Of a stretch of 64,000 nucleotides of DNA, positions 1-64,000 are shown piece by piece. Under the pieces are notes generated by a model. It was not told the DNA's origin, did no database searches, and saw only the letters and a list, made by a program, of their open reading frames with translations. How positions within the stretch are numbered: position 1 is the first letter of the stretch; every line of letters begins with the position of its first letter. Made by a program: the position numbers and the translations under genes. The stretch covers positions 3,510,001 to 3,574,000 of the forward strand of contig NC_022657.1 in the NCBI RefSeq assembly GCF_000494755.1, in the 5' to 3' direction. This DNA comes from Amorphoplanes friuliensis DSM 7358 (GTDB taxonomy: Bacteria; Actinomycetota; Actinomycetes; Mycobacteriales; Micromonosporaceae).

Positions 1-604
1 GCGGATCATGCGCGAGGAGGGGCTCGAGCGGGTGACGATGCGCCGGCTCGCCACCGAGCTCGACACGGGGCCGGCGTCGCTCTACGTCTACGTCCGCAAC
101 ACCGCTGAGCTGCACGGCGCCCTGCTCGACGAGTTGCTGGCGGACCTGGACGGCGCCGGTGTGGCCGGGCGGGACTGGCGGGAGCGGCTGATCGAGCTGC
201 TGTGGGCGTACACGGTGCTGTTGATCGGTTATCCGAGCCTGGCGCGGTCGGTGCTGACCTTGCGGCCGTCCGGGCCGAACTATCTGCGGCTGATCGACAC
301 GATGCTGGGCCTGCTGGACGCGGGGAAGGTGCCGCTGCGCCAGGCCGCGTGGGGTGTCGACCTGCTGCTGCAGCACGCGACCGCGACGGCCGCCGAGCAG
401 GGCACCCGGCAGCAGTCCGTCGAGGCCGACGGCGAGGAGGCGGACCTCGCGGTGGTCGTCCGGGAAGCCCGCCCGGACACCTACCCCCACCTGGACCGGG
501 CCCGCGACGAGCTTTTTTCCGGTACGGGCGAGCAGCGCCTGCGCTGGGCCTTCTCCGCACTCATCAGCGGACTGAGCACCACTACCGAGACGAGGAAAGC
601 ATGA
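1..604 (+). CDS. TetR/AcrR family transcriptional regulator, 5'-truncated by the window edge
   Basis: The visible part begins inside the DNA-binding helix-turn-helix: the reading frame is open to base 1, and residues such as VTMRRLATELDTGPASLYVY are the typical TetR helix 2-3 segment. About 198 residues from the first in-frame ATG (base 8) remain. The rest is an all-helical ligand-binding region typical of TetR C-terminal domains. The stop codon overlaps the ATG of the FAD monooxygenase at 601 (ATGA), so the two are translationally coupled. By analogy with TetR-monooxygenase pairs, the regulator probably controls that enzyme and responds to its substrate; this is inference. The true start lies upstream of the window. 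Confidence 0.85.
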   Translation, partial: RIMREEGLERVTMRRLATELDTGPASLYVYVRNTAELHGALLDELLADLDGAGVAGRDWRERLIELLWAYTVLLIGYPSLARSVLTLRPSGPNYLRLIDTMLGLLDAGKVPLRQAAWGVDLLLQHATATAAEQGTRQQSVEADGEEADLAVVVREARPDTYPHLDRARDELFSGTGEQRLRWAFSALISGLSTTTETRKA

Positions 605-1740
605 CCACACCGACGATCGCCATCGTGGGAGGCGGCCTGGGCGGATTGACCCTGGCCCGCGTCCTGCACGTCCACGGCATCCCCTCGACCATCTACGAGC
701 TGGACGACTCACCGTCCGCGCGGACGCAGGGCGGGATGCTCGACATCCACGAGACCAACGGGCAGGTCGCACTGCGGGCGGCCGGGCTCACCGAGGGGTT
801 CCGGAGCATCATCCATCCCGGCGGCCAGGCCATGCGGATCCTGGACCGCCACAACACCGTGCACCTCGAGGAGGAGGACGACGGTGAGGGCGGCCGGCCC
901 GAGGTCGACCGGGGACAGCTGCGGCAGCTGCTGCTGGACTCGCTGCCCGCCGGTACGATCCGCTGGGGCATGCGGGTCACGGAGGCCCGGCCGCTCGGCG
1001 ACGGGCGCCACGAGCTGAGCTTCGCCGACGGGTCCACGGAAACGGTCGACGTGCTGGTCGGTGCGGACGGCGCCTGGTCGCGCATCCGACCGTTGCTGTC
1101 CGCGGCGCGGCCGGCGTACACCGGGGTGTCGTTCGTGGAGGTTGACCTGGCGGAGGCGGACCGGCGTCATCCCGGCCCGGCCGCTGTGGTCGGTGGTGGC
1201 ATGCTGTTCGCGCTCGGCGGGGGCCGGGGTTTCCTCGCCCACAAGGAGACCGACGGCAGCCTGCACATCTACGCCGCGGTCCGCGCGCCGGAGGAGTGGA
1301 TCACCGGCCTCGACTTCGCCGACCACGACAAGGCGCGGGAGCAGGTGCTCGAGCAGTTCGCCGGATGGGCGCCCGAGCTGCGCGCGTTGATCACTGAGGC
1401 GGACGGCGAGCTGATCCCTCGCACCATCAACGCTCTGCCCGTCGAGCACCGCTGGGAACGGGTGCCCGGGGTGACACTGCTCGGTGACGCCGCGCACCTG
1501 ATGTCACCGTTCGCCGGTGAGGGCGCCAACCTCGCCATGCTCGACGGTGCCGAGCTGGGGCAGGCTCTCGCCGCGCACCCGGATGACGTGGAGGCGGCGC
1601 TGACGGCGTACGAAAAAGAGCTCTTCCCCCGCAGCGCCGAGGCCGCAGGGGAGGCGGCGGCCAACCTGGAGATCATTTTCGCGGACGACGCACCGCAGAG
1701 CCTGATCGACCAGTTCGCCGCCTACGGCGAAGCGGGCTGA
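601..1740 (+). CDS. FAD-dependent monooxygenase (TetX/PHBH-like)
   Basis: A 379-aa flavoprotein of the aromatic/polyketide hydroxylase superfamily, which uses FAD and NAD(P)H to hydroxylate small organic substrates. Sequence marks are the N-terminal Rossmann dinucleotide motif GGGLGG (about residue 10), an Arg/Asp-containing middle segment ending VGADGAWSRIR (the DG motif region), and the C-terminal FAD-ribityl motif GDAAHLMSPFAGEGAN around residue 300. Length and order match TetX-type enzymes. The start ATG at 601 overlaps the stop of the TetR gene, implying co-transcription. The substrate cannot be told from sequence: tetracycline, another antibiotic or a catabolic substrate are all possible. 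Confidence 0.88.
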   Translation: MTTPTIAIVGGGLGGLTLARVLHVHGIPSTIYELDDSPSARTQGGMLDIHETNGQVALRAAGLTEGFRSIIHPGGQAMRILDRHNTVHLEEEDDGEGGRPEVDRGQLRQLLLDSLPAGTIRWGMRVTEARPLGDGRHELSFADGSTETVDVLVGADGAWSRIRPLLSAARPAYTGVSFVEVDLAEADRRHPGPAAVVGGGMLFALGGGRGFLAHKETDGSLHIYAAVRAPEEWITGLDFADHDKAREQVLEQFAGWAPELRALITEADGELIPRTINALPVEHRWERVPGVTLLGDAAHLMSPFAGEGANLAMLDGAELGQALAAHPDDVEAALTAYEKELFPRSAEAAGEAAANLEIIFADDAPQSLIDQFAAYGEAG

Positions 1741-1784
1741 TCAGGACGGGCGGGCCACCAGCGCGCGGTCGTTAGGATGCATCC

Positions 1785-2552
1785 GTGAAACGATCATGGC
1801 GGGCTGCCGGCCCGGTGCTGCTGGTGCTCGCGCTGGCCGTCACGGGCTGCGACGCACCTGACTCACCCACCGCCGGTGGCTCGACCGCCACGTCGGCCCG
1901 GCCCGCGCCGTCACCCTCACCGTCGCCGTCCGTGCCACCGCCGGTGGTCAAGCCGAAGGTCAGCAAGGACACGCTGAACTACTTCTACAAGATCGCGCTC
2001 GGCGCCGAGTACGGCGACAAGGTCAACGTCGTGATCAAGTGGGCGCAGCCCGTGGTGACCATCAAGGTCGACGGCTCGGTCAGCGGGTCCAGCCGCAAAT
2101 GCCTCAACCGCGTCATCAGCGACTTCAACGCGCTCACCGAGACCACGGACCTGCGGATCACCGGCAACCCCGGCGCCGACATCAAGTTCCACTTCGCGCC
2201 GGTCTCACGGTTCAAGAAGCTCGAACCGGAGTACGTCCCGGGCAACGACGGCTTCTTCTACGTCACCTGGCGTGGTGACCACACCATCTCCTCGTCGACC
2301 GTCCTGATCCGGACGACGGGCATCTCCAGCAGCATCCGCTGCCACCTGATCCGGGAAGAGCTCACGCAGACCATGGGCCTGATGAGCGACTCCACCGAAC
2401 ACACCGACAGCGTCTTCTACGGCCGCTACACCCCGGCCCCCACCAAGTATTCGGCGCTCGACAAAAGACTGATCAAGCTTCTGTACGGCGGTGCGGTGAA
2501 GCCGGGCGACGGCAAGAAGGAAGTCGCCCGGGCAGTCGTCGTCACCGGCTGA
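1785..2552 (+). CDS. DUF2927-type lipoprotein
   Basis: A 255-aa predicted lipoprotein. The N-terminus has a basic start, a hydrophobic core and a lipobox-like VTGC at about residues 19-22. A low-complexity Ser/Pro/Ala-rich linker (to about residue 50) follows. The C-terminal half carries IREELTQTMGLMSDS, which matches the signature region I associate with DUF2927 (a putative zincin-like fold with a modified helix). No classical HExxH zinc motif is visible, so protease activity is not claimed. ATG at 1785 follows the monooxygenase by 44 bases. It probably sits on the outer face of the membrane; its role is unknown. Confidence 0.7.
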   Translation: MKRSWRAAGPVLLVLALAVTGCDAPDSPTAGGSTATSARPAPSPSPSPSVPPPVVKPKVSKDTLNYFYKIALGAEYGDKVNVVIKWAQPVVTIKVDGSVSGSSRKCLNRVISDFNALTETTDLRITGNPGADIKFHFAPVSRFKKLEPEYVPGNDGFFYVTWRGDHTISSSTVLIRTTGISSSIRCHLIREELTQTMGLMSDSTEHTDSVFYGRYTPAPTKYSALDKRLIKLLYGGAVKPGDGKKEVARAVVVTG

Positions 2553-2582
2553 TTGCCGTCATCGTCGTCCTGGTCGGCCTGG

Positions 2583-3401
2583 TCAGGTCTGGGGCGGCAC
2601 GCTCGTGGCGGGGCGGATCCCGGCGAAGTAGCTGAGCTCGGCCCGGCTCGCCGGCAGCAGCAGCGTCCACTCGTCGCACCCTTGCCAGGGGTGGCAGTCG
2701 GCGGCACCGCCGCGGACCACGCGCGTCTCGTCCGGTGACCACCGTTCGGCGCAGATCTCGGCCGCGGAGCCGAAACCGGCCACGCCGAACGGGTTCTCCG
2801 CCGCCGCGGTCCGCTCCTCGTCGCCGAACTCGTCGATCAGCATGTCCTCGCCGGGCTTGTCATTGCCCCGGTGCGTCAGCGTCGCCGTGCCCGCGCGGGC
2901 GGCGAACTCCCACTCGGCCTCGGTGGGCAGCCGGAACGGCAGCGCCTCCAGCACGTCGTCGACGAGGTCCTCGTCGACCCGGGCGGCGGTGTTGTCGTCC
3001 TCGATGAGGCCGTCCTCGTAGTCCGGCACAAAATGGCGGACCTGCGCCACGGTCAGCGGATGCCGCGCGATCAGGAACGACCCGACGCTCACCCGGCGAG
3101 CCGGGCCCCACGCGCGGGCAGCATCCAGGAGCGGCTCGAGCGTGCTCTCGACGCCACCCTTCTTCTCGATCTTCCGGAGCACCTTCGCCTCGGCGTCCGA
3201 CAGGCCCATCAGGAACGTGCCCGCCGGCACCTCCCGGAAGACGACCCCCGACGCCTCGTGCACCCACGCCGGGCGTCCCGCCACGATCTCTTCTGCCCAC
3301 ATGGCGGAGGAGGTTAGCAACCGGCCGATCAGCGTGCCGCCCTCCTTGCCGCGGTCGTGGCTCCCAGAGACCTCCAGAGCGCCGAGGTGGGCGTTCTTCA
3401 T
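2583..3401 (-). CDS. Formylglycine-generating enzyme (SUMF1)-like protein, divergent
   Basis: A 272-aa protein with the FGE/SUMF1 fold pattern: VPAGTFLMG near residue 60, ARHPLTVAQV, then RLPTEAEWEFAARAGT and the closing RVVRGGA segment. In true FGEs the closing block carries two copper-binding cysteines spaced C-x4-C. Here the block reads DCHPWQGCDEW (C-x5-C), and the usual GNVWEW segment is replaced by SAAEICAERW. Activity as a formylglycine-generating enzyme is therefore uncertain. The protein may start at 3401 or at the internal ATG at 3302. It is divergent from the SWIM-vWA-MoxR operon and shares a 123-bp upstream region with it, so a functional link is plausible. Confidence 0.75.
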   Translation of the reverse strand: MKNAHLGALEVSGSHDRGKEGGTLIGRLLTSSAMWAEEIVAGRPAWVHEASGVVFREVPAGTFLMGLSDAEAKVLRKIEKKGGVESTLEPLLDAARAWGPARRVSVGSFLIARHPLTVAQVRHFVPDYEDGLIEDDNTAARVDEDLVDDVLEALPFRLPTEAEWEFAARAGTATLTHRGNDKPGEDMLIDEFGDEERTAAAENPFGVAGFGSAAEICAERWSPDETRVVRGGAADCHPWQGCDEWTLLLPASRAELSYFAGIRPATSVPPQT

Positions 3402-3524
3402 GTCCGGCTCCGGGGTTCAGGTGGCTGCGTCGGCTCTCAGGTTGTTCACCGCTTCGGGCCGGGCGGTTTCTGTCGTACCCGTCCGATACAAATACGGTCG
3501 ATCGTTGCCGAGGGAGGACTGGTT

Positions 3525-4022
3525 GTGACCAGGGACGGTGTCGCCTACGAGCGGCGCAGCGCTGCACCCGTCATCGCGCCGGTGTGGCCGCGCAAGCTGG
3601 CCAAAGTGCCGTTCGTCGAGCTGGCCGAGGGGCGCCTGCAGGGGGTGGTGTCGAGCGGTTCGGACCCCTCCCGGGTCTACGTCTCGTCGATCACCGCCCG
3701 GGAGCACGGGCTGAGCTGCAACACCAACAACAACCGGCCGTGCGGTGGCCTCAGCGGCGCGCACCCGTGCAACCACATCGGCGCGCTGATCGACGCCGCG
3801 GTCGCGCAGTACGGTCTCGATCGGGTGACCCGCTACCTCAAGGTCGAGCTTTCCGAGGGCGACGAGAACGTCCGGGCCGCCCTGCATCCCACCGCGGCGC
3901 CCACCCGCGCGCCGGAGGTGTTCAGCAGCTTCCTGCGCCACCTGGCCTATCTGGAGCTGCCACCGACCACCGACCCGCTGCCCGAGCTGCACTGGTTCCC
4001 GGCGGCCGGGGCGGTGCGCTGA
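3525..4022 (+). CDS. SWIM-like zinc-binding protein, first gene of the vWA-MoxR-DUF5682 operon
   Basis: A 165-aa protein started at GTG 3525, chosen because a strong Shine-Dalgarno GGGAGG lies about 8 bases upstream; longer in-frame starts lack one. The core around residues 63-83 reads C-NTNNNRP-C-GGLSGAHP-C-N-H. Spacing C-x7-C-x8-C-x-H ends like a SWIM finger (CxCxnCxH) but the first pair is widened. Stop and next start overlap (TGATG at 4020-4024), so it belongs to the operon. SWIM proteins accompany MoxR/vWA pairs in many bacteria and are thought to bind nucleic acid or protein. That role is inferred here. Confidence 0.7.
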   Translation: MTRDGVAYERRSAAPVIAPVWPRKLAKVPFVELAEGRLQGVVSSGSDPSRVYVSSITAREHGLSCNTNNNRPCGGLSGAHPCNHIGALIDAAVAQYGLDRVTRYLKVELSEGDENVRAALHPTAAPTRAPEVFSSFLRHLAYLELPPTTDPLPELHWFPAAGAVR

Positions 4023-5392
4023 TGCTCGACGAGGTCCTGCACACCCGGCCCGCCGGGGTCGACGACGCGTTCGCCCTGGTCGACGGTCTGGACGACGCCC
4101 TCGTGCACGGTCTGGCCCGCATCGACGAGACACGCGCCGCCGCCCTCGAGGCCCTGGCCGCGGCGTTCAGCGGATCACCGCTGGGCGGCCGCGTCACCGA
4201 CTCCGTCGGCAAAATCATCGCCGGTACGGTCACCGACGAGCACCTGGCCGCCCTGGCCGGCGCGCGGACCGCCCTGCTCGGGGCCACGCACGACGCGCTG
4301 CTCACCGGGCTCGACGACGCCCTCGGCCGGTCACGCGACCCGTGGTCCGCGGTGGCAGTTCCGGCACTACCGGGCGGATTGCTGGCCGGGGGCCGTTCCT
4401 GGCTGCGGGAGCTGGCCATCACGGGCTGGCGCGGCGTCGACCACGAGGTCGCGAGCGGTGGCGCGCAGACTGTGCAGACGCTGATCGCCGACCCGTCCAC
4501 GCGCCGCCTGGCGGTGCTGCTGGACGGGTTTGCGGCCGAGCTGCGAGCGTCCGCGCCCGTGGCCACGCTGGACCGCGTTCCGGTGCGTCGCTGGGCCGAC
4601 CTCTGGGCCCGTGCCGTGCTGCTCGCACAGGAGGTTTCCACCGCCCACGACACCTCGCCGGTCGACGGCCGGTTGCTGCCCCTCGGCGTCGACCTGCACG
4701 AGCACCCGACGGTGTTCCGGGCCCAGCTGCACGGCCTGCTCGAGACCACCGACGGCCGGGTCCGCCTGGTCCGCACGAGCGTGGCGGGCGCAAAGGTCGA
4801 CACGATCAGTGGCCCATCCGCCTGGCGGCTGCTCTCCGCCTTCCCTATCTTCCGCACTGTGGTGGCCGAGCACCGCACGGTTGAGGTGTCGGGTCTGGCG
4901 CTCACCCCGGGCGGGGATCTGATCTGGGAGGAGTCCCGCGCAGCGGCGGGGGAGCCGGCCGACCCGTTCGCGAGCGCCCGGGTGCGGCTCGCCGCGGCGA
5001 CGGCCGCGCCCACCCCGCCGCTCGACCGGCACCCGGCGGTGATCGCCGAACCGGTTCTGCTGGAGGGATACGCCGCGGGGGAGGAGTCGTTCGACCTCGC
5101 CGGGGGCGGCACCCTGGCCGTCGCCCTGGACCGGTTGCCCGCGGCCGGCCCTCTCACCCCGGCGCTGGTCGCCGCGTCCACGGCCTGTCTGGGTCTGCTG
5201 CGCTGGGACGGCGGCCGGTGGTCGGTGCAACCGCTCGCCGTGCAGTCCGTGGTCAAGCGGAAACCGGTCGCCGTGCACACCGGCGACTGGGCGCTCGGGC
5301 CCACCGAGGCCAAGGCGGCCAAGGCCGAGGCCGTTGCGGGCACGGCTGTCGAGGTGCTGCGCGAGCGCGCGGGAAGGCTGCTGCGGAAATGA
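4022..5392 (+). CDS. Hypothetical 456-aa protein of the vWA-MoxR operon
   Basis: No family was recognised with confidence. The protein is soluble (no signal peptide, no membrane helix). Its N-terminal half is helical and Ala/Leu-rich with many Asp and Glu. The C-terminal half looks mixed alpha/beta (stretches such as VRLVRTSVAG and HRTVEVSGLALTPGG) and ends in a Lys/Ala-rich helix. The start overlaps the SWIM-like gene by one base, and the stop overlaps the vWA gene by four (ATGA at 5389), so its product is probably made in step with theirs. It may be the system-specific adaptor or target-recognition subunit; this is a guess from position only. Confidence 0.75.
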   Translation: MLDEVLHTRPAGVDDAFALVDGLDDALVHGLARIDETRAAALEALAAAFSGSPLGGRVTDSVGKIIAGTVTDEHLAALAGARTALLGATHDALLTGLDDALGRSRDPWSAVAVPALPGGLLAGGRSWLRELAITGWRGVDHEVASGGAQTVQTLIADPSTRRLAVLLDGFAAELRASAPVATLDRVPVRRWADLWARAVLLAQEVSTAHDTSPVDGRLLPLGVDLHEHPTVFRAQLHGLLETTDGRVRLVRTSVAGAKVDTISGPSAWRLLSAFPIFRTVVAEHRTVEVSGLALTPGGDLIWEESRAAAGEPADPFASARVRLAAATAAPTPPLDRHPAVIAEPVLLEGYAAGEESFDLAGGGTLAVALDRLPAAGPLTPALVAASTACLGLLRWDGGRWSVQPLAVQSVVKRKPVAVHTGDWALGPTEAKAAKAEAVAGTAVEVLRERAGRLLRK

Positions 5393-6687
5393 GCTCAACC
5401 GAAAATCGGCGGCAGGCGCTCTACTGGCGGCTTCTGGCACGGCTCTTCGACCCCGAGGAGCAGCCCGCCCTGGAGTCGGCCAGCGTGGCGATCGTCGACG
5501 ACCTCGGCCTGCCGGCCGCGCTGCTCGACCCGGCGGTCTCGATCGACACCGTCGTGCAACGGTTCCCCCATCTCGAGGCCGAGCTCGACGGCCTCATGGT
5601 CACCACCGACGACGACCGCGAGGGCGAGGTGCGCCGGGCCGCGCTCGCTTCCAAGATCCTGCTCAACATCTTCGCCACCGGCTCGGGGAACGTCACCGCC
5701 GCGCAGCTCGGCCGGTGGCAGGCCGACGCGGGCTGGTTCGAGCGGGCCCTGGGCTGCGAGCCCGGGCAGCTACGGGGCCGTTCCGGCGGACCCGCCGACC
5801 TGTTCCCGGTGCTCTCCGGCATCGAGGGCGACCTGGTGAAACGCATGCAGCTGCGGGAGGTGCTCGCCGATCCCCGGCTCGCCGCGCAGCTCACACCCAG
5901 CATGTCGCTGATCGAGCAACTGCTGCGCGACAAGCACAACCTCGACGGGGTCGCGCTCGCCAACGCCAAGTCGCTCATCCGGCGCTTCGTCGACGAGGTG
6001 GCCGAGGTGCTGCGCACCCAGGTCGCCCAGGCGAGCAGCGGCACGATCGACCGGAGCGTCCCGCCGAAACGCGTCTACCGCAACCTCGACCTCGACCGGA
6101 CCATCTGGAAGAACCTCCCCAACTGGAGCCCCGCCGACGAACGCCTCTACGTCGACAAGCTCTTCTACAAGCAGACCGCCAAGCGGGTCACCCCGGCGCG
6201 GCTGATCGTCGTGGTCGACCAGTCCGGCTCGATGGTCGACTCCATGGTCAACTGCACGATCCTCGCCTCGATCTTCGCGGGGCTGCCCAAGGTCGACGTG
6301 CACCTGATCGCGTACGACACCCGGGCGATCGACCTGACGCCGTGGGTGCACGACCCGTTCGAGGTGTTGCTGCGGACCAATCTCGGTGGTGGCAACGACG
6401 GCCCGGTCGCGATGGCCATGGCCCAGCCCAAGATCACCGATCCGCGCAACACGGTGCTGGTCTGGATCTCGGACTTCTACGAGTTCGACCGGTCGCAACC
6501 GCTCTTCGACGGCATCGAGGCCGTGCACCGCTCCGGTGTGCGCTTCATCCCGGTCGGCTCGGTCACCAGCTCCGGCGCCCAGAGCGTCAACCCGTGGTTC
6601 CGCCAGCGTCTCAAGGACCTCGGCACACCCGTCATCTCCGGTCACATCCGCAAGCTCGTCACCGAGCTCAAGAACTTCGTCGCCTGA
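5389..6687 (+). CDS. vWA-domain protein (CoxE-like MoxR partner)
   Basis: A 432-aa protein with a C-terminal von Willebrand A domain. The MIDAS metal site is complete: DQSGSM (DxSxS) near residue 277, a Thr-containing RTNLGGGNDG loop, and the Asp of WISDFYEF. The N-terminal 260 residues are helical and unassigned. MoxR ATPases typically work with vWA proteins: the ATPase remodels a target and the vWA domain recruits it through a bound metal ion. Here the MoxR gene follows 24 bases downstream with a GAGGAG ribosome site between. It is cytoplasmic, with no membrane helices. Function is firm at domain level; the target is unknown. Confidence 0.88.
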   Translation: MSSTENRRQALYWRLLARLFDPEEQPALESASVAIVDDLGLPAALLDPAVSIDTVVQRFPHLEAELDGLMVTTDDDREGEVRRAALASKILLNIFATGSGNVTAAQLGRWQADAGWFERALGCEPGQLRGRSGGPADLFPVLSGIEGDLVKRMQLREVLADPRLAAQLTPSMSLIEQLLRDKHNLDGVALANAKSLIRRFVDEVAEVLRTQVAQASSGTIDRSVPPKRVYRNLDLDRTIWKNLPNWSPADERLYVDKLFYKQTAKRVTPARLIVVVDQSGSMVDSMVNCTILASIFAGLPKVDVHLIAYDTRAIDLTPWVHDPFEVLLRTNLGGGNDGPVAMAMAQPKITDPRNTVLVWISDFYEFDRSQPLFDGIEAVHRSGVRFIPVGSVTSSGAQSVNPWFRQRLKDLGTPVISGHIRKLVTELKNFVA

Positions 6688-6711
6688 CACCTCCCGAGGA
6701 GAACCCACCTG

Positions 6712-7824
6712 ATGTCCGAGATGCTGCGCGCCCCCGCCGAGACCAAGTACGCCGACGAGCTCGACTGGCTCGAGTCGGTCGACGACGGGCCGAAACCGTT
6801 CTCCTGGCGGCTCAGCCCCAAGATGGTGCGCCTCTTCGTCCTCGGCTCCGAACGCGCCGACGGCCTCGACCGGGACATCCCGCAGAAGTGGTTCGGCGAC
6901 CGCAGCTTCGTCGAGCGGGCCATCGTCACGCTCGCCTCCGACCGCGGCCTGCTGCTCATCGGTGACCCCGGCACCGGCAAGAGCTGGCTGGCCGAGCTGC
7001 TCGCCGCCGCGATCAGCCGCAACTCCACCCTGGTCGTGCAGGGCACCGCCGGCACCACCGAGGACCACATCAAATATTCGTGGAACGTCTCGATGGTCAT
7101 CGCCAAGGGTCAGTCGCGCGCCTCGATGATCCCGTCGCCGATCATGACCGCGATGGAGGGCGGGGTGATCGGCCGCTTCGAGGAGCTGACCCGGTCGACC
7201 AGCGACGTCCAGGACGCGCTGATCTCGATCCTCTCCGAGAAGTACGTCTCCATCCCCGAGCTCGACGAGGACAACATCGTCTTCGCCAGGCCCGGCTTCT
7301 CCATCATCGCCACCGCGAACAGCCGCGACCGCGGTGTCAACGACCTCTCGTCCGCGCTCAAGCGCCGCTTCAACTTCGTCCGCATCCCCGTCGTGACCAA
7401 CAAGAAGAGCGAGGCGGAGATCGTCCGCTTCCGCACCGAAGAACTGCTGCGCCGCCACAACATCGAGCTGGAGGTCCCGCCCACGCTGCTCGACGTGCTG
7501 CTGCAGAGCTTCGCCGACCTGCGGGCCGCCTCGGCCTCGGCGACCAGCGACGACGAACGCCTGGAGTCGGCGCTCTCCACCGCCGAGCAGATCGGTGTGC
7601 TGGAGGACGCGATCCTGCACAGCACCTTCTTCGGCGCCAAGGCGCTCGACGCCGGGACCCTGGCCGGTTCCCTCGTGGGGTCGCTCGCCCGGCGCAGCCC
7701 CGAGGACCTGGCGATCCTCAACAAATACCTGCACGGTGTCGTCGAGCCGCGCAGCAAGGACCGTGGCGGCGACTGGAACGACTTCCTGGAGGGTGGTCGC
7801 GAGGCGATCGCCACCCTGTCATGA
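6712..7824 (+). CDS. MoxR-family AAA+ ATPase
   Basis: A 370-aa AAA+ ATPase. Walker A is GDPGTGKSW (about residues 84-92), the Walker B/helix region is EGGVIGRFEELTR, the sensor-1 region is IIATANSRDRGVNDLSSA, and the arginine-rich ALKRRF follows. This order is that of MoxR/RavA-type chaperone ATPases, which form hexamers that remodel partners loaded by vWA proteins. The start ATG at 6712 follows a GAGGAG Shine-Dalgarno. Its stop overlaps the start of the DUF5682 gene (ATGA at 7821), so the ATPase and DUF5682 protein are likely made in fixed ratio. It would act as the energy-consuming core of the complex. Confidence 0.92.
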   Translation: MSEMLRAPAETKYADELDWLESVDDGPKPFSWRLSPKMVRLFVLGSERADGLDRDIPQKWFGDRSFVERAIVTLASDRGLLLIGDPGTGKSWLAELLAAAISRNSTLVVQGTAGTTEDHIKYSWNVSMVIAKGQSRASMIPSPIMTAMEGGVIGRFEELTRSTSDVQDALISILSEKYVSIPELDEDNIVFARPGFSIIATANSRDRGVNDLSSALKRRFNFVRIPVVTNKKSEAEIVRFRTEELLRRHNIELEVPPTLLDVLLQSFADLRAASASATSDDERLESALSTAEQIGVLEDAILHSTFFGAKALDAGTLAGSLVGSLARRSPEDLAILNKYLHGVVEPRSKDRGGDWNDFLEGGREAIATLS

Positions 7825-10601
7825 GCGCCGGTCCCTTCGACGCGCTCCGCGAGCAGCTGCTCGGCGCGGCCGAGGCGCTCGCCGGTGGGCCGGCCGCCCT
7901 CCCGGAGATCCTCGCCGGCCTCGTCGACGACGTCGGTCTCGTCCTGGCCGAGCCCCTGGAGATCTTCCCGGTCTGTCACCACTCACCGGCGTCGGCGCTC
8001 GCCATGGTGCGGCGGCTCCGCGAGAAACAGCCCAAAGTCGTTTATCTGGAGCTCTGCGAGGACCTCGGACCGCTGCTCACCGAGCTGCGCAACTGCCGCC
8101 TGCCAGTGGCGTTGCAGGCGTTCGCCTCCGACATCGAGGGCTTCCCGCCGGAGTCGGCGCCGCTGAGCGTCATCGCGCCCATCACCGAGGCCTCCGCCGA
8201 ATACCAGGCCATCGCGTACGCCCTGGAGACGCCCGGCGTGGAACTCGTCCTCGTCGACCGGTCCACCGACCACGTGTTCCAGTGGCAACCGGTGCCCGGC
8301 GCGACCGCGGCCGATGCGGAGGAGCTGCACGGCGACGCCATCGGTGTCGAGCTCGGCGACCTGCGGCCCCGCTTCGCCGAGCTCGAGGAACACCTCCTGC
8401 ACCACGGCCGCGTCCGGCACTGGTCGGAATGGTGGGACCAGTTCGTCGAGCAGCCACTGGCCGGTGCCGACCACGAGACCTACCGGCAGGTGATGGTGCT
8501 GATCGGAAGCCTCTTCCGGCGCCTCGCCCCGCACGACTCCCAGCGGTACGACAGCGACGAGGACCGCGAACGCTACATGTGGACGCGCATCCGCGAGCAC
8601 CTCGCCGTCACCGGCACCGACCGCGCCGACTGCCTCTTCATCTGCGGCGCTTTCCATGCCGCGAGCCGTGTCCCCGAGGCCGGCTCGGACCCGTCGACAC
8701 CCGACTTCACCATCACTCCCCGCACCGGCAGCAAGTGGCTCTACGGCCTGATCCCGTCCAGCCACTCGGCGATCGAGGCGCAGTTCGGACTCGCACCCGG
8801 CTCCGTCTCCATCGCCGGCGCCACCTGGGAGAAGACCCTCGGCCGGACCCGCCTCACGCCGTTCCGGCTGGAAGGACAGAAGGGCGGCCGGAAACGTGCC
8901 GCCAAGGCGCTCCCGCCGCCCGCCGCCGACGCCGGTCCCGTCACCGACCAGCTCACCGGATATCTCTCCGCGCCCGCAGCGCTCGACGGGCTCGACGAGG
9001 AGGAACTGCGCGGCTGGTGCGTCGACATCGTCCGGCTCGCCCGCCGCAACGGATACCTGGCGAGCACCGCCGACGCCATCGCCGTTTTCGAGACGTCGAT
9101 CCTGCTCGCCGGGATGCGAGGCCGGGCGCGGCCGACCCCGTACGACTTCCAGGACGCCGCCGTCACCTGCATCGAGAAGGACATGGTCCCCGGCCGGCGC
9201 GACGTCCGCCGCCTCTGCGAGATCCTCCTCGGCGGCGACCGCACCGGCCAGGTCGGCTACGACGCGATGCCCCCGCTCGCCCGCGACGTCTACGACCGGC
9301 TCGCGCCGCTCGGCCTCAACCTCGAACAGCGCACCATCCAGCGGGCGCTGCTCGACCTCGCGTCCGGCCCGGAGCTGGCGGCGTGCTCCCAGCTGCTGTG
9401 GATGCTGCGCTACCTGCTGCCGGACCATGCCGTACGCCCCATCATGGGCTCGCGCCGCCTCGGCGAGACACCCATCCAGGAGAGCTGGGACCTCGACCTC
9501 GGCCGCCACCAGCGCACCATCATCGAACTGGGCTACGAAGGCGTCACCGTCGAACAGGTCCTCGAACAACGCTTGCGCCGCGCCGCCTGGGACCCGAAAG
9601 CCACCGCGGCGACGGCCCTGAAAGCCGTCGAGCACTCCCTGCTGTTCCTCTCCAGCCCCCGCCTCACCGACGACCTCGGCGCCCGCGCCGTCGAGCTGCT
9701 GTCCACCGAACGCGACGTCGACGAGGCCCCGGCCGTCCTGCGCCGCATCCGCCGCCTCCTGGCGTTCTACCGCGCCACCACACCGGCGCTGCCGGCCTGG
9801 TCGGAACGGTTCGTCACCGAGGGCTACGCCCACTACTGCACGCTGCTGCCCGTCGCGTTCGTCGAGGAGGAGACCGGCGTACGCCAGGTCGGCGCGATGC
9901 TCGGGTTCCTGTTCAGCATGGAAAGCCTGGCCTTGTCGCTGGGGTGTGACCGTACGCAGCTCGAACTGGCCGTCCGCCAGGCCCACCCCGAATCACCCGC
10001 CAAGATCGCCCTCCTCTGGGCGGCCCGCCACCAGCTCGGCCTCCTGCCCCTGGCCGACCTCCGCCACCGCGTCGACGACCTCCTCGGCAATCCGCTCGTG
10101 GTCCCGGCCTTCCCGCAGTACGTCAGCGGTTTTGTCCAGTCCCTGGAAGCGGTCCCGCGCCTCACCCCGTTTGTCGTCGAAACGCTGTCGAACGCCTTCG
10201 CCCGCCTCCCGGACCCGATCCTCCTGCCCTGGCTCCCCACCCTCATCACCACCCTCAGATCCCAGGCCGCCGAGCTGGTCCCGGTCCTCACCCGGGAAGC
10301 CGCCCGCACCTTCCCGGGCACCCTGACCGCCCTCGATGCCTGGACACCCCCGTGGCTGGCGCCGCAGCCGGCTGCTCGCGCCTCGTCACCACCGCCGGCA
10401 AACGCGGTGCTGCTCGCGAGCCACCCCGCGACGACGGATGCGGTGGCGGCCCTCCTCGGCTGCGAAGGGGACTGGTCGGTCGCCGCCACCGGGCCGGACC
10501 CGGGCACCGCCGTCGCCGAGCTCCTCGCCGCCCACGCCGAATCACCGTCAGCGATCGCCGCACTGCTCGCTGCCCCAAGCGGCGGAGGCGCCCGGGGTTA
10601 G
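7821..10601 (+). CDS. DUF5682 family protein, putative enzymatic effector of the vWA-MoxR system
   Basis: A large 926-aa soluble protein. The N-terminal 300 residues carry FPVCHHSPAS (about residue 52), YLELCEDL (about 80) and FICGAFHAA (about 275). This His/His...Glu...His pattern is what I associate with DUF5682 and the ChaN/EreA/TIKI-like metal-dependent hydrolase fold. The remaining 600 residues are mostly helical, with repeated Leu/Arg-rich segments, and may be a scaffold. The ATG at 7821 overlaps the MoxR stop; frames open further upstream are shadows of the MoxR gene. A hydrolytic effector activated by the MoxR-vWA pair would fit the context, but the substrate is unknown and catalysis is not demonstrated. 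Confidence 0.82.
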   Translation: MSAGPFDALREQLLGAAEALAGGPAALPEILAGLVDDVGLVLAEPLEIFPVCHHSPASALAMVRRLREKQPKVVYLELCEDLGPLLTELRNCRLPVALQAFASDIEGFPPESAPLSVIAPITEASAEYQAIAYALETPGVELVLVDRSTDHVFQWQPVPGATAADAEELHGDAIGVELGDLRPRFAELEEHLLHHGRVRHWSEWWDQFVEQPLAGADHETYRQVMVLIGSLFRRLAPHDSQRYDSDEDRERYMWTRIREHLAVTGTDRADCLFICGAFHAASRVPEAGSDPSTPDFTITPRTGSKWLYGLIPSSHSAIEAQFGLAPGSVSIAGATWEKTLGRTRLTPFRLEGQKGGRKRAAKALPPPAADAGPVTDQLTGYLSAPAALDGLDEEELRGWCVDIVRLARRNGYLASTADAIAVFETSILLAGMRGRARPTPYDFQDAAVTCIEKDMVPGRRDVRRLCEILLGGDRTGQVGYDAMPPLARDVYDRLAPLGLNLEQRTIQRALLDLASGPELAACSQLLWMLRYLLPDHAVRPIMGSRRLGETPIQESWDLDLGRHQRTIIELGYEGVTVEQVLEQRLRRAAWDPKATAATALKAVEHSLLFLSSPRLTDDLGARAVELLSTERDVDEAPAVLRRIRRLLAFYRATTPALPAWSERFVTEGYAHYCTLLPVAFVEEETGVRQVGAMLGFLFSMESLALSLGCDRTQLELAVRQAHPESPAKIALLWAARHQLGLLPLADLRHRVDDLLGNPLVVPAFPQYVSGFVQSLEAVPRLTPFVVETLSNAFARLPDPILLPWLPTLITTLRSQAAELVPVLTREAARTFPGTLTALDAWTPPWLAPQPAARASSPPPANAVLLASHPATTDAVAALLGCEGDWSVAATGPDPGTAVAELLAAHAESPSAIAALLAAPSGGGARG

Positions 10602-10905
10602 GGAGGTGCCCGGACAAGGGGATGCGCCGGGGCGAGCAATGTGGCCGGGTGCGCTGAGTCAACGGGCCTCCTGGGGTGGGGGAGCGATTCACTTCGATGA
10701 GGGAGGTGACCGACTGGCGGAAGTGCCGGGTGAGGGAGGCGCTGGGGTGAGGGAGATGCCCGGGTGACGAAGGTGTGAGTCCGGGGCGGGGGCGGTGTCT
10801 TTCGGTGCGGGTGGGTGTCACCCGTTCGGGCGTCATGATTCGGGTCCTGAGCTGCGCCACCGGTAGCGTCTGTCGCACGCCGACTGCATATCGGAGGGCT
10901 TGTTC
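10602..10905 (+). other. Intergenic region with degenerate direct repeats
   Basis: There is no convincing gene in these 304 bases. G-rich short direct repeats with a core like GAGGGAGrTGCCCGG recur near 10605, 10699, 10731 and 10747, with imperfect spacing. The last 100 bases probably hold the promoter of the DUF4407 gene, but no clear -35/-10 pair was found. The repeats resemble, in G-richness only, the larger array after 12407; they are not the same unit. Confidence 0.45.
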
Positions 10906-12375
10906 GTGGACACGTCCGCTACGCGTTCCGCGCCGGCCGCGGAGCCTGCTGTACCGAGTTCGCGGCGGCACAACCGGTTGTTGCTGTGGCTGTCCGGGGC
11001 CGACCTCGACACGCTGGCCAAGGTGCCGCGGGAGGCCCGGAAGTACGTCGGGCTCGGCGGGCTCGTGCTGACCACGGCCGTCCTGGCCATGGTGTCCGCG
11101 ACCTTCGCGTTGTACGTCGGACTGCGGGCGCCGGTGGTCGTGGCGTTGCTGGTCGGCCTCGGGTGGGGTCTGGCCATCATGAACATGGACCGCTGGCTGA
11201 TCTCAGCCGCTCAGCGGCAGCGGCGCTGGTACCTGAACCTCATGCTGACGACGCCCCGGCTGCTGCTCGCGCTGATCATCGGGACGGTGGTTTCCACGCC
11301 GATGGTGCTCTGGATCTTCAACCAGGAGATCGAGTCGGAGCTCAACATCGTGCAGCGGGAGCGGGACGCCGCTTACCAGGTGTCCCTGACGCAGGATCCG
11401 CGATTCCAGATCATTCCCGGTCTGGAGAAGAGCGTCGCCGAGAACCAGCGTGTTGTCGACGGCACGGCCCCCGCGACCAGCGCCGCCGCCGGCACCGAGG
11501 TGGGGCGGCTGCAGGAGCAGTTCGACAAGCTCGACAAGGAGTTCCAGGCCGCCCAGAAGGCCGCCACCTGCGAGCTCGACGGCACCTGCGGGACGGACAA
11601 GCCCGGCAGCGGCACGGCCTTCCGCACCAAACAGGACGTGGCCGACGAGCTGAAGGACCGCCGGGACGAGGTGGGGAAGCGGCTCGACACCGCCGTCGAG
11701 CGGGCGTCCGCGGCCGACGCCACCGCGTCGCAGAGTGCCCGGCGGTCCGCAGCCGACAATCTCGCCGCGGACAAGGCGCAGCTGGCGGGCCTGGTGGCTG
11801 AGCGGGACAGGCTGAAGGCCAGGCACGACGCGGACAGCGCCGAGAATCGCGGGCTGCTGGCGCGGCTGGAGGCGCTGAGCCACTTCACCAAGGACAACAG
11901 CACGCTGCGGTCGGCGTACGTTGCGCTCTTCCTCTTCATCACGGCGCTGGAGATCCTGCCGGTCTTCGCGAAGCTGCTGATGAACCTGGCCGCGCCGAGT
12001 CTGTACGACAAGATCGTCGGTCAGGCCGACGCCAAGGACGAGCAGACCGCACGGGCGGCGATCGATTACGAACACACGGCCGCCGTGCACTACATCAACA
12101 GCCGCGCCGAACGGGACCGGGAGGTCATCGACGACACCCGCGACCGGATGGTGACGCTGGAGGCCGACGTGTACCGCCGCACGATCGACCGCTGGCACGC
12201 CGACCAGGTCGGCCGCATGGCCGGCGAGGAGCGGGCGCCATCGGTCCGCGACCGGCTGGCGCGACTGACCGGGCTACCGCGTCAGACCCGCCCCCGCGCG
12301 GCGCGCGACCCCGGCCGGGCCGACGACTTCAGCCCGTTCCCGGAGCCCGAGGAAACCACCGAAGCCCCGCGCTGA
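10906..12375 (+). CDS. DUF4407 membrane protein with long coiled coil
   Basis: A 489-aa membrane protein. GTG 10906 is preferred because GGAGGG ends seven bases upstream; TTG 10900 would sit on top of it. Three hydrophobic segments lie in the first 130 residues (for example LVLTTAVLAMVSATFALYVG and LLLALIIGTVVSTPMVLWIF). A long Lys/Glu/Ala-rich coiled coil follows (about 125-325), then a fourth helix (LFLFITALEILPVFAKLLM), then a charged C-terminal tail. This layout is that of DUF4407 proteins. The coiled coil would lie between helices 3 and 4, probably outside the membrane. It follows the vWA-MoxR-DUF5682 operon on the same strand with a 304-base gap, so co-function is possible but not shown. 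Confidence 0.85.
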   Translation: MDTSATRSAPAAEPAVPSSRRHNRLLLWLSGADLDTLAKVPREARKYVGLGGLVLTTAVLAMVSATFALYVGLRAPVVVALLVGLGWGLAIMNMDRWLISAAQRQRRWYLNLMLTTPRLLLALIIGTVVSTPMVLWIFNQEIESELNIVQRERDAAYQVSLTQDPRFQIIPGLEKSVAENQRVVDGTAPATSAAAGTEVGRLQEQFDKLDKEFQAAQKAATCELDGTCGTDKPGSGTAFRTKQDVADELKDRRDEVGKRLDTAVERASAADATASQSARRSAADNLAADKAQLAGLVAERDRLKARHDADSAENRGLLARLEALSHFTKDNSTLRSAYVALFLFITALEILPVFAKLLMNLAAPSLYDKIVGQADAKDEQTARAAIDYEHTAAVHYINSRAERDREVIDDTRDRMVTLEADVYRRTIDRWHADQVGRMAGEERAPSVRDRLARLTGLPRQTRPRAARDPGRADDFSPFPEPEETTEAPR

Positions 12376-12406
12376 GTCGCGGAGCGCGCGGCCCGCGCCG
12401 CAGGCT

Positions 12407-13018
12407 CCTTCAGGGTGAGGGTCGCGATGGCCGCGCCGGGCCGCGCGGTTCGTGGGGTCTTTCAGGGTGAGGGTCGCGATGGCCGCGCCTGGCCGCGCGG
12501 TTCGTGGGGTCTTTCAGGGTGAGGGTCGCGATGGCCGCGCCTGGCGCCGCGGTTTGTGGGGTCTTTCAGGGTGAGGGTCGCGATGACCACGTCGGGCCGC
12601 GCGGTTCGTGAGGGGGTCCATCGGGGTGAGGGTCGTGATGACCGCGCCTGGCGCCGCGGTTTGTGGGGTCTTTCAGGGTGAGGGCCGCGATGACCCCGCC
12701 GGGCCGCGGTTCGTAAAAGGTCCATCGGGATGACGGTCGTGATGACCGCGCCCGGCGCCGCGGTTCGTGAGGGGGCCATCGGGATGAGGGTCGCGATGAC
12801 CCCGCCGGGCCGCGCGATTCGAGACGGGTCCATCGGGATGAGGTCGTGCCTGGCGCCGCGCGGTTCGTCAGGGTCCTTCAGGACCGAGGGTTGCGATGAC
12901 CGTGCCGGGCCGCGCGGTTTGTGAGGGGGCCTTCAGGGTGAGGTCGTGGTGACCGTGCCGGGCCGCGCGTGCTGTCAGGGGTCCATCAGGATGACGGTGG
13001 CGATGACCGTGCCGGGCA
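12407..13018. repeat. 12-copy tandem repeat, unit about 52 bp
   Basis: Copies begin with a C(C/T)(T/A)TC(A/G)GG motif at about 12407, 12459, 12511, 12563, 12618, 12670, 12722, 12776, 12830, 12875, 12930 and 12983. Spacings are 52, 52, 52, 55, 52, 52, 54, 54, 45, 55 and 53. Each unit contains GGTCGCGATGACC (inverted GGTC/GACC around GCGAT) followed by a GC-only block and GGTTCGTG. The last copy reads as coding sequence for the C-terminal residues of the minus-strand GAP1-like gene, ending at 12975. A 52-bp period is not a multiple of three, so the other copies do not extend that protein. Copies at the left are most alike, suggesting recent expansion there. The array fills the space between two convergent genes. 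Confidence 0.9.
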
Positions 13019-15341
13019 CTGTTCCGGGTTCGGCCTGAGCCTCGCGAACCCGTATGGGCGGGTTCTCCGGGAAGACGGGCCGCAGACTGGCAGCGATGAG
13101 GCTCGCCTGCTCCTCACCCTCGCCCAGCGCCGCTCCAGGTGCGGTCTGCCCGGTCAGGACCACAGCGATGACCAGCCTTCGCTGCTCGAGGTCGGTGCCG
13201 AGCTTGTCCAGGATGAACTGGCGGTGGCGTTCGCTCGGGTCCTGGGGGTTCAGCGGTGGTTTCAGGGTCCGCAGGGTGACGCCGGTCGGTCGGGCATCGG
13301 TCACCGGCTCGACCCGGGACGGTGCCTGAGAGGCGGCCACGGCGTTGTGCGCGACGGGTTTGTCGTCGCGCAGGGCCAGCAGAATCCCGGCCGCTACGAG
13401 GATCAGCGTCGCGCCGACCGCCACGGCGAAGGACCTGCGTCGCAAGAACGGTCGCGACTCGGGATCACCGTGGCGGCTCGTCAGCGGGACCTCGTCGTCG
13501 TCCGTGTCGGGTGAGCTCCGGTAGATCGCCGCGCGGCTCTCAGGAAATTCGGCACTTGGTGAGAGGTCTTCCCGCAAGCGTGCGGGGCCCCGGCTGTGGG
13601 TCACCCGCTGCCGCACCTCACCGACCGGCACCTGTTCCTGCTGCGCCTGAACCATCAGCGCGCGGACCTCGGCGGGCATGTCGTCGGTGACCGGTATCCC
13701 TTCGACGATGGCGTGCAGTTCCGGGTGGTTCCACAGGGTGGTCACACCCCGGGCCTGCAGGGCGGCGAGTCCTCCGTGGGTCACCGGCACCTGCAGGTCG
13801 CCGCGGTTGAGGTGGCTCAGTTTGGTGAGGAGGTCGGCCAGCCAGTCCGCGGGGGACGCTGCTCGGGAGACCAGGATGGTGGTCAGCCGGGCGACCTGGT
13901 CGCGGCGTGCCGCGGAGAGTTCGGGACGTCTCTTCGGGACCAGGAAGTCGATGAGGTGGGCGGCCTCGCCGGCGTCCATGGCGGTCAATCGTGAGGCGGC
14001 CTCGGACACGATCTGGAGACGGTCCTCGCTGCGTTTCAGCTCCGCCTTGGCGTCCTCGGTGAGGGTGCCGGCTTCGTTGATCATAGCGACGACGGCATCC
14101 GGCCGTGGAGGGTAGAGCCGGCCAAAAGTTCGGGGGGACAGCGAGAGCTTCTCCTGGAACCAGGTGTGGAGGGCGCGCAGGTCGCGGACGTCCGCCAAGG
14201 GACCGCCCGGTTCGGTGAGCTCCTCCAGATAGCGGGCGCGGTCCTTGGCCTGCCGGGCTCCCTTCAGCAGCATGGCGGCCAGCAGGTCTGCGAGGACCGG
14301 ATCGGGCGGCTCCGACGGTGTGGGGAAGCCGAGCACGTTCTCCGAGGTGGTGTCCTGCAGCTCCAGGAGCGCCTCGAACAGCTCGGTGCGTACCTTGGGG
14401 TCGTTCTGGATCGTCAGGCCGCGGCGGGCGGCGCGCCAGTCCAGCTCGACCCACTCGTGGAGCACGCGGGGGTCGTCGCGCAGCCTTTTCAGGCCGTTGG
14501 GCCAGAAGAAGGCGGCGGGCAGGTCGTGGACGGTGATCGGGAGCTCGTTGCGGGCGACGTGGTCGAGCACCGGACGCATGTCCTCGGCCGTGAGCAGCAG
14601 CGCCGGATCCAGCGCGATACCCGCTTGGGCGTACCGGGCGAGGTCGGGCAGGCAGCGGGCCAGCAACTCGCCGTCCTGCTCGTGGTGCAGGTCCGACGGG
14701 CGGGGTGCGGGGGTGCGGAAGTGCTGGGCCATGCGCCCGGCCATCACGCGGTCGCTGTGCTCGAACTCCGGGGGCCACAGACCGGCGATGACCCACCGGT
14801 CGGCCGCTTCGGGCCGGAAGAGGAGGCAGGTCGACCAGGTCCACTGGCGGGCGATCCGGGTGGGGACGACACGCAGCGCCGCCCCGATCACCGCCGCCGC
14901 CGTGGCCGGGTCGTTGCCGACGGGGAGCCGTGATTGCCGCCGGCAGACTCCGCCCAGCACGCCCTCGATCAGGTCGGACGGTGCCTGTGGGGCCACGGCG
15001 GAGTCCTCCGGCGCGACCTGTTCGCGGCCGAGCTCCCAGGCCTCCGCCGGGAGGACCTCGTCCGGGACAAAACCGAAGCGGCAGCCACCGGCGACGCCGA
15101 ACGGGCCCTTGCGGCCCTGCACCGCGAAACACCAGTGGCCCCGGCCCTCCACGTCGAGGTGGCGCAGGGTCCAGATCGGATGGGGGATGGTGGTCAGGAA
15201 CGCTTCCGGTGGCTGGCTGAGGTCGGAGCGCAGCAGCCGCTCGGCGACCGCCCAGTACGCCGGGGGTGCCGACTTCGGCTCGTGCCGGCTGAAGCCGGTG
15301 CCGGCCAGGTCGGCCCAGCGCACCACGATCATCTCCGTCAT
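12975..15341 (-). CDS. GTPase-associated protein 1 (GAP1)-like protein with C-terminal membrane anchor
   Basis: A 788-aa protein starting at ATG 15341, which overlaps the stop of the GTPase gene (ATGA). The N-terminal 160 residues (VVRWADLAGTGFSRHEPKSA, then PIWTLRHLDVEGRGHWCFA) resemble the GAP1 N-terminal type that accompanies P-loop GTPases in predicted bacterial conflict or signalling systems; I recall this family but cannot verify it here. A helical middle region runs to about residue 630. One membrane helix (FAVAVGATLILVAAGILLAL, about 638-658) follows, then about 130 residues likely on the other face, whose last residues (VPGTVIATVILMDP) come from a copy of the 52-bp repeat. It probably works with the adjacent GTPase at the membrane. 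Confidence 0.72.
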   Translation of the reverse strand: MTEMIVVRWADLAGTGFSRHEPKSAPPAYWAVAERLLRSDLSQPPEAFLTTIPHPIWTLRHLDVEGRGHWCFAVQGRKGPFGVAGGCRFGFVPDEVLPAEAWELGREQVAPEDSAVAPQAPSDLIEGVLGGVCRRQSRLPVGNDPATAAAVIGAALRVVPTRIARQWTWSTCLLFRPEAADRWVIAGLWPPEFEHSDRVMAGRMAQHFRTPAPRPSDLHHEQDGELLARCLPDLARYAQAGIALDPALLLTAEDMRPVLDHVARNELPITVHDLPAAFFWPNGLKRLRDDPRVLHEWVELDWRAARRGLTIQNDPKVRTELFEALLELQDTTSENVLGFPTPSEPPDPVLADLLAAMLLKGARQAKDRARYLEELTEPGGPLADVRDLRALHTWFQEKLSLSPRTFGRLYPPRPDAVVAMINEAGTLTEDAKAELKRSEDRLQIVSEAASRLTAMDAGEAAHLIDFLVPKRRPELSAARRDQVARLTTILVSRAASPADWLADLLTKLSHLNRGDLQVPVTHGGLAALQARGVTTLWNHPELHAIVEGIPVTDDMPAEVRALMVQAQQEQVPVGEVRQRVTHSRGPARLREDLSPSAEFPESRAAIYRSSPDTDDDEVPLTSRHGDPESRPFLRRRSFAVAVGATLILVAAGILLALRDDKPVAHNAVAASQAPSRVEPVTDARPTGVTLRTLKPPLNPQDPSERHRQFILDKLGTDLEQRRLVIAVVLTGQTAPGAALGEGEEQASLIAASLRPVFPENPPIRVREAQAEPGTVPGTVIATVILMDP

Positions 15342-17152
15342 GACCTGGCCTTTCCGAGTACCGCCAGCATCAGCTGGGTGAGGGCGGCGGATCGTTCGTG
15401 GGCCTGCGGGAAGCGGTCCCCGCCGACCAGAGGGGTGATCAGCTGATTGCTGGTGCTCATCGGTACCGTGCCGAGCGGCGAGCACAGGAAGAACTTGAGG
15501 GTGAGCCAGTTGTCGTGCAGCAGGCTGGCGATCGCGTCCTGGTGGCCGAGGCCGAACATGAGCCCGCAGCCCAGGGCGGACATCACCAGGTCACGCAGCA
15601 GCAGCCGGTGACCCGTCTCGGGGACCAGCGCCGCCGTCAGATGATCGGACAACGACGGCACGGACAGGTGCCAGCCCTGGAGGTTCATCGTGGGCCCGTC
15701 GGTGATGACGACCTCCTCGGCGCGGCCGCTGTGCACGAGGTTCCAGAAACGGGTCGGGTCGGAGTAGACCCGCAGCAGGCCGTCCGCGATGTGCTCGATC
15801 CGTTCCTGGCGGGCGACCGCCGACCCGGCGGCGCCGCCGTGCAGGTAGACCAGCAGCCCGGTGGCGGCCTCGTCGGCCGTCAGGCGTTGCTCGGCGAGCT
15901 TCCGCGCGGTCGTGAAGAGATACCGGGCGACACCCCGGCGTACGACGTCGGGCGCGCCCAGGTCGGTCAGCTTCTTGTTCCGCAGCGCCGCGTGGATCAG
16001 GTCGCACTTGCTGAGGGCGACGAACAGGTTGAGGTTCTGTTCGGGGCCGCGGGTCAGGATGCCGTCGATGAGGGTGAGCTGCCGGCCGATCTCGATCTGG
16101 AAATGGTCACGGTTGCCGCGGACCACCTTGTGCCCCGAGGACTCCGAGGCGCCCGGGCGCAGGCTGCCGTCGAGCATCATCGGATAGTCGGTGACGTCCG
16201 GCAGGCTGTCCGCCACCAGCCAGTCCAGGGCGTTGGCCGCCACGACCGGGTCCACCACCCACAGCAGCGAGTCGAAGCCGCGCAGCTTGCCGGCCTCCTG
16301 CGGCTGGGTGTCGTCGGGGTTGAACAGCTCGCCCGGCAGGTCGGCGACGCCGGTCCAGAACCGCCGGCCCTGGCTGTCCGTCCGCAGGACCAACGGCTGC
16401 CGGAAGTTGCGGCCCCATTCCTCGGCGCGGCGCTGACCGTCCACCACCGTCTTGAAGACCAGCTGGCGGATGCCGTCCTCCAGCGCCGACGGCAGGGCGC
16501 GGTCGAGGATCCCGACCGGTTTGCCCTCCTGCTCGGTGTTCGTCGGAGGGATCGGGTGGCCCTCGGACACGGTGCGTTTGTACCGTTCGGCGCGGACCGC
16601 CAGCGGCATGCGCTCCAGGGGGGTCAGCTGCCGCAGCCGGACCCGGCCGCTCGCGCCGGAACTCAGGTCGAACCCGTCCGGGGTGTCGAGGTTCTGGTGG
16701 AGCATGCGGACCAACAGGTAGGTCTTGCCGCTGGCCGGGGCGCCGATGGCCGCCACCATGTTCCAGCCGTCGATGCGCTGGGCGTTCCGGAGGTGGCCGC
16801 CGCCGGCCTGGTCGAAGACCGACACCACGTCGGGAAAGATGTGCCCGCCGCCGCAGAGCAGGTACGTGTACTCGACCTCCTCGGCGATGAACCGTGGTGT
16901 GGTCGACGTCAGAGGTTCGTAGGGCAGACCCGACGCGTTGACCGACAGCACGGTGACCCGCCAGGAGTTGCGGTTCTCGGCGTCGGCCGGTCCGACCTCG
17001 AGACGCATCGACGGTGGCAGCTTGAACCGTCCGGTCGCCCGGTCGAGCTCCAGGTCGACCGCGCCGAGGGCGGCCCCGCACACCGGGCAGGTGTTGCCGA
17101 AGCGGTTCACCGACTGGTCCGGCACGGCCGGGCGTGTCCTGCGGCCGAACAT
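15338..17152 (-). CDS. TRAFAC-like P-loop GTPase with N-terminal Cys pair (DO-GTPase2-like)
   Basis: A 604-aa protein. ATG 17152 overlaps the stop of the 98-aa gene by one base. The order is: a CPVCG Cys pair near residue 23 (half a zinc ribbon), a beta-rich region, a Walker A/G1 motif GAPASGKT (about 136-143), a Walker B/G3-like DLPGE (about 270) and a base-specificity G4-like SKCD (about 382). The combination GxxxxGKT / DxPG / xKxD argues for GTP rather than ATP. A weakly hydrophobic segment lies near residue 545. Similar proteins paired with GAP1 are called double-GTPase 2 in comparative work, as I recall. It is probably the signalling switch of the operon; its stop overlaps the GAP1-like start. 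Confidence 0.78.
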   Translation of the reverse strand: MFGRRTRPAVPDQSVNRFGNTCPVCGAALGAVDLELDRATGRFKLPPSMRLEVGPADAENRNSWRVTVLSVNASGLPYEPLTSTTPRFIAEEVEYTYLLCGGGHIFPDVVSVFDQAGGGHLRNAQRIDGWNMVAAIGAPASGKTYLLVRMLHQNLDTPDGFDLSSGASGRVRLRQLTPLERMPLAVRAERYKRTVSEGHPIPPTNTEQEGKPVGILDRALPSALEDGIRQLVFKTVVDGQRRAEEWGRNFRQPLVLRTDSQGRRFWTGVADLPGELFNPDDTQPQEAGKLRGFDSLLWVVDPVVAANALDWLVADSLPDVTDYPMMLDGSLRPGASESSGHKVVRGNRDHFQIEIGRQLTLIDGILTRGPEQNLNLFVALSKCDLIHAALRNKKLTDLGAPDVVRRGVARYLFTTARKLAEQRLTADEAATGLLVYLHGGAAGSAVARQERIEHIADGLLRVYSDPTRFWNLVHSGRAEEVVITDGPTMNLQGWHLSVPSLSDHLTAALVPETGHRLLLRDLVMSALGCGLMFGLGHQDAIASLLHDNWLTLKFFLCSPLGTVPMSTSNQLITPLVGGDRFPQAHERSAALTQLMLAVLGKARS

Positions 17153-17448
17153 CAGGCGATCGCCTTCACCAGGAGGACGACGACCGCGGCGACCGCCCAC
17201 AGGCTCAGACCGGCGCCGGCACCCAGGCCGATGCCCCACCACTTGCCGACCGCCGCGGCCTTGGCGAAGTAGCCGGCCACGGCACCCTCGACCGGTTCGC
17301 GGACCGCCTCCGGGGTGTTCTCCCCGTTGGTGAGCCAGTAGCTGAACTGGTATTGGAGCGCGTCGAGTGCCTCGCCATTGCCGTACTGCCGGCGTACCTG
17401 GGCGCGCATCGCTTCACGCCCGGGGTAGGCCATCTCCGAGACGTCCAT
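17152..17448 (-). CDS. Small single-pass membrane protein
   Basis: A 98-aa protein with a soluble N-terminal part of about 65 residues (many Gln, Tyr and Arg) and a C-terminal membrane helix (about 68-96, LSLWAVAAVVVLLVKAI). The layout suggests an anchor with the N-terminal part in the cytoplasm. ATG 17448 directly abuts the stop of the kinase-like gene, with no spacing. The gene overlaps the GTPase start by one base, so it is an integral operon member. No family was recognised. It could be a membrane tether or activator for the GTPase or the kinase. Confidence 0.75.
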   Translation of the reverse strand: MDVSEMAYPGREAMRAQVRRQYGNGEALDALQYQFSYWLTNGENTPEAVREPVEGAVAGYFAKAAAVGKWWGIGLGAGAGLSLWAVAAVVVLLVKAIA

Positions 17449-18852
17449 TCACATCCCCCATCCCGTCACGTCGAAGAGCACGACGATCAACACGGCTGCA
17501 AAACCCAGGAGGACCAGTCCCGCGTACCGGGCCGCGGTGCGTGCCGCCACTCGCTGGCTCTGCCGCTCCAGCAGGCGGTTCGCCTCGTTCTGCAGCTCGA
17601 ACTGGGAATGGGGACGCTGCCGCAGGGCGGTCCGGAAGAGGGCGATGTCGTCGGCGTACGGGTCCGGATCGACCCAGCCGGGCGGCCGGGGCGCCGGGGT
17701 CTCCGCACCGGACGGCACCGCCTGCCGGAGACGGCCGAGCCAGCCGACAGCCCACGGCCCGGTGTCCTCGACGGACCTCCCGGCCTCCCCGGTACGTCCG
17801 AACGGCTCGGCCAGCACGGTGATGAGCTCCTGCCAGTGGCTCTCGCGCCAGTGCTGCCGCAGGATCCCGGCGACGGCCTCCGCGGAGTCGACGGGTCGTT
17901 CGCCGTTGTCGGTGCGCAGCAGCCGTTCCATGCAGTCGCGCCCGGCGAGCGCGGTGAGCAGGACCAGCGCAAAACCGAACCTGTCCTGGGCGCGCAGCTC
18001 ACCGGGGTCGTACCGCAGTCCGTCGGCGAGGCGGGGCCGGCGCAGGTAGAAGTCGGGTGTCGGCAGTTCCGGTGGCGGCTGGCCGGTGGGCGTACCGGAG
18101 TCGGTGTCGACCAGGACAAATTCCCGGGCGCCCGGGATGAGGTAGACGCACACGTTGTCGGGGCGGATGTCGCAGTGCGCCCAGCCCAGGTCGTGCAGTT
18201 TGTCGAGTCCGGCCGCCATCGACGCGAAGTGGTTCAGGTGCTCGATCGCCGGGGTGGGGCACCACGGGTCCCACGGGGGACGGATCAGCAGCGGGGACAC
18301 GGCGAGCAGGTAGAGGCCGGAGTTCGAGGGATGGTCCTGGAACCACAGCGGCAGTGTCCGCATCGGCCGCTCGGCGACGACCAGCGCATCCACCGGGGCG
18401 CCCAGCCGGGTGGCGACGTCACCGGCCCGGTCCTCCTCCCCGCTGCCCCGCACGATCTGCACCGGGGTCACCGCCCACGGTGGCTCGATCGGGATGCGGG
18501 TGCGTCCGGGGACCGCCGCGTTGGCCTCCTGCAGGGCGACGGCCTGCCGGTGCAGGTAGTCGCGCATCGCGTCCACGTCGGCCTGCTGACACTGGTAGAT
18601 CTTGACGAACCAGTCGTCCCAGCGTGCCGAGGCCTCGCCGGAGAACTTCACGGTCCGGCCCCGCGTGTACGCGACCGTCGCCAGGACCTTGCGCCCGTGG
18701 GTATGCACCTTGTCGCCGGGCAGGGAGAAGTAGACCTGCCGGGACTCGCCCAGCTGGTCGCCGGGCTCGTGGACCGGTGGAGCGATCGTCACCTCGGCCG
18801 ACCAGCCGGTTCCCCGGAGCACGATGGGCAGTTCGGTGTCCAGCGACGGCAC
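17449..18852 (-). CDS. Protein kinase-like protein with C-terminal membrane anchor
   Basis: A 467-aa protein. A beta-rich N-terminal region precedes DWFVKIYQ, whose Lys (about residue 90) fits the kinase beta-3 lysine. The catalytic loop is HCDIRPDN (about 226-233; HRD is changed to HCD, catalytic Asp and metal-binding Asn kept). VDTDSG near 247 stands in for DFG, with its Asp kept. A glycine-rich loop is not obvious. One membrane helix lies near the end (about 440-462). The key residues suggest a functional, atypical Ser/Thr kinase, or a pseudokinase if the loop is absent. Start is GTG 18852, three bases after the preceding gene. It lacks extracellular PASTA domains, unlike PknB. Confidence 0.75.
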   Translation of the reverse strand: MPSLDTELPIVLRGTGWSAEVTIAPPVHEPGDQLGESRQVYFSLPGDKVHTHGRKVLATVAYTRGRTVKFSGEASARWDDWFVKIYQCQQADVDAMRDYLHRQAVALQEANAAVPGRTRIPIEPPWAVTPVQIVRGSGEEDRAGDVATRLGAPVDALVVAERPMRTLPLWFQDHPSNSGLYLLAVSPLLIRPPWDPWCPTPAIEHLNHFASMAAGLDKLHDLGWAHCDIRPDNVCVYLIPGAREFVLVDTDSGTPTGQPPPELPTPDFYLRRPRLADGLRYDPGELRAQDRFGFALVLLTALAGRDCMERLLRTDNGERPVDSAEAVAGILRQHWRESHWQELITVLAEPFGRTGEAGRSVEDTGPWAVGWLGRLRQAVPSGAETPAPRPPGWVDPDPYADDIALFRTALRQRPHSQFELQNEANRLLERQSQRVAARTAARYAGLVLLGFAAVLIVVLFDVTGWGM

Positions 18853-18855
18853 GGC

Positions 18856-19566
18856 TCAGACCCTCCGATCGACGCGGTAGGTCAGCCGGGTGGAGACGGC
18901 GCTGTCCGCCCGCGAGAAGACGATGCTGCCGGTCTCGCCGGCCGTCACGAGGTACCCGGGTTCCAGCCGGAGGCCGTCCACTTCCACGATGTACTCCGGG
19001 CGTTGCTCGGACCGGCACACCTCCGTGTCACCGAGCTGGTGCCGGACCTCCAGCAGCACCCCGCGGGGCACGGCCTGCACGGTTTCCGGGATGAGGTACC
19101 CGCTGCCGCGCTGGGCCGGGATGCTGCGCCCCAGCGGGACCCAGTCCGGGCCGGACACCAGCGGGAAATCCCAGCGCAGCGAGCTGCCGTACGAGAGCCG
19201 CAACGTCCGGCCGGAGTCGGGCCGGCGCTGCTGCGGCGGCCGTGTCTGCTCGCTGCCGGGGATCGGCGGGGTGACCTCGAGGCGGTACCCGGGTGCGCCG
19301 AGCCGTGGCTGGACGGGGAACCGCACGTCCACGGCCCGCGCGCGGACCAGGCGGCCGGCGAAGATGTCGGCCTGGCGGCGGATCTCCACGGTGACGAGCT
19401 GCAGCGCGGACGCGGTGACGAGCTGCGCCTCGATCACCGTTCCCCGCAGGTCGAGCCCGGGGGTGCGGTGCGCCCGCTCGCAGTATTCGTGGAAGGCGCT
19501 CCGGAAGTACGCCAGCACCTCGGACTCGAAGGCCCGCTGGTCGTCGGCGGACAGGGCTGGTGTCAT
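18856..19566 (-). CDS. Hypothetical 236-aa protein of the SEDS-PBP operon
   Basis: No family was recognised. ATG 19566 overlaps the stop of the SEDS-PBP gene (ATGA), and the frame runs open further upstream only as a shadow. The first 110 residues look helical with some strand (a VIEAQLVTASALQLVTVEIR-like segment). A proline-rich linker with PPQQRRP follows, then a beta-rich C-terminal half (short strands with Gly/Pro turns) reminiscent of a small beta-sandwich or receptor domain. No signal peptide or membrane helix is visible. Its place between a wall-synthesis enzyme and a kinase suggests an adaptor or kinase substrate; this is position-based inference. Confidence 0.7.
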   Translation of the reverse strand: MTPALSADDQRAFESEVLAYFRSAFHEYCERAHRTPGLDLRGTVIEAQLVTASALQLVTVEIRRQADIFAGRLVRARAVDVRFPVQPRLGAPGYRLEVTPPIPGSEQTRPPQQRRPDSGRTLRLSYGSSLRWDFPLVSGPDWVPLGRSIPAQRGSGYLIPETVQAVPRGVLLEVRHQLGDTEVCRSEQRPEYIVEVDGLRLEPGYLVTAGETGSIVFSRADSAVSTRLTYRVDRRV

Positions 19567-22500
19567 CGGCTCTCCACGATCGCCTTGGCCAGGGTGCTGG
19601 TGACGTGCCGGGCGCGTCGGCCGCCGGCCTGCTGGTCGCGGGTCTCCATGACCACGGCGAAGGCGACCGGTCCCCGGGGCGTCTCGAGCCAGCCGGCCAC
19701 CCACGAGTTCTGCCGGACGAACTCACCGGCCGGCAGCGGCTGGTCCTGCGGTACGAGCTCGTGGGTGCCGGTCTTCACCCACAATTTCGTACCGGCGGCG
19801 GTGGCCAGCCCCGCGGCGGTGCCGGTGGTCGCGGTCAGCCGCAGGGCGTGGCGCAGTTTGGTGTCGGCGGCGGTGCTCAGCGCGCGTTCGCCGGCACCGG
19901 ACGGGGTACCGGACCTCAGACCGGACGACGGGTCGACGACCTCACCGACCAGCCGCGGACGCACCAGGGTGCCGCCGTTGGCCACTCCGGCGAACACCGA
20001 CGCCATGCCCAGCGGGGTGCCCGACACGTCCTGGCCGCCGAGCGCCCGGTTGCCGATGGCGATGTCGTCGCTGGTCGCCGGGACACACGTGGGTGCGGCG
20101 CCGGGGACGCCGCCGTCCGGGCGTACGGGATCCGTGGCCGGGCAGGAACCGACCCGGAGGCCGAAGCGGGCTGCCTGGGCGGCGATCGCCGGCCAGCCCA
20201 GGCGCTGGGCCAGACCGACGAAGGCGGTGTTGCAGGAACCCGCGAGGGCCCAGGTCAGGCTGATCATGTCCGCCTCGGCGCCGGTGCAGGGACCCCCGCC
20301 GGCGTTGCGGATCCGGACGGTGCCGGACAGCGCGAGCTGCTGCGGCGCCGGCAGCACCGGCGCGTCGACGTCCGCGTCCGGGTTCTCCTCCAGGTACGCC
20401 GCAGCCGTGATCACCTTGAAGGTGGAACCGAGCCCGTACTGCTTGCCGACGGCCCGGTTGATGTGCGGGTCCGGCAGGCGTACCGCCGTGTCACCGTCCA
20501 CGTAGCGGCGCAACTCCGCTTCCCGCTCCGGTGCCGCCGGTGGTGGGACGGCGTAACTCCAGAGCCAGCAGCCGCGCTGACGTTCCACCTCGGTGGTCCG
20601 GCTCGTGCAGCTCGGGTCGTGCTGTTTGTCCGTGAGTCGGCCGCCCTCGGACGGCCGGTTGTAGTGCCGGTGCTCGGCCGAGAAACTGCGCCGCGCCTCC
20701 TCCGGCACGGGTGTCTTCGTGATCACCGTGGCGGGTTCGGCGGGTGCGGTGGCCGCCGCCAGGATCCGCCCGGTCCGCGCTTCGAGCACCACGAGGCCAC
20801 CGGCGAGCGGGCCGTCCGTGCCAGGATCCCGCAGAGCCGCAGCGGCGAGGTGCTGGAGCCGGGGATCGATGGTCAGGTCGAGCCACCCGTCCGCGTCACC
20901 GGTACGCGGTGGCGGCAGCAGGCGGCGGCGCAGGTCGGTCCCGGCCGAACCGTTCAGGACCCGGGCGTACGCCTGGTCGAGCACGCCGGACTCGCCGGTG
21001 CCGACGCGCAGCAGGCCGGCCATGTCCGCCTCGGTGAGGTCGCCGGCGGCGCCACCGTCGAGGCGGTGCCACGTCCCGGCCGGGCGCTCCTGGCGGAAGG
21101 CGGGCTCCCCGCCGAGCCGGATGTCCACCCGCGTCCGCAGCACGGCGATCTCGTCGGTCGAACAGCGGGCGGCATCGGGCGGCGGGGAGGTCAGGCCCTC
21201 CACGGTCGCCTCGCGGGCCGGGCACGGGGGCCGCTTCTGGTCGTGGCCCATCCCGATCATGGCGGGGGCGGGGTAGGGGACCAGGGTCACCGCGATCGTC
21301 AGCAGGACGCACCAGGCCATCGCCGCGGGCCCCCACAGCCGGCCCTGGACCGCGACCGGCGCCACCCCCGCCGCCCGGGGCGCGTTCGCCGCCAGCGCCA
21401 GCACCACGATGATGCCGATCAGGAAGGCCAGCGTGGACTGCCCGCCCCGGGAAAGCAGCGGCGCGGGCACGCCGGAGTGCGGCACCAGGTTGACCGTCGC
21501 GGACAGCACGAACAGGAACTGACCGACCAGCATCGTGGCCATGCCGGCCGCGAACAGCGTGGCCGCGTTGACCCCGGGCCGGGCGCTGCGCACGGCCCGG
21601 ACGACCGCGACGCCGAGCAGGATGGTCAGCCCGGCGCAGGCGAGCACGGCCAGGCCGCCGAGCTTGTTCCACATGACGGCGAGGACGAAGTCGGTCGCGC
21701 CGGCGGGCACACGACCCGACGCGGTGTCGGCCAGCCCGTGCCCCCAGAGCCCGCCGTCCGCCACGGCCGACAACGCCGCGGCCACCTGGGACCGCTGACT
21801 CTCGGTGTCGGCCAGCAGCGACCGCTGACAGGCGATGACGTTCTCGGGCAGCAGCGCCGCGCCGCCCGCCCCGGCCTGCGGCACGGGCGCACACCCCGCT
21901 CCCCACCGGTACGCCCAGGGATCGAGCCAGACCTGGCCCCGCTCGCCGATGTACCCGGTCCAGAAGAGACCGATCACCGCCAGTGGCAGCACCGGCAGCG
22001 CGATCATGAAGTAGAAGCGGTAGCCGGCCGCCATCCGGCGCAGGTTGCGCGAAAAACGGGCGGGTGCCGGGCCGGAGCCGAAGTCCGGCCGGTCGGCGAC
22101 GTTGGACCAGGTCGCGGCCCACGTCACGCCCAGTGTCACGGCGAACGCGGCGACCAGTGTGCCGAAGTCGCTGCGCAGCCCGCTGGCCACGACGATCACG
22201 CTGAGCAGGGCGAGTGGCTTGGCCATCACCATGGTGGTGGAGTGCAGCGCCGGCCGGTGCCACGGTCGCGTCGCGGGCCGCCGGATCAGGCTGCTGTCGA
22301 AGAAGTCCCGATCGGCCGCGACCAGACCGGCGACCACCGCCAGCAACAGCAGCTTGCCGTACTCCGGGGTGGCGACGCCCAGGAAGACGAGCGGGGTCGC
22401 CTGGTCACCACGGTCGGCCAGCGGCAGCAGGAACGGGACCGCCACGACGGCCAGGACGACGGCGGCGAGCGTCCGGTTGGCGCGGATGCCGCGGGCGCGC

Positions 22501-23075
22501 ACGACGAGCCGGTCCCACCGGCCGCGCGCCCAGGTGGTGTCCCGGCCCAGCACGGCCAGCACAGCGGCGACACCGCCGAGCGGCACCAGCAGGGACCAGA
22601 AACCCGCGCGTACGGCGTTCTCCGCGAACGCCGCGCTCACCGGCGCGTCCGGCTCGGCGACGATCACCAGGCGTACGGCCAGCAGCGAGCCGACCTCGAG
22701 GAGGACCAGGGTCGCCAGCAGCACACCCGACGCGGGACCGGCGATGGTGCCCGGGTGCGGCCCGGGGGACGACCGGCGCAGCAGACCACGGCCGAGGTGG
22801 GCCAGGAGCACCAGCAGGGCCGAGGTGACGGCGAGCCACGGGCCGTTGAGTGATCCACTGAGGAGGAAACCGCCGGCGATGAGCGCGGGCGGACCGTAGA
22901 ACGCGATTCTTTCCCGCATTCCGGCCCGTCGGCGCAACCGGCCGGTAATCGCGACCGTCACCATTCCGCACGCCCACAGAAGTCCTGCGAGAATCAGCAG
23001 ATTTGTCCGGCCGGGACCCGTGACCAGCGCCGCCAACCGTCTCCGCCCTTTCACCGCACCGCGAAACAAATTCAT
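19563..23075 (-). CDS. SEDS (FtsW/RodA) glycosyltransferase fused to class B penicillin-binding transpeptidase
   Basis: About 1170 aa from ATG 23075 (TTG 23153 is an alternative). The N-terminal two thirds is a many-helix SEDS polymerase with TPEYGKLLLL, SDFGTLVAAF, ATDFVLAVMWNKLGG and HSGVPAPLLSRGGQSTL, matching conserved FtsW/RodA positions. An extracellular part follows with a transpeptidase domain: STFK (SxxK, about residue 884), SCN (about 948) and KTGT (about 1100). SEDS and class B PBP are normally separate proteins that form a complex polymerising and cross-linking peptidoglycan; here they are one chain. The gene leads an operon with kinase and GTPase genes, recalling the rodA-pbpA-pknAB cluster of actinobacteria but rearranged. 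Confidence 0.88.
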   Translation of the reverse strand: MNLFRGAVKGRRRLAALVTGPGRTNLLILAGLLWACGMVTVAITGRLRRRAGMRERIAFYGPPALIAGGFLLSGSLNGPWLAVTSALLVLLAHLGRGLLRRSSPGPHPGTIAGPASGVLLATLVLLEVGSLLAVRLVIVAEPDAPVSAAFAENAVRAGFWSLLVPLGGVAAVLAVLGRDTTWARGRWDRLVVRARGIRANRTLAAVVLAVVAVPFLLPLADRGDQATPLVFLGVATPEYGKLLLLAVVAGLVAADRDFFDSSLIRRPATRPWHRPALHSTTMVMAKPLALLSVIVVASGLRSDFGTLVAAFAVTLGVTWAATWSNVADRPDFGSGPAPARFSRNLRRMAAGYRFYFMIALPVLPLAVIGLFWTGYIGERGQVWLDPWAYRWGAGCAPVPQAGAGGAALLPENVIACQRSLLADTESQRSQVAAALSAVADGGLWGHGLADTASGRVPAGATDFVLAVMWNKLGGLAVLACAGLTILLGVAVVRAVRSARPGVNAATLFAAGMATMLVGQFLFVLSATVNLVPHSGVPAPLLSRGGQSTLAFLIGIIVVLALAANAPRAAGVAPVAVQGRLWGPAAMAWCVLLTIAVTLVPYPAPAMIGMGHDQKRPPCPAREATVEGLTSPPPDAARCSTDEIAVLRTRVDIRLGGEPAFRQERPAGTWHRLDGGAAGDLTEADMAGLLRVGTGESGVLDQAYARVLNGSAGTDLRRRLLPPPRTGDADGWLDLTIDPRLQHLAAAALRDPGTDGPLAGGLVVLEARTGRILAAATAPAEPATVITKTPVPEEARRSFSAEHRHYNRPSEGGRLTDKQHDPSCTSRTTEVERQRGCWLWSYAVPPPAAPEREAELRRYVDGDTAVRLPDPHINRAVGKQYGLGSTFKVITAAAYLEENPDADVDAPVLPAPQQLALSGTVRIRNAGGGPCTGAEADMISLTWALAGSCNTAFVGLAQRLGWPAIAAQAARFGLRVGSCPATDPVRPDGGVPGAAPTCVPATSDDIAIGNRALGGQDVSGTPLGMASVFAGVANGGTLVRPRLVGEVVDPSSGLRSGTPSGAGERALSTAADTKLRHALRLTATTGTAAGLATAAGTKLWVKTGTHELVPQDQPLPAGEFVRQNSWVAGWLETPRGPVAFAVVMETRDQQAGGRRARHVTSTLAKAIVESR

Positions 23076-23166
23076 CAGACGGCGCCGGGAATGGACAAAT
23101 ATGGTGTGGCGGCCCGTACGGAAATCCTCCGCCGCGGCGCGGGAATGCGTCAATCGCCCGCAGCGT

Positions 23167-23193
23167 GGTTATCCGGAACCGCTCGGATTAACC
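23167..23193 (-). terminator. Possible hairpin between MBL gene and SEDS-PBP gene
   Basis: GGTTATCCG (23167-23175) and CGGATTAACC (23184-23193) are inverted repeats with a one-base bulge around an 8-base loop. It lies 12 bases beyond the stop of the MBL hydrolase gene and upstream of the SEDS-PBP gene, both on the minus strand. It could end the MBL transcript. No T-run is visible, as is common in high-GC genomes. Confidence 0.4.
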
Positions 23194-23204
23194 CGTACGT
23201 GTGG

Positions 23205-23933
23205 TCAGGACGGTAACGAGGCCGCGAGTTTTCGCAACTGGTCGGCGGCGCCGCTGGTCAGGGGGTCGCCGTGGCCGGGAAGGACCGTCTTGACCGGCAG
23301 GGCGGCCAGTTTGCGGATCGACGCTGCCGCCTGCCCTTCGTCCGCTGTGTAGCGAGGGTCGGACCCCGCCAGGCCGTCCGAGGTGCGCAGCGCGTCACCG
23401 GCCACCAGCACGCCGGTCGACGGATCGAAGACCGAGATGTGGCCGCTCGTGTGCCCCGGCGTGCCGATGATCTGGAGGCCGAAGACCTCGTCGCCGTCGT
23501 TCAGCGGCTTCAGGGGCTTGTCCGAGGTGATGGCGGCGACGTCGGCCGCACCGGCGTACAGGGTGGCGCCGACCTTGGGGGGAACGCCGGCCAGGCCGCC
23601 GGCGTGGTCGGGGTGCTGGTGGGTGAGGACGATGTGGCGGACGGCGTCCCAGCTGCTGCCGGCGCCTTTCAGGGCGGCTTCGATCGCATCGGCCGAGCCG
23701 CCGGTGCCGAGGTCCACGATCGCCACCTCACGGCCGCGGATCAGCAGGTAGGCCGAGACGAAGGTGAGATCGACCCGCTTCCAGTCCAGCGAGGACGGCG
23801 GGGAAGCGGAGGCAGGGGGAGTGGCGGGCGAGTCGGAGGTGCATCCCGTGACGGTGTTGAGCACGGTGACGCCGAGGACGCCGGCGCCGGCGGAGAGGAG
23901 GAGGCGGCGGCGGGTGACCAGGAAGTCCGTCAT
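23205..23933 (-). CDS. Exported MBL-fold metallo-hydrolase
   Basis: A 242-aa metallo-beta-lactamase-fold protein. The N-terminus has RRRLLLSAGAG followed by a hydrophobic stretch and a VTGC lipobox-like site, so it is probably a Tat-exported lipoprotein. The zinc site is clear: HQHPDH (HxHxDH), GTPGHTSGH, GDAL with the bridging Asp, and a final PGHG. The N-terminal part after the signal is short, as in hydrolases of the glyoxalase II/lactonase type rather than true beta-lactamases. The substrate is unknown. Its start overlaps the stop of the LysR gene (ATGA), so the pair is an operon on the minus strand. Confidence 0.85.
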   Translation of the reverse strand: MTDFLVTRRRLLLSAGAGVLGVTVLNTVTGCTSDSPATPPASASPPSSLDWKRVDLTFVSAYLLIRGREVAIVDLGTGGSADAIEAALKGAGSSWDAVRHIVLTHQHPDHAGGLAGVPPKVGATLYAGAADVAAITSDKPLKPLNDGDEVFGLQIIGTPGHTSGHISVFDPSTGVLVAGDALRTSDGLAGSDPRYTADEGQAAASIRKLAALPVKTVLPGHGDPLTSGAADQLRKLAASLPS

Positions 23934-24844
23934 GCCGGTTGATTATCCGCCAGAACGGCCGCCTCGTCGTGCAGCGCGCGGACCATCGCGGCCGCCGCCG
24001 GGGACGGGTCCTGGGCGGTGACGGCGGCGCAGGACCGGCCGCCCCAGTCCGGATCGTCGACCTTCACCACCTTCACCCCCTCCGGTACGGACGCAGCAGC
24101 GATCCCCGGCAGCAGCGTGATGCCCAGCCCGGCCGCGACCAGGCCGAGACGGGTCGGCCATTCGCGGACGGCGTGGCCGGTGCGGGCGTCGCGGAGGGTC
24201 GGCCACGCCCCGAACTGCGGATCACCCTGTGCGCCCGTACCGATGATCCAGGTTTCTGATCGGAGGTCGGCGACCGTGACGCGGCGCCGACGGGCCAGGC
24301 GGTGGTTGGCGGCGACGGCGATGCGGAGGTCGTCGTCGAGGAGGCGGTGCCGGCGCAGGCCGGTCAGGTCGTAGTCCTGGAGGCCGTGGCCGACGCCGAT
24401 CACCGCGACCTCGAGGCGGCCCGACCGGAGCCTCGACAGCAGGGCCGGGGTGGAACCCTCGTGCAGGGCGACGGCGAGGCCGGGGTGGTCGCGGGCGAGG
24501 TGGGCGATCGCCCGGGGGAGCAGCACCGCCGCCGCCGTCGGGAAGCCGCCGATCGACAGGCGACCCGCAAGACGGTCACGGAGACCGGCGAGCTCCTGCT
24601 CGGCGGCTTCGATCCGCGCCAGCACCGTGGTCGCGTGCCGGACCAGGACGGCACCGGCCGGGCTCGGGACCACACCACGGGCGTGACGGTCGAAGAGCGG
24701 GCTGCCCGCGGCGTCCTCCATCACCCCCACCTGGCGGGAGATCGCCGACTGCGTGTAGCCCAGCGATTCCGCGGCGGCGGTGAACGAGCCGGTGGCCGCA
24801 ACCTCCCGGATCACCCGCAGCCCGACCAGCGTGAAGTCTGCCAT
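23930..24844 (-). CDS. LysR-family transcriptional regulator
   Basis: A 304-aa LysR regulator. Residues 1-60 form the winged helix-turn-helix (GSFTAAAESLGYTQSAISRQ), followed by the linker helix and a periplasmic-binding-like effector domain. The start at 24844 faces the SDR gene (24932), with 87 bases between, which is the classic LysR arrangement of a regulator divergent from its target. It also precedes the MBL hydrolase, with which it overlaps by four bases. It likely regulates both the SDR and its own operon; the effector is unknown. Confidence 0.9.
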   Translation of the reverse strand: MADFTLVGLRVIREVAATGSFTAAAESLGYTQSAISRQVGVMEDAAGSPLFDRHARGVVPSPAGAVLVRHATTVLARIEAAEQELAGLRDRLAGRLSIGGFPTAAAVLLPRAIAHLARDHPGLAVALHEGSTPALLSRLRSGRLEVAVIGVGHGLQDYDLTGLRRHRLLDDDLRIAVAANHRLARRRRVTVADLRSETWIIGTGAQGDPQFGAWPTLRDARTGHAVREWPTRLGLVAAGLGITLLPGIAAASVPEGVKVVKVDDPDWGGRSCAAVTAQDPSPAAAAMVRALHDEAAVLADNQPA

Positions 24845-24931
24845 CCCGTCAACCTAGGCATGAGCAGAGCGCATGGCAAACATGATTAACCATCGCTTGT
24901 CGTGCTGGCTCGACCGGCGCAGGGTGGAGAC
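24845..24931. promoter_or_regulatory. Divergent LysR/SDR control region
   Basis: Eighty-seven bases between divergent starts. They include an AT-rich patch (GCAAACATGATTAACCATCG near 24872-24891), unusual in this GC-rich sequence and the likely site of promoter and LysR binding. T-N11-A type LysR boxes can be drawn but none is unique. A GGTGGAG ribosome site precedes the SDR start. Confidence 0.5.
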
Positions 24932-25735
24932 ATGACAAAGGTTTGGTTCATCACCGGAACGTCGAAGGGCTTCGGCCGCGAATGGGCCGAGGCCGCGCTC
25001 GACCGCGGGGACAGGGTCGCCGCGACAGCGCGGGACACGACCCAGATCAAGGACCTGACCGCACGGTACGGCGAAGCTGTGCTCCCGATCGAGCTGGACG
25101 TCACCGACCGCACGCGTGCCTTCGAGGCCGTGCGCACCGCCGCGGACCACTTCGGCCGGCTCGACGTCGTGGTCAACAACGCGGGCTACGGCCACTTCGG
25201 CATGGTCGAGGAGCTGAGCGAGGACGACATCCGCGCGCAGATGGAGACCAACTTCTTCGGGGCGCTGTGGGTCACCCAGGCGGCACTGCCGATCATGCGG
25301 GCGCAGCGGTCGGGGCACCTGATCCAGGTCACCAGCGAGGGCGGCGTGATCGCCTACCCCGGTATCGGCGCGTACCACGCGTCGAAGTGGGCGCTCGAAG
25401 GGCTGACCCAGTCGCTGTACCAGGAGGTCGGCGCGTTCGGCATCCACGTCACCGACCTCGAACCCGGCCCGTACGCGACGGACTGGCTCCCCGGCGGTGC
25501 CCGGCACAGCGCCGAGAACCCGGACTACCAGCCCGTCCGGGCCGGGCTGAAGAGCGACTGGGATCTTGGTGACCCCCGCGCCACCAGGGCCGCGATCCTG
25601 GCCCTGGTGGACGCCGAGAAGCCACCGCTGCGCCTCCTGCTCGGCAAGTCCCTGGCCATGGTGACCGAGGACTACCGCAGCCGCCTGCAGACCTGGAACG
25701 ACTGGCAGGACGTCTCGGTGCGCGCGTTCGGCTGA
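24932..25735 (+). CDS. Short-chain dehydrogenase/reductase (SDR)
   Basis: A 267-aa classical SDR. The cofactor motif is TGTSKGFGR (TGxxxGxG) near residue 8, NNAGYG is near 85, and the catalytic Ser precedes YHASK (YxxxK) near 150. A cytoplasmic NAD(P)-dependent alcohol/ketone oxidoreductase is expected. ATG 24932 is chosen because GGTGGAG lies about six bases upstream; an in-frame start at 24902 lacks one. It is divergent from the LysR gene. It ends four bases before the oppositely oriented CE15 gene. Confidence 0.9.
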   Translation: MTKVWFITGTSKGFGREWAEAALDRGDRVAATARDTTQIKDLTARYGEAVLPIELDVTDRTRAFEAVRTAADHFGRLDVVVNNAGYGHFGMVEELSEDDIRAQMETNFFGALWVTQAALPIMRAQRSGHLIQVTSEGGVIAYPGIGAYHASKWALEGLTQSLYQEVGAFGIHVTDLEPGPYATDWLPGGARHSAENPDYQPVRAGLKSDWDLGDPRATRAAILALVDAEKPPLRLLLGKSLAMVTEDYRSRLQTWNDWQDVSVRAFG

Positions 25736-25739
25736 CAGC

Positions 25740-27353
25740 TCAGGTCGAGCTGCAGGTGGGTGTCAGCCCACCGCTGCTGCCGGTGGCCTGGAAACCGAAC
25801 TCGGTCGCCTGCCCGCCGCCGAGCCGGCCGTTGTGGGTGACGTTCGTGAACTGGACCGCGCCGCTGGTGCCGGTCCGGTTCGCGTTCCAGATGCCGGTGA
25901 TGGTGGCGCCGGAGGGCAGCGTCAGGCCGACGGTCCAGGCGCTGGTCCCGGCCGCGCCGGCCGTGACCTGGACCGTGGCCACGAAGCCGCCGGTCCACGC
26001 GTTGACCGAAACCGTGGCCACGCAACCTCCGGAGGCCGGCGGCGGGCCACTGGAAGGCGGCGGGCCGCTCGAAGCCGGAGGGGGCGTCGAGCCGAGCACC
26101 GGCGTCGGCCAGTCACGCCACTCGGCCAGGTTCCCGGCTGCCCGGCTGGAGATCCGCATCGTGCCGGCCGCGTTTCCCGTCCCCAGCAGGTACTTCTGGA
26201 TGTGCTGCTGCAGCGGCGTTCGCCACTCGGCCCGGCTGGCACAGTGCGTGCCGTCCGTGACGTCCGACCAGTAGGTGATGTTCGACCCGGCGCCGAGGGC
26301 CCGGTAGACCTCCGCACCGCCCAGTGCCGCCACACTCGCGGACTTCGGGCCCAGGTTCGCGATGTGCGGGTTGTCCATGACGAACAGTCCGCGCGGCGCG
26401 ACCATCGCCACCGTCTCGTGGGTGTCCACGGGCAGCCGTGCCGGACTGCCGGTGAAGGTGCCGAACGCGTCACCCAGCCACGGCTGTTCCCCGTACGCGC
26501 TGCTCAGGCTCTGTGCGCCCTCGCCCGGGATCCCGCGGAAGATCGGCGCGCCGGCGCTGCCGGACTCGATCGGCATGGTCAGGGCGATCCGCTGGTCGAA
26601 GGCGCCGGTGACAAAGGCGCCCTTGCCGAACCGCGAGCACCCGGTGACACCGGTGGCGTCCGCCTTCAGGATGCTGCCGTTCGACTGCTCGATGACGTCG
26701 ATGATCCGGCTGACGCCCCAGGCCCAGGCCATGAGCAGCCCGGTGCTGCTGGAAGCGCCGTAGATGCTGTAGAACGCGCCCTGTTTGTTGTTCCGCGGCG
26801 TGCCTTCCTTGCCCACCGCGTACGGGTCGTAGTTGATGACCGCGGCCCCGGCGGCCTTGATGGCGGCGGTGTCGGCGCCGAATCCGCCCAGGACGACCAC
26901 GGCCGGGAACGGCCCGGTCCCGCTGGGCAGTTCGACCCGGGCGGAGAAGCTGGAGCTCTTTCCGTTGTGCGCCACGTTCACGGAGATGCTGCTGCTCGAG
27001 ACCGTCCCGCTGACACTCGCGGGCTTGGCGGGCTTCTCGCCGTAGACGAACTTCTCGGCCAGCTTCTTGATCTCCGCCCGCCGGCACTGCCAGTCGGTGG
27101 CCGAGGTGATCCGTGTGCCGTTCAGCCGCAGGAACGGGTCGGGGAGCTTGGTGATGCTCGGCAGCGCGCCGGCCTCGGGAAGAGCCGGAACGGCGCAGCC
27201 GGCACCTTCGTCCTCCACGCCGGCGGCCAGGACGGCGGCCTCGGCGGGAGCGGTGACCGGTAGGAGCGTCGTCGCGCCGGCGACCGTGAGCGTTCCGGCC
27301 ACGAGCATGACGATCAGGGGATGGATCCTGGGGCGGCCCGAGCTGGTGGTCAC
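25740..27353 (-). CDS. Secreted glucuronoyl esterase-like (CE15) enzyme with C-terminal CBM2
   Basis: A 537-aa secreted protein. A signal peptide covers about residues 1-40 (hydrophobic LIVMLVAGTLTVAG, cleavage near AEAA). The catalytic domain has GCSRFGKGA with the nucleophile Ser near 239, as in CE15 4-O-methyl-glucuronoyl methylesterases, and DGTHCASRAEW with the catalytic His. A Pro/Ser linker (PPPSSGPPPASGG) leads to a CBM2 domain with conserved Trp residues (VNAWTGGF, IWNANRTG). CE15 enzymes cut ester bonds between lignin and xylan glucuronate, and CBM2 binds cellulose or xylan. Regulation by a CebR-like repressor is suggested by the palindrome at 27392-27405. Confidence 0.88.
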   Translation of the reverse strand: MTTSSGRPRIHPLIVMLVAGTLTVAGATTLLPVTAPAEAAVLAAGVEDEGAGCAVPALPEAGALPSITKLPDPFLRLNGTRITSATDWQCRRAEIKKLAEKFVYGEKPAKPASVSGTVSSSSISVNVAHNGKSSSFSARVELPSGTGPFPAVVVLGGFGADTAAIKAAGAAVINYDPYAVGKEGTPRNNKQGAFYSIYGASSSTGLLMAWAWGVSRIIDVIEQSNGSILKADATGVTGCSRFGKGAFVTGAFDQRIALTMPIESGSAGAPIFRGIPGEGAQSLSSAYGEQPWLGDAFGTFTGSPARLPVDTHETVAMVAPRGLFVMDNPHIANLGPKSASVAALGGAEVYRALGAGSNITYWSDVTDGTHCASRAEWRTPLQQHIQKYLLGTGNAAGTMRISSRAAGNLAEWRDWPTPVLGSTPPPASSGPPPSSGPPPASGGCVATVSVNAWTGGFVATVQVTAGAAGTSAWTVGLTLPSGATITGIWNANRTGTSGAVQFTNVTHNGRLGGGQATEFGFQATGSSGGLTPTCSST

Positions 27354-27391
27354 TGGGACCTCCTTCCGAAACTATCGGATGACAGCACGCA

Positions 27392-27405
27392 TGGAAGCGC
27401 TCCCA
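27392..27405. promoter_or_regulatory. CebR-like operator (cellulose-utilisation repressor box)
   Basis: TGGAAGCGCTCCCA is a 14-base palindrome with one mismatch to TGGGAGCGCTCCCA, the known CebR box of streptomycetes. It lies 38 bases upstream of the CE15-CBM2 start and just downstream of a possible -10. CebR is a LacI-type repressor that releases DNA when cello-oligosaccharides are present. No cebR gene is in the window. Confidence 0.7.
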
Positions 27406-27407
27406 TG

Positions 27408-27436
27408 AGTGTTGAGCAAGCATTCATAGCTGTCAA
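27408..27436 (-). promoter_or_regulatory. Possible promoter of the CE15-CBM2 gene
   Basis: On the minus strand, TTGACA (27436-27431) is followed 17 bases later by AACACT (27413-27408), a perfect -35 with a weak -10. The CebR-like operator begins two bases beyond the -10, where it would block transcription initiation. The -35 is the stronger evidence. Confidence 0.45.
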
Positions 27437-27445
27437 TCGATGGAT

Positions 27446-27468
27446 GCCGGAGGTCCGAAACTTCCGGC
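27446..27468 (-). terminator. Hairpin terminator after the UbiA gene
   Basis: GCCGGA (27446-27451) and TCCGGC (27463-27468) form a six-base stem immediately beyond the UbiA stop codon (27471). One further pair inside follows after a mismatch. It could end the UbiA transcript before the CE15 promoter. Confidence 0.5.
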
Positions 27469-27470
27469 GG

Positions 27471-28352
27471 TCAGCCGATGTAGGCCAGGGCGAAGCCCGC
27501 GGTCGGCACCCCGAAGACCACGGACAGCAGGGCCAGCTTGGTGATGGTCGGGCGCAGCGTGAGGATCGCGTACGCGGCCAGCAGCACCGGCACCATCACC
27601 AGTTGCGCCGCCAGGGTGGAGCGGGGGACCAGGACGTCGAGCGAGGCGCAGACGAGCGAGATCGCCAGCGCCGCACCCCACAGCACGATGCCGATCACAT
27701 AGGCGAGACGCGATCCGAATCGGACAGCGAACGTCGTGTCGCCCGCACCGGTGTCGGCGGCCAGGTCGGTGACCGTGGTCGGCAGGTAGAGCGCCGCCGC
27801 GAAGAGCAGTCCGATCAGCCCGAACTGCCACGGGAAGTCCCACGGCGCCCGGGTGATCGACCAGCCCGCGGCCGGCGACACCACACCGACAACAACGGCG
27901 TTGACCACGACGTCCCAGCCCGGCCGGGTCTTGAGGCGCAGCGGCGGGACGCTGTACGCCCACCCGAGCACCAGCACACCCAGGACGCCGAGCACGAAGA
28001 GTGGGCCCACGAACAGTGCGCACGCGAGTGAGGCGGCGGCGATCACGCGGTACCAGCTGCGCAGCCGGGCGGCGGACACCGCGCCGGTGACCAGCGGGGC
28101 CGTGGCCTTGCGGGGGTTGGCACGGTCGCTGCTCAGGTCGTACAGGTCGTTCTGGGCCAGGACCGCACCCCAGATGAGCGGGCCGAGGACGAGCAGGGCG
28201 ACCAGCGCGCGGGGTGTGTCGGCGCGGGCGGGCAGCCAGGCGTGGCCGGCCAGAACCGTGCCCAGGTAGGCGGGCACCCAGGACACCGGCCAGAACCACG
28301 GCCGGGACACGGCGAGGAGCAGGGCGGCGGGGCGGTCCCGGACGGTGGTCAT
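27471..28352 (-). CDS. UbiA-family prenyltransferase
   Basis: A 293-aa integral membrane protein with about eight or nine helices. The first Asp-rich motif is NDLYDLSSDR (NDxxDxxxD), the second is DLAADTGAGD. These bind the Mg-diphosphate of the prenyl donor in UbiA-type intramembrane aromatic or glycerol prenyltransferases. ATG 28352 is chosen because the open frame upstream lacks a membrane-protein start. Without neighbouring pathway genes the acceptor is unclear; menaquinone, a terpenoid natural product or lipid synthesis are possible. It is divergent from the dha operon. Confidence 0.87.
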   Translation of the reverse strand: MTTVRDRPAALLLAVSRPWFWPVSWVPAYLGTVLAGHAWLPARADTPRALVALLVLGPLIWGAVLAQNDLYDLSSDRANPRKATAPLVTGAVSAARLRSWYRVIAAASLACALFVGPLFVLGVLGVLVLGWAYSVPPLRLKTRPGWDVVVNAVVVGVVSPAAGWSITRAPWDFPWQFGLIGLLFAAALYLPTTVTDLAADTGAGDTTFAVRFGSRLAYVIGIVLWGAALAISLVCASLDVLVPRSTLAAQLVMVPVLLAAYAILTLRPTITKLALLSVVFGVPTAGFALAYIG

Positions 28353-28479
28353 GCCCGGCAGTCTGATTGCTTCCGGCTGTGGGCGGGCTGAGACGTAACC
28401 GGCCCGAAATGCACCGGGAATGTTCGGCCGGTGTCGGCGTAGCTTGAGGAGGTCGGCATCATCCAGCGAGGAGCCTGAG

Positions 28480-29475
28480 ATGAACAAGCTCATCAACGAA
28501 CCGGCAAATGTCGTATCCGACGCGCTCCGCGGCATGGCCGAGGCCCATCCGGAGCTGCGTGTCGACCACGAGAACCGCATCGTCTACCGAGCCGGCGCGC
28601 CCGTCCGGGGCAAGGTCGGGCTGATCTCCGGCGGTGGGTCGGGGCACGAGCCCCTGCACGCCGGGTTTGTCGGTCCGGGCATGCTCGACGCCGCCTGTGC
28701 CGGCGAGATCTTCACCTCGCCCGTGCCGGACCAGATGGCCGCGGCCACCACGGCGGTGGACGGTGGCGCCGGGGTGCTGCACATCGTCAAGAACTACACC
28801 GGCGACGTCATGAACTTCGAGATGGCGGCCGAGCTGGCCGCGGCCGAGGCCAGTGTGGAGGTCGTCGCGGTGGTGACCGACGACGACGTGGCCGTGCAGG
28901 ACAGCCTCTACACCGCCGGGCGCCGGGGTGTCGGCGTGACCGTCCTGGTGGAGAAGATCGCCGGTGCCGCCGCGGAGCAGGGCCGGTCCCTCGCCGAGGT
29001 CGCCGACGTCGCCCGCAAGGTCAACGCGAACGGCCGCAGCATGGGTGTCGCGCTCACCTCGTGCACGGTCCCCGCCGCCGGCAAGCCCACCTTCGACCTG
29101 CCCGACGGTCAGATGGAGGTCGGCATCGGGATCCACGGCGAGCCCGGGCGCCGCCGGGTGCCGATCGCGCCGGCCGCCGAGGTGGCCGACCTGCTGCTCG
29201 GCCCGATCCTGGCCGACCTGGACTTCACCGGCGGCGACGGCGTGATCGCCTTTGTCAACGGCATGGGCGCCACCCCGCAGATCGAGCTGTACGTGATGTT
29301 CCACGAGGTCGCGGCGATCCTCGCCAAGGCCGGGATCACGGTCGCCCGGACGCTGGTCGGCTCCTACATCACCAGCCTCGACATGGCCGGTTGCTCGGTC
29401 ACCCTCCTCAAGGCCGACGACGACCTGCTGCGGCTGTGGGACGCACCGGTGCGGACGCCGGCGCTGCGGTGGTGA
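28480..29475 (+). CDS. dhaK: Dihydroxyacetone kinase subunit DhaK
   Basis: A 331-aa dihydroxyacetone-binding subunit of the PEP-dependent dihydroxyacetone kinase. The ligand-binding stretch is [15 protein letters not shown] (about residues 50-64). The His in GIGIHGEPG (about 210) is the residue that binds dihydroxyacetone covalently in this family. ATG 28480 follows GAGGAG by about six bases. The GTG of dhaL overlaps the stop. Together with DhaL and the fused DhaM it makes DHA phosphate from DHA using phosphoenolpyruvate via the PTS chain. Confidence 0.93.
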
Positions 29476-30113
29476 CCGCGGTGGAGAACGCCGCCCTGAC
29501 CGCCTGGATCCGGGAGTTCGCCCGGCTGATCGCGGAAGCCAAGGAAAGGCTGACCGAGCTGGATTCCGCCATCGGCGACGCCGACCACGGCTCCAACCTG
29601 GACCGCGGCCTGACCGCCGTGGTCGCGATGCTGGACGCCGAGGCTCCGGACACGCCGGGGCAGCTCTTCAAACGCACCGGGATGACGCTGGTCAGCACGG
29701 TCGGCGGGGCCAGCGGCCCGCTCTACGGCACGGCGTTTCTGCGGATGGCGGCCGCGGCCGGTGCGGGCAGTTCGCTCGATCCGCCGGAGTTCGCCCAGGT
29801 GCTGCGGGCCGCCCTGGAGGGTGTGGTGGCGCGCGGCAAGGCGGTTGCCGGCGACAAGACGATGTACGACGCGCTGGCCCCCGCGGTCGACGCGCTCGAC
29901 GCCGCGCTCGCCGCCGGGAAGTCGCTGGGGGACGCGCTTGCCGCGGCGGTGAAGGCCGCCGAGGAGGGCACAGCGGCGACCATCCCGATGGTCGCCCGCA
30001 AGGGCCGGGCCAGTTACCTCGGCGAGCGCAGCGCCGGGCACCAGGATCCGGGCGCCACCTCGATGACCATGCTGTTCACCGCCGCCGCGACGACGCTGTC
30101 CGGCGAGGGCTGA
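29472..30113 (+). CDS. dhaL: Dihydroxyacetone kinase subunit DhaL
   Basis: A 213-aa ADP-binding subunit. The Asp cluster [10 protein letters not shown] (about residues 32-41) coordinates the two Mg ions of the tightly bound ADP, and [12 protein letters not shown] is the next conserved loop. The start is GTG 29472, overlapping the dhaK stop. The bound ADP is rephosphorylated by DhaM-His-phosphate and passes phosphate to DHA on DhaK. It is followed five bases later by the DhaM-HPr-EI gene. Confidence 0.93.
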
Positions 30114-30118
30114 GGCCG

Positions 30119-32488
30119 ATGGTCGGGCTCGTGGTCGTCTCCCACAGCCGTGCGCTGGCCCTCGCCGCGGTGGCCCTGGCGACGGAGATGGTCCACGGGC
30201 CGCCGGTCCCGATCGAGATCGCCGCCGGCCTCGACAAGACGACGTTCGGCACCGACGCGGTGGCCATCATGACCGCCGTCACCACCGCCGACCAGGGCGA
30301 CGGTGTGGTCGTCCTGATGGATCTCGGCAGCGCCGTGCTCTCCGCCGAGCTGGCGCTCGAGTTGCTCGACGACGACACCCGCGCCCGTGTGATCCTGTGC
30401 CCGGCGCCGTTCGTGGAGGGCCTGGTCGCCGCCGCGGTCACTGCTGCCTCCGGCGCCGACCGCCACGAGGTCGCCGGGGAGGCAGCCGGCGGTTCGGCCG
30501 GCAAAGAGTCCCAGCTCGGCGCCCCGACACCCGACCCTTCTCCCGGTACGCTCACAGCCCCGTCCACCACGTTCACGGTGACCGACCCGCACGGCCTGCA
30601 CGCCCGTCCCGCCGCCCGGCTGGTCGCGGAGGCCCGTGCCCACGACGCCCGGGTGGAGCTCCGCAACAGCAGCACCGGATCGGCGTGGGTGCCGGCGTCC
30701 AGCCTCTCCCGGGTGGCGACCCTCGGCGCGCTGCCGGGCCACACGATCGAGGTCCGCGCCTCGGGTCCGCAGGCCGAGCAGGCCACCGCGGCGATCGTCG
30801 CCCTGGCCTCTGAGAAGGCGCCGGCCGCAGGTGCTGAGACGGCGGGTCGGGCGGCATCACCCGGGATCGGGATCGGTCCCGCGCGTCACCTGCGGGTGCC
30901 GGACCCGGAGCTTCCGGACGTGGCGTCGCAGGGCCCGGAGGCCGAGCTGGGCCGGATCGAGGAAGCCCTGGCCACTGTCCGCCGTGACCTGCGGAAGATC
31001 CGTGCCACCGGCGAGGCCGCCGCCATCTTCGACGCGCACCTGCTCCTGCTCGACGACACCGTCCTGCTCGACGACGTCCGTGCCCGCCTGGCCGGGGGCC
31101 TGGCCGCGCCCCAGGCCTGGTCGGCGGCCACCGGGCGGATCGCGGCGGAGTTCGCAGCGCTCGCGGACCCGTACCTGAAGGGCCGGGCGGCCGATGTCCG
31201 CGCGGTCGCCGACCAGGTCCTGCGGGCTCTCCTGGGTCTGCCCGAGGCGACCGTGCCGGAGTCGGGGGTCATCATCGCGCCGGACCTCACCCCGGCGCAG
31301 GCGTCCGGGCTCGATCCGGCGCGGGTGGCGGCCGTGGTGCTCGCCTCCGGAAGCCGCACGTCACATGCGGCGATCCTGGCGCGGACGCGCGGCATTCCCG
31401 CGGTTGTCGCGCAGGGTCCCGGGGTGCTGGACATCGGAGAGGGCACGACGGTCGCCGTCGACGGCAGCACCGGCGAGGTCGAGGTGGCGCCGTCCGAGGC
31501 GGTGCTGGCGGCGTACCGGGACAGGGCCGTCGAGCTGGAGGCCCGCCGGGCGCGGGCGGGCGCACGGGCCTCGACCCCCGCGGTGACCCGGGAGGGCGTG
31601 GCGGTGACCGTGGCCGCGAACGTCGGATCGGCGGCGGACGCGCGTGCCGCCGCGGCCGCCGGCGCCGACGAGGCCGGGCTCGTCCGCACCGAGTTCCTCT
31701 TCCTCGACCGCGACACGGCACCGACCGCCGCGGAGCAGCTGACCGCCTACCGGGAGATCGCCGACGCCCTCGGCGGGCGGCGGCTCACCCTGCGCACGCT
31801 CGACGTCGGTGGCGACAAACCCCTCCGGTACGCGCCTGCGGCCGCGGAGGACAACCCCTTCCTCGGTGTACGCGGACTCCGGCACTCCCTCGCCCATCCG
31901 GCGCTGTTCGAGGAGCAGCTGCTGGCGATCGTCCGCGTGGCGCACGAGGTGCCGGTCAGCATCATGTTCCCGATGGTCGCCGTGGTTCCCGAGCTGGTCC
32001 GCGCCCGGCAGTTGCTGGATGAGGTCATCCGGCGCGACGGTGGCGGACGGCCGTCCGGTCTCCGTGTCGGCATCATGGTCGAGATCCCGGCCGCCGCCCT
32101 CAAGACAGCGGCCTTCGCCCCGCACGTCGACTTCGTCAGCATCGGCACCAACGACCTCACGCAGTACGCCCTGGCCGCAGAACGGGGCAATGCCGCCCTG
32201 GCCGGCCTCGCCGACGGTCTGGACCCGGGTGTCCTGCGCCTGATCGACGCGGTCTGCCGCGGCGCCGGGACCAGGGTCACCGTGGCGGTCTGCGGCGAAC
32301 TCGCCGGGGACGAGGCCGCTGTGCCGCTGCTGACCGGTCTCGGTGTCCGCGAGTTGAGTGTCGCCCCGCCGGCCGTGCCCGCGATCAAGGAAGCCGTCCG
32401 GGCCACCACCCTGGACCGTGCCGCCCTCGACTCCGCCCGGGCCCTCGACCTGCCCGACGCCGCAGCCGTCCGCGCCCTGCTCACCTGA
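30119..32488 (+). CDS. dhaM: DhaM-HPr-Enzyme I fusion phosphotransferase (complete PTS chain for dihydroxyacetone kinase)
   Basis: A 789-aa three-part protein. Residues 1-130 are the EIIA-mannose-like DhaM domain (VVSHSRALA with its His near 9). Residues 155-240 are HPr (DPHGLHARPAARLV, phospho-His about 161). From about 245 there is Enzyme I, with the phospho-His in SRTSHAAILAR (about 417), VRTEFLFLDR, GTNDLTQYALAAERGN and VAVCGELAGDE. Enzyme I looks full length, so the protein can take phosphate from PEP and carry it to DhaL-ADP without other PTS proteins. In E. coli DhaM the Enzyme I part is truncated. It is cytoplasmic. Confidence 0.93.
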   Translation: MVGLVVVSHSRALALAAVALATEMVHGPPVPIEIAAGLDKTTFGTDAVAIMTAVTTADQGDGVVVLMDLGSAVLSAELALELLDDDTRARVILCPAPFVEGLVAAAVTAASGADRHEVAGEAAGGSAGKESQLGAPTPDPSPGTLTAPSTTFTVTDPHGLHARPAARLVAEARAHDARVELRNSSTGSAWVPASSLSRVATLGALPGHTIEVRASGPQAEQATAAIVALASEKAPAAGAETAGRAASPGIGIGPARHLRVPDPELPDVASQGPEAELGRIEEALATVRRDLRKIRATGEAAAIFDAHLLLLDDTVLLDDVRARLAGGLAAPQAWSAATGRIAAEFAALADPYLKGRAADVRAVADQVLRALLGLPEATVPESGVIIAPDLTPAQASGLDPARVAAVVLASGSRTSHAAILARTRGIPAVVAQGPGVLDIGEGTTVAVDGSTGEVEVAPSEAVLAAYRDRAVELEARRARAGARASTPAVTREGVAVTVAANVGSAADARAAAAAGADEAGLVRTEFLFLDRDTAPTAAEQLTAYREIADALGGRRLTLRTLDVGGDKPLRYAPAAAEDNPFLGVRGLRHSLAHPALFEEQLLAIVRVAHEVPVSIMFPMVAVVPELVRARQLLDEVIRRDGGGRPSGLRVGIMVEIPAAALKTAAFAPHVDFVSIGTNDLTQYALAAERGNAALAGLADGLDPGVLRLIDAVCRGAGTRVTVAVCGELAGDEAAVPLLTGLGVRELSVAPPAVPAIKEAVRATTLDRAALDSARALDLPDAAAVRALLT

Positions 32489-32542
32489 CACCTTCCGGCC
32501 ATCGGTGTTGCCGTCCTCGGTGGAGTGCGCGACCGTGCCCTG

Positions 32543-33736
32543 ATGCCGGGTACGGGATTGGCCGACGTGTTCCGGATCCGCGAGTTCCGGTTCCTGTGGG
32601 CCGCCGAGGTGCTGTCGATCGCCGGCGACCAGCTCGCTCGGGTGGCGCTCGCGGTGCTGGTCTACGGGCGTACCGGATCAGCGGTCTGGGCGGCCGGGGT
32701 CTACGCCCTGACGTTCCTGCCCGCCCTGGCCGGTGGTGTGCTGCTCTCGGGTCTGGCCGACCGCTACAGCCGCCGCGAGGTCATGGTGGTCGCGGACGTC
32801 CTGCGTGCCCTGCTGGTCGCGGTGATGGCGATCCCGCGGCTGCCGCTGCCCCTGCTCGCCGCGCTGCTGGTGGTCGTGGTGCTGCTCGGCTCGCCGTTCA
32901 CCGCGGCGCAGGGCGCGCTGCTGCCTGAGATCCTGCCCGGCGACCGGTACGAGCGGGGGCTCGCCGTCCGGCAGATCACCGGCCAGACCGCGCAGCTGGC
33001 CGGGTTTGCCACCGGTGGCCTGCTCGTGGCGGCCGTCGACCCCGGCCCGGCGCTGCTCGGCAACGCCGCCACCTTCGTGGTCTCGGCGCTGCTGATCCGT
33101 CTCGGCCTCGCGCGGCGGGAGCGGCCCCGGCCCTCCTCGGTGGAGACCGGCACCTCGAGCACTGCGCATGCCCTGCGCGGCATCCTCGCCGATCCACGGC
33201 GGCGTGCGCTGATGGCCCTCGCCTGGCTGATCGGCTGGTACGTCGTGCCGGAAGCGCTCGCCGCGCCCTACGCGACCCAGCTGGGCGCCGGACCCGCGGC
33301 GGTCGGCCTGCTCATGGCCGCGGACCCGCTCGGCAGCATCGTGGGCGCCTGGCTCTTCGTGCGGTTCGTACCCGGCGAGCTGCGCGACCGGCTGGTCGGT
33401 GTGCTGGCCGTCGGCGCGGGAGTGCCGCTGCTGCTGTGTGCCCTCCGGCCGGGGATCCTGCTGTCGGCGGTGCTGTGGAGCCTGTCCGGCCTGCTGAGCA
33501 CCGCCTACCTGCTGCAGACGCAGGCGGGTTTTGTCCGCGCCACGCCACCGGACGAACGCGGTCGCGCCATCGGTGTCGCGGCCTCCGGCATCATCGCGGC
33601 CCAGGGTCTGGCCGTGCTCGCCGGTGGGCTGCTTGCGGACACATGGGGACCGGCCACGGCGATCACCGTGGCCGGTGCGATCGGCGTGCTGCTGTGCGCG
33701 GTGTGCGCGATCGCGTTGTCCGCCGCCGACCGGTGA
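32543..33736 (+). CDS. MFS transporter (MFS_3/EntS-like exporter)
   Basis: A 397-aa membrane protein with about 12 helices and the MFS A-motif-like GLADRYSRREVMV between helices 2 and 3. Family resemblance is to EntS-like or macrolide-efflux MFS proteins. ATG 32543 is used; GTG 32525 is possible, but neither has a good ribosome site. It lies 54 bases after the dha operon on the same strand, so read-through is possible, but a role in DHA or glycerol transport is not supported by sequence. The substrate is unknown. Confidence 0.85.
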   Translation: MPGTGLADVFRIREFRFLWAAEVLSIAGDQLARVALAVLVYGRTGSAVWAAGVYALTFLPALAGGVLLSGLADRYSRREVMVVADVLRALLVAVMAIPRLPLPLLAALLVVVVLLGSPFTAAQGALLPEILPGDRYERGLAVRQITGQTAQLAGFATGGLLVAAVDPGPALLGNAATFVVSALLIRLGLARRERPRPSSVETGTSSTAHALRGILADPRRRALMALAWLIGWYVVPEALAAPYATQLGAGPAAVGLLMAADPLGSIVGAWLFVRFVPGELRDRLVGVLAVGAGVPLLLCALRPGILLSAVLWSLSGLLSTAYLLQTQAGFVRATPPDERGRAIGVAASGIIAAQGLAVLAGGLLADTWGPATAITVAGAIGVLLCAVCAIALSAADR

Positions 33737-33838
33737 GGAACCCTCGGATCACCAGTTCTTGTTCCGCATGGCGCGTCTCCCTCGTCGAGGCAACAGGCTG
33801 CCCCCACGCTACCGCGGTACCCGCCCTACAGTGTGCCG

Positions 33839-34123
33839 ATGAAATTGACGTTCGATGTCGGCGTGAACGAGCGCCACCAGGTCGTGTTCTCCTTCGACAA
33901 GTTCTGGGGTGCCCTGTCCATCAAGGTGGACGGCGTCAACGTCGTGCGGACGGTGCGCCTGGCCTCCGTCGACCGGGTGAAGGCGTACGACTTCGTGGTC
34001 GGTACGCAGGAGCAGCACCACGTGCGCATCGAGAAGCACCGCGAGGTGTTGTTCGCCGGCTTCCGCCCCCAGCCGGTCTACGCCTTCGTCGACGGGAACC
34101 TGGTCGCCCAGGGCGTCGCCTGA
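33839..34123 (+). CDS. Hypothetical small cytoplasmic protein (94 aa)
   Basis: Begins at ATG 33839 (an alternative GTG lies at 33833). The sequence is beta-rich with many charged residues and repeated short strands (LTFDVGVNERHQVVFSFDKF, YDFVVGTQEQHHVRIEKHR). No signal peptide or membrane helix is present. I do not recognise a family. It ends nine bases before the oppositely oriented dienelactone hydrolase gene. Confidence 0.65.
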   Translation: MKLTFDVGVNERHQVVFSFDKFWGALSIKVDGVNVVRTVRLASVDRVKAYDFVVGTQEQHHVRIEKHREVLFAGFRPQPVYAFVDGNLVAQGVA

Positions 34124-34132
34124 TCGCGGGTG

Positions 34133-34867
34133 TCAGCGACCGTGCAGGAACGAGACCGCTTCGGTCAGGGCCAGGTCGGTGAGTTCCGGGTCGTGCCGCG
34201 CCCCGACGTCGCGCATGAACGCGTGCTCGCCGCCGGAGTAGACGTGCAGCTCGAGGTCGTCGTGGCCCGCGGCGTAGAGGGCCGACAGGATCTGCAGACG
34301 TGCGTCGGCGGGGACGTGCGGGTCCTGCGAGCCGAAGACGATCATCAGCCGGCCCCGGATGTCGGCCGCGCGGGCCAGCGACCCCGCGTCGGCATCGGCG
34401 CCGAGCGCGCCGTTGTGCACCCCGGTCGGGTAGAAGCACACGGTCGCCGCGACCCGGGGATCGAAGGCGGCCCGGAAGGCCAGGTGCCCGCCGATGCAGA
34501 AGCCGGTCGCGAACAGCGTGGTGATGTCGCTGCGCTGCTCCATGAAGTCGAGCACCGCGACACGGTCGGCGTCGAACTGCGCGGCCGTGGTGGCGGCCGC
34601 ACCTCCGAGGCCCGCCTGCTTGCCGGCGTCGTCGAACTCGAGCGCGACCCCGGCCAGCTCGCCGTGCGGGTAGATCTCGGGCACGCAGACGACAAAACCG
34701 GAGGCGGCCAGGCGGCGTGCGGTGCGCAGCGTCGACTCGGTCAGCTGGAAGATGTCGGTGTAGAGCAGCAGGCCGGGCCAGGGGCCGTCACCCACCGGGC
34801 TGATCACGATCGAGCGGATGTCCCCGCCCGGCGACGCCACCTGAACCTCGTTCTCGCGCACCTTCAT
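34133..34867 (-). CDS. Dienelactone hydrolase family protein
   Basis: A 244-aa alpha/beta-hydrolase of the DLH type. The nucleophile Cys lies in GFCIGGH (about 125), the acid in FGSQDPHVP (about 181) and the catalytic His in GGEHAFM (about 214). DLH enzymes open dienelactones in aromatic degradation, and many homologues are general esterases. ATG 34867 is chosen as the start, with the conserved N-terminal beta-strand EVQVASPGGDIRS following. It is cytoplasmic. No catabolic cluster adjoins it. Confidence 0.87.
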   Translation of the reverse strand: MKVRENEVQVASPGGDIRSIVISPVGDGPWPGLLLYTDIFQLTESTLRTARRLAASGFVVCVPEIYPHGELAGVALEFDDAGKQAGLGGAAATTAAQFDADRVAVLDFMEQRSDITTLFATGFCIGGHLAFRAAFDPRVAATVCFYPTGVHNGALGADADAGSLARAADIRGRLMIVFGSQDPHVPADARLQILSALYAAGHDDLELHVYSGGEHAFMRDVGARHDPELTDLALTEAVSFLHGR

Positions 34868-34980
34868 GCCGAGTGACCTTACTGGCGGTCCCGGCCGGTC
34901 CGATGTCAACCGCGCCGTCAGTGGGATTATGCACCCAGAGTGCACTTGTCTGGCCCGCCGGTGCTGTCTAGCGTCACACC

Positions 34981-36048
34981 ATGCCTGCTTCCTGGACGTT
35001 TGCCGTCGCCCGTGACGACCTCGGCCGGACCACCCTGACCGAGGGCGAGACACTGGCCCTGGCCGACGGGGAGGTGCTGCTGCGGGTGGACCGGGTCGGT
35101 CTGACCGCCAACAACGTCACGTACGCGGTGCTCGGCGAGGTCATGCGCTACTGGCAGTTCTTCCCGCCGGAGCCCCGCGGCCTCACCGGTGAGTGGGGAC
35201 TCCCGCCGCTGTGGGGCTTCGCGGAGGTGGCCGAGTCGACCGTGCCCGGGGTCGAGACCGGCCTGCGCGTCTACGGCTACCTGCCGCCCGCCGGTCACCT
35301 CGTGGTGCGGCCGGACCGGGTGGACGCCTCCGGCTTCCGCGACGCGAGTGAGCACCGGGCCGCGCTCCCGTCGCCGTACAACGCGTACCGGTCGACCGGG
35401 AACGACGCGGCCTACCGCAAGGACCAGGAGGACCTGCTGATCCTGTTCCGGCCGCTGTTCTTCACCTCGTTCATGCTGGCCGACCAGGTCGCCGACAACA
35501 ACTACTACGGCGCGTCCGCCCTGGTGCTCTCGTCGGCCTCCAGCAAGACGGCGTACGCCGCCGCGTTCGAGCTCCGGGGCCGCGGCCCGCGCCTGATCGG
35601 GCTCACCTCGCCGGGCAACGTGGAGTTCACCCGCTCGCTCGGCTGTTACGACGAGGTCCGCGCCTACGACGCCGTCGACGGCCTCGACGTCGTCCCGACC
35701 GCGTACCTGGACCTCTCCGGTGCCGCCGCCACCCGCACCGCTCTCAAGGAACGCCTCGGTGACCACCTCGTCCGCGACGTCGCGATCGGCCTCACCAACC
35801 AGGTCCCGAACGCCGCGGACGCCGGCGAGGTGTTCTTCGCACCGACCCAGATGCGCAAACGCAGCGAGGACTGGGGCCGCGAAGGCCTCGACGACCGCTT
35901 CGCCGAGGCCTGGCAACGCTTTGCCGCGGTCGTCGAGGGCTGGATCGACATCCGCGTGAGCACCGGCCCCGAGGCCCTCCAGGCGGCCTGGCTCGAAGTG
36001 CTCGCCGGTGGCACACCGCCTAGGGTCGGCCAGATCGTTCAGCTGTGA
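34981..36048 (+). CDS. DUF2855 family protein
   Basis: A 355-aa cytoplasmic protein of the DUF2855 family (TANNVTYAVLGEVMRYWQFF and LFRPLFFTSFMLAD are its usual marks). It resembles the medium-chain dehydrogenase/reductase fold without clear catalytic zinc ligands; the segment VLSSASSKTAYAAAFEL fits a nucleotide-binding helix. Its exact reaction is unknown. It starts 113 bases after the divergent dienelactone hydrolase start, and its last 29 bases overlap the convergent FN3 gene. Confidence 0.8.
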   Translation: MPASWTFAVARDDLGRTTLTEGETLALADGEVLLRVDRVGLTANNVTYAVLGEVMRYWQFFPPEPRGLTGEWGLPPLWGFAEVAESTVPGVETGLRVYGYLPPAGHLVVRPDRVDASGFRDASEHRAALPSPYNAYRSTGNDAAYRKDQEDLLILFRPLFFTSFMLADQVADNNYYGASALVLSSASSKTAYAAAFELRGRGPRLIGLTSPGNVEFTRSLGCYDEVRAYDAVDGLDVVPTAYLDLSGAAATRTALKERLGDHLVRDVAIGLTNQVPNAADAGEVFFAPTQMRKRSEDWGREGLDDRFAEAWQRFAAVVEGWIDIRVSTGPEALQAAWLEVLAGGTPPRVGQIVQL

Positions 36049-36664
36049 CGGGGGAGCGCTGGTCGACGGCGTTGATCGTGCGGACGCCGTAGGTGTGGGC
36101 ACCGGGCCGCGGCCGTGCGACGACGAGCGAGGTGGCGCCGGTCTCGCCGATCGGCACACCGTCCAGGAAGACCTCGTACCCGGCGACGGGCGGCTGCACG
36201 AACGGCGACGTCTCGGCCGGGCCGGTCCACGACAGTTTCAGCAGGCGGCGCGATTGCGCTTCCACGCGCAGATCGGTCGGGGCGGCCGGGATCTCGGTGC
36301 CGCTCCAGATCTGACCCACCGTCCGGTAGACGTACGGAGAGGGGTTCCCGGCCGGATCCACCGCACGCACCGCGAAGATGAAGATGCGGGGCGGCAGGGT
36401 CCCGCCGGTCGAATAGACGTAGCTGGTGCCGGTGGTCGTGGTGCGGAGGCTGTTGCTCTCGTAGACCTCGTAGGTGACCGGGCCGCGGTCGTCCGTCGAG
36501 GGCGCCCAGCTGATCGTCAGCCCGGAGGTGAGGTCGAAGACCAGTGGTCCGGGCCGGGTCGGAGGGGTGTGGTCGACCCCCGCGGCACCGGCGGCCGCGG
36601 GGGTGACGAGGACGGCGCCGGCGATCAGCGCGAGCGTCGCTGCGATACGCATCCGTGACAACAT
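36020..36664 (-). CDS. Secreted protein with two fibronectin type III domains
   Basis: A 214-aa secreted protein: signal peptide about residues 1-27 (LALIAGAVLVTPAAAGA), then two FN3-like beta-sandwiches (PTRPGPLVFDLTSGLTISWA and PAAPTDLRVEAQSRRLLKLS). There is no catalytic domain. FN3 modules often space domains of glycoside hydrolases or bind surfaces; here they stand alone. Its 3' end overlaps the DUF2855 gene by 29 bases in the opposite direction. Confidence 0.8.
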   Translation of the reverse strand: MLSRMRIAATLALIAGAVLVTPAAAGAAGVDHTPPTRPGPLVFDLTSGLTISWAPSTDDRGPVTYEVYESNSLRTTTTGTSYVYSTGGTLPPRIFIFAVRAVDPAGNPSPYVYRTVGQIWSGTEIPAAPTDLRVEAQSRRLLKLSWTGPAETSPFVQPPVAGYEVFLDGVPIGETGATSLVVARPRPGAHTYGVRTINAVDQRSPVTAERSGRP

Positions 36665-36695
36665 ATCGACGACCGTATATCAATGGCGCTGGCTG

Positions 36696-37847
36696 TCACT
36701 TGCATCGCCAACTCATGGGATAGAACGGCGCGGACGTGCCGGGATTGCCGTGGCCCGCCGCGGTCAGACCGTCCGCTCCGACCGTGATTGCGCGGTATCC
36801 GGCCGGCCTCGCGCGATCCACCGGCAGGACCACCAGCCGATTGCCGAGGTGGAGGAAGGGCTCGGACAGGTTGGAGGGATACGCCAGCCGCTCGCTTTTG
36901 CCGGTGGCGATCTCGTAGCGGAACGGCGCCTCCTTGGAGACGTCGTAGAGCGTTCCGGTGGTGCTGCCGTCGGACGGAGCAACGCTGACCACGGCTGGGA
37001 CTTCGGCCCGGCCGTAGACCCACCCTCCACGGATCTGTTCGGCCCGGTATCTGGTTGCTTCCCTGTCTCCGTCCCGGGGCACGGGTATGGCACGCCCGGT
37101 GCCGTCCGGGAACCACAGGTATCCGGTCAGATCATGGTGGGCGTCGGCGACCTGGCCCAGGATCGTCCCGTCCTCGGCGAGATCGACGATCATGCTCCCG
37201 GTTGCGCCCGCAGGCAGGGGCAGCACTTCGGGCTCGGCGGTGGCGGAGGCCCAGCGAACGCTGCGCTTGCCGGACTCGCCGGCGATGACCCCGTTCTCGT
37301 TGATGCTCCGGGCCGACAGCCACTTGCCGCCCTCGAGCGGGGTGAGTTCGCCGTTCCGATACAGGTAGGACCCCTTCCCGTATCCGGAGGCGACACCGAC
37401 CCCGGTGGAGGTGAGGTCGTGCAGCGCGATGCCGGGCTTCTTCAGAACCTCGACGACCTTGTCGTCGTGCCACACGACCGCAGCCGAGACCGTCCCCGCT
37501 ATGGGGTTGGCCTGGCCGGCGATCCAGCGGCCCGTGGGGTCGGCGCCGGTGACCTCGACGGTCTCGTAGCCGGCCATGGGCAACGGGATGCCGACGCAGT
37601 CCGGCAGCGGTGGCAGGGGAGCCGGGTCGGCGCCGCCGAAGGCCAGGTTGCCACCGATCGCCACACCACCGACGAGCGCGGCGATCGCCGCACCCGCACC
37701 GGTGATCGTGAAGCGTTTACGCCGCCGTCCGGTCCGCATCGCCGCGGCGATGTCCACCCGGGACGGCTGGTCGGGGTCGACGTTCATCGGCTCGAGGAGT
37801 TCCGTGGGACTCTTCTCGTCAAAGGACACAGCGTTGTCCCTCCTCAT
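36696..37847 (-). CDS. Membrane-anchored HAF-repeat-like protein, partner of the SigE-family sigma factor
   Basis: A 383-aa protein starting at ATG 37847, which overlaps the sigma factor stop (ATGA). About 57 cytoplasmic residues (RVDIAAAMRTGRRRKRF at the end) precede one membrane helix (about 58-80). An extracellular region follows with repeated blocks such as SINENGVIAGES and DLAEDGTILGQV, which look like HAF-type beta-propeller repeats. The order of sigma factor then single-pass membrane protein suggests an anti-sigma role, with the N-terminal part holding the sigma factor; no zinc-binding anti-sigma motif (HxxxCxxC) is visible. An extracellular sensor blade is plausible. Confidence 0.7.
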   Translation of the reverse strand: MRRDNAVSFDEKSPTELLEPMNVDPDQPSRVDIAAAMRTGRRRKRFTITGAGAAIAALVGGVAIGGNLAFGGADPAPLPPLPDCVGIPLPMAGYETVEVTGADPTGRWIAGQANPIAGTVSAAVVWHDDKVVEVLKKPGIALHDLTSTGVGVASGYGKGSYLYRNGELTPLEGGKWLSARSINENGVIAGESGKRSVRWASATAEPEVLPLPAGATGSMIVDLAEDGTILGQVADAHHDLTGYLWFPDGTGRAIPVPRDGDREATRYRAEQIRGGWVYGRAEVPAVVSVAPSDGSTTGTLYDVSKEAPFRYEIATGKSERLAYPSNLSEPFLHLGNRLVVLPVDRARPAGYRAITVGADGLTAAGHGNPGTSAPFYPMSWRCK

Positions 37848-38353
37848 CGGACGGCAGTCGCGGACGGGGACGACCACTTGGTCAGCAGGCGCCGCAGCGT
37901 CGCCAGGCCGTGGGTCGTCTGACTCTTCACCGTGCCCTCGGAGCAGCCGAGGATCGTGGCGACCTCCGCGATCGGCAGGTCGTGCAGGAACCGCAGCACC
38001 AGTGTGGCCTGCTGCTTCGGGGGCACCCGCTTCAACGCGGCCACCAGCAGCAGCCGCTCCTCGACGCCGGGCGGCGGTTGCCCCGCACTTTCCGGTACGG
38101 CGTCGAAGAGGCGCACCCGCCACCAGCCCCGGCGCTTCTCGTCGAGGAACGCGCGGACCAGCATCGTGCGGGTGTACGCGTCGAGCCCGTCCGACCCGCT
38201 GATCCGGCCCCAGACCGCGTACAGCTTGGCGATCGTCTCCTGGACCAGGTCGTCGGCGTGATGGGAGTCCCCGGCGAGGTGGTACGCCAGGCGTCTCAGG
38301 GCGGGTAACCGCCCCTGGACGTACGCCACGTAGTCGGCGTCCGATTTCTTCAT
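37844..38353 (-). CDS. SigE-family RNA polymerase sigma-70 factor (ECF type)
   Basis: A 169-aa ECF sigma factor. Region 2 is HHADDLVQETIAKLYAVW (about 32-49), and region 4 with its helix-turn-helix is LPIAEVATILGCSEGTVKSQ (about 125-144). Length and the RGWWRV linker fit the SigE family common in actinobacteria. ATG 38353 is chosen; upstream open frame lacks sigma features. It is coupled to the membrane HAF-like partner, and a promoter-like pair at 38383-38411 fits transcription from just upstream. Confidence 0.9.
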   Translation of the reverse strand: MKKSDADYVAYVQGRLPALRRLAYHLAGDSHHADDLVQETIAKLYAVWGRISGSDGLDAYTRTMLVRAFLDEKRRGWWRVRLFDAVPESAGQPPPGVEERLLLVAALKRVPPKQQATLVLRFLHDLPIAEVATILGCSEGTVKSQTTHGLATLRRLLTKWSSPSATAVR

Positions 38354-38382
38354 GAGCCTTAGACGGCCGCGCCGGCGTAAAA

Positions 38383-38411
38383 GTTGTATGCGAATTTCCT
38401 GCGACTGTTCA
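38383..38411 (-). promoter_or_regulatory. Sigma-70-like promoter of the SigE-family gene
   Basis: On the minus strand TGAACA (38411-38406) and TACAAC (38388-38383) are separated by 17 bases, each matching four of six consensus bases. The likely start point lies about 23 bases before the ATG at 38353. Confidence 0.45.
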
Positions 38412-38660
38412 CACCGGATCCGTTCTTGACAGCAATGGGGCACGCGAGCATGCTTGTCGGGTCCACGATAATGCCTCCTTCACGTCGAGGCCCGTGGCTC
38501 TACACGCATCGTTCCTTTGCGCCGATGCTCAACGGGGATCATTTGCGCTCTCAGGCGTTTCCGCTGGTGGTACCGCCGCGCCCACGCCTTTCTCCACCTG
38601 CGTTTGCCTGCATCCGGTTCTCCGCAGAAATCTGTCGAAAGCCACGGATAGGAACAGCAG
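38412..38660 (+). other. Upstream region of the subtilase gene
   Basis: No supported gene. A perfect TTGACA (38426-38431) is followed 17 bases later by a weak CATGCT (38449-38454), a possible promoter reading toward the subtilase with a leader of about 200 bases. Short ATG-started frames exist but show no family or precursor-peptide features. The ribosome site before 38661 (GGATAGGAAC) is weak. Confidence 0.35.
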
Positions 38661-39764
38661 ATGACGTTTCATATCGATGTCGAAATGATGACCGCCCTGC
38701 GATTCGACCAGGCCGCGGCGACGCGGCAATCGGCCGCTCTGACCGCCTCGGATGCTCCGCAGACCGCAACCGTGGCCGGGGAGCTTCTGGTCACCGGTCC
38801 CGCCCGCGACACCGCGGCCGGGATCCTGACAGCCCGCGGGTTCGACCTGGTGGCCGAGGCCGGCTCCGTCGCCCTGTGGCGTCACCCGTCGGCCGACGTC
38901 GCGGGCACCTGCGCCGACCTGCGCGTGCTCGGCCTGGTCGCCGCGCCCAACCACGTGATCGTGGCGGCCGCCGTCAGCAAGGGCCGTGGTGCTGCCGCGC
39001 CGAGCCCGGTGGCCGCGGCCGTGGGCAAGGGCCGCGGTGCCACCGCCCCGAGCCCGACCGCGCTGCGGCCGGCCGGCCCGGCGGGGAGTACGGCCGGAGC
39101 GGGTGTCCGTGTCGCGGTGCTGGACAGCGGCCCCGGCCGGCCGGTCGACGGTGTGCTTCCCGGAGCCGCCGGTCACGGCACGTTCGTGGCGGGAATCGTG
39201 CGTCAGGTCGCACCGGCCGCCGCGATCACGACGATCGAGGTGCTGGACGACACCGGCACCGGCACCGAGTTCACCGCCGCCGCCGCGCTCTTCGCCCTGG
39301 CGGCCGAGGCCGAGGCGCCGCAGCTCGTCAACCTCTCCTTCGTCGCGCTCGGCCCGGCCGGCGAGCCCGTGCCGATCGGTCTCGACGCGGCGGTGCGGGA
39401 GCTGAAGGACCGTCACCCCGGCACGATCGTGGTGGCCGCGGCCGGCAACACCGCGAGCAGCACACCGGCGTTCCCGGCGGCGTTCAAGTCGGTGCTCGCC
39501 GTGGGTACGCCGTCGGCGTACTCGAACCACGGCTGGTGGGTGGACTGCACGGTGGCGGCCGACGGCATCGTCAGCGACCTCACCACGGGCGTCCGGGACA
39601 CCGGTGTGGCGCTGGTCGAGCAGCACAGCCCGTGGGCGGCCTGGACCGGCACGTCGTTCGCCGCACCGCAGATCACGGGGATCCTGGCGGTCCTGATCTC
39701 GCACGGCTGGGATTCCGCCGCCGCTCTCACCGCACTGTCCCGGCCGGCCACCGCCGGCCGATGA
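38661..39764 (+). CDS. S8 family serine peptidase (subtilase), no signal peptide
   Basis: A 367-aa subtilase. Catalytic residues are Asp in VLDSG (about 153), His in GHGTFVAG (about 171), the oxyanion Asn in AAGN (about 261) and Ser in GTSFAAPQ (about 331). The N-terminal 135 residues show no signal peptide and contain a duplicated GRGAAAPSP / GRGATAPSP segment (about 112-133) just before the catalytic domain, probably a linker or cleavage region. Lack of a signal implies an intracellular or non-classically exported enzyme. The downstream MFS gene begins eight bases after the stop, suggesting an operon. Confidence 0.88.
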   Translation: MTFHIDVEMMTALRFDQAAATRQSAALTASDAPQTATVAGELLVTGPARDTAAGILTARGFDLVAEAGSVALWRHPSADVAGTCADLRVLGLVAAPNHVIVAAAVSKGRGAAAPSPVAAAVGKGRGATAPSPTALRPAGPAGSTAGAGVRVAVLDSGPGRPVDGVLPGAAGHGTFVAGIVRQVAPAAAITTIEVLDDTGTGTEFTAAAALFALAAEAEAPQLVNLSFVALGPAGEPVPIGLDAAVRELKDRHPGTIVVAAAGNTASSTPAFPAAFKSVLAVGTPSAYSNHGWWVDCTVAADGIVSDLTTGVRDTGVALVEQHSPWAAWTGTSFAAPQITGILAVLISHGWDSAAALTALSRPATAGR

Positions 39765-39771
39765 CACGCCC

Positions 39772-41022
39772 GTGGCAGCGACACGGGGTTCCGGCCTGTT
39801 CCACTGCTACTGGGCGTCGGTGTTCGTCTCCTATCTCGGTGACGGGATCAGACTGACCGCCTTCCCCCTGCTGGCGGTGTCGCTGACCACGGATCCGGGC
39901 CTGGTGGCGGTCGTCTCGGCGGCCGCCACCGTGCCCTGGCTCCTGTTCGGCCTGCACGCCGGTGTCCTGGTCGACCGGGTGCCGCGCCTGCCGCTGATGG
40001 TGGTGCTGCAGCTGGTCCGGGCTGCCGCCGGCACCGCGGCCGCGGTCGGAGTGGTCACCGGGCGGCTCACCGTCGCCGAGCTCGCGGTGATCGCCTTTGT
40101 CATGGGTACCTGCGAGGTCGGTTACGACATGGCGAGCCAGGCGGTCCTGCCGGAGCTCGTGCCGGCCGACCGTCTCCAGTGGGCGAACAGCCGGCTCGTC
40201 TCGACCGAGGCCGTGGTGCTGGAGTTCGCCGGTCCGGCGCTGGGCGGTGTGCTGTTCGCGGTCGCCGCGAGCCTGCCGGTCGCCGTCGACACCGTCACGC
40301 TCCTCGCCTCGGCGGCCCTGCTCGGCTCGATGGCGGTCAAGTCGATGGCCCGGCTCAAGGGCAAGCCGAGGGAGACGGTCGTCCCGGAGCCTGTCTCGCA
40401 ACAGCTGAAGGACGGTGTCCGCTGGTTCCTGCGGTCGCCGCTGATCCGGTCCATCACCGTGCTGACGACCTGCATCAACCTCGGCTCGGGCGGCCTCGAG
40501 GCGGTGCTGGTGCTCTTCGCCCGCAACCATCTCGGCCTCGGGCCGGCGGGTTACGGCCTGCTCATCGCGGTCGGTGCCATCGGATCGTTCGCCGGCGGGC
40601 TGCTGGCCGAGCGGGTGGTGACCGCCCGGGCGCGGCGGACGGCGATCCTCTGGACAGCGCCCGTCAACGGCACCTGCTTTGTCCTCATCGGACTGTTTCC
40701 CGACCGTGTGGTGACCTTCGCGATGTTCATCGCCTTCGGCATCACGATCAGCGTCTTCCGTGTGCACGCGTCCTCGCTGCGGCAGTCCAAGGTGCCCACG
40801 GAGATGCTCGGCCGGGTCCTGGGCGTGCACCGCGTGGTGTGCTGGGGTGCGCTGCCGGTGGGCGCTCTGGGGTCCGGCGCGATCGCCTCGGCCTACGGCA
40901 TCCGCTGGGCGATCATCGCCTCCGGCGCGACCGTCGTGCTGTCCTGGCTGGTGCTGATCCGCTTCCTGGCCCGGCCCGCCGTCGACGAGTACACCATCGC
41001 GGAGTCCGTCAGTCGCTGTTGA
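39772..41022 (+). CDS. MFS transporter
   Basis: A 416-aa membrane protein with about 12 helices. GVLVDRVPRLPLMV is the MFS A-motif loop, and CEVGYDMASQAVLPELV resembles macrolide/siderophore exporters of the EntS type. GTG 39772 starts eight bases after the subtilase stop, so the two may be co-expressed. The pairing could mean export of a peptide processed by the subtilase, but no substrate gene is seen. Its end overlaps the convergent repeat-protein gene by 14 bases. Confidence 0.83.
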   Translation: MAATRGSGLFHCYWASVFVSYLGDGIRLTAFPLLAVSLTTDPGLVAVVSAAATVPWLLFGLHAGVLVDRVPRLPLMVVLQLVRAAAGTAAAVGVVTGRLTVAELAVIAFVMGTCEVGYDMASQAVLPELVPADRLQWANSRLVSTEAVVLEFAGPALGGVLFAVAASLPVAVDTVTLLASAALLGSMAVKSMARLKGKPRETVVPEPVSQQLKDGVRWFLRSPLIRSITVLTTCINLGSGGLEAVLVLFARNHLGLGPAGYGLLIAVGAIGSFAGGLLAERVVTARARRTAILWTAPVNGTCFVLIGLFPDRVVTFAMFIAFGITISVFRVHASSLRQSKVPTEMLGRVLGVHRVVCWGALPVGALGSGAIASAYGIRWAIIASGATVVLSWLVLIRFLARPAVDEYTIAESVSRC

Positions 41023-42445
41023 TCCAGTGCGAGTCGGTGAGCTCGGCGGGCACACCGGCCCGCCGGAACACCTCCGCCACCCGGTCGCGCGCCTCCTCCA
41101 GCCCGAGCTCGGCGGTCAGCGTCCCGTCCGCGACGAGCGCCCGGAAACCCCGGGTCAGGCCCTCCTCACCCGCACCCCCGCCCAGGTACGCGACCAGCGC
41201 GGCCAGCGACGCGTACGGCGTCCGGACGCCGTAGCTGTACTCCCGTCCGGCGTCACCGGCCTGCGGCAGGTACTCGTACTTCTCGGCGAAGGTGATCTCC
41301 GCGGTGGCGTCCATGGTCAGCACCAGCTCGTAGATGCAGTCCGTCGACGAGCGGTGGACGTGCACCAGCTGCTCGGTCCGGGCGAACCCCGTCACGGTCG
41401 GGGTGACCCCGGAGGCGGTGATCCACTCCGCCACCAGGGCGCGACTGCCCTGCCGGGAAAGGAGTCCGATCCGCGCGACGAGCACCTCGAGGCAAGCGAT
41501 GAACCGGTCGTCGGCCCGCCCGGTCGCCGGTTCCAGCCCGAGGCGGCGTTCGAACTCCTCGACCAGGCGCGGAAGGTCGTCGAGGGGCGCATCGACGTGA
41601 TACTGGGTGCCGCCGTGGCGCAGGTCGCCGGTGCGGTACGCCTCGGTGAAGCGGACGAACGGGCTCGGGCCGAAGTGCGGCCAGAACGCCACCTCCAGGA
41701 CCGGTTCACCGGTGCGGAGCACGTGTGTGCGCGTCCGCCCGTCGAGGCGGGGCCGGGCGCCGGCCTCCCGGCACCAGTCCGCGAACCGCCGGCCGTTCGC
41801 GCCGGGCGGCAGGTCCGGGCCGAGCTCACCCCGCTCGGCCAGACCGGTGAGGATCGTCGCGGCCCGGTCGTCGACGTGCTCGCGGTGCGGCAGCCCGAAA
41901 CGGGCCTCGAGCAGATCCGCCACCGGCCCGAAGTCCTCGTACGCCTGCCACACCGTGTGCCCGTACGCGGTGTAGATGTCGTCGGGGTGTGCGGTGGCCG
42001 GGTCGGAGAAGCTCTCGACGAGCCGGAAGTCCTCGCTGCGGGACCCGAGCCGGGGCAGGACAGCCGTCAGCGTCCGCAGGAAGCCGTTGGGTTCGACGGA
42101 CCGGAACAACGGAACGCAGCGATGCGACAGCAGCCACCGCTCGCCGTCGAACCAGATCCGCTCGTAGGTGATCCCGGCCCGCTCGCAGTACGTGGCGAGA
42201 TGATCGTGATTGCTGAGGTACCGCGCCTGGATCTCCTCGCGGTCGGCCATCACCTGGATCGCCGCACTCAGCCGCTCCTCGACGGTGCCCGCCGGGGGCA
42301 GCCCGAAGCGCTGGTCGAGGTAGTCCGCCAGCGTGCCGAGGTCCGCCCGGGCCACCCGGATCGCGCCCCGGCGGCCGAGCCGATTGAGCAGGCTGCGGAA
42401 CTCGGCCCCGGCCGGATCGGTGACCAGCTCGAGCGGCAGCGTCAC
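41009..42445 (-). CDS. Hypothetical 478-aa protein made of four related repeats
   Basis: No family was recognised. Four segments of about 65-70 residues share the pattern LxxLxxxLxxRFGLxP ... AxxxLAxRGEL ... FADWCRxAGxxP, beginning near residues 36 (LADYLDQRFGLPP), 172 (VADLLEARFGLPH), 287 (LVEEFERRLGLEP) and 413 (LVAYLGGGAGEEG). Strand-rich stretches lie between them. The first two are closest and the last is most diverged. The protein is cytoplasmic. GTG 42445 overlaps the NUDIX stop, so the genes are coupled. The layout recalls polyimmunity or scaffold proteins, but this is speculation. Confidence 0.7.
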   Translation of the reverse strand: MTLPLELVTDPAGAEFRSLLNRLGRRGAIRVARADLGTLADYLDQRFGLPPAGTVEERLSAAIQVMADREEIQARYLSNHDHLATYCERAGITYERIWFDGERWLLSHRCVPLFRSVEPNGFLRTLTAVLPRLGSRSEDFRLVESFSDPATAHPDDIYTAYGHTVWQAYEDFGPVADLLEARFGLPHREHVDDRAATILTGLAERGELGPDLPPGANGRRFADWCREAGARPRLDGRTRTHVLRTGEPVLEVAFWPHFGPSPFVRFTEAYRTGDLRHGGTQYHVDAPLDDLPRLVEEFERRLGLEPATGRADDRFIACLEVLVARIGLLSRQGSRALVAEWITASGVTPTVTGFARTEQLVHVHRSSTDCIYELVLTMDATAEITFAEKYEYLPQAGDAGREYSYGVRTPYASLAALVAYLGGGAGEEGLTRGFRALVADGTLTAELGLEEARDRVAEVFRRAGVPAELTDSHWINSD

Positions 42446-42873
42446 GAGGCAGCAACCGGATAGACGCGCCAGCCCGCCGGTGGCGGAAGGCCGCGCCAGG
42501 TGGCCAGGCTCATCGCCGAGGGCGGATAGAGCGGCTCGGGCAGCGCGGCGGGGTCGTACCAGCCCCAGGACTCCAGAACGTCCGGCTCGCGGACCTCCGG
42601 CGGCGTACCCGGCCAGGTGGCGACGGCCCCGGCGGTCACACCGCTGCCCGTCGTCTGCACCCCGATCGCGAACACCTCTGGCTTCGTACCGTCGATCCCG
42701 GCCTCTTCCTCGGCCTCGCGGGCCGCGGCCTGCTCGATCGTCTCACCGGCCTCGACGTGACCGCCGGGCAGACACCACGACGGGTCCTCACCCGCCTTGA
42801 TGCGGCGACCGAGCAGCACCCGCCCCTCCGCGTCGACCACGATCAACCCCACACCCACCACCGGCCTCGTCAT
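42442..42873 (-). CDS. NUDIX hydrolase
   Basis: A 143-aa NUDIX protein. The Nudix box GGHVEAGETIEQAAARE then AEEEAG (about 38-60) fits Gx5Ex7REUxEExGU. It hydrolyses a nucleoside-diphosphate-linked compound with Mg; 8-oxo-dGTP or a nucleotide sugar are typical substrates. ATG 42873 starts the conserved GVGLIVVDAEGRVLL strand. It is translationally coupled to the four-repeat protein, whose GTG overlaps this stop. Confidence 0.9.
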   Translation of the reverse strand: MTRPVVGVGLIVVDAEGRVLLGRRIKAGEDPSWCLPGGHVEAGETIEQAAAREAEEEAGIDGTKPEVFAIGVQTTGSGVTAGAVATWPGTPPEVREPDVLESWGWYDPAALPEPLYPPSAMSLATWRGLPPPAGWRVYPVAAS

Positions 42874-42892
42874 GCCACCGATGATCGCACTC

Positions 42893-44314
42893 CTACCCCC
42901 GGCGCCAGAGCTGGGCGCCGACGCCGGTGCAGGGGTAGAGCGAGAGGCGGGCGCCGTTCGCGGTGTTCCAGCCGTCGTTGTCGAGGCACATGTTCCCGGC
43001 GAGGTTGCGCAGGGAGAACCAGCCGTTGCCGCGGTCCTGGATCGTCCACTGCTGGGCGGTCGAGCCGTTGCACGGGTAGAGGCCGACGTCGGCGTTCGCG
43101 GCGGTGTTGTGGCCGAGGTCGTCGAGGCAGGTGCCGGTGTTGCGGTTACGGATCTCGTAGCCGCTCGCACCCCGGTAGGTGAACTCGAACTCTTGCGCCG
43201 TGTTGCCGCTGCAGTCCCACAGGCGTACGAGGGCGCCGGGTGTGGTGTCGAAGTTGTAGTTGTCCACGCACTTGGAGCTGTGCTGCCCGCGGATGCCGGG
43301 CGCCCGGACCGTGCTGGGGATCGGCTGCCCGAAGAACGGGTCACCGTTCTCCCGCCAGTAGAGCTGCTGGACACGCGTGTGCCTGTTCGGATCCGTCAGC
43401 GCGTCCGGTGTCGGCGTGGCGTAGTCCCGGGCGTGGTAGACGAGCAGGTCCGTCGTGTTGTCCTCGGCGACGGTGAAACTGCCGTGCCCGGGCCCGTAGA
43501 CGCCATTCGCCGTCCGGAAGACCGGGTCCGGGTGCTTGTACCAGGAGGCCGGGTCGAGCAGGTCGGCGTCGTCCCACGAGGACAACAGGCCGAGCTTGTA
43601 GCGGGAGTCGGTCGCCGACGCCGAGTAAGCGATGTAGACCCGTCCGTTCCTGATGAGCGGCGACGGACCCTCGACAACACCGGCGACACCTTCCATCTCC
43701 CACGCGTACGTGGGTCGCGCGATCTCGGTGACCGTCCCGCTGATCCCCGTCGCGCCGTTCATCCGGGCGATGTACATGTGGCTGTTGTAGTTGGTGTTCG
43801 GGCTGTCCTGCGCCCACACGAAGTAGCGCACCCCACGATTGACGAACGACGCCGGATCGAGCTGGAACGACTCCCACCCGGTGGTGAACCGCTGCGGAGC
43901 ACTCCACGCGCAGGTCGTCGGGTCGGCGCAGGTGTTCCGGATCCAGTAGAGCCGCTGGTCGAAGACCGCCGACCCGGGCGACGCCGAGAAGTACAGGTAC
44001 CAGGCGCCGTCGTAGAACCGGATGTCCGGCGCCCAGATCCACCCGCTCAGAGAACCACTGGACGGCGCCGTGAACGCGTTGACCGTCGGCGCGGTCGCCA
44101 GCCCTTGCACGGTGGCGGATCGCCGCAGTTCGACCCGCTTGTAGTCCGGCACCGACGCCGTCATGTAGTAGTAGCCGTCGGTGTGCTTGTAGATGGCCGT
44201 GTCGGCCCGCTGCCGCACCACCGGATTGCCGACCACGACAAACTGCGCGGCTGCCGGCGGCGCCAAGCCGGCCACCAGGGCGACAACCATCCCGACCACG
44301 GCGAAGATCTTCAC
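42893..44314 (-). CDS. Secreted GH43-type arabinofuranosidase/xylosidase with C-terminal CBM13
   Basis: A 473-aa secreted enzyme. The signal peptide covers about residues 1-23 (cleavage near AAAQF). The five-bladed GH43-like domain has RQRADTAIYKH (catalytic-base Asp near 38), WAPDIRFYDGAWYLYF, and GVVEGPSPL with the acid Glu. From about 340 a ricin-B/CBM13 lectin domain carries repeats ending AQEFEF, AQQW and AQLW. GH43 enzymes release arabinose or xylose from hemicellulose, and CBM13 binds xylan or galactose. A nested palindrome upstream (44356-44390) may be its control site. Confidence 0.9.
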   Translation of the reverse strand: MKIFAVVGMVVALVAGLAPPAAAQFVVVGNPVVRQRADTAIYKHTDGYYYMTASVPDYKRVELRRSATVQGLATAPTVNAFTAPSSGSLSGWIWAPDIRFYDGAWYLYFSASPGSAVFDQRLYWIRNTCADPTTCAWSAPQRFTTGWESFQLDPASFVNRGVRYFVWAQDSPNTNYNSHMYIARMNGATGISGTVTEIARPTYAWEMEGVAGVVEGPSPLIRNGRVYIAYSASATDSRYKLGLLSSWDDADLLDPASWYKHPDPVFRTANGVYGPGHGSFTVAEDNTTDLLVYHARDYATPTPDALTDPNRHTRVQQLYWRENGDPFFGQPIPSTVRAPGIRGQHSSKCVDNYNFDTTPGALVRLWDCSGNTAQEFEFTYRGASGYEIRNRNTGTCLDDLGHNTAANADVGLYPCNGSTAQQWTIQDRGNGWFSLRNLAGNMCLDNDGWNTANGARLSLYPCTGVGAQLWRRG

Positions 44315-44355
44315 GCGACACTCCCAGCGCTGTTGTTACCGTTCACAGCGTCGCC

Positions 44356-44390
44356 ATCGAAGGTCGGGCTGTCAATAGACAGACTTCGAT
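44356..44390. promoter_or_regulatory. Nested palindrome upstream of the GH43 gene
   Basis: ATCGAAG (44356-44362) pairs with CTTCGAT (44384-44390), and inside it CTGTC (44369-44373) pairs with GACAG (44378-44382) around AATA. On the minus strand the inner part contains TTGACA at 44375-44370, a -35-like element. It lies between the divergent GH43 and GNAT starts and could be a repressor site over a promoter. Confidence 0.5.
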
Positions 44391-44446
44391 CGAGAGTGCA
44401 AGGAAAACCCGGTGCGCCGGTCGGCCGGTGACACTACGGTCGCGCC

Positions 44447-45019
44447 ATGGAGATCCGTGAGGTTTTGCCGGCCGAGGAGGGGGCTGCCGAGGCGGTCGTC
44501 GCGGCGGCGTTCGGCGAGGCGCCGGACGGGCGTGTGGTGCAGATGATGCGGGCTCTGCGGGCCGGGGGAGCAGCTCGGGCGAGCCTGGTCGCCGTGGCGG
44601 AGGGGGAGCCGGCCGGGCACGTCGGTCTTTCCCGCGCCTGGGTGGATGCCCGGCGGGAGCTCGTCGAGGTGGTGGTGCTCTCCCCGCTGTCGGTACGTCC
44701 CGACCTTCAGGGCCGCGGCGTCGGCACCGCGCTGGTCGCGGCGGCGCTGGAGGCCTCCGAAGATCGTGGCACGCCGGCCGTTTTCCTCGAGGGCAGCCCG
44801 GAATACTACGGACGCCGCGGGTTCAGGCGCGCCTCAGCCCTGGGGTTCGACCGGCCCTCGACGCGCATACCGGACCCGGGGTTCCAGGTGGCGCTGCTGT
44901 CGTCGTACCAGCCGTGGATGGTCGGCCGGCTGATCTATCCCGAGGCGTTCTGGACCACTGACACGGTCGGCCTGCGTGACCCCGAGCTGGAGCGGATCGA
45001 GGCCCTGATCGCGCCCTGA
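44447..45019 (+). CDS. GNAT-family N-acetyltransferase
   Basis: A 190-aa acetyltransferase. The acetyl-CoA motif is LQGRGVGTALVAAAL (Q/RxxGxG/A, about residues 86-100), preceded by the strand VEVVVLSPLSVRPD. The C-terminal part has GSPEYYGRRGFR, typical of GNATs. ATG 44447 is the start. It is divergent from the GH43 gene and ends before a strong hairpin. The acceptor (a small molecule, peptide or aminoglycoside) is unknown. Confidence 0.9.
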   Translation: MEIREVLPAEEGAAEAVVAAAFGEAPDGRVVQMMRALRAGGAARASLVAVAEGEPAGHVGLSRAWVDARRELVEVVVLSPLSVRPDLQGRGVGTALVAAALEASEDRGTPAVFLEGSPEYYGRRGFRRASALGFDRPSTRIPDPGFQVALLSSYQPWMVGRLIYPEAFWTTDTVGLRDPELERIEALIAP

Positions 45020-45036
45020 CCTGACAGGTGTTGCCC

Positions 45037-45069
45037 GCGTCCGGCCCGGCGGAGCGCCGAGCCGGACGC
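45037..45069. terminator. Bidirectional hairpin terminator
   Basis: GCGTCCGGC (45037-45045) and GCCGGACGC (45061-45069) form a perfect nine-base stem, extended inside by CGGCG/CGCCG after one mismatch, loop GAG. It sits between convergent GNAT and beta-helix genes and can serve both. Confidence 0.8.
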
Positions 45070-45087
45070 GCTGATCGATCCGAGGAC

Positions 45088-46251
45088 TCAGTACGTGTTG
45101 CCGGCGGTGATCAGGCGGGTTTCGCCGGCCGGGAGGGCGGGGCAACCGGTGCTGCCCGGCCAGGTGGCGCCACCGGGGCTGAGGTACCAGACCGGGAGGT
45201 TCTCGGTGCTGCCGACGAGGTAGGTGCCCAGGTCGTTGTACGCGAACCGGTTGTGGAACGACGAGCACTCACCCTCGGTCGTGCTGACCTCGTCGAGGTA
45301 GTGCACGGCCGGCGGGGTCGACGAGCGGACGAAGCCGTTGGCGCCGAAGATGTTGTTCTCGAACGAGTTGTAGTTGCTGGCGTCGCGGATCTTCACCGGG
45401 TCGCTGCTGACGTTCGTGACCTGGTTCGCGGTGAACTGGTTGTGCGAGCTCTTGTGCGTCACGTAGATCGCGTGGATGTAGCTGAGCTCGGAGTTGCGCA
45501 GGTTGACGAACTGGTTGTTGGCGATGCGGTTGCCCGACGACTCGGTCAGGACGATGCCGCCGTAACCGCAGCGGGTGAAGTCCGGGTCGGCGCAGGTGCC
45601 GCCGGTGTAGAGGTTGCCGATGTTGTTGAACCGGACACCGAAGATCGTGTTGCCGTCGAGGCCGCGGGCGGACGGCTGGCCGGGGCCGGAGGTGGCGGCG
45701 TACTTGCCGCCGCAGGTGCTGCCCCCGGAGCCGTCCAGCGAGATGCCGGCGTTGGCGTAGTAGGTGACCTTGAGGTAGTAGAACCGCAGGCCGGAGACGC
45801 CGCCGTCCTCCAGCGGCTGCCCGGGGCCGCCGGGGCAGGCGAAGAACCAGGGCCCGGTGATGTACCGGTTGGACTGGCTGGCCCGGGCGTTCTGGAAGAC
45901 GGGCAGGGCGGCGATGCCGTCGAGGCCCTCGCCGTACTCGTAGTCGTCCGGCATGAACGAGATGGTGTGCCCGGGCCGGTACGTCGTCCAGACGATGCCC
46001 TGGGCGATGTAGGTCCCGGCGTGGACCCGGACCTCGACGTCCTGGTCGAGCGGTCCGGCCGCGACGAGCTGCTGCACCCGGGCGAGCGTCTTCACCGCCG
46101 TACCGGGAGTGCCGCCGGTCTGGGTGTCGGACCCGGCGGCGTTCATGTAGATGGTCTGGACGCCGGCCGCGGCGGCCGGTGCGGCCGTGACCAGGCAGGT
46201 GCTCAGGCCGACGACGGCCGTCACCAGGGCAGCTTTGAGAATGCGGAACAT
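45088..46251 (-). CDS. Secreted right-handed beta-helix protein
   Basis: A 387-aa secreted protein: signal peptide about residues 1-29 (VTAVVGLSTCLVTAAPAAAA), then an N-terminal IYMNAAGSDTQTGGTPG segment typical of exported pectate-lyase-like beta-helix proteins, then repeated Asn-rich coils (GNRIANNQFVNL, SHNQFTANQVTNVS, NYNSFENNIFG). Such folds act on polysaccharides; the catalytic residues are not identifiable. ATG 46251 has GGAGAGG six bases upstream. Frame open further upstream is a shadow. Confidence 0.82.
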   Translation of the reverse strand: MFRILKAALVTAVVGLSTCLVTAAPAAAAGVQTIYMNAAGSDTQTGGTPGTAVKTLARVQQLVAAGPLDQDVEVRVHAGTYIAQGIVWTTYRPGHTISFMPDDYEYGEGLDGIAALPVFQNARASQSNRYITGPWFFACPGGPGQPLEDGGVSGLRFYYLKVTYYANAGISLDGSGGSTCGGKYAATSGPGQPSARGLDGNTIFGVRFNNIGNLYTGGTCADPDFTRCGYGGIVLTESSGNRIANNQFVNLRNSELSYIHAIYVTHKSSHNQFTANQVTNVSSDPVKIRDASNYNSFENNIFGANGFVRSSTPPAVHYLDEVSTTEGECSSFHNRFAYNDLGTYLVGSTENLPVWYLSPGGATWPGSTGCPALPAGETRLITAGNTY

Positions 46252-46386
46252 GGCCTCTCCCCGCAGAGGTCGTGAACAGATTGGCGACCGCACTCTATCG
46301 CCGCCCGCCGATGCGTGCGTGCCCGTCCACCACGAATATCGACATTGATGGATGCGCGAACGCGGCCGGCGTGGTACTCCGATTAC

Positions 46387-47826
46387 ATGACATCGACACC
46401 GGAACGGTTCGGCCGCGGTTCGGGGATGTTCCGGCGCAAGCCGATCGACGACATCGCCGACGAGCGGGACACCGACCTCTCCCGATCGCTCGGGCTGTGG
46501 CAGCTGACCGCCATCGGCATCGGCGGCATCATCGGCGCCGGCATCTTCGCGCTCGCCGGAGCGGTGGCCAACGAGACAGCCGGTCCGGCGGTGCTGTTCT
46601 CGTTCCTCATCGCCGGCATCGCCAGTGCCGCCGCGGCGCTGTCCTACGCGGAGTTCGCCGGGATGATCCCCAAGGCGGGCTCGGCCTACACGTACGGCTA
46701 CGTGGTGCTGGGGGAGATCGTCGGCTGGTTCATCGGCTGGGACCTGCTGCTGGAGTACATCGCCATCGTGGCGGTGGTGGCGATCGGCATCTCGGGCTAC
46801 TTCTCGTTCCTGATGGCCGACATCGGTGTCGACCTGCCGAAGTGGATGCTGGGCGCGCCCGGCACCGGTGACGGGCACGTCGTGGACCTCTTCGCGGTGA
46901 TTCTGTGCCTGCTCATCGCGTACCTGCTCAACCGCGGGATCCGGGCCGCGGCCCGGACCGAGACGGTCGTGGTCGTCATCAAGATCGCGGTGGTTCTGCT
47001 GGTCGTCGTGGTGGGCTTCTTCCACGTCCGCAGTGAGAACTACCAGCCGTTCTTCCCGTTCGGCTGGGGCGGCGCGATCACGGGCGCCGCCACGGTGTTC
47101 TTCGCGGTGTTCGGCTACGACGCGATGAGCACGGCTGCCGAGGAGTCCAAGGACGCCAAGCGGCACCTGCCCAAGGCGATCATCTACTCGCTGGCCGTCT
47201 CGATGGTGCTCTACGTGCTGGCGACCCTGGTCCTGACCGGCATGCAGGACTACCGGGAGATCGACCCGGAGAGCGGCTTCTCCTCGGCGTTCGCGGCCGT
47301 CGGGCTGTCCGGGCTGGCCGACGTCATCGCGATCGGCGCGATCATCGGCATCCTCACCGTGATGTTCACCTTCATGCTCGGCGTGACCCGGGTCTGGTAC
47401 GCCATGAGCCGCGACGGTCTGCTGCCGACCTGGTTCGCCAAGCTGCACCCGGTCCGGCGGGTGCCGAGCCGCGTGACCTGGATCGCCGGTGGCGCCTCCG
47501 CGGTGATCGCGGGTTTCCTGCCGATCCGCGAGGCCGCCGAGCTGACCAACATCGGCATCCTGCTGGCCTTCGTCGTCGTCTGTGTCGCGGTGATCGTGCT
47601 GCGGTACCGGCGGCCGGAGCTGCCGCGCACGTTCCGGCTGCCCGGCATGCCGGTGATCCCGGCGCTCGGTGTGGTCTTCTCCATCTGGCTGATCACGTTC
47701 CTGACCCCGGTGACCTGGCTGCGGTTCGCCGTCTGGTTCGTGCTCGGCCTGATCGTCTACCTGACCTACAGCCGCCGTCATTCACGCCTCAACGACCGGG
47801 CCGGAGAAGACGGCGATCGCGGCTGA
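46387..47826 (+). CDS. APC-family amino acid permease
   Basis: A 479-aa membrane protein with about 12 helices. GIGGIIGAGIFALAG in helix 1 is the APC substrate-binding GxGxxxG-type signature, and FFAVFGYDAMSTAAEESKD is the conserved helix-6 region. It resembles cationic amino acid transporters (YhdG/CAT type). ATG 46387 precedes MTSTPERFGRG. It is a cytoplasmic-membrane importer or exchanger. Its 5' end faces the divergent beta-helix gene. Confidence 0.9.
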   Translation: MTSTPERFGRGSGMFRRKPIDDIADERDTDLSRSLGLWQLTAIGIGGIIGAGIFALAGAVANETAGPAVLFSFLIAGIASAAAALSYAEFAGMIPKAGSAYTYGYVVLGEIVGWFIGWDLLLEYIAIVAVVAIGISGYFSFLMADIGVDLPKWMLGAPGTGDGHVVDLFAVILCLLIAYLLNRGIRAAARTETVVVVIKIAVVLLVVVVGFFHVRSENYQPFFPFGWGGAITGAATVFFAVFGYDAMSTAAEESKDAKRHLPKAIIYSLAVSMVLYVLATLVLTGMQDYREIDPESGFSSAFAAVGLSGLADVIAIGAIIGILTVMFTFMLGVTRVWYAMSRDGLLPTWFAKLHPVRRVPSRVTWIAGGASAVIAGFLPIREAAELTNIGILLAFVVVCVAVIVLRYRRPELPRTFRLPGMPVIPALGVVFSIWLITFLTPVTWLRFAVWFVLGLIVYLTYSRRHSRLNDRAGEDGDRG

Positions 47827-47887
47827 ACAAAACCCGGCCGCGGCGGGACGAACAAGGTGAAGGCTCCCGACAAGAAGGAGAACCACC

Positions 47888-48439
47888 ATGCGTCGTCCGA
47901 TGTTGTTCCGTTTTCTCGCCGCCGGAGCGCTGGCCCTGGCCACGCTCGGCACCTCCGCGGCGCCGGCCACGGCGACCGCTGCGGCCCCGGCCGGCACCAC
48001 CGAGGTCCTGAGCGTTCAGGGCGCCGGCCCGTACCGGATCGGGGCGAGCCGGCAGTCCCTGGCCGCGGCCGGGCTGGTGAGCTGGGTCGACGAGCGGCCC
48101 GGTTGCCCGATCGTGAACGCGGGCGCGACCGGTGACTGGGCCGGCGTGATCCTGCTGGCGTTCCGTGACGGGCGGCTGGCCGAGGTCGGCACCGCGACCG
48201 TGCCGCCCCGGTCACCGGCCGGTGCCTCGGTCGGTATGACCTGGACCGAGCTGGAGGGCATCTACGGCCGCCGTGGTGCCCTGATCCACAACACCGACGG
48301 CGAGCCGGCGTACCTGGTCCGGAAAGGTTCGCGGGTGGAGCTCTTCACCGGGCACCCGATCCGACAGGGTGCGGGCTATTTCCAGGTCGGCCCGGCCGAC
48401 TTCGTGCTGAACAACTTCCTGCACGGACCGGCCTGCTGA
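47888..48439 (+). CDS. Secreted hypothetical protein (183 aa)
   Basis: A signal peptide covers about residues 1-32 (RPMLFRFLAAGALALATLG, cleavage near ATA). The mature part, about 150 residues, is beta-rich with two Cys (CPIV and the terminal AC) that may form a disulfide. Start ATG 47888 follows AAGGAG by about eight bases. I do not recognise a family. It ends just before a strong hairpin. Confidence 0.75.
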   Translation: MRRPMLFRFLAAGALALATLGTSAAPATATAAAPAGTTEVLSVQGAGPYRIGASRQSLAAAGLVSWVDERPGCPIVNAGATGDWAGVILLAFRDGRLAEVGTATVPPRSPAGASVGMTWTELEGIYGRRGALIHNTDGEPAYLVRKGSRVELFTGHPIRQGAGYFQVGPADFVLNNFLHGPAC

Positions 48440-48447
48440 TCCCGGGG

Positions 48448-48473
48448 CCGGAGGCAGTCGTGACTGCCTCCGG
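48448..48473. terminator. Perfect 12-bp hairpin, bidirectional terminator
   Basis: CCGGAGGCAGTC (48448-48459) and GACTGCCTCCGG (48462-48473) are perfect inverted repeats with a two-base gap. It lies exactly between the secreted 183-aa gene (+) and the metallophosphoesterase gene (-), whose stop codons flank it. Confidence 0.88.
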
Positions 48474-49289
48474 TCAGGACCGGCAGGCCGCGCGGGCGGG
48501 CAGCCAGCCGTCCGCTCCCCGCTGCCAGGTGGTCTCCGAGAGCGTCTCGAAACGACCGTCGTTCCAATGTCTGACGTGCACCGACAGGGTGTCGCCGGTG
48601 AGCTCCAGCAGGGTGTAGGACTGGCTCTCACCGGCCCGGGTCCGGCGGGAGCACGCCGTCCCGCTCGCCACGGCGATCATGTGCCGCCCGAGGCCCGGCC
48701 AGGTCAGCGCCAGGTCCGCCTGCGCCTGCACATGGTCGTGTCCGCACAGGATCACGTCGACACCCGCGCGGGCCGCGGCGCGCAGTGCCTGCTCCGCACC
48801 GCGCACCAGAGGCTGGCCCGGTCGCTGCGCAGGCCGGAAGACCGGGTGGTGCAGCATCAGCACCCGCAGCCCGGCCGGCCCGGTGAAAGCCGTGCCGATC
48901 CGGGCCACCTGCGCCGCGTCGATCCGCCCGTTCCTCGACAGGTACCGCTTCGGCGAGCTCAACCCCAGCACCTGCAGGCCCCCGCTCCCGAGCTCCGGTT
49001 CGGCCCGGCGTCCGACCCCTTTCCGGTACGCGGACAGTGGCCGGAAAGCCCTCGTCAGCACGCGGAACAGGGGCAGGTCGTGGTTGCCGGGCACACTCGT
49101 CCACGGGTGCCCGATCGACTCCAGCAGCTCCCGGGCGGCCCGGAACTGCCCGGCCCGCGCCCGCATCGTCAGGTCGCCGCTGACCAGCACGTGGTCGAGG
49201 TCCCGGCCGGCCAGGTCGTCCCGGAGTGCGGCCACGACCTCCGGCACCTCGGCGCCGAAGTGCAGGTCGGTGAGGTGAGCCAGGCGCAT
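48474..49289 (-). CDS. Calcineurin-like metallophosphoesterase
   Basis: A 271-aa cytoplasmic phosphoesterase. Metal-binding motifs in order are TDLHFG (about 7), GDLTM (about 39), GNHDLP (about 68), HHPVF (about 146) and GHDHVQAQ (about 181). These coordinate the di-metal centre used to hydrolyse phosphodiesters or phosphomonoesters. The length fits cyclic-nucleotide phosphodiesterase-like family members. The substrate is unknown. It ends at the hairpin shared with the 183-aa gene and lies 10 bases from the TetR gene on the same strand. Confidence 0.9.
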   Translation of the reverse strand: MRLAHLTDLHFGAEVPEVVAALRDDLAGRDLDHVLVSGDLTMRARAGQFRAARELLESIGHPWTSVPGNHDLPLFRVLTRAFRPLSAYRKGVGRRAEPELGSGGLQVLGLSSPKRYLSRNGRIDAAQVARIGTAFTGPAGLRVLMLHHPVFRPAQRPGQPLVRGAEQALRAAARAGVDVILCGHDHVQAQADLALTWPGLGRHMIAVASGTACSRRTRAGESQSYTLLELTGDTLSVHVRHWNDGRFETLSETTWQRGADGWLPARAACRS

Positions 49290-49298
49290 GCTTCCAGC

Positions 49299-49898
49299 CT
49301 AAGGGCGGCGCAGGAGGCCGCCCACAAGATCCTGCAAAGGTCCGAGGAGGTCGTCGCGGCCGGCCGACGACAGGGGTTCGAGGGCCGTCGACGCGCGCAG
49401 CAGGGCGATGCCGAAGCTGGCGGCCAGCGTGACCTGTGCCCGCAGGACGAGTTCCTCGCGGTCGGGGTCCCCGGCGCGCAGACCGGCGGCGGCCGCCAGG
49501 CGCTCGGAGAACGACTGCAGGATGTCGAGCCGGATCCGGTCGGCACGTTCGTCACCGGACGAGCGCAGGAGCAGCAGGAGCCGGTTCGGGAACTGCCCGG
49601 TGTGCGGGCCGGCGAGCTGCGCGGCGATGGTGTGCGGCACCTGGTCGAGCGTGACGTCCTCGGTGACGGTCCGGCCCAGCTCGTCGACTGCTCCGAGCAG
49701 GCACGCCTCGAACAGCCCTTCCTTCGAGGTGAAGTAGCGGCTGATCAGCGCGACGTTGACCCCGGCGTCGTCGGCGATGTCGCGGACGGTGGTGGCGGTG
49801 TACCCGTTGCGGGCGAAGCGGTGCTGTGCGGCGTCGAGCAGGAGCCGCCGGGTGCCGGCCGCGTCCCGGCGCCGCGGCCCGGACGTACTTGTCGTCAT
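49299..49898 (-). CDS. TetR-family repressor of the adjacent MFS gene
   Basis: A 199-aa TetR regulator: N-terminal HTH TTVRDIADDAGVNVALISRY (about residues 39-58), then the helical ligand domain. ATG 49898 is chosen; the upstream open frame runs through the operator region. It is divergent from the DHA2 efflux gene, with 127 bases between holding two matching palindromes. It most likely represses the pump and itself until the pump's substrate binds. It may also co-transcribe the metallophosphoesterase. Confidence 0.9.
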   Translation of the reverse strand: MTTSTSGPRRRDAAGTRRLLLDAAQHRFARNGYTATTVRDIADDAGVNVALISRYFTSKEGLFEACLLGAVDELGRTVTEDVTLDQVPHTIAAQLAGPHTGQFPNRLLLLLRSSGDERADRIRLDILQSFSERLAAAAGLRAGDPDREELVLRAQVTLAASFGIALLRASTALEPLSSAGRDDLLGPLQDLVGGLLRRP

Positions 49899-49944
49899 GG
49901 CTTCCTCTCGGTCCGTCACCAGGGTAACGGTCCGCTCGTGTGAC

Positions 49945-49960
49945 GTAAACAACCGTTGAC
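49945..49960. promoter_or_regulatory. Operator-like palindrome 1 of the TetR/MFS region
   Basis: GTAAACAACCGTTGAC has arms GTAAAC and GTTGAC (reverse complement GTCAAC) around four bases, five of six matching. It overlaps the -35 hexamer TTGACT. A second copy lies at 49991-50006. Confidence 0.65.
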
Positions 49961-49983
49961 TTAGCCTCGGCCCGGCGGACAAT
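49956..49983 (+). promoter_or_regulatory. Sigma-70-like promoter of the MFS gene
   Basis: TTGACT (49956-49961) and GACAAT (49978-49983) are 16 bases apart, five and four matches to consensus. It reads toward the efflux gene at 50026. Operator 1 overlaps its -35, and operator 2 lies at the expected start point. Confidence 0.6.
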
Positions 49984-49990
49984 GAGTCAA

Positions 49991-50006
49991 GTCAGCAAAC
50001 GTTTAC
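49991..50006. promoter_or_regulatory. Operator-like palindrome 2 of the TetR/MFS region
   Basis: GTCAGCAAACGTTTAC has arms GTCAGC and GTTTAC (reverse complement GTAAAC) around four bases. Its reverse complement shares GTAAAC and five of six bases of the other arm with operator 1. It is placed just after the -10, 20 bases before the MFS ATG. Confidence 0.65.
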
Positions 50007-50025
50007 AAGCCGTGCGGGGAACTCC

Positions 50026-51507
50026 ATGACACAGACCCTCCAGGGGCCGGGCACCGAGCCGGTCCGGCCCGAATTCAAGTCGGGCGGCAGCCTTCTGGTG
50101 GTGTACCTGTCGCTGGGCGGCCTGGCCTTCGCCGTGCTCCAGTCGCTGGTGGCGCCCGCGATGTCGACGATCGCGCGCGACCTGAACGCGACGACCGGTG
50201 ACATCAGCTGGATCCTCACCGCGTACCTGCTGTCGGCCTCGGTCCTGACCCCGATCCTCGGCCGGCTCGGCGACATGGTCGGCAAGCGCCGGGTCCTGAT
50301 CGGCGTCCTGGCCGTGCTGGCCGCGGGCACCCTGCTCGCCGCCCTGGCCCCGAACCTCGCGGTCCTGATCGTCGCCCGGGCGCTGCAGGGCGCCGCCGGT
50401 GCGATCCTGCCGCTGTCGATCGGCATCGTCCGGGACTCGCTGCCCCGCGAACGGGTCGGCGTCACCGTCGGCCTGCTGTCCGCGATCTTCGGTGTCGGCG
50501 CCGGTGTCGGCATCGTCTCCGCCGGCCCGATCGTCGAGCACCTCTCGTGGCACTGGCTCTTCTGGCTGCCGCTGGTCCTCGTGGTCGTCGCCCTGCTCGG
50601 CGCGATCTTCGGCATGAAGGAGTCCCCGGTGCGCACGCCGGGCCGCCTCGACGTCCTGGGCGCCGGCATCCTGTCGATCTCGCTGGTCTCGCTGCTGCTG
50701 GCGATCAGCAAGGGCCAGTCGTGGGGCTGGGGCGACACCAGGACCGTCAGCCTGCTCGCGGTCGGCGCGCTCGCCATGATCGTGTTCGTCGCGGTCGAGC
50801 TGCGGGTCAAGGAGCCGCTGATCGACATGCGCCTGATGAAGATCCGCGGTGTGTGGGCCACCGACGTGGTCGCCCTGATCCTCGGCTTCGCCATGTTCGG
50901 CACGTTCCTGCTGGTACCGACCCTGCTGCAGCTGCCGGCGGCAACCGGGTACGGTTTCGGCAAGTCGGTGTCGCAGGCCGGGCTCTTCCTGCTGCCCACG
51001 GTCCTGATGATGGTCGTCTTCGGCCCGCTCGCCGGTCTCCTCGACCGCCGCTACGGCCCCAAGGTGCCGATGTTTCTCGGCGCGGTCTCGGTGGTCGTGG
51101 CCTTCGCCCTGCCGGCCCTCGGCCACGGCGCGATCTGGCAGGTCCTGGCGTCGGGCGTCCTCACCGGCGCGGGCATCGGCCTCGCCTTCGCGGCCATGTC
51201 GAACGCCATCATCGAAAGTGTCCCGGCGGCGCAGACCGGCGAGGCCAGCGGCGTCAACACCATCGCCCGCACCATCGGCAGCAGCATCGGCACCGCGGTG
51301 GTCGCGGCCGTGATCTCCTCGCAGAGCACACCCCAGGGCCTCCCGACCGACAAGGCCTTCACGTACGGGTTCTGGGTGTGCGCCGCGGTCGCCGTCCTGG
51401 CCGTCGCCGCCTCCCTGGCCCTGCCCTCGGCCCGCCGCCGGCACGAGCAGGCCGTGGCCACCGGCGTCAGCGACCTCCCGCCCGAGCCGGCCGAGCTGCG
51501 CCGCTGA
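50026..51507 (+). CDS. DHA2-family MFS multidrug exporter
   Basis: A 493-aa membrane protein with about 14 helices, the DHA2 drug:H+ antiporter pattern. GRLGDMVGKRRVLIG is motif A between helices 2 and 3, SWILTAYLLSASVLTPILG is helix 2, and GAGVGIVSAGPIVE resembles the antiporter motif C in helix 5. ATG 50026 follows a GGGGAA ribosome site. It is divergent from its TetR regulator and flanked by two operator-like palindromes, a common layout for inducible drug or metabolite efflux. Confidence 0.92.
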   Translation: MTQTLQGPGTEPVRPEFKSGGSLLVVYLSLGGLAFAVLQSLVAPAMSTIARDLNATTGDISWILTAYLLSASVLTPILGRLGDMVGKRRVLIGVLAVLAAGTLLAALAPNLAVLIVARALQGAAGAILPLSIGIVRDSLPRERVGVTVGLLSAIFGVGAGVGIVSAGPIVEHLSWHWLFWLPLVLVVVALLGAIFGMKESPVRTPGRLDVLGAGILSISLVSLLLAISKGQSWGWGDTRTVSLLAVGALAMIVFVAVELRVKEPLIDMRLMKIRGVWATDVVALILGFAMFGTFLLVPTLLQLPAATGYGFGKSVSQAGLFLLPTVLMMVVFGPLAGLLDRRYGPKVPMFLGAVSVVVAFALPALGHGAIWQVLASGVLTGAGIGLAFAAMSNAIIESVPAAQTGEASGVNTIARTIGSSIGTAVVAAVISSQSTPQGLPTDKAFTYGFWVCAAVAVLAVAASLALPSARRRHEQAVATGVSDLPPEPAELRR

Positions 51508-51592
51508 CCGTCACGGTTTCCGCTGCCCCCACCGATTGATCGTTCCTGTTTAGACTCGTCGATACGTGAATCGACTGCAACGGGGATGTTTC

Positions 51593-52456
51593 ATGCGCAA
51601 ACTGGCCGGCCTGATGGCCGCCGCACTGCTCGCCGCTCTGGTGCCCGCTTCGGCGGCCCGGGCGGCCGAGCCGAAAAATCTGCAGGTCATGTCGTGGAAC
51701 ATGTGCGGCTCCCAGAATCCGAGCTGGGGGTGCGCGACCCACGGCGGGCCGCAGGACAAGATCAATGTGGTGAAGTACCACGTCGAGACCAACTTCGTGC
51801 AGGCCGCGCTGCTGCAGGAGGTCTGCGAGAACGACCTCACGGCCCTGATGAGCCAGCTCGGCAGCGGGTGGAGCAAGGCGTTCCAGCCGTACCAGTACTC
51901 GTCGGACGGTGTCCGCCGCAACAACACCTGCGGCGGAACGCGGACCGACCGGATCGGCACGGCCATCGTGATCAAGGCGGGGCTGGCGGACGCGCGGGCG
52001 TACGAGATCGAGCAGTCCTGGACCGGTCAGGCCCGGCCGTTCCACTGCGCGACCGCGACGTACTGGGGTGCCCGCCTGTGCAACGTGCACCTCTCGCCGA
52101 AGGGCAACAACCCCGACCACCCCGACTGGGACTATGCGGACGACCAGATGACCGACATCGCGGCGATCGTGGCGGGCTACCCGACGCTGGTCATGGGTGG
52201 TGACTTCAACGTCTCGCCGCCCGACAAGCCCGGTAACGCCCGTGCCTGGGTCTGGCGCGACGGCCCCTACAACGCCGGTTACCGCGAGTGCGACCAGGAG
52301 GGCGACGTGCGCGACGGCCGCCCCACCATCGGCGACCCGGTCACCGGCACCAAGATCGACTACATCTTCAGCACCGAGACCAAGCGCTGGTGCGCGGTGG
52401 GCGACTCGGCCTACTCGGACCACAACGTCGTGATCTACAGCGTCGCGGTGGCCTGA
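51593..52456 (+). CDS. Secreted endonuclease/exonuclease/phosphatase (EEP) family protein
   Basis: A 287-aa secreted EEP-fold protein. ATG 51593 is preferred (ACGGGGA about eight bases upstream; GTG 51566 would add nine residues). The signal peptide ends near AARAAEP. Catalytic motifs are VMSWNMCG (Asn), LLQEVCEND (metal Glu), NVHLSP, GGDFNVSP, KIDYIF and YSDHNVV (His). Extracellular DNase or phosphodiesterase activity is expected. Several Cys residues fit a disulfide-stabilised exoprotein. Confidence 0.88.
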   Translation: MRKLAGLMAAALLAALVPASAARAAEPKNLQVMSWNMCGSQNPSWGCATHGGPQDKINVVKYHVETNFVQAALLQEVCENDLTALMSQLGSGWSKAFQPYQYSSDGVRRNNTCGGTRTDRIGTAIVIKAGLADARAYEIEQSWTGQARPFHCATATYWGARLCNVHLSPKGNNPDHPDWDYADDQMTDIAAIVAGYPTLVMGGDFNVSPPDKPGNARAWVWRDGPYNAGYRECDQEGDVRDGRPTIGDPVTGTKIDYIFSTETKRWCAVGDSAYSDHNVVIYSVAVA

Positions 52457-52465
52457 CGGATCCCG

Positions 52466-52506
52466 GACGCCGGCTGTCCACCCCGAGCGGGAGGGCGGCC
52501 GGCGTC
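52466..52506. terminator. Hairpin terminator between convergent genes
   Basis: GACGCCGGC (52466-52474) and GCCGGCGTC (52498-52506) form a nine-base stem; the 23-base loop contains a weaker CCC/GGG pairing. It overlaps the stop of the minus-strand membrane protein and follows the EEP gene. Confidence 0.7.
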
Positions 52507-53224
52507 ACTGTTCCGGCAGTCGCAACCCGAAGCCGTGGAAGGGCTCCAGTGCCACGCAGACCAGCGTGAGCGCCACGGAGACCACCACGCTCGCCAGCGC
52601 GGCCCGGCGCAGTCCTCGTGTCGGTGCCGCCCCGACGGCCACCACACCGGCCGCCCAGGGCAGCGACCACCACAGCGCGAACTGCCCGATGGCCGGCAGC
52701 CCGGACAGGTGCAGGTTGGCGCGCAGCAGGGCGGGGAGCAGGATCGCGACCGCGGCCCCGGCGACCAGTGCGACCGGCTGCGAGCGCAGCCGCTGGTTCC
52801 GGCAGGTGGCGTGGCGGTAGAGCACCGCGCTCGCCACGATCACACCGGTGCCGAGGACGGCGATCAGCAGGGCCAGCCGTGAGCCGGCGTACCCGCGTTC
52901 CCAGCTGGAGTAGTCGACACCGGCGAAGTTGCGCCAGTCGTGCGAGGCCACCACCGCGATGCCGGTCACCTGGAGGCCGTTGACCCCGCCGATCACCGCG
53001 GCGACACCGGCAGCGGTGGGACGGCAGGCGGCCACCAGACCCGCGACACCGATCGTGACGAGCGCCGGCAGCATCATCAACGGGTACACGGTGTCGGCCG
53101 AGCGGTCGGACGAGCTTTCCGGCAGGGCCAGCACTCCGGCGATCGCGGCGGCCAGCACCGTGACCAGGAGGCCTGTCCACCGGACCGGCGTGGTGACACT
53201 GAGACGGCCCACGTCCCTGATCAA
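52505..53224 (-). CDS. Hypothetical multi-pass membrane protein (239 aa)
   Basis: About six membrane helices with short loops (for example WTGLLVTVLAAAIAGVLALP, MLPALVTIGVAGLVAA, LALLIAVLGTGVIVASAVLY, VALVAGAAVAILLPALL). The start is probably TTG 53224 or GTG 53212. I do not recognise a family. It lies 29 bases after the DUF1501 stop on the same strand and may be the last gene of that operon. Confidence 0.72.
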   Translation of the reverse strand: MIRDVGRLSVTTPVRWTGLLVTVLAAAIAGVLALPESSSDRSADTVYPLMMLPALVTIGVAGLVAACRPTAAGVAAVIGGVNGLQVTGIAVVASHDWRNFAGVDYSSWERGYAGSRLALLIAVLGTGVIVASAVLYRHATCRNQRLRSQPVALVAGAAVAILLPALLRANLHLSGLPAIGQFALWWSLPWAAGVVAVGAAPTRGLRRAALASVVVSVALTLVCVALEPFHGFGLRLPEQ

Positions 53225-53253
53225 CGACTCCGCGGCGCTCAGGTCACTGCCGG

Positions 53254-54516
53254 TCAGCGGGCGCGGACCACCCCGGAGGTGGTGTTGCGGACGTTCGGGA
53301 AGACCGAGCGGGTGTTCTTCAGGCCGCAGCGTTTCTGCAGGATCTCGCCGATGACCGCGCGGTAGTCGGTGGTCACCGCGAGGTCGCCGTCGACAAGGTG
53401 GCGTTCGCCCAGACCGGGCCAGCGGCCGTGCACCTTGCCACCGGCCACGCCCCCGCCGAGCAGCAGCATCGCGTTGCCGTAACCGTGGTCGAGCCCGCCG
53501 GAGCCGTTCTGGCGGACGCGGCGGCCGAACTCGCTGACCGTCACGACCGTGACCCGCTGCATCCCCGTCTTGCCGAGGTCGGTGGCGAACGCGGCGAGGG
53601 CGGCGGCGAGCTGGGCCAGCTTGTCGTGCATGCGCTTGCCGGGTACGGCCAGGCCGACGTTCTCGTGCATGTCCCAGTCACCCGAGTCGATGCACGCGCT
53701 CATCAGGCCGGCCTTGCCCTTGATCAGGCGGGCGACGTCCCGCAGCGCCTTGCCGAGGGTGTCGTCGGGGTACTTCGCGCCGTTCGCCGGCTGGTACGCC
53801 TTGGCCGCCAGCGCCTTCGTGGTGGCGAGCGACGACGTGACCTGACCCGCCGCCTGGCTCAGGACGGCAGGCGCACCCGCGTAGAGCGCCGACAGGGTCG
53901 CCGCCATCGGCTGGTTGTCCTGGTCGCCGAACAGGCTGAAGTCGTCGAGGCTGCGCATGCCCAGCGCGGGGGCGGGACCAGCCATCACCCGGGCGGGCAT
54001 CGGGCTGCCGAGCGACACCCCGTTGAAGGGGCTCGCCGCACCGAGGCCGCCGAGCATCCGGTCGAGCCAGCCCGTCCGCAGCGAGGTGCCGGGCGCGGCG
54101 CGTTCCAGCTCCTCCATCGCGGAGAAGTGGGACCGGTTGGGAGCGGGCTGGCCGACGGCCTGGACCGCGCCGAACGTCCGGGCCTTCCAGAACGGCAGCA
54201 GCGGCGCGAGCGCGGGGTGCAGGCCGAAGCGGGTGTCACCGCCGATCAGGCGGGACTTGGCGACGGCGATGTCGGGTCGCGCGGCGTAGTAGCCGGGGTC
54301 GCCGGCGGGCACGATGGCCGAGAGACCGTCGAAGCCTCCGCGCAGCGACAGCAGGACGATCGTGTCACCGGTGTACTTGCCGGCCGCGAAGGCCAGCTGG
54401 GTGGAGAGCTGGTCACCGGCGAGGCCGGCCAGAGCGCCGGCGGCCGCCGCGCCCAGGATCCCGCGGCGGGTCACGGTCGGCGGGCAGTCGCAATCGGTAC
54501 GGGTCATCGTCGTCAC
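53254..54516 (-). CDS. DUF1501 family secreted protein (sulfatase-like fold), Tat substrate
   Basis: A 420-aa protein. N-terminal TRRGILGAAAAGALAGL is a twin-arginine signal. The mature part has LSLRGGFDGLSAIVPAGD (about 45-62) and VTVSEFGRRVRQNGSGGLDHGYGN, the DUF1501 hallmarks, with a His/Asp-rich putative metal site and an alkaline-phosphatase-like fold. GTG 54516 overlaps the stop of the DUF1800 gene. DUF1800 and DUF1501 proteins occur side by side in many bacteria and are thought to act together outside the membrane; their function is not known. Confidence 0.88.
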   Translation of the reverse strand: MTTMTRTDCDCPPTVTRRGILGAAAAGALAGLAGDQLSTQLAFAAGKYTGDTIVLLSLRGGFDGLSAIVPAGDPGYYAARPDIAVAKSRLIGGDTRFGLHPALAPLLPFWKARTFGAVQAVGQPAPNRSHFSAMEELERAAPGTSLRTGWLDRMLGGLGAASPFNGVSLGSPMPARVMAGPAPALGMRSLDDFSLFGDQDNQPMAATLSALYAGAPAVLSQAAGQVTSSLATTKALAAKAYQPANGAKYPDDTLGKALRDVARLIKGKAGLMSACIDSGDWDMHENVGLAVPGKRMHDKLAQLAAALAAFATDLGKTGMQRVTVVTVSEFGRRVRQNGSGGLDHGYGNAMLLLGGGVAGGKVHGRWPGLGERHLVDGDLAVTTDYRAVIGEILQKRCGLKNTRSVFPNVRNTTSGVVRAR

Positions 54517-56066
54517 CTCACCGCGAAGAAGGGGGAGTTCAGGATCAGGGCCACGAGCTGGGGCAGCCGCCAGCCGACGGCGGCGTCGGCCGGCTTCAGG
54601 ACCGTGGCTGAGGTCTTCCCGAAGAACGCCGCCAGCGCCGTCGTGTGCGCGGCGGGCAATGTCCGGCCGAGCAACCGTCGTGCCAGGGCGTCGATCAGCG
54701 CGCCGTAGGTCGCGGGCAGCTCACCGATGAGCTCCTGCGCCAGGTTCGCCGGCCGCTGGAACTCCTTGGGGCGGTACCCGGCGACGATGTTGAGGTGCGC
54801 GTTCCACTTGGCGAGCAGGCCACCGGGTGAGGTCCAGGCCGAGGCGACGTCGGGAAAGCCGTTCGGCGGCGCCCAGGACATCGGGGCGTGCCCGAGCGAG
54901 CCGATCAGCCAGTACAGCGACTCGATGCCGGCGGTCCCGGACGCGTCCGGCCCGTAGCCGACCGTGCGGACCGTGGCGACGATGTCCTCGTACGGCGTGC
55001 GGATCTTCTTGCCGACGGACTCGCGGAACTCGGCCGAGGTGAACAGCGCCCGCAGCACCGGCGCGATCGCCGAGCCGTGGTCGAGATAGACCTTCGCCAG
55101 CCTGGTCACGAGCGAGGCGGGCGGGGTGTCGGCGACGAAGCGCACGACCAGTTTGGTGGCGAGGTGCCGTGCGGTCGCCGGGTGCAGGGCCAGGTAGTCC
55201 AGCAGCTCCAGCGCCGCCGCCTCACCACCCGCGGCGGTCACGTTCGCGTGCCGGAACTTCAGCACGGTGACCGGCCCGGTGGCGTGGGAGTTGGGGCTGA
55301 ACTTGTAGAGGCCGGTGTCCCAGTCGACGGTCAGGCCGGTGAGCATCCGGGCGGCGTTCCTGACGTCGGACTCCGAGTAGCCCAGCCCGACCGTGTGCAG
55401 CTCGAGCAGCTCCCGGCCGTAGTTCTCGTTCGGCGCGGCACGCGTGGAGAAGCGGTTGTCGAGGTAGGTCAGCATCGCCGGGTGCCGGGCACTGGCCTTG
55501 AGCATGTCGGCGAAGCGGCCCAGGGCGTACGGGCGGATCACGGCCCGGTCGTAGTCGTGCCGGTTGTCCCAGACGTCGGCGGACGGGTTGGTCACGTTGA
55601 GGTGGTTCGACCAGAAGTCGACCATGACCTCGAAGAGCTGGCGCTCGCTCCAGATGGCCCGGCTGGTGGTGGCGAAGCCCAGCTGGAGCATGGTGTCCCA
55701 GCCGTACCGCTGGGTGCCGGCCGCGACGCGGGACCGCAGCTCGCTGATCGACAGCGCGGTCAGCGGGAAACGCGTCAGCAGCGCGTCGCAGTCCGCGTCG
55801 GCGATGCCGGACGGGTCGAGCTGCCGGTCGAGCCAGGCCGCGGTGCCGAGCTCACGGATCTCGGCGAGCGAGGCCGGGGTCGGACCGTAGGTGGCCCGGC
55901 GCAGCAGGTGCAACTGCTGATCGGTGCTGACGTAGTAGCTGCCCGGACGGACCGTGGCGGCGTCGGCGGCCGCGGCCGGCACAGCCACGGCGGCGGTCAC
56001 GCCGGCGGCACCGCCCAGGACACGGCGGCGGCTGACAGGAGTCTTCGGAAATGCCCTCACGGACAC
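54513..56066 (-). CDS. DUF1800 family secreted protein, Tat substrate
   Basis: A 517-aa protein. The start is GTG 56066, with a twin-arginine signal SRRRVLGGAAGVTAAVAVP. The body has LHLLRRATYGPTPASLAEI (about 55), MVDFWSNHLNV (about 150), NYGRELLELHTVGLGYSE (about 215) and NGFPDVASAWTSP, all typical DUF1800 segments. It is helical, probably extracellular, and co-translated with DUF1501. It begins 46 bases after the dehydrogenase stop, so it may belong to the polysaccharide operon. Confidence 0.88.
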   Translation of the reverse strand: MSVRAFPKTPVSRRRVLGGAAGVTAAVAVPAAAADAATVRPGSYYVSTDQQLHLLRRATYGPTPASLAEIRELGTAAWLDRQLDPSGIADADCDALLTRFPLTALSISELRSRVAAGTQRYGWDTMLQLGFATTSRAIWSERQLFEVMVDFWSNHLNVTNPSADVWDNRHDYDRAVIRPYALGRFADMLKASARHPAMLTYLDNRFSTRAAPNENYGRELLELHTVGLGYSESDVRNAARMLTGLTVDWDTGLYKFSPNSHATGPVTVLKFRHANVTAAGGEAAALELLDYLALHPATARHLATKLVVRFVADTPPASLVTRLAKVYLDHGSAIAPVLRALFTSAEFRESVGKKIRTPYEDIVATVRTVGYGPDASGTAGIESLYWLIGSLGHAPMSWAPPNGFPDVASAWTSPGGLLAKWNAHLNIVAGYRPKEFQRPANLAQELIGELPATYGALIDALARRLLGRTLPAAHTTALAAFFGKTSATVLKPADAAVGWRLPQLVALILNSPFFAVR

Positions 56067-56111
56067 CTGTTCGACCCGGCGCGGAAGCGACTTCGGGGTA
56101 CCGCGTGATGG

Positions 56112-57554
56112 CTACCCAGCCGCAACCGACCGGTTCGCGGGGCGGGGGATGGCGGGGCGCACCGGGCGGGGCCGCAGGTCCGTCGCGGGCTCGGCGTGGC
56201 GGCCCATGCCGCGGTAGCGCCAGCCCGCGGCGGTCCACGCCGCCACGTCGAGGCAGTTGCGGCCGTCGACGACCAGCCGGCCTGCGGCGAGCCGGCCCAG
56301 GTGCACCGGGTCGGCCGCGCTGAACTCCGGCCACTCCGTCAGCACGCAGACCAGCTCCGAGCCCCGGACCGCCTCCTCCAGACCCGGTTCGAAGATCAGG
56401 TTCGGGTGTACGCGGGCGGCGTTGCCCATGCCCTCGGGGTCGTAGACGTGGACATCGGCACCGGACGCGGACAGGGCGGCCGCGATCGCCAGCGCGGGGG
56501 AGTCCCGTACGTCGTCGGAATGGGGTTTGAAGGTCGCCCCGAGCACCGCCACGCGGGTGTTGCCGAAGTCCGGACCGGCCGGCCCGGTGGGGCAGTCGAG
56601 CAGCTCGGCGGCGCGGCGCAGCACCCGGCTGCGGCTGCGCTGATTGATCAGGTCGACCTCGTGCAGGAACCGCAGCGACTCACCGACACCCAGTTCCTGC
56701 GCCCGGGCCTGGAACGCCCGCAGGTCCTTGGGCAGGCAGCCACCGCCGAAGCCCGCCCCGGCGCGCAGGAAGCGGCTGCCGATGCGCGGATCGTGCCCGA
56801 TCGCCCGGGCCAGCTGGTCGACATCGGCCCCGGCGGCCTCGCAGACCTCCGCCATCGCGTTGATGAAGGAGATCTTGGTGGCGAGGAACGCGTTGGCAGC
56901 CACCTTGACCAGCTCGGCGGTCGCAAAATCGGTCACCACCACCGGAACCTCGCGCTGTTCGCGGGCGGCCAGATCGAGGACACCCCGGTGCGCCGCGGAC
57001 AGCATCGTGGCGGCCCAGTCGCTGCGCACACCGGCGACGATGCGGGTCGGGCGCAGGACGTCCTGCACGGCGAAGCCCTCCTGGAGGAACTCCGGCGACC
57101 AGGCGACCTCGGCCCCGAGCCCGGCCGGTGCGTGCTTGTCGACGAGGCGTTGCACCCACTCGGCCGTACCGACCGGAACGGTGGACTTGCCCACGATCAG
57201 CGCCTTGCGGGTGAGCCGGCGGGCCAGCCCGGTGACCGCCGACTCCACGTAGGACAGGTCGGCGCCGGTGTCGTCGGCGCGTTGTGGTGTCCCCACGCAC
57301 ACGAAGTGGATGTCGCCGAAGTCGGCCGTCTCGGCGTACGAGGTGGTGAAGCGCAAGCGGCCCGCGGCGAGGTTGCGGCGCAGCAGCACGCCGAGACCCG
57401 GCTCGTGGAAGGGGACCACACCGTCGGACAGCGCCGCGATCTTGGCGGTGTCGACGTCGAAGCCGAGCACCTCGTAGCCCAGCTCGGCGAAGCAGACGGC
57501 GTAGGTGGCACCCAGATAGCCGGTGCCGACGAAGGTCAGGCGGGGAAGCGTCAT
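56112..57554 (-). CDS. ugd: UDP-glucose/GDP-mannose dehydrogenase family protein
   Basis: A 480-aa NAD-dependent nucleotide-sugar dehydrogenase. The N-terminal Rossmann motif is VGTGYLGATYA, GKSTVPVGT is near residue 125, and the catalytic Cys lies in GFGGGCLPKDL (about 272). The C-terminal domain has GATFKPHSDDVRDSPAL. It likely oxidises UDP-glucose to UDP-glucuronate (or a similar pair), supplying uronic acid precursors. ATG 57554 overlaps the GT39 stop (ATGA). The symbol is by family likeness; the exact substrate is not certain. Confidence 0.9.
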   Translation of the reverse strand: MTLPRLTFVGTGYLGATYAVCFAELGYEVLGFDVDTAKIAALSDGVVPFHEPGLGVLLRRNLAAGRLRFTTSYAETADFGDIHFVCVGTPQRADDTGADLSYVESAVTGLARRLTRKALIVGKSTVPVGTAEWVQRLVDKHAPAGLGAEVAWSPEFLQEGFAVQDVLRPTRIVAGVRSDWAATMLSAAHRGVLDLAAREQREVPVVVTDFATAELVKVAANAFLATKISFINAMAEVCEAAGADVDQLARAIGHDPRIGSRFLRAGAGFGGGCLPKDLRAFQARAQELGVGESLRFLHEVDLINQRSRSRVLRRAAELLDCPTGPAGPDFGNTRVAVLGATFKPHSDDVRDSPALAIAAALSASGADVHVYDPEGMGNAARVHPNLIFEPGLEEAVRGSELVCVLTEWPEFSAADPVHLGRLAAGRLVVDGRNCLDVAAWTAAGWRYRGMGRHAEPATDLRPRPVRPAIPRPANRSVAAG

Positions 57555-59089
57555 TTCACGTCCTTGCGGTCGAGCGCGAAGATCCGGACGTTCTCGAAGG
57601 TCCGGTACGGGACGACGGTGTACGCGGTCAGCAGGAAGCCCTGCGTGGCACCGGGCATGCCGTCCATCGGCGACAGGTTCGACTGCGTGGTCGACACCAG
57701 CCAGATGCGCCCGGTGTCGCCGACGCAGAGGCCCGGGTCCGCGCACTCCTCGGCGCCGAACGTGCCGTTGGCCTGGGAGGTGCGGTGGACCAGCACGTCG
57801 CGCGGCATCGCGGCGTCCCGGGCCTCGTAGTCGAAGGCCCGGCGGCCGTTACGGGTGGAACCCGCGTAGGCGATGCCGTCACCGGGCCGGGCGGCGGCCA
57901 GCACGGCAGCGGCGGCGCCCCGGAAGTCGGGCTCGCCGTAGACCGGGCTGTGCCGGGCCGCGCGCTGCCCGGGACCGCTGACAAGAAGCATCGCGGCCAG
58001 CACCAGCAGCGCGCTCAGCGACACCGGCACCTTCGACGAGAGTCTTCCCGTGAACCGCACCAGCGAGTAGCCCACGGCGGCCGCGAGCAGGGCCCAGGCC
58101 GGCAGCGTGAAGAGCAGGTAACGGTGCAGGAACAGGTGGAACAGCGGGAAGGTGACGTAACAGAAGACCGGCGGGAAGATCGCCCACGACAGCAGCAGCA
58201 CCAGCGAACCCCGGTGCCGGGCGCCGAGCAGGACCGTCGCCAGCAGGGCTGCCGCCGTGACCACCAGCGCCACCTGCCAGGAGCCGAAGATGCGCTCGGG
58301 CAGTCCCGTCACCGCGGCGCCGTCGGCCTTGATCCAGGCGATGACACTCGCCTGGTCCGAGCCCTTGGCCGCCAGCGGCAGCGCCGCGGTCACCGCCAGG
58401 GACGCCCCGGCGATCCACCGCAGCAGCCGCAGATCACCGCTGACCCGGAACGCCCGGGCCATGAACGCCGCGTGCGCGAGCAGCACGGTCAGGGTCACGA
58501 TGTGGACCAGCCCGGCCAGGATCAGACCGGCGGCGTAGAGCAGCCACCGCCGCCAGTCCGGGCGTTCCATCGCCCGCAGCAGCAACAGCGTGGCCAGCAC
58601 GGCAAAACCGATCGCGAACGCGTACGGGCGGGCCTCCTGGCCGTACCGGGTGACGGAGGGCAGCCCGCCCAGGATCAGCCCCGCCGCCAGACCCGTCCCC
58701 GTGTCGAAGAGGCGGCGCCCGAGCAGGGCGGTGAGTGCGGCGGTCCCGGCCATCGCCAGCGCGGAGGGCAGCCGCAGGCTCGTCTCGGAGTCACCGAACA
58801 GCACGATCCAGTAGTGCATCACCACGTAGTACGGCGCCACCACCGCGTCGACGTTGACCAGCAGCTTCGACAGGTCACGGAAGCTGAGCGTCGAGGCGTA
58901 CCAGGTGGCGTACTCGTCGTTCCACATGCTGCGGGAGCCGATGCCGAGGACCGAGAGGGTCAGGGCGAGCGCCGCCGGTGGCAGGGCCAGCAGCACGGTG
59001 CTCAGCAGCGACCAGCGGCGTGGTGGGGGCTCGGCCTGCTGCGCGACGACAGGGGGGACGGGACGGGAGAGCACCTGTGTGTCAGTCAA
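57551..59089 (-). CDS. GT39/PMT-like membrane glycosyltransferase
   Basis: A 512-aa membrane protein with about 11-12 helices. The first extracytoplasmic loop has MWNDEYATWY, with the DE pair (about 54-55) typical of GT-C polyprenyl-phosphate-sugar transferases. SVTRYGQEARPYAFA follows in the next loop. A soluble C-terminal part of about 150 residues ends the protein. It transfers a lipid-linked sugar outside the membrane. TTG 59089 is preferred (AAGGGAAG upstream); it overlaps the acyltransferase stop by eight bases. Confidence 0.86.
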   Translation of the reverse strand: MTDTQVLSRPVPPVVAQQAEPPPRRWSLLSTVLLALPPAALALTLSVLGIGSRSMWNDEYATWYASTLSFRDLSKLLVNVDAVVAPYYVVMHYWIVLFGDSETSLRLPSALAMAGTAALTALLGRRLFDTGTGLAAGLILGGLPSVTRYGQEARPYAFAIGFAVLATLLLLRAMERPDWRRWLLYAAGLILAGLVHIVTLTVLLAHAAFMARAFRVSGDLRLLRWIAGASLAVTAALPLAAKGSDQASVIAWIKADGAAVTGLPERIFGSWQVALVVTAAALLATVLLGARHRGSLVLLLSWAIFPPVFCYVTFPLFHLFLHRYLLFTLPAWALLAAAVGYSLVRFTGRLSSKVPVSLSALLVLAAMLLVSGPGQRAARHSPVYGEPDFRGAAAAVLAAARPGDGIAYAGSTRNGRRAFDYEARDAAMPRDVLVHRTSQANGTFGAEECADPGLCVGDTGRIWLVSTTQSNLSPMDGMPGATQGFLLTAYTVVPYRTFENVRIFALDRKDVK

Positions 59090-61217
59090 CGTTCTTCCCT
59101 TCGGTGGCGAGCTGCTCGTCCAGCAGCCCGGCGAGGCGCTTCGCGTACACGGAGGTCAGGTGGTTGTCGTCGCGGTAGACGACGGTGCCGCCGATGACCG
59201 ACGGGCAGATCCACGGGGTGCAGAACCAGGCGGCCGTGTCGACGACCTTCGCGCCGTGGACCTGGACCAGCGCCCGGACGAACCGCTGCCGCGACAGCAG
59301 CAGCGACTTGAGCACCTCGAGGTGGCAGTCGGCGGCGACCCGCCGGGTGGCCAGGCACCCGGGGACGTCGAAGTGCGCGACCGGCGTGTCCTGCACGACG
59401 ACCGGCAGCGCGCCGCTCTCCCGCACCCGCAGGACGGTCGACGCCCACGCCTCGGCCCAGTCCTGGTCCGGACCCGCGGTGACCTTCACGTCGAGCGGGC
59501 TCGCCTCACGGTTGCGGCCCGACATGACCACCATCGCCGGCCGCAGCTGCCGGATCCGGGCCAGCGCCCGCTCCCGCCACCGGTCACATTCCGTGTACGG
59601 CCCGACGCGGTTCACCCCGCCGACCGTGCCCCGGGCGGGCCCGCAATCGGTCTTGGTGAACACCGCGAGCCGCCACCCGTGCTTGCGTGCCACCACGTCG
59701 AGCGCACCGAACCACTGCTGGGCGTGCGAGTCGCCGAAGAGGACAACCAGCTTGCCGCCGTCCGCGACGCCGAGCTTCTCGCAGCCGCGGGCGATCGCCG
59801 GGGACACCAGCTCCTCCTTGAGCGACGCCAGGCAACCACCGTCCCGCGGAACGCTTGTCACCGCCTCGTCCAGGGACGGCGTGAGGGTGGCCGGCAGGGT
59901 CCGCCGGGTGCTGTCGGCGCGGATGATCCGCTGCAACTGCGCCAGGCCGACCTGACCGGACGCCAGCACCCGCACCGGGTCGAACGCCGCGGCCTTCGGC
60001 GCCGGCGGCGCGGGGACGGGCAGCGCGGCCAGGACCACGGCCAGACCGGCGGTCACCGCGGTCAGCACGCCGCCGAGGACCAGGGTGCTGCCGGGCCGGG
60101 CCCGCAGAACGCTGTTGAGGCGGATCCTGTTCTCCACCGCGGCCGTCGACATCGCCGCCGGCACCAGGGCCCCGGCCACCAGGGCCAGCCGTTCCGGCAC
60201 GGAGAGCGGGTGCCCGAGCACGTACGGCGCGAGCACCAGGACCGGCCAGTGCCACAGGTACCAGGCGAACGACACGCGGCCCAGCTCCTGCACCGGCCGC
60301 AGTCGCAGCAACCGCCGGGCGCCGAGTGCCGGGCGGGCACAGCCTCCCCCGATCAGCAGCGCCGAGCCCGCGACCGCGAGCAGTGCCGCGTACACACCGG
60401 GGACGGGCGCGTCGTCGTAGGTGGCCACCGCGACACCGACAACCGCGAGTCCCAGCCAGGTCAGCACGGCGGCCGTCCGGGAGCCGAGCCGTGCGAGCCG
60501 GACCGCGCCGAGGGCGACCAGCGCGCCGAGCCCGAACTCCCAGGCCCGCGCGGGCAGACCGTAGAACGCCCAGAGCTGACCGGTGGCCGCCTGCCACACG
60601 CACAGGCCGAAGGAGGCGCCCGTCAGCGCCACCAGCACGACGGCCACCGAGACCCGGCTCGGCCGGCCGCGGCGGGCCCAGCTCAGCGCGACCACGACCA
60701 GCAGCAGGGGCCAGACCAGAGAGAACTGCGCGGCCAGGGCCAGCGACCAGAAGTGCTGCAGCGGTGCCGGATCTGCCACGCCGCCGTCCTGCAGGACCAG
60801 CCGGACGTTCATCGTGGACGTCAGCGCGGCGGCGGAGTCCCAGGAGATCGCCGGGCGTACCGCTGCGGGCATCCAGTGCCAGCAGGCGGCGAGCGTGCCG
60901 GCCACGACCACCGCGGAGGCGGGCAGTAGCCGCGTCATCCGCCGGGCGTAGAAGCGGCGCAGCGAGAGGCGCCCGGTTCGCTCGAGCTCCCGGACGATCC
61001 CGCCGGTGAGGAGAAACCCGGAGATGACGAAGAAGACGTCGATCCCGACGCCGCCACCCGCGAGGCCGGTGCCGGCCTGACCGGCGACCAGCAGGAGCAC
61101 GGCGACGGCCCGCAGACCGGCGACGTCCCGGCGGAACACGGGTGCCTCCGGGGGTGCAGCCTGCATCGGCGGCGGCAGAGCAGTGGCGGCGGCGTACGTC
61201 ATCGTCGAGGTGCTCAT
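59082..61217 (-). CDS. OafA/YrhL-type acyltransferase with C-terminal SGNH domain
   Basis: A 711-aa protein. The first 400 residues form an acyltransferase-3 membrane domain (FRRDVAGLRAVAVLLLV, GIDVFFVISGFLLTGGIVRE, then WYLWHWPVLVLAPYVL). The C-terminal part is an SGNH hydrolase-like domain with GDSHAQQW (about 494, nucleophile Ser) and DDNHLT (about 683, Asp/His). Such two-domain enzymes add acetyl or other acyl groups to extracellular polysaccharides or peptidoglycan. ATG 61217 overlaps the GT2 stop (ATGA). Confidence 0.9.
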   Translation of the reverse strand: MSTSTMTYAAATALPPPMQAAPPEAPVFRRDVAGLRAVAVLLLVAGQAGTGLAGGGVGIDVFFVISGFLLTGGIVRELERTGRLSLRRFYARRMTRLLPASAVVVAGTLAACWHWMPAAVRPAISWDSAAALTSTMNVRLVLQDGGVADPAPLQHFWSLALAAQFSLVWPLLLVVVALSWARRGRPSRVSVAVVLVALTGASFGLCVWQAATGQLWAFYGLPARAWEFGLGALVALGAVRLARLGSRTAAVLTWLGLAVVGVAVATYDDAPVPGVYAALLAVAGSALLIGGGCARPALGARRLLRLRPVQELGRVSFAWYLWHWPVLVLAPYVLGHPLSVPERLALVAGALVPAAMSTAAVENRIRLNSVLRARPGSTLVLGGVLTAVTAGLAVVLAALPVPAPPAPKAAAFDPVRVLASGQVGLAQLQRIIRADSTRRTLPATLTPSLDEAVTSVPRDGGCLASLKEELVSPAIARGCEKLGVADGGKLVVLFGDSHAQQWFGALDVVARKHGWRLAVFTKTDCGPARGTVGGVNRVGPYTECDRWRERALARIRQLRPAMVVMSGRNREASPLDVKVTAGPDQDWAEAWASTVLRVRESGALPVVVQDTPVAHFDVPGCLATRRVAADCHLEVLKSLLLSRQRFVRALVQVHGAKVVDTAAWFCTPWICPSVIGGTVVYRDDNHLTSVYAKRLAGLLDEQLATEGKNVD

Positions 61218-62842
61218 GACACCACCGCCGACGTGCGGGCGCCGGGGATCGCCGGGCGGGCGGCCGGACGGCGTTCGGGGGTGGCGCGACCGCCGAGCAG
61301 CAGCGGCCAGACGAAGTAGATCATCGGACCGGCGAACAGGATCGTCGCCCAGAGCAGGTCCAGGCCGTGGCTCCGGACGGCCAGGACGATCCCCGTCCAG
61401 GTCAGGACCTGGGTCGTGATGAGCCAGACCCGCAGCAGGCGCAGCACCCGCTTGGCGGTCGGCGTCCGCTTGGCGGCGCCCGTCGGCACCCAGGCGGCGG
61501 TACGGCCCCGCAGGAAGTCCAGCAACGCCAGCGCGTGGCAGAAGCCGATGAGCATCTGGACGCGGACGACCGCGGGTGACCAGCGGTAATCGGTGACCCG
61601 GGGCATCAGCGTCGACCAGACGAAGATCGTGCCGATCAGCGGCAGGTAGTTCAGCGGCCGGATCTGGTCGGGGAAGAACCACAACATCAGGAAGGCCGGG
61701 AGCTGGCTCGTGAAGGCGGCGATGGCCGTGGTGATGTAGTACAGGAAGCCGGTCCAGAAGCAGAGCTTCTGCTTGACGGTCAGCCGCGACCGGTGGAAGC
61801 CCGGGTCGGAGAGCAGACTCATGCTGCCCGTGCACCAGCGGTACTGCTGGTTGGCAAAGCCGTCGAAGTTGTCCGGGCAGACACCCTTGGCCAGGTTCAC
61901 CGGCACGTACCGGGTCCGGAACCCGGCCTTCGCCATGTTCACCCCGGTGTGGACGTCCTCGCTGTGCCCGATCTGCGCAAACCCGCCCGCGGCCTGCAAC
62001 GCACTCCGGCGATAAACAGCATTGGTACCGACACAGATCGCGGCGTCGACGGCGTCCCGGGCCGGCTGGATCCACCGGTAGAACATCTCCTGCGTGGCGC
62101 CGGCCGACCGTTGCAGCCAATTGAAGTGATCCTGCTGAACATCGAAGAATTGCGGCGACTGGACGATACCGACGGCCGGATCCTCGAAGTACGGCGCGAG
62201 CTCACGGGTCATGTCGGCACGCGGTGCGAAGTCGGCGTCGAACACGTGGATCAGGTCACCGGTGGAGTGCTCATAGCCGTACCGGAGGTTGCCCGCCTTT
62301 TTGAGCTCTCCCCGGTTGGGCCGGGACAGATAGTGAAAGCCGTGATCGTGCGCGAGTGCGGCGACAGAATCGCGCCCGGAGTCGTCGAGCACGTAAACGG
62401 TGAGTGGTCCGGGCCACTCCAATGCGGCGACGTGCCGATAGGTATTGGTGAGGATGCTCAGCGGTTCCCCGGCCGACGGCAGGAACACATCGACCGACGG
62501 ATGCACAACGGGCCGGTACGCGGCGATCAGCGCCTCGTGCCCGGCCCGGGAACCACGTCGTTTGCGCGTGCTGGACAGCAGGCTGATGAACACTGCCGCC
62601 ACCTGGAGAGCGATCAATTCGTAGAGCAGGCTGGTCCACATCGAGTTGGCCGCCAGCCGGGCCATACCGAACATGACACCCGCGAAGGCGAGCAGGAACA
62701 CGCAGAAGATCCAGCGGCCCTGGCGTCCGTAATAGAGATATTTCTCCTTGTCGTTCGGCGGCAGCGGCACATAATCCACCACTGTCGGCGGACCGGTGAC
62801 GGACCGCGAGACTTTTTCCTGTCGAATCTGTTCGACTACCAC
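61214..62842 (-). CDS. Processive family 2 glycosyltransferase (cellulose synthase/hyaluronan synthase-like)
   Basis: A 542-aa membrane GT2 enzyme. Two N-terminal helices precede the catalytic domain with VLDDSGRD, FDADFAP (DxD), SEDVHTG (catalytic base region) and QQYRWCTG (QxxRW), the processive signature. Several C-terminal helices form the channel. GTG 62842 has GGAAGG about eight bases upstream; TTG 62848 is an alternative. It heads the operon that includes the acyltransferase, the GT39-like enzyme and UDP-sugar dehydrogenase, so a secreted acylated polysaccharide is the likely product. No PilZ domain was seen. Confidence 0.9.
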   Translation of the reverse strand: MVVEQIRQEKVSRSVTGPPTVVDYVPLPPNDKEKYLYYGRQGRWIFCVFLLAFAGVMFGMARLAANSMWTSLLYELIALQVAAVFISLLSSTRKRRGSRAGHEALIAAYRPVVHPSVDVFLPSAGEPLSILTNTYRHVAALEWPGPLTVYVLDDSGRDSVAALAHDHGFHYLSRPNRGELKKAGNLRYGYEHSTGDLIHVFDADFAPRADMTRELAPYFEDPAVGIVQSPQFFDVQQDHFNWLQRSAGATQEMFYRWIQPARDAVDAAICVGTNAVYRRSALQAAGGFAQIGHSEDVHTGVNMAKAGFRTRYVPVNLAKGVCPDNFDGFANQQYRWCTGSMSLLSDPGFHRSRLTVKQKLCFWTGFLYYITTAIAAFTSQLPAFLMLWFFPDQIRPLNYLPLIGTIFVWSTLMPRVTDYRWSPAVVRVQMLIGFCHALALLDFLRGRTAAWVPTGAAKRTPTAKRVLRLLRVWLITTQVLTWTGIVLAVRSHGLDLLWATILFAGPMIYFVWPLLLGGRATPERRPAARPAIPGARTSAVVS

Positions 62843-62848
62843 CGACAA

Positions 62849-63143
62849 AGCCTTCCGAATATGGTGACGGAACCGGACCGCGCAGCGGCGCAGCGATCAC
62901 CGTGGCCGGGCCCGGCAGCAGTAGTCGATCACACGGAATCGGTACACAAATGACGTTCTTCGCAGGTTCACCGTTCTCTTGCGGGGTCGGCCGATCGGTC
63001 GGGGATTAATCGCCGTTTCGTTCCGTGACAGGGGAGTGGACGCAGTTTCCCGCACATATGTGAGCACCGCGCTGCGCCATTCACGTTCCAGCCCATCACG
63101 GTGTCACTATCCGTAACCGGCGGCGCAATGCCGCGGAAACACA
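62849..63143. other. Intergenic region between the polysaccharide operon and the MEDS genes
   Basis: About 295 bases with no supported gene. The region is less GC-rich than its surroundings, and a perfect palindrome CACATATGTG lies at 63053-63062. Promoters for the leftward operon and the rightward MEDS genes should lie here, but no strong hexamer pair was found. Confidence 0.5.
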
Positions 63144-63480
63144 ATGAACAGCCGGCAACCGATCCGGGAGTACACCGGACGGGGTACCGCGGCGACCGCC
63201 GAATCGACCTACCTGGCCTCCGGCGCTTTTGACCCGGACGCCACGATCGAGGCCTGGCGGACGGAGTCGGAGCAGGCCCGCAGGGAGGGATCCCCCGGGC
63301 GACCCGGCGCCGCTGCTGCGGGCCGTCCGGACCGAGGGCCCTGCCGGTCTACGACTGGTCGGCGAGGCGGATCTCTCCAACCGCCGCGCGCTGCGGGCGC
63401 TCCTCGAGCACCTGCCGGAGGACACCGCCTTCCACGGCTCGGCGACCGTTCCCGGGCTGACCGTGGAGGCTGCCGCATGA
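63144..63480 (+). pseudogene. MEDS-STAS-type regulator with internal deletion and frameshift
   Basis: ATG 63144 opens a frame reading IREYTGRGTAATAESTYLAS and FDPDATIEAWRTESEQARRE, like the second half of a MEDS sensory domain. Near 63285-63300 the sense moves to the +1 frame, which reads GDPAPLLRAVRTEGPAG, RLVGEADLSNRRALRALLEH (STAS-like) and stops at 63480. The usual central MEDS segment (around 100 residues) is absent. So the gene seems broken, unless the sequence or assembly lost bases. Its stop overlaps the next gene (ATGA at 63477). Confidence 0.6.
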
Positions 63481-64000
63481 CCGCTTCCCTGGTCAGCCGG
63501 CCTGAGGCCGGGCGCGGTGGCTTCGAGCACCCGGGCCTGCTGTACCGCAACACCACCGAATACTTCGAGGCCGTCACCGAGTTCGTCCGTTCCGCACTGG
63601 CGTCCGGCGATGCGGTGCTCGTGGCCGTGCCGGAGCCGAACCTCACTGCGCTGACCGGCGATCTCGCCGACGTCGCCGACCGGGTGACGTTCGCCGACAT
63701 GGCCGTGGCCGGCCGCAATCCGGGCCACATCATTCCCGGGGTGCTGCTGGCCTTCGCCGCCGCGGACCGCGGCCGGCGGGTGTCGATCGTCGGCGAGCCG
63801 ATCTGGCCGGAGCGCACCGCGATCGAATATCCGGCCTGTGCGGCCCACCGCCCGGAACGCCTCTGCCGCCGGGCTGGGCGAGGACCGGGTGGACGACCTG
63901 GTGGTGGCGGTGAACGAGCTCGCGGCCAACACCGTCGAGCACACCGCCGCCGGTGGCCGGGTGAGCATCTGGGCCGAGCCCGGAATGGTCGTGTGCCAGG
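63477..64000 (+). pseudogene. MEDS-histidine-kinase-type (anti-sigma-like ATPase) regulator with internal deletion and frameshift; runs off the window
   Basis: ATG 63477 starts a MEDS domain (GGFEHPGLLYRNTTEYFEAV, LASGDAVLVAVPEPNLTAL, VTFADMAVAGRNPGHIIPG, GEPIWPERTAIEYPACAAH). Just after CAAHRPERL (about 63865) the frame changes, and another frame reads GLGEDRVDDLVVAVNELAAN and TVEHTAAGGRVSIWAEPGM, the N-box of an HATPase anti-sigma/kinase domain. About 80-100 residues that should join the two are missing. The gene is therefore probably inactive, or the deletion is a sequencing artefact. The 3' end is outside the window. Confidence 0.6.

Follow-up and report, generated by a model that had tools for sequence, protein, structure and literature searches.

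In Amorphoplanes friuliensis DSM 7358, two convergent genes are separated by 599 bp, and a tandem array of 52-bp units fills this gap; the copy at one end of the array is the coding end of the neighboring GAP1-like gene. We consider it likely (probability roughly 0.75) that the array is an intergenic, degenerate minisatellite that was seeded by the 3′ end of this gene and grew neutrally between the convergent genes.

A 52-bp tandem array between convergent genes

Within the window, i.e., the whole 64,000-nucleotide stretch that was analyzed, TRF places a 52-bp unit at 12406–13017 in 11.7 copies, with 77% matches, 7% indels and a score of 569. The score did not exceed 84 in 300 dinucleotide-preserving shuffles of 12376–13060, and the runner-up tandem repeat of the window, located in coding DNA, scores 136. 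The twelve-copy, 52-bp repeat described in the sequence-only reading is therefore real, and its head-to-tail units, in the ~10–100 bp class and above chance, are those of a minisatellite. All twelve copies can be aligned. They are 52–55 bp long, with the exception of c4 (12826–12870), which an internal deletion has shortened to 45 bp, in agreement with the copy spacing reported earlier. The array has a G+C content of 71%, and pairwise identities between copies range from 69 to 94%.

The array lies between a DUF4407 gene (10900–12375, plus strand, 491 aa; PF14362, E 8e-82), which stops 30 bp short of it, and the GAP1-like gene on the minus strand (12975–15341, 788 aa), identified from its ORF and gene calls. 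In the product of the latter, a hydrophobic segment precedes the C-terminal part. It has no Pfam match, and its name is that of the sequence-only reading, with no confirming family match. Read on the minus strand, the copy next to the gene comprises the last 44 nt of this gene (12975–13018), including the TGA stop codon at 12975–12977, and ~10 nt of flank separate it from the following copy. Thus, the earlier identification of the rightmost copy with the coding end of the gene is correct, as is the statement that the expansion is out of frame: a unit of 52 bp is not divisible by three, and we rejected a coding expansion for this reason. A 123-aa minus-strand ORF that runs through the array was taken as a by-product.

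The locus in related genomes

The GAP1-like gene has a match in 8 of 67 genus genomes, counting that of A. friuliensis itself, and the convergent GAP1-like/DUF4407 pair is kept in six genus genomes besides its own. Stop-to-stop gaps in these six relatives are 45, 43, 6, 55, −10 and 13 bp, compared with 599 bp here, and TRF shows no array like the 52-bp one at the locus in any of them; such absence or difference at the same locus in relatives is a further feature of minisatellites. Among the loci fetched from the genus, TRF likewise detected none with a comparable 52-bp array. Because the relatives keep the convergent pair with short gaps and without the array, it is most simply read as a lineage-specific expansion directed away from the gene. 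The sequence-only reading had linked a repeat-free locus in sister strains to an assembly artefact. The relatives do keep the locus without repeats, but copies that are 69–94% identical are too diverged for collapsed or duplicated reads, and we rejected an artefact in favor of lineage-specific growth.

A search with the array of the A. friuliensis genome, a single contig of 9,376,071 bp, placed the unit at this one locus, so that the suggested look for the unit elsewhere in the genome yielded no second place. With the array as query, short weak matches were obtained in 16 other genus genomes (26–83 bp) and in five genomes of the phylum (30–52 bp). A Micromonosporaceae MAG contained the one distant relative that a search of genome contigs returned.

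Two side observations concern the same gene pair. In one relative (G043), 3.1 copies of a 77-bp repeat, 97% alike, lie near the start of the GAP1-like frame, on the opposite side of the gene (L006:1256–1495). The DUF4407 protein of A. friuliensis ends in ETTEAPR (window 12300–12375), and a WRF motif (WRFK, WRFRD or WRFRQD) closes its counterpart in each of the six syntenic relatives; this gene end may have been lost or replaced beside the growing array.

Origin and growth of the array

The C-terminus of the GAP1-like protein, GTVIATVILMDP followed by the stop, aligns with the final strand-like, hydrophobic segment in each of four distant relatives: GFLKVLVYYRP, GVLSVTVFYLR, GVIRVFVVYTS and GSLVGNFYFHG, each also followed by a stop. 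Because this segment has counterparts in distant relatives, the coding copy is probably ancestral, i.e., the seed of the array. Of the two directions allowed in the sequence-only reading, from or into coding DNA, the former is thus the most likely and the latter is not upheld. The low identity between the relatives (19–22% over the last 200 aa) counts against this assignment, the likeness being one of position and pattern rather than of strong identity.

The gene copy is 69–82% identical to the other copies, with no trend along the array. The far-end copies, c12 to c8 (12403–12665), are 83–94% alike, suggesting that this end was probably amplified most recently. Next-nearest copies (lag 2) have a mean identity of 0.856, above chance (permutation p = 0.002), compared with 0.823 for adjacent copies (lag 1; p = 0.26); the difference between the two lags has p = 0.07. 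From c4 to c10, two unit types alternate in the alignment. Together, the lag-2 identity and the alternating types point to growth that proceeded partly by two-unit steps.

From these observations we infer that the first step would have been a tandem duplication across the stop codon, encompassing 44 coding nt and ~10 nt of flank, which would leave the gene intact and the extra copy out of frame. Such a duplication would be tolerated because the upstream gene stays intact, the copies are non-coding and the convergent gap is without a promoter. Slippage or unequal recombination, partly of two units at once, would then have extended the array away from the gene into the convergent gap, and the array would have been kept, with no function needed, since its growth spares promoter, start site and reading frame. 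The array is consistent with an origin by slippage, as proposed earlier, or by unequal recombination, and either ordinary process accounts for its position, its seed, its frame, its lineage specificity and its missing structure.

RNA structure and a possible role in termination

Amplification of a 454 library from another strain of the genus, Actinoplanes sp. SE50/110, was blocked by numerous stable secondary structures of high GC content (PMC3364876). For the present array, the sequence-only reading had assigned GGTC-N5-GACC to each unit and suggested repeated hairpins or G-quadruplexes in the transcript. The motif is strictly intact in five copies only. Single units on the minus strand fold as their shuffles do (z from −0.9 to +1.8), and two candidate stems followed through the 12 copies show no compensatory change and no pair altered on both sides, so that the data support neither the proposed hairpins nor an array of intrinsic or hairpin terminators. 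A canonical G-quadruplex motif (four runs of G3+, loops up to 12) is absent on both strands, and we rejected a G-quadruplex array on these grounds. No Rfam family matches up to E 1. No terminator-like site was detected inside the array by a scan that requires a T run, which is often missing from actinobacterial terminators.

Folding of the whole gap gave z = −1.1 for the minus strand and z = −2.5 for the plus strand, with 1 of 100 shuffles folding equally well in the latter case. The plus-strand value, somewhat better than that of shuffles, counts against neutral growth, but as one leftover observation it leaves a structural role not supported.

The array could nevertheless act between the convergent genes as a bidirectional terminator or a roadblock, to which each unit would contribute a weak hairpin. 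Its position between two convergent gene ends and the plus-strand fold would fit such a role, as would the excess of arrays in convergent gaps and the strong palindromes that make up some other arrays of the genome (see below). However, the single units and the minus strand fold unremarkably, compensatory changes and terminator-like sites are lacking in the array, and the relatives do with gaps of 6–55 bp or overlapping gene ends. We therefore regard this alternative as unlikely, and we found no positive evidence for the terminator or insulator role put forward in the sequence-only reading.

Relation to known repeats

Bacterial minisatellites (VNTR) are intergenic head-to-tail units that change by slippage or unequal recombination. 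In the features tested, the array is a bacterial minisatellite and is ordinary by itself: it shares the head-to-tail units of tens of bp, the diverged copies, the lineage specificity and the likely mode of change. It differs in that the likely seed is readable as the coding end of a neighboring gene, and its value lies in being a clear case of a bacterial minisatellite for which this is so. MIRUs, one actinobacterial family of intergenic repeats of ~50–100 bp, are dispersed over many loci and can touch gene ends. The array resembles them as an actinobacterial intergenic tandem repeat of similar unit size at a gene end, whereas its unit occupies one place in its own genome and is not part of a dispersed family. 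Tandem repeats in archaeal Borg elements are also lineage-specific and independently formed, but they are perfect and A-enriched (PMC9879509), in contrast to the GC-rich copies here (71% G+C, 69–94% identity). At the level of titles and abstracts, in a partial coverage of the literature, we found no description of arrays seeded by gene 3′ ends in Actinoplanes.

Tandem arrays in gaps across the genome

The array also provides an entry to a genome-wide pattern: where a convergent gap is long, it is often a tandem array, and some of these arrays begin inside the end of a gene. A sample of 1.664 Mb from the A. friuliensis genome (80 stretches of 20 kb and the window), with approximate gene calls from a simple codon-usage script, contained 92 arrays with a period of at least 20 and a score of at least 100. 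Fifty-seven lie in gaps, those within one gap not being independent, and 35 are without gap assignment (coding). Among gaps longer than 100 bp, arrays are present in 20 of the 55 that are convergent, compared with 13 of the 219 co-directional and 5 of the 199 divergent ones (Fisher p = 5e-11 for convergent vs divergent and 4e-8 for convergent vs co-directional). Convergent gaps have a median length of 9 bp; long ones are therefore unusual, and they are often arrays.

In three genomes, the gap adjoining each gene end was also searched for a further copy of that end (score at least 36). In A. friuliensis, such copies were found for 11 of 497 3′ ends and 1 of 847 5′ ends, with one match in a foreign-query control. 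In G053, the corresponding counts are 7 of 160 and 1 of 198, and in G017 no gene end has a copy at this threshold. Thus, in two of the three genomes, copies of 3′ ends are more frequent than copies of 5′ ends. The four best 3′-end cases (L097, L059, the window and L113) overlap the gene by 27–43 nt. Elsewhere in the A. friuliensis genome, the arrays at L059:12334–12480, L113:12555–12727 and L122:14312–14376 start within the last codons of a gene and repeat its stop region downstream.

Because no promoter is present there, both the excess of arrays in convergent gaps and the repeated 3′ ends fit growth that is simply tolerated. The same data could alternatively mean that convergent 3′ ends are active hotspots, at which head-on transcription or termination raises the local rate of duplication. 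The excess of arrays in convergent over co-directional gaps argues for such hotspots and counts against neutral growth, although co-directional gaps may carry promoters; the preference for 3′ ends over 5′ ends in two genomes points the same way. Tolerance alone, however, would give the same order of gap classes, promoters being located in divergent and many co-directional gaps, and the absence of 3′-end copies in G017 at the threshold used counts against a hotspot. On balance, a raised duplication rate seems quite improbable. A related proposal, on which we place rather low odds, is that in some Actinoplanes convergent 3′ ends are active birthplaces of arrays, with stop-spanning duplications that grow in connection with head-on transcription or termination, such that each junction would acquire its own private satellite, which may erode the end of the neighboring gene. 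If arrays do arise actively at these sites, the birth of repeats in high-GC bacteria would be tied to transcription geometry.

A dispersed palindrome elsewhere in the genome

The palindrome CCAACTTC-N3-GAAGTTGG has 99 exact sites in the A. friuliensis genome and two in G018, compared with none for a control, and was absent from the 65 remaining genus genomes that were searched. Within the 1.66-Mb sample, ~130 copies with at most three mismatches occur in 16 gaps (nine convergent, seven co-directional and no divergent). Most of them form tandem arrays in which the unit measures about 41 or 82 bp. Examples are found at L097:12284–12564, L102:8624–9173, L110:11414–12537 and L118:3865–4493. The palindrome-bearing arrays fold far better than shuffles, with a median z of −6.3 vs −0.7 in control gaps. 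This repeat looks like a species-specific, 3′-side hairpin satellite and is perhaps terminator-like. At L097:12300–12318 the stop codon of the preceding predicted gene falls within the palindrome, and the repeat therefore supplies the protein end there. The 52-bp unit of the window array is without this palindrome.

The many intergenic arrays of the genome and the palindrome with a stop codon at L097 would accord with the insertion at our locus of a dispersed or mobile repeat family that supplied the last codons and stop of the GAP1-like gene by chance, but this is highly improbable and already largely refuted, since the unit is confined to a single locus, lacks the dispersed palindrome, and has a coding copy that corresponds to a C-terminal segment present in relatives as well.

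A second gap in the window also carries repeats. Behind the neighboring gene at 7821–10601, degenerate GGTGAGGGAGGTGCC-like repeats occupy 10602–10770, within which TRF identifies 2.5 copies of a 17-bp unit at 10726–10767, and the 3′ end of that gene is weakly repeated in the same gap (score 38).

Follow-up and report, generated by a model that had tools for sequence, protein, structure and literature searches.

Why does a predicted peptidoglycan synthase lie in one tightly packed operon with a kinase, a P-loop GTPase and a GAP1-like membrane protein, and do these genes belong together? SEDS-PBP synthases build the cell wall and are antibiotic targets. The analysed window (64,000 nt of a 9.38 Mb genome) carries, on the minus strand between positions 12975 and 23075, six open reading frames in the order A-B-C-D-E-F: a SEDS-PBP fusion of RodA/PbpA type (gene A, 19563-23075, 1170 aa), a protein with a helix/strand N-terminal domain and a C-terminal FHA domain (gene B, 18856-19566, 236 aa), a divergent protein kinase with a C-terminal hydrophobic (transmembrane, TM) segment (gene C, 17449-18852, 467 aa), a small protein with a C-terminal hydrophobic (TM) segment (gene D, 17152-17448, 98 aa), a putative zinc-ribbon P-loop GTPase distantly related to DO-GTPase2 (gene E, 15338-17152, 604 aa) and a GAP1-like, membrane-spanning protein (gene F, 12975-15341, 788 aa). 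The junctions A/B, B/C, C/D, D/E and E/F measure -4, +3, 0, -1 and -4 bases, which confirms both the coordinates and the packing (genes overlapping, abutting or at most three bases apart) given in a preliminary description of this DNA. The six genes counted there are real; the unit, however, has a seventh member outside 12975-23075, a DUF4407 gene (10978-12375, plus strand, 465 aa, PF14362 with E-value 6.6e-82) that is convergent with gene F.

Relatives were sought in genome samples with one genome per species (355 genomes of the family and 395 of the class). A first scan of the genome contigs with a single sequence gave no match; a search with an alignment of the GTPase recovered relatives of E in 13 of the 355 family genomes and in two of the 395 class genomes (the host genome included). 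The SEDS-PBP fusion was found in 9/355 family genomes, all among the 13 GTPase carriers, and A was never encountered without the GTPase (Fisher p 3e-15, a value to be taken as a guide only, since species are not independent). At seven other loci (L014, L015, L031, L034, L036, L054 and L055), whose hosts include Dactylosporangium aurantiacum, a Micromonosporaceae MAG, Symbioplanes lichenis, Actinoplanes cyaneus and A. regularis, the order A-B-C-D-E-F is followed by the convergent DUF4407 gene, and variant cassettes occupy three further loci. One of the variants (L033) is cut by a contig end, with a match to A on another contig of the same genome; the next (L012, genome G102) holds B to F and DUF4407 and has neither A nor, in a search of the locus, any remnant of it, which indicates that A is not indispensable; in the third (L057), from another family of the same order, B and C form a single protein and DUF4407 does not adjoin. 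This B-C fusion, and two extra genes of no clear family that come after F in the place of DUF4407, were seen at L057:6231-8327 and 12827-14439. The dense packing common in such genomes could be taken to mean that unrelated genes separated by short junctions came together by chance, an explanation that can practically be discounted because the six-gene order is kept, mostly at 30-50% identity, between different flanks, and co-occurrence is strict. The six genes and DUF4407 are thus one conserved unit, as the preliminary description had supposed when it proposed looking for the gene order in relatives, and this cassette is accessory and patchily inherited.

The DUF4407 gene adjoins the operon in all 10 Micromonosporaceae cassette loci that were read (the window not counted); it is not limited to cassette carriers, as most Actinoplanes sampled hold a copy elsewhere, and the carriers have an extra one here. 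On the left, the cassette is flanked by a vWA(CoxE)-MoxR AAA-DUF5682 operon (3525-10601, plus strand), which recurs at 81-88% DNA identity in about half of the Actinoplanes sampled. At five other Actinoplanes loci with this operon the similarity to the window ends at 10.37-10.49 kb and other genes follow, which gives the six genes together with DUF4407 the appearance of a separate insertion; at one of the five, the right-hand gene (window 25740-27367) is only 3.1 kb off. Membership of DUF4407 in the vWA-MoxR-DUF5682 operon was rejected, given that these five Actinoplanes carry the operon with neither DUF4407 nor cassette beside it. A protein with an FGE-sulfatase (formylglycine-generating-like) domain is also encoded near the cassette (2583-3401, minus strand) and may be unrelated to it; domains of this kind are effectors in systems of the type described by Kaur et al.

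Both domains of the fusion proposed for gene A were found with Pfam: the SEDS domain (PF01098, E-value 7e-22, C-terminal half only, ~21387-21809, minus strand) and the transpeptidase (PF00905, E-value 3e-26, ~19599-20798, minus strand). A start at or near 23075 is supported by a similar segment (GPxxTNLLILxGLLW) that homologues keep upstream of their later called starts, which reflect the choice of a simple gene caller. Among solved structures the best scores went to M. tuberculosis PbpA (transpeptidase) and to RodA/FtsW (SEDS), and against the canonical-locus genes of the host genome the profile of A reached 131 bits with PbpA and 34 bits with RodA, with which it has the signature R-VWLDP in common. 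The aspartate of the TDF motif (Asp462, putatively catalytic, 21690-21692, minus strand) aligns by position with T. thermophilus RodA Asp255, and this loop (periplasmic loop 4) also holds Asp262 of E. coli RodA, a catalytic residue (PMC10449877). This aspartate, together with DxG, the ExxK of the QPSE helix and SxGG, is kept in 9/9 copies of A. In the same nine copies the Trp of the KLW motif (before the QPxE helix) is missing and the GEE glutamates (after TDF) are replaced by WNK or WSK, both features being present in the RodA and FtsW-type genes of the host genome; owing to these departures, polymerase activity of A is not assured. Conserved Cys pairs lie in an extra loop ahead of the TDF motif, and also beyond it.

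The transpeptidase motifs SxxK, SxN and KTG are present in the window copy (as STFK, SCN and KTG) and intact in five of the nine copies of A, this one included; in the remaining four they are gone. The four transpeptidase-less loci form, with L012 and L033, one clade (support 100, in a tree of 11 loci), and the simplest account would be that the transpeptidase was lost once and its remnant then changed more quickly. Between two members of this clade (L034 and L036) the C-terminal part is 62% identical and the SEDS part 76%, the reverse of what intact copies show, and this faster change of the C-terminal part indicates that SEDS is the part retained. Decay of catalytic motifs in homologues, which the preliminary description had named as an observation that would count against its reading, therefore concerns the transpeptidase of four copies, and it extends neither to the SEDS aspartate nor to the motifs of the operon-type GTPases nor to the kinase.

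Gene B, formerly listed as unknown, can now be assigned a fold: its AlphaFold model (pLDDT 82.6) ends in an FHA domain (approximately residues 115-236, corresponding to 18859-19224), the top Foldseek rows are all FHA (best E-value 6.4e-4) and VIA Z rises to 10.5. Gly146-Arg147, the GR of the FHA phosphothreonine-binding set, is invariant among B homologues; at the other binding sites, as read by eye from the alignment and not from a superposed structure, the SxxH region is apparently PRGxL and NG has become DG. An FhaA-type N-terminal domain was considered for B and rejected, having no sequence support. For gene C, the description as a membrane-anchored kinase with an HCD loop holds: its profile finds the catalytic loops of PDB kinases (E-value 4e-6), the HCD loop lies at ~18169-18177, a DxD-type motif is also conserved, and Lys84, Asp228 and Asp249 (the catalytic Lys, the HxD residue and the second metal-binding Asp) are invariant in 11 copies, as is Asp290. 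An origin of this kinase from PknA/PknB was not supported, its profile barely matching the PknA and PknB of the host genome. Gene D matched no Pfam family and is kept in position and sequence at nine other loci.

Gene E carries the motifs CPxC, GAPASGKT (the P-loop, ~16721-16744, minus strand), DLPGE and TKCDL, which are widely conserved among its homologues; DLPGE and CPxC agree with the conserved Glu and the N-terminal zinc ribbon expected of a TRAFAC-type DO-GTPase. In hhalign comparisons with DO-GTPase2 members it reached a probability of 95.5% and a score of 71.8 over 230 columns, where eight P-loop controls scored 25-37 and the reversed alignment 16.8, and it does not attain the DO-GTPase2 Pfam cut-off itself; judged by these profiles, E is a distant homologue of DO-GTPase2. 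Gene F, directly downstream, is weakly similar to GAP1-N2/M and collinear with it over 183 columns (score 32.4, as compared to a maximum of 22.8 in 40 shuffles); a GAP1-M match, below threshold, shows up in four of 11 F homologues, and GAP1-C was not detected in F. The earlier pairing of a P-loop GTPase with a GAP1-like membrane partner is upheld by these comparisons. The model of F (pLDDT 78.9) contains a helical solenoid, a TM helix at residues ~638-655 and, outside the membrane, an alpha/beta domain at 688-786; the GAP1-like N-terminal region spans residues ~1-210. This outer domain was considered as an OmpA-like peptidoglycan binder, but in structure comparison OmpA (Z 8.7) tied with chorismate mutase (Z 8.9), and several homologues do not conserve the domain.

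Kaur et al. 2020 (PMC7159879) predicted a conflict (counter-invader) role for DO-GTPase/GAP1 systems, and VMAP-C, EAD2, AAA and vWA number among the parts of the systems they describe. A link to such systems had been drawn in the preliminary description and finds backing in the homology of E to DO-GTPase2 and in the surroundings of E relatives. In Dactylosporangium aurantiacum (L017:8375-10780) a relative of E is fused behind a caspase (Peptidase_C14) domain, and at L013:8297-10495 one is fused to an N-terminal helix-turn-helix domain. At L018:2118-11640 and L016:2357-9954 relatives of E, accompanied by DUF4407, lie beside VMAP-C and MoxR-like AAA genes (at L018 with vWA and EAD2 genes too), an apparent hybrid of vWA-MoxR and GTPase systems; the L016 copy adjoins a complete SEDS-PBP cassette (L015). 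The host genome encodes, ~2.6 Mb away (L019:781-1926), a further P-loop protein, whose match to DO-GTPase2 is weak (E-value 0.001, below cut-off). The PADLOC library of defence systems gave no convincing match to the cassette, only weak matches to the kinase loop.

Reasoning from the observed composition, domains, motifs, linkage and co-occurrence, we tentatively favour, with slightly less than even confidence, the reading that A is an accessory, second peptidoglycan synthase gated by a GTPase/GAP1-like switch (E and F) and by a kinase-FHA relay (C and B), the products of which may form a physical assembly. Kinase C would be activated by a signal arising at the wall or membrane, with the outer domain of F, D or DUF4407 as possible receivers; phosphorylation by C would recruit the FHA protein B and set the state of the GTPase/GAP1 pair, and this state would release A to polymerise lipid II and, in the host genome, also to cross-link. 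The most likely purpose, which is a guess, would be emergency wall synthesis in response to stress or attack, either to repair the wall or to seal off compartments of the hypha. We base this reading on the conserved order with DUF4407 in the window and at seven loci with several different flanks, on the occurrence of A only together with E, on the SEDS Asp, DxG and SxGG kept throughout the copies of A, on its RodA signature and PbpA-type transpeptidase, on the invariant kinase residues, the FHA fold and the DO-GTPase2 homology of E, and on the retention of SEDS after transpeptidase loss.

The same genes might instead serve in conflict, A being a toxic effector that, once the switch has fired, consumes lipid II or lays uncross-linked glycan and thereby halts growth of the infected compartment. 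We consider this unlikely, although several observations point towards it: relatives of E occur in predicted conflict systems (the caspase fusion at L017, and the VMAP-C, EAD2, AAA and vWA neighbourhoods of L018 and L016), DO-GTPase/GAP1 systems are themselves predicted to act in conflict (PMC7159879), the distribution is patchy, and one clade has kept SEDS while its transpeptidase eroded, which would uncouple polymerisation from cross-linking. The transpeptidase is, however, intact in 5/9 copies of A (that of the window among them), PADLOC yielded nothing convincing, and no FNIII sensor protein was seen with Pfam in the six proteins. Equally doubtful to us is the notion of a conflict-type switch with peptidoglycan polymerisation itself as its effector, in which a dedicated RodA-like enzyme, in some lineages already devoid of transpeptidase, would polymerise lipid II on activation and so enclose or arrest a compartment of the hypha that has been infected; if true, this immune effector would belong to a class that acts by building and not by degradation.

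Alternatively, A could sense wall status or beta-lactams, its SEDS part binding lipid II and its PBP part becoming acylated, with the signal passing inward to kinase and GTPase in the manner of BlaR. That Trp and GEE are missing from the SEDS active site throughout the copies of A, that A is absent at L012 and that conserved Cys pairs lie in the extra loop and beyond would suit such a sensor; we nevertheless hold it to be improbable, given that the catalytic Asp and the other SEDS motifs are kept in every copy, that STFK, SCN and KTG are complete in five, and that the eroded PBP part of the other four argues against PBP sensing there. A developmental machine for septation, the sporangium or the spore wall seems very unlikely: mycelial genera, Actinoplanes and Dactylosporangium among them, do carry the cassette, and actinobacterial division is affected by wall enzymes that kinases and phosphatases control (PMC6554272), but the GTPase is confined to 13/355 and A to 9/355 family genomes, most members of the same genus are without the cassette, and its neighbours differ between genomes. 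Of the roles floated in the preliminary description, that of a sporulation machine, taken as a core function, fits poorly with presence in ~3% of the family.

In the accessory-synthase reading, a real coupling would offer a genetic handle on the gating of lipid II polymerisation by GTPase and kinase, and the natural series of loci (intact, transpeptidase-dead and synthase-less) makes the role of each half of A testable. The cassette joins the GTPase/GAP1 predicted conflict systems with SEDS-PBP wall synthesis, which are joined nowhere in the literature searched, and no experiments on GTPase/GAP1 systems or on the cassette were found there.

Among known systems, the GTPase-centric GAP1-N2/DO-GTPase systems of Kaur et al. 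2020 (PMC7159879) resemble the cassette in having a zinc-ribbon DO-GTPase2 homologue and, immediately after it, a GAP1-like protein that bears a C-terminal TM segment, as well as (especially in their actinobacterial kinase theme) a predicted active kinase in the operon and a membrane setting. Unlike them, the cassette has no FNIII protein, PP2C or vWA gene and no detected GAP1-C, its GTPase and GAP1 Pfam scores are all below cut-off, and it adds SEDS-PBP, FHA and DUF4407; the FNIII-repeat protein that accompanies GAP1-N2 systems had no Pfam match in the six proteins (the C-terminus of B being FHA instead), and FtsW, RodA, SEDS, penicillin and DUF4407 are absent from the main text of PMC7159879. 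Since the core pair is homologous, weakly so in the case of F, but the FNIII protein and GAP1-C were not found, the cassette would appear to be a related variant of these systems and not a plain member. With the pstP-rodA-pbpA-pknA-pknB-fhaA locus, a conserved growth and division locus of Actinobacteria (PMC6554272) that the host genome also has (as read from sequences and gene order), the cassette shares a RodA-type SEDS, a PbpA-type transpeptidase, a kinase and an FHA protein; it differs in that SEDS and PBP are fused, the kinase is only remotely like PknA/PknB, a phosphatase is missing (neither a PASTA kinase nor a PP2C phosphatase had a Pfam match among the cassette proteins), GTPase/GAP1 is added and the whole is accessory, not universal. 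Natural SEDS-PBP fusions are already known (PMC10449877) and likewise hold both enzymes in one open reading frame; in contrast to these, A is tied to a GTPase/GAP1/kinase/FHA cassette, has changed Trp and GEE positions and, ahead of the TDF motif, a longer loop with Cys residues, and has lost its transpeptidase in one clade. The literature searched contains no description of a cassette that unites a RodA-PbpA-type fusion with a DO-GTPase/GAP1-like pair, a kinase, DUF4407 and an FHA protein. The preliminary description had called control of wall synthesis by GTPase and kinase unusual, and this calls for a division: a kinase and an FHA protein beside wall synthesis are ordinary (PMC6554272, and the host genome itself), whereas the coupling of DO-GTPase/GAP1 to wall synthesis is the unusual part.

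Follow-up and report, generated by a model that had tools for sequence, protein, structure and literature searches.

Operons that combine chitin synthase, DUF1800, and DUF1501 genes have been described in Brenneria, Pectobacterium, Dickeya, and Agrobacterium vitis, and a functional link was proposed for them in 2016 (PMC5122149). The synthase of these operons is eukaryote-derived, several copies carry a fused aminotransferase domain, a sugar epimerase gene accompanies it, and the DUF1501 protein carries a Tat motif (PMC5122149). In a table of a separate report, a Dickeya DUF1501 gene is numbered adjacent to a glycosyltransferase (PMC6329079). Another point of comparison is BcsG of the E. coli cellulose operon, an alkaline phosphatase (AP) superfamily enzyme with five transmembrane helices and an established reaction, which is encoded with cellulose synthase and acts outside the membrane (PMC11379886).

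The 64,000-nucleotide stretch of DNA analyzed here (the window) contains a six-gene unit that ends in DUF1800 and DUF1501. As in the chitin synthase operons, the pair adjoins a GT2 polymer synthase. Unlike those operons, the unit belongs to Actinobacteria, and its synthase is cellulose-synthase-like and is encoded with a dehydrogenase, an AT3-SGNH protein, and a GT39-like protein. DUF1501 differs from BcsG in having a Tat-like signal, no transmembrane peak, and DUF1800 alongside; lacking N-terminal transmembrane helices, it was rejected as a BcsG-type phosphoethanolamine transferase. GT2-GH26-GT39-like cassettes of the same bacterial family also have GT2 and GT39-like genes of these families near each other, but within the fetched stretches they have no dehydrogenase gene next to the GT39-like gene and no DUF1800/DUF1501. 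The nearest NCBIfam models to the AT3-SGNH and GT39-like proteins are, respectively, mycobacterial SucT and the mannosyltransferase MT1671, which we take to be CapA, with scores far under the curated cut-offs. Mannose capping of arabinomannan by CapA requires succinylation (PMC10503756).

Our tentative reading, held at slightly short of an even chance, is that the six genes form an operon whose Tat-exported DUF1800/DUF1501 pair tailors the exported polymer, by analogy with the action of BcsG on cellulose. This polymer interpretation is partly supported by the present data and partly anticipated in print, a polymer link of the pair having been proposed for the chitin synthase operons (PMC5122149). 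New here are the six-genome unit, the single recruitment of the pair, the rarity of the linkage as sampled, the AP-fold model of DUF1501, and the loss of AT3-SGNH residues in three of six copies. Although DUF1800 and DUF1501 genes neighbor each other across many phyla, few papers in the PubMed Central subset name them. A pair tied to one biosynthetic product offers a readable assay, in which polymer made in the presence of the pair is compared with polymer made in its absence. With this locus, the published link to chitin synthase gains a second lineage, and the DUF1501 model may indicate which chemistry to look for.

Conservation and origin of the six-gene unit

The features of the locus are listed in Table 1. 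The host genus, which includes soil bacteria, is taken as Actinoplanes in the broad sense, and 67 genomes of the genus were searched. GT2 matches at E ≤ 1e-180 occur in seven of them, six with at least 80% identity. In all six, the AT3-SGNH, GT39-like, dehydrogenase, DUF1800, and DUF1501 genes stand in the window's order. The first-pass annotation had staked its reading on linkage in relatives, and the pair does close the operon at its 3' end, on the same strand, in every one of these genomes; in G025, the operon is split across two contigs inside the dehydrogenase gene, with continuity inferred from the contig ends. Two genomes (G245 and G241) have an additional GH26 gene between the GT39-like and dehydrogenase genes. 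DUF1800 is preceded by gaps of 45, 51, and 52 bases in three of the genomes; in G245 and G241, the spacing is about 70.

Table 1. Window coordinates of the operon genes and adjoining features, with the evidence for each assignment.
Feature	Position	Strand	Evidence
GT2 processive-type synthase, cellulose-synthase-like	62842-61214	minus	Pfam, PDB sequence matches, motifs
Likely ribosome binding site of the GT2 gene, GGAAGG	62856-62851	minus	Six-operon alignment
AT3 acyltransferase-SGNH fusion	61217-59082	minus	Pfam, nearest NCBIfam model, motif alignment
GT39/PMT_2-like membrane glycosyltransferase	59089-57551	minus	Pfam PF13231, nearest NCBIfam model
Nucleotide-sugar (probably UDP-glucose) 6-dehydrogenase	57554-56112	minus	Pfam, TIGR03026
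Intergenic gap between dehydrogenase and DUF1800, 45 bases	56111-56067	minus	Six-operon alignment, fold test
DUF1800 protein, Tat-like signal, all-helical predicted fold	56066-54513	minus	Pfam, AF2 model
DUF1501 protein, Tat-like signal, predicted alkaline-phosphatase-superfamily fold	54516-53254	minus	Pfam, AF2, fold matches
Predicted membrane protein, outside the six-gene unit	53224-52505	minus	tblastn, homologue search in relatives

The surroundings of the operon vary. Neither the window nor G159 has a gene of its fetched flanks in common with any other operon locus (E ≤ 1e-15). The flanks of G225 share some genes with those of G025 and of G245/G241, and G245 and G241 have many flanking genes in common. 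For an exonuclease/phosphatase gene beside the operon, homologues at E ≤ 1e-60 occur in four of the 67 genomes, its own included. The block is thus constant and its surroundings variable, and the six genes are one unit. At the family level, 33 of 200 genomes contain a GT2 relative at E ≤ 1e-60. Of the 36 GT2 regions fetched in addition to that of the window, two (G225 and G159) contain DUF1800/DUF1501, the G025 region stops inside the dehydrogenase gene, and the other 33 have no DUF1800/DUF1501 within the fetched stretch.

A concatenated DUF1800+DUF1501 tree was built from 36 chosen rows (the 6 operon pairs, 21 class B pairs, 8 class A pairs, and L044). The operon pairs form one clade (support 94.4/97) whose sister is the stand-alone class B pairs. 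The same clade is recovered with support 100/100 in a 66-row DUF1800 tree containing four operon copies. Each of the six operon genomes encodes one to four further DUF1800 copies. The clade and these extra copies show that a pair was duplicated into the operon and retained. DUF1800/DUF1501 was thus recruited once and kept down to 65% identity, and the six operons trace to a single event, to be counted once.

Crude dN/dS estimates (Nei-Gojobori, three genome pairs) are below 1 for both proteins in all three pairs, ranging from 0.155 to 0.386 for DUF1800 and from 0.066 to 0.359 for DUF1501. The corresponding ranges are 0.079-0.183 for GT2, 0.099-0.295 for the dehydrogenase, 0.169-0.526 for the GT39-like protein, and 0.158-0.534 for AT3-SGNH. 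By these ranges, DUF1800 and DUF1501, which evolve faster than GT2, are under weaker constraint than GT2 in most comparisons and are constrained at least as much as the GT39-like and AT3-SGNH proteins. All tested invariant positions, 11 in DUF1501 and 16 in DUF1800, are retained in the six operon copies.

The DUF1800-DUF1501 module outside the operon

DUF1800 was located at 94 places in 60 relatives and the host's own genome, 78 of them within the genus. Sixty regions around the genus were fetched (59 of the 78 own-genus places, most of the others being short class C copies, and one of the same order), together with four further same-order places. DUF1501 lies 3' of DUF1800 in the same direction in all 60 regions. 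Among the best 80 named loci listed, which span many phyla, it directly follows DUF1800 in 78, of which 61 were recognized by script and 17 by inspection, their open frames beginning upstream of the DUF1800 stop; L208 and L223 are the two loci without DUF1501. DUF1800 matches were also found in 53 plasmid records, ten of which were opened, and DUF1501 follows DUF1800 in all nine of these that are annotated. DUF1800-DUF1501 is thus a widespread two-gene module.

A polysaccharide synthase beside this module is the exception. Operon genes are absent next to the pair in 58 of the 60 regions around the genus, the exceptions being the window and G025, where the end of the dehydrogenase gene lies at the contig edge. 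A GT2 HMM built from 36 sequences of the GT2 family matched only the window's own gene in these 60 regions and none of the best 80 named loci listed, although it could miss non-processive GT2 proteins and chitin synthases, and many of the named loci are short contigs. Outside the operon, GT2 was therefore found beside the pair in none of the 58 other fetched loci and none of those 80. No GT2 is annotated within 8 kb of the pair in the nine plasmid records, whose gene tables are incomplete. Glycan-related genes do occur near some pairs: in two of the nine records, rfbABCD lies 2.7 kb upstream (Paracoccus saliphilus) and an LCP gene about 3 kb upstream (Miltoncostaea oceani), and GH77, GH46, and GH16 genes are close to class B pairs. 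The conserved neighbors of stand-alone pairs are nevertheless mostly unrelated (TerC, ROK, DUF2252, and GH77). A general polysaccharide role read from neighborhoods is unsupported, and linkage to a synthase, being rare among the sampled pairs, leaves the DUF1800/DUF1501 family unexplained.

This distribution bears on the main rival to polymer tailoring. The pair could be a generic exported module for the envelope or for phosphate esters that landed behind the dehydrogenase gene and was retained for its dosage or regulation, not for contact with the polymer. The scarcity of GT2 near the pair, the unrelated neighbors of stand-alone pairs, and the extra DUF1800 copies in every operon genome all fit this account, and we regard it as quite possible, though well below an even chance. 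It accounts less readily for a pair that has stayed with the six-gene unit down to 65% identity while the flanks changed, or for the similar chitin synthase link already published (PMC5122149). The proposal of the first-pass annotation that the pair acts on the exported polymer accordingly fares in two ways. Linkage in six of six genomes, the Tat-like signals, and the predicted AP fold speak for action on this polymer, and the sampled neighborhoods (58 of 60 without operon genes, 0 of 80 with the synthase) do not favor a general role of the family in polysaccharides.

Predicted functions of the operon proteins

GT2 has the motifs VLDDSG, DAD, SED, and QQYRW, the last matching the processive QxxRW signature. 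Among PDB sequences it matches chiefly BcsA cellulose synthases (best E 2.3e-32), and it scores 164.2 bits on the cellulose-synthase equivalog TIGR03030, far below the cut-off of 699.1. Neither a PilZ family nor a chitin synthase family matched it in Pfam at E ≤ 0.001. Under polymer tailoring, the six genes would make, export, and tailor a cell-surface polysaccharide, with GT2 polymerizing and extruding a beta-linked backbone. The nature of that backbone is suggested by GH26. Distant family members have cassettes that combine GT2, GH26, and GT39-like genes, and all seven genes tested between GT2 and the GT39-like gene are GH26; in a different type of cassette, none of the three genes tested after AT3 is GH26. 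The closest PDB sequences to the GH26 protein of G245 are beta-mannanases and endoglucanase H. GH26 in G245, G241, and the cassettes therefore suggests that the backbone is beta-linked and resembles mannan or glucan.

The dehydrogenase carries three nucleotide-sugar dehydrogenase domains (Pfam) and scores 392.9 bits on TIGR03026, above the cut-off of 189.8. It falls below the cut-offs of its closest substrate-level equivalogs, TuaD (336.1 against 700) and AglM (314.6 against 670), both of which are UDP-glucose dehydrogenases. Its product would be a UDP-uronic acid, which suggests that uronic acid is added to the polymer. The GT39-like protein matches PF13231 with 46.1 bits (cut-off 26.1) and may transfer sugar, on the outer side of the membrane, from a polyprenyl-phosphate donor.

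The AT3-SGNH protein has both Pfam domains and could acylate the polymer in some strains. The R-X10-H motif of AT3 has been described as absolutely conserved and essential (PMC9833829). Its His is retained in four of the six operons; it is replaced by Ala in G225 and by Gln in the window copy, which thereby departs from SucT and retains the SGNH motifs GDSH and DDNH. The G159 copy keeps the R-X10-H His, but its SGNH serine has become Ala and its SGNH His Asn. With these residues lost, acyl transfer is probably impaired in three of the six copies, the window's included. Set against the intact residues of the DUF proteins, this decay gives a hint that the pair may count more for the product than acylation does.

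Both DUF proteins match their families well above the curated cut-offs (DUF1501, PF07394, 104.7 bits against 27; DUF1800, PF08811, 434 bits against 26.1). Their description as Tat proteins fits the twin arginines of both window copies (SRRRVLG and TRRGILG), and a simple RRx-hydrophobic pattern is present in 66 of 66 DUF1501 and 56 of 66 DUF1800 sequences. No hydropathy peak indicative of a membrane anchor was found in DUF1501. Neither protein has a PDB sequence match to a solved structure. Their AlphaFold2 models have mean pLDDT values of 92.0 (DUF1800) and 90.8 (DUF1501).

DUF1501 is predicted to have an AP-superfamily fold. Its model aligns with the Xac nucleotide pyrophosphatase 7mw8_C over 244 residues (VIA-align Z 17.9, rmsd 3.5), and its Foldseek matches include sulfatases, LtaS, YejM, and BcsG. 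D63, S129, H130, D282, H284, E329, R332, N337, D343, and H344 are invariant in 67 of 67 rows and, in a topology-only mapping, lie near the strand ends where the AP fold holds its metal ligands and nucleophile. In AP-superfamily enzymes, an Asp-His pair binds the second metal. DUF1501 has E329-F330 at that place (again by topology only), and with Phe330 in place of the usual His, its metal site may be altered. The comparison of DUF1501 with NPP-type profiles is not significant (hhalign probability 2.4%, E 0.019). DUF1800 is predicted to be all-helical, with polar residues invariant in 65 of 65 rows (Q82, E146, R178, N213-E214-N215, R218-E219, and E222). Its whole-chain model has no Foldseek match in the PDB at E ≤ 0.001 and VIA-align Z scores of at most 3.5, which for an undivided chain does not prove a new fold.

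Taken as a tailoring pair, DUF1800 and DUF1501 would be exported folded through Tat and act together, DUF1501 as an AP-superfamily enzyme that depends on metal and uses S129 as its nucleophile, and DUF1800 as its helical partner. As BcsG does with cellulose, DUF1501 would attach or take off a group linked through phosphate or sulfate, with the exported polymer or the donor lipid as its target. Export, substrate, chemistry, and pairing are inferred here. The conserved six-gene unit amid changing flanks, the single clade, dN/dS below 1, the intact residues, the DUF1501 fold, GH26, and the chitin synthase precedent make polymer tailoring plausible. Against it are the frequency of the pair without a synthase, the non-significant hhalign result, the Glu-Phe site, the anchorless DUF1501, the single event, and the faster evolution of the pair.

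A second alternative is that DUF1501 makes or breaks a phosphodiester bond linking the polymer to a carrier in the envelope and thereby sets attachment, not decoration. An exported pair closing a polymer operon would suit such release or anchoring, as would a predicted AP-superfamily fold with phosphodiesterases and LtaS among its matches; none of the six genes was identified by Pfam as known for anchoring, and we consider this role improbable. Extending polymer tailoring beyond the locus, Tat-exported DUF1501/DUF1800 might be a new type of polymer-tailoring pair: a phospho- or sulfo-enzyme of the AP superfamily joined by an all-helical protein, the latter having matched no relative of solved structure. 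The Actinoplanes cellulose-synthase-like operon and the Proteobacteria chitin synthase operons would have recruited it independently, and stand-alone pairs would perform the same chemistry on other surface glycans. This wider proposal is doubtful.

Gene junctions and limits of the operon

The first-pass annotation had described the four upstream genes as overlapping, and all of them are present on the minus strand with overlaps of 4 or 8 bases: ATGA at GT2/AT3-SGNH and at GT39-like/dehydrogenase, and 8 bases at AT3-SGNH/GT39-like. DUF1800 and DUF1501 overlap by GTGA. Four of five junctions thus overlap, the sole exception being the gap 5' of DUF1800; the pair does lie downstream of the dehydrogenase gene as had been stated, with 45 intervening bases and not 46. 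GT2 starts with GTG, and this codon and the GGAAGG box fall inside a block common to the six aligned operons. The overlaps and conservation suggest that the six genes are co-transcribed. That DUF1800/DUF1501 is a separate transcription unit merely following the operon is very unlikely: this junction alone has no overlap and a CCGAAC-like string (TCGAAC in the window) ends 8-9 bases 5' of the DUF1800 start codon in the six aligned operons, but the fold of the gap is ordinary (z 0.62), a scan that performs poorly for actinobacteria found no sigma-70-type or terminator-like site in it, and gene order is conserved in six genomes.

At the 3' end, the hairpin beyond DUF1501 is ordinary for its composition (z -1.29). 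The operon had been drawn to 52505; the six genes down to 53254 stand as the unit, and the membrane-protein gene beyond them was rejected as a seventh member, as it is not beside the operon in relatives (tblastn, E ≤ 1e-8). Its product has six hydropathy peaks and no Pfam match. Homologues at E ≤ 1e-10 occur in 8 of the 67 genomes, its own included, and in the operon-bearing G225 the homologue sits on a different contig. The unit thus stops at 53254.

Motif losses and GH26 genes in the polysaccharide operons

The AT3-SGNH protein was compared by motif alignment across the six operons. The His of its R-X10-H motif is replaced by Gln in the window and by Ala in the Actinoplanes genome G225, and the G159 protein is without the SGNH Ser and His. 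Judged from sequence, acyl transfer by AT3-SGNH may be gone in three of the six operons. Two operons carry a GH26 gene. Cassettes in distant members of the family also contain GH26, positioned between the GT2 and GT39-like genes (7/7 genes tested). By eye, from ORF lists, the G159 operon (L096:668-4678) and a distant GT2-GH26-GT39-like cassette in G146 (L112:10227-12907) apparently have the same neighbours; this is possibly an old insertion place.

Features located in the operons
Feature	Position	Strand	Source or comparison
AT3-SGNH gene, window	59082-61217	(-)	Motif comparison; related loci L095, L096
GH26 gene, G245	L224:13071-14183
GH26 gene, G241	L225:12722-13834
CCGAAC-like string	Gap at window 56067-56111 and counterpart gaps in relatives		Alignment

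The gap 5' of DUF1800

All six aligned operons have a CCGAAC string, read as TCGAAC in the window, that stops 8-9 bases upstream of the DUF1800 start; the remainder of the gap is variable. The string does not resemble a ribosome binding site.

DUF1800/DUF1501 pairs outside the operon

Three additional DUF1800 copies in the window's own genome (G000:C1:8340584, 5525895 and 4499966) belong to three different tree classes, each followed by DUF1501. Among the best 80 named DUF1800 loci, DUF1501 was undetectable at only two (L208, L223). At the class B loci (L039-L088), GH77, GH46-F5/8 and GH16-ricin genes frequently occur ~3-8 kb downstream of the stand-alone pairs. Two plasmid pairs (L137, L138) have polysaccharide genes nearby: the Paracoccus saliphilus pair has rfbABCD upstream with an IS5 transposase in between, and the Miltoncostaea oceani pair has an LCP gene in reach.
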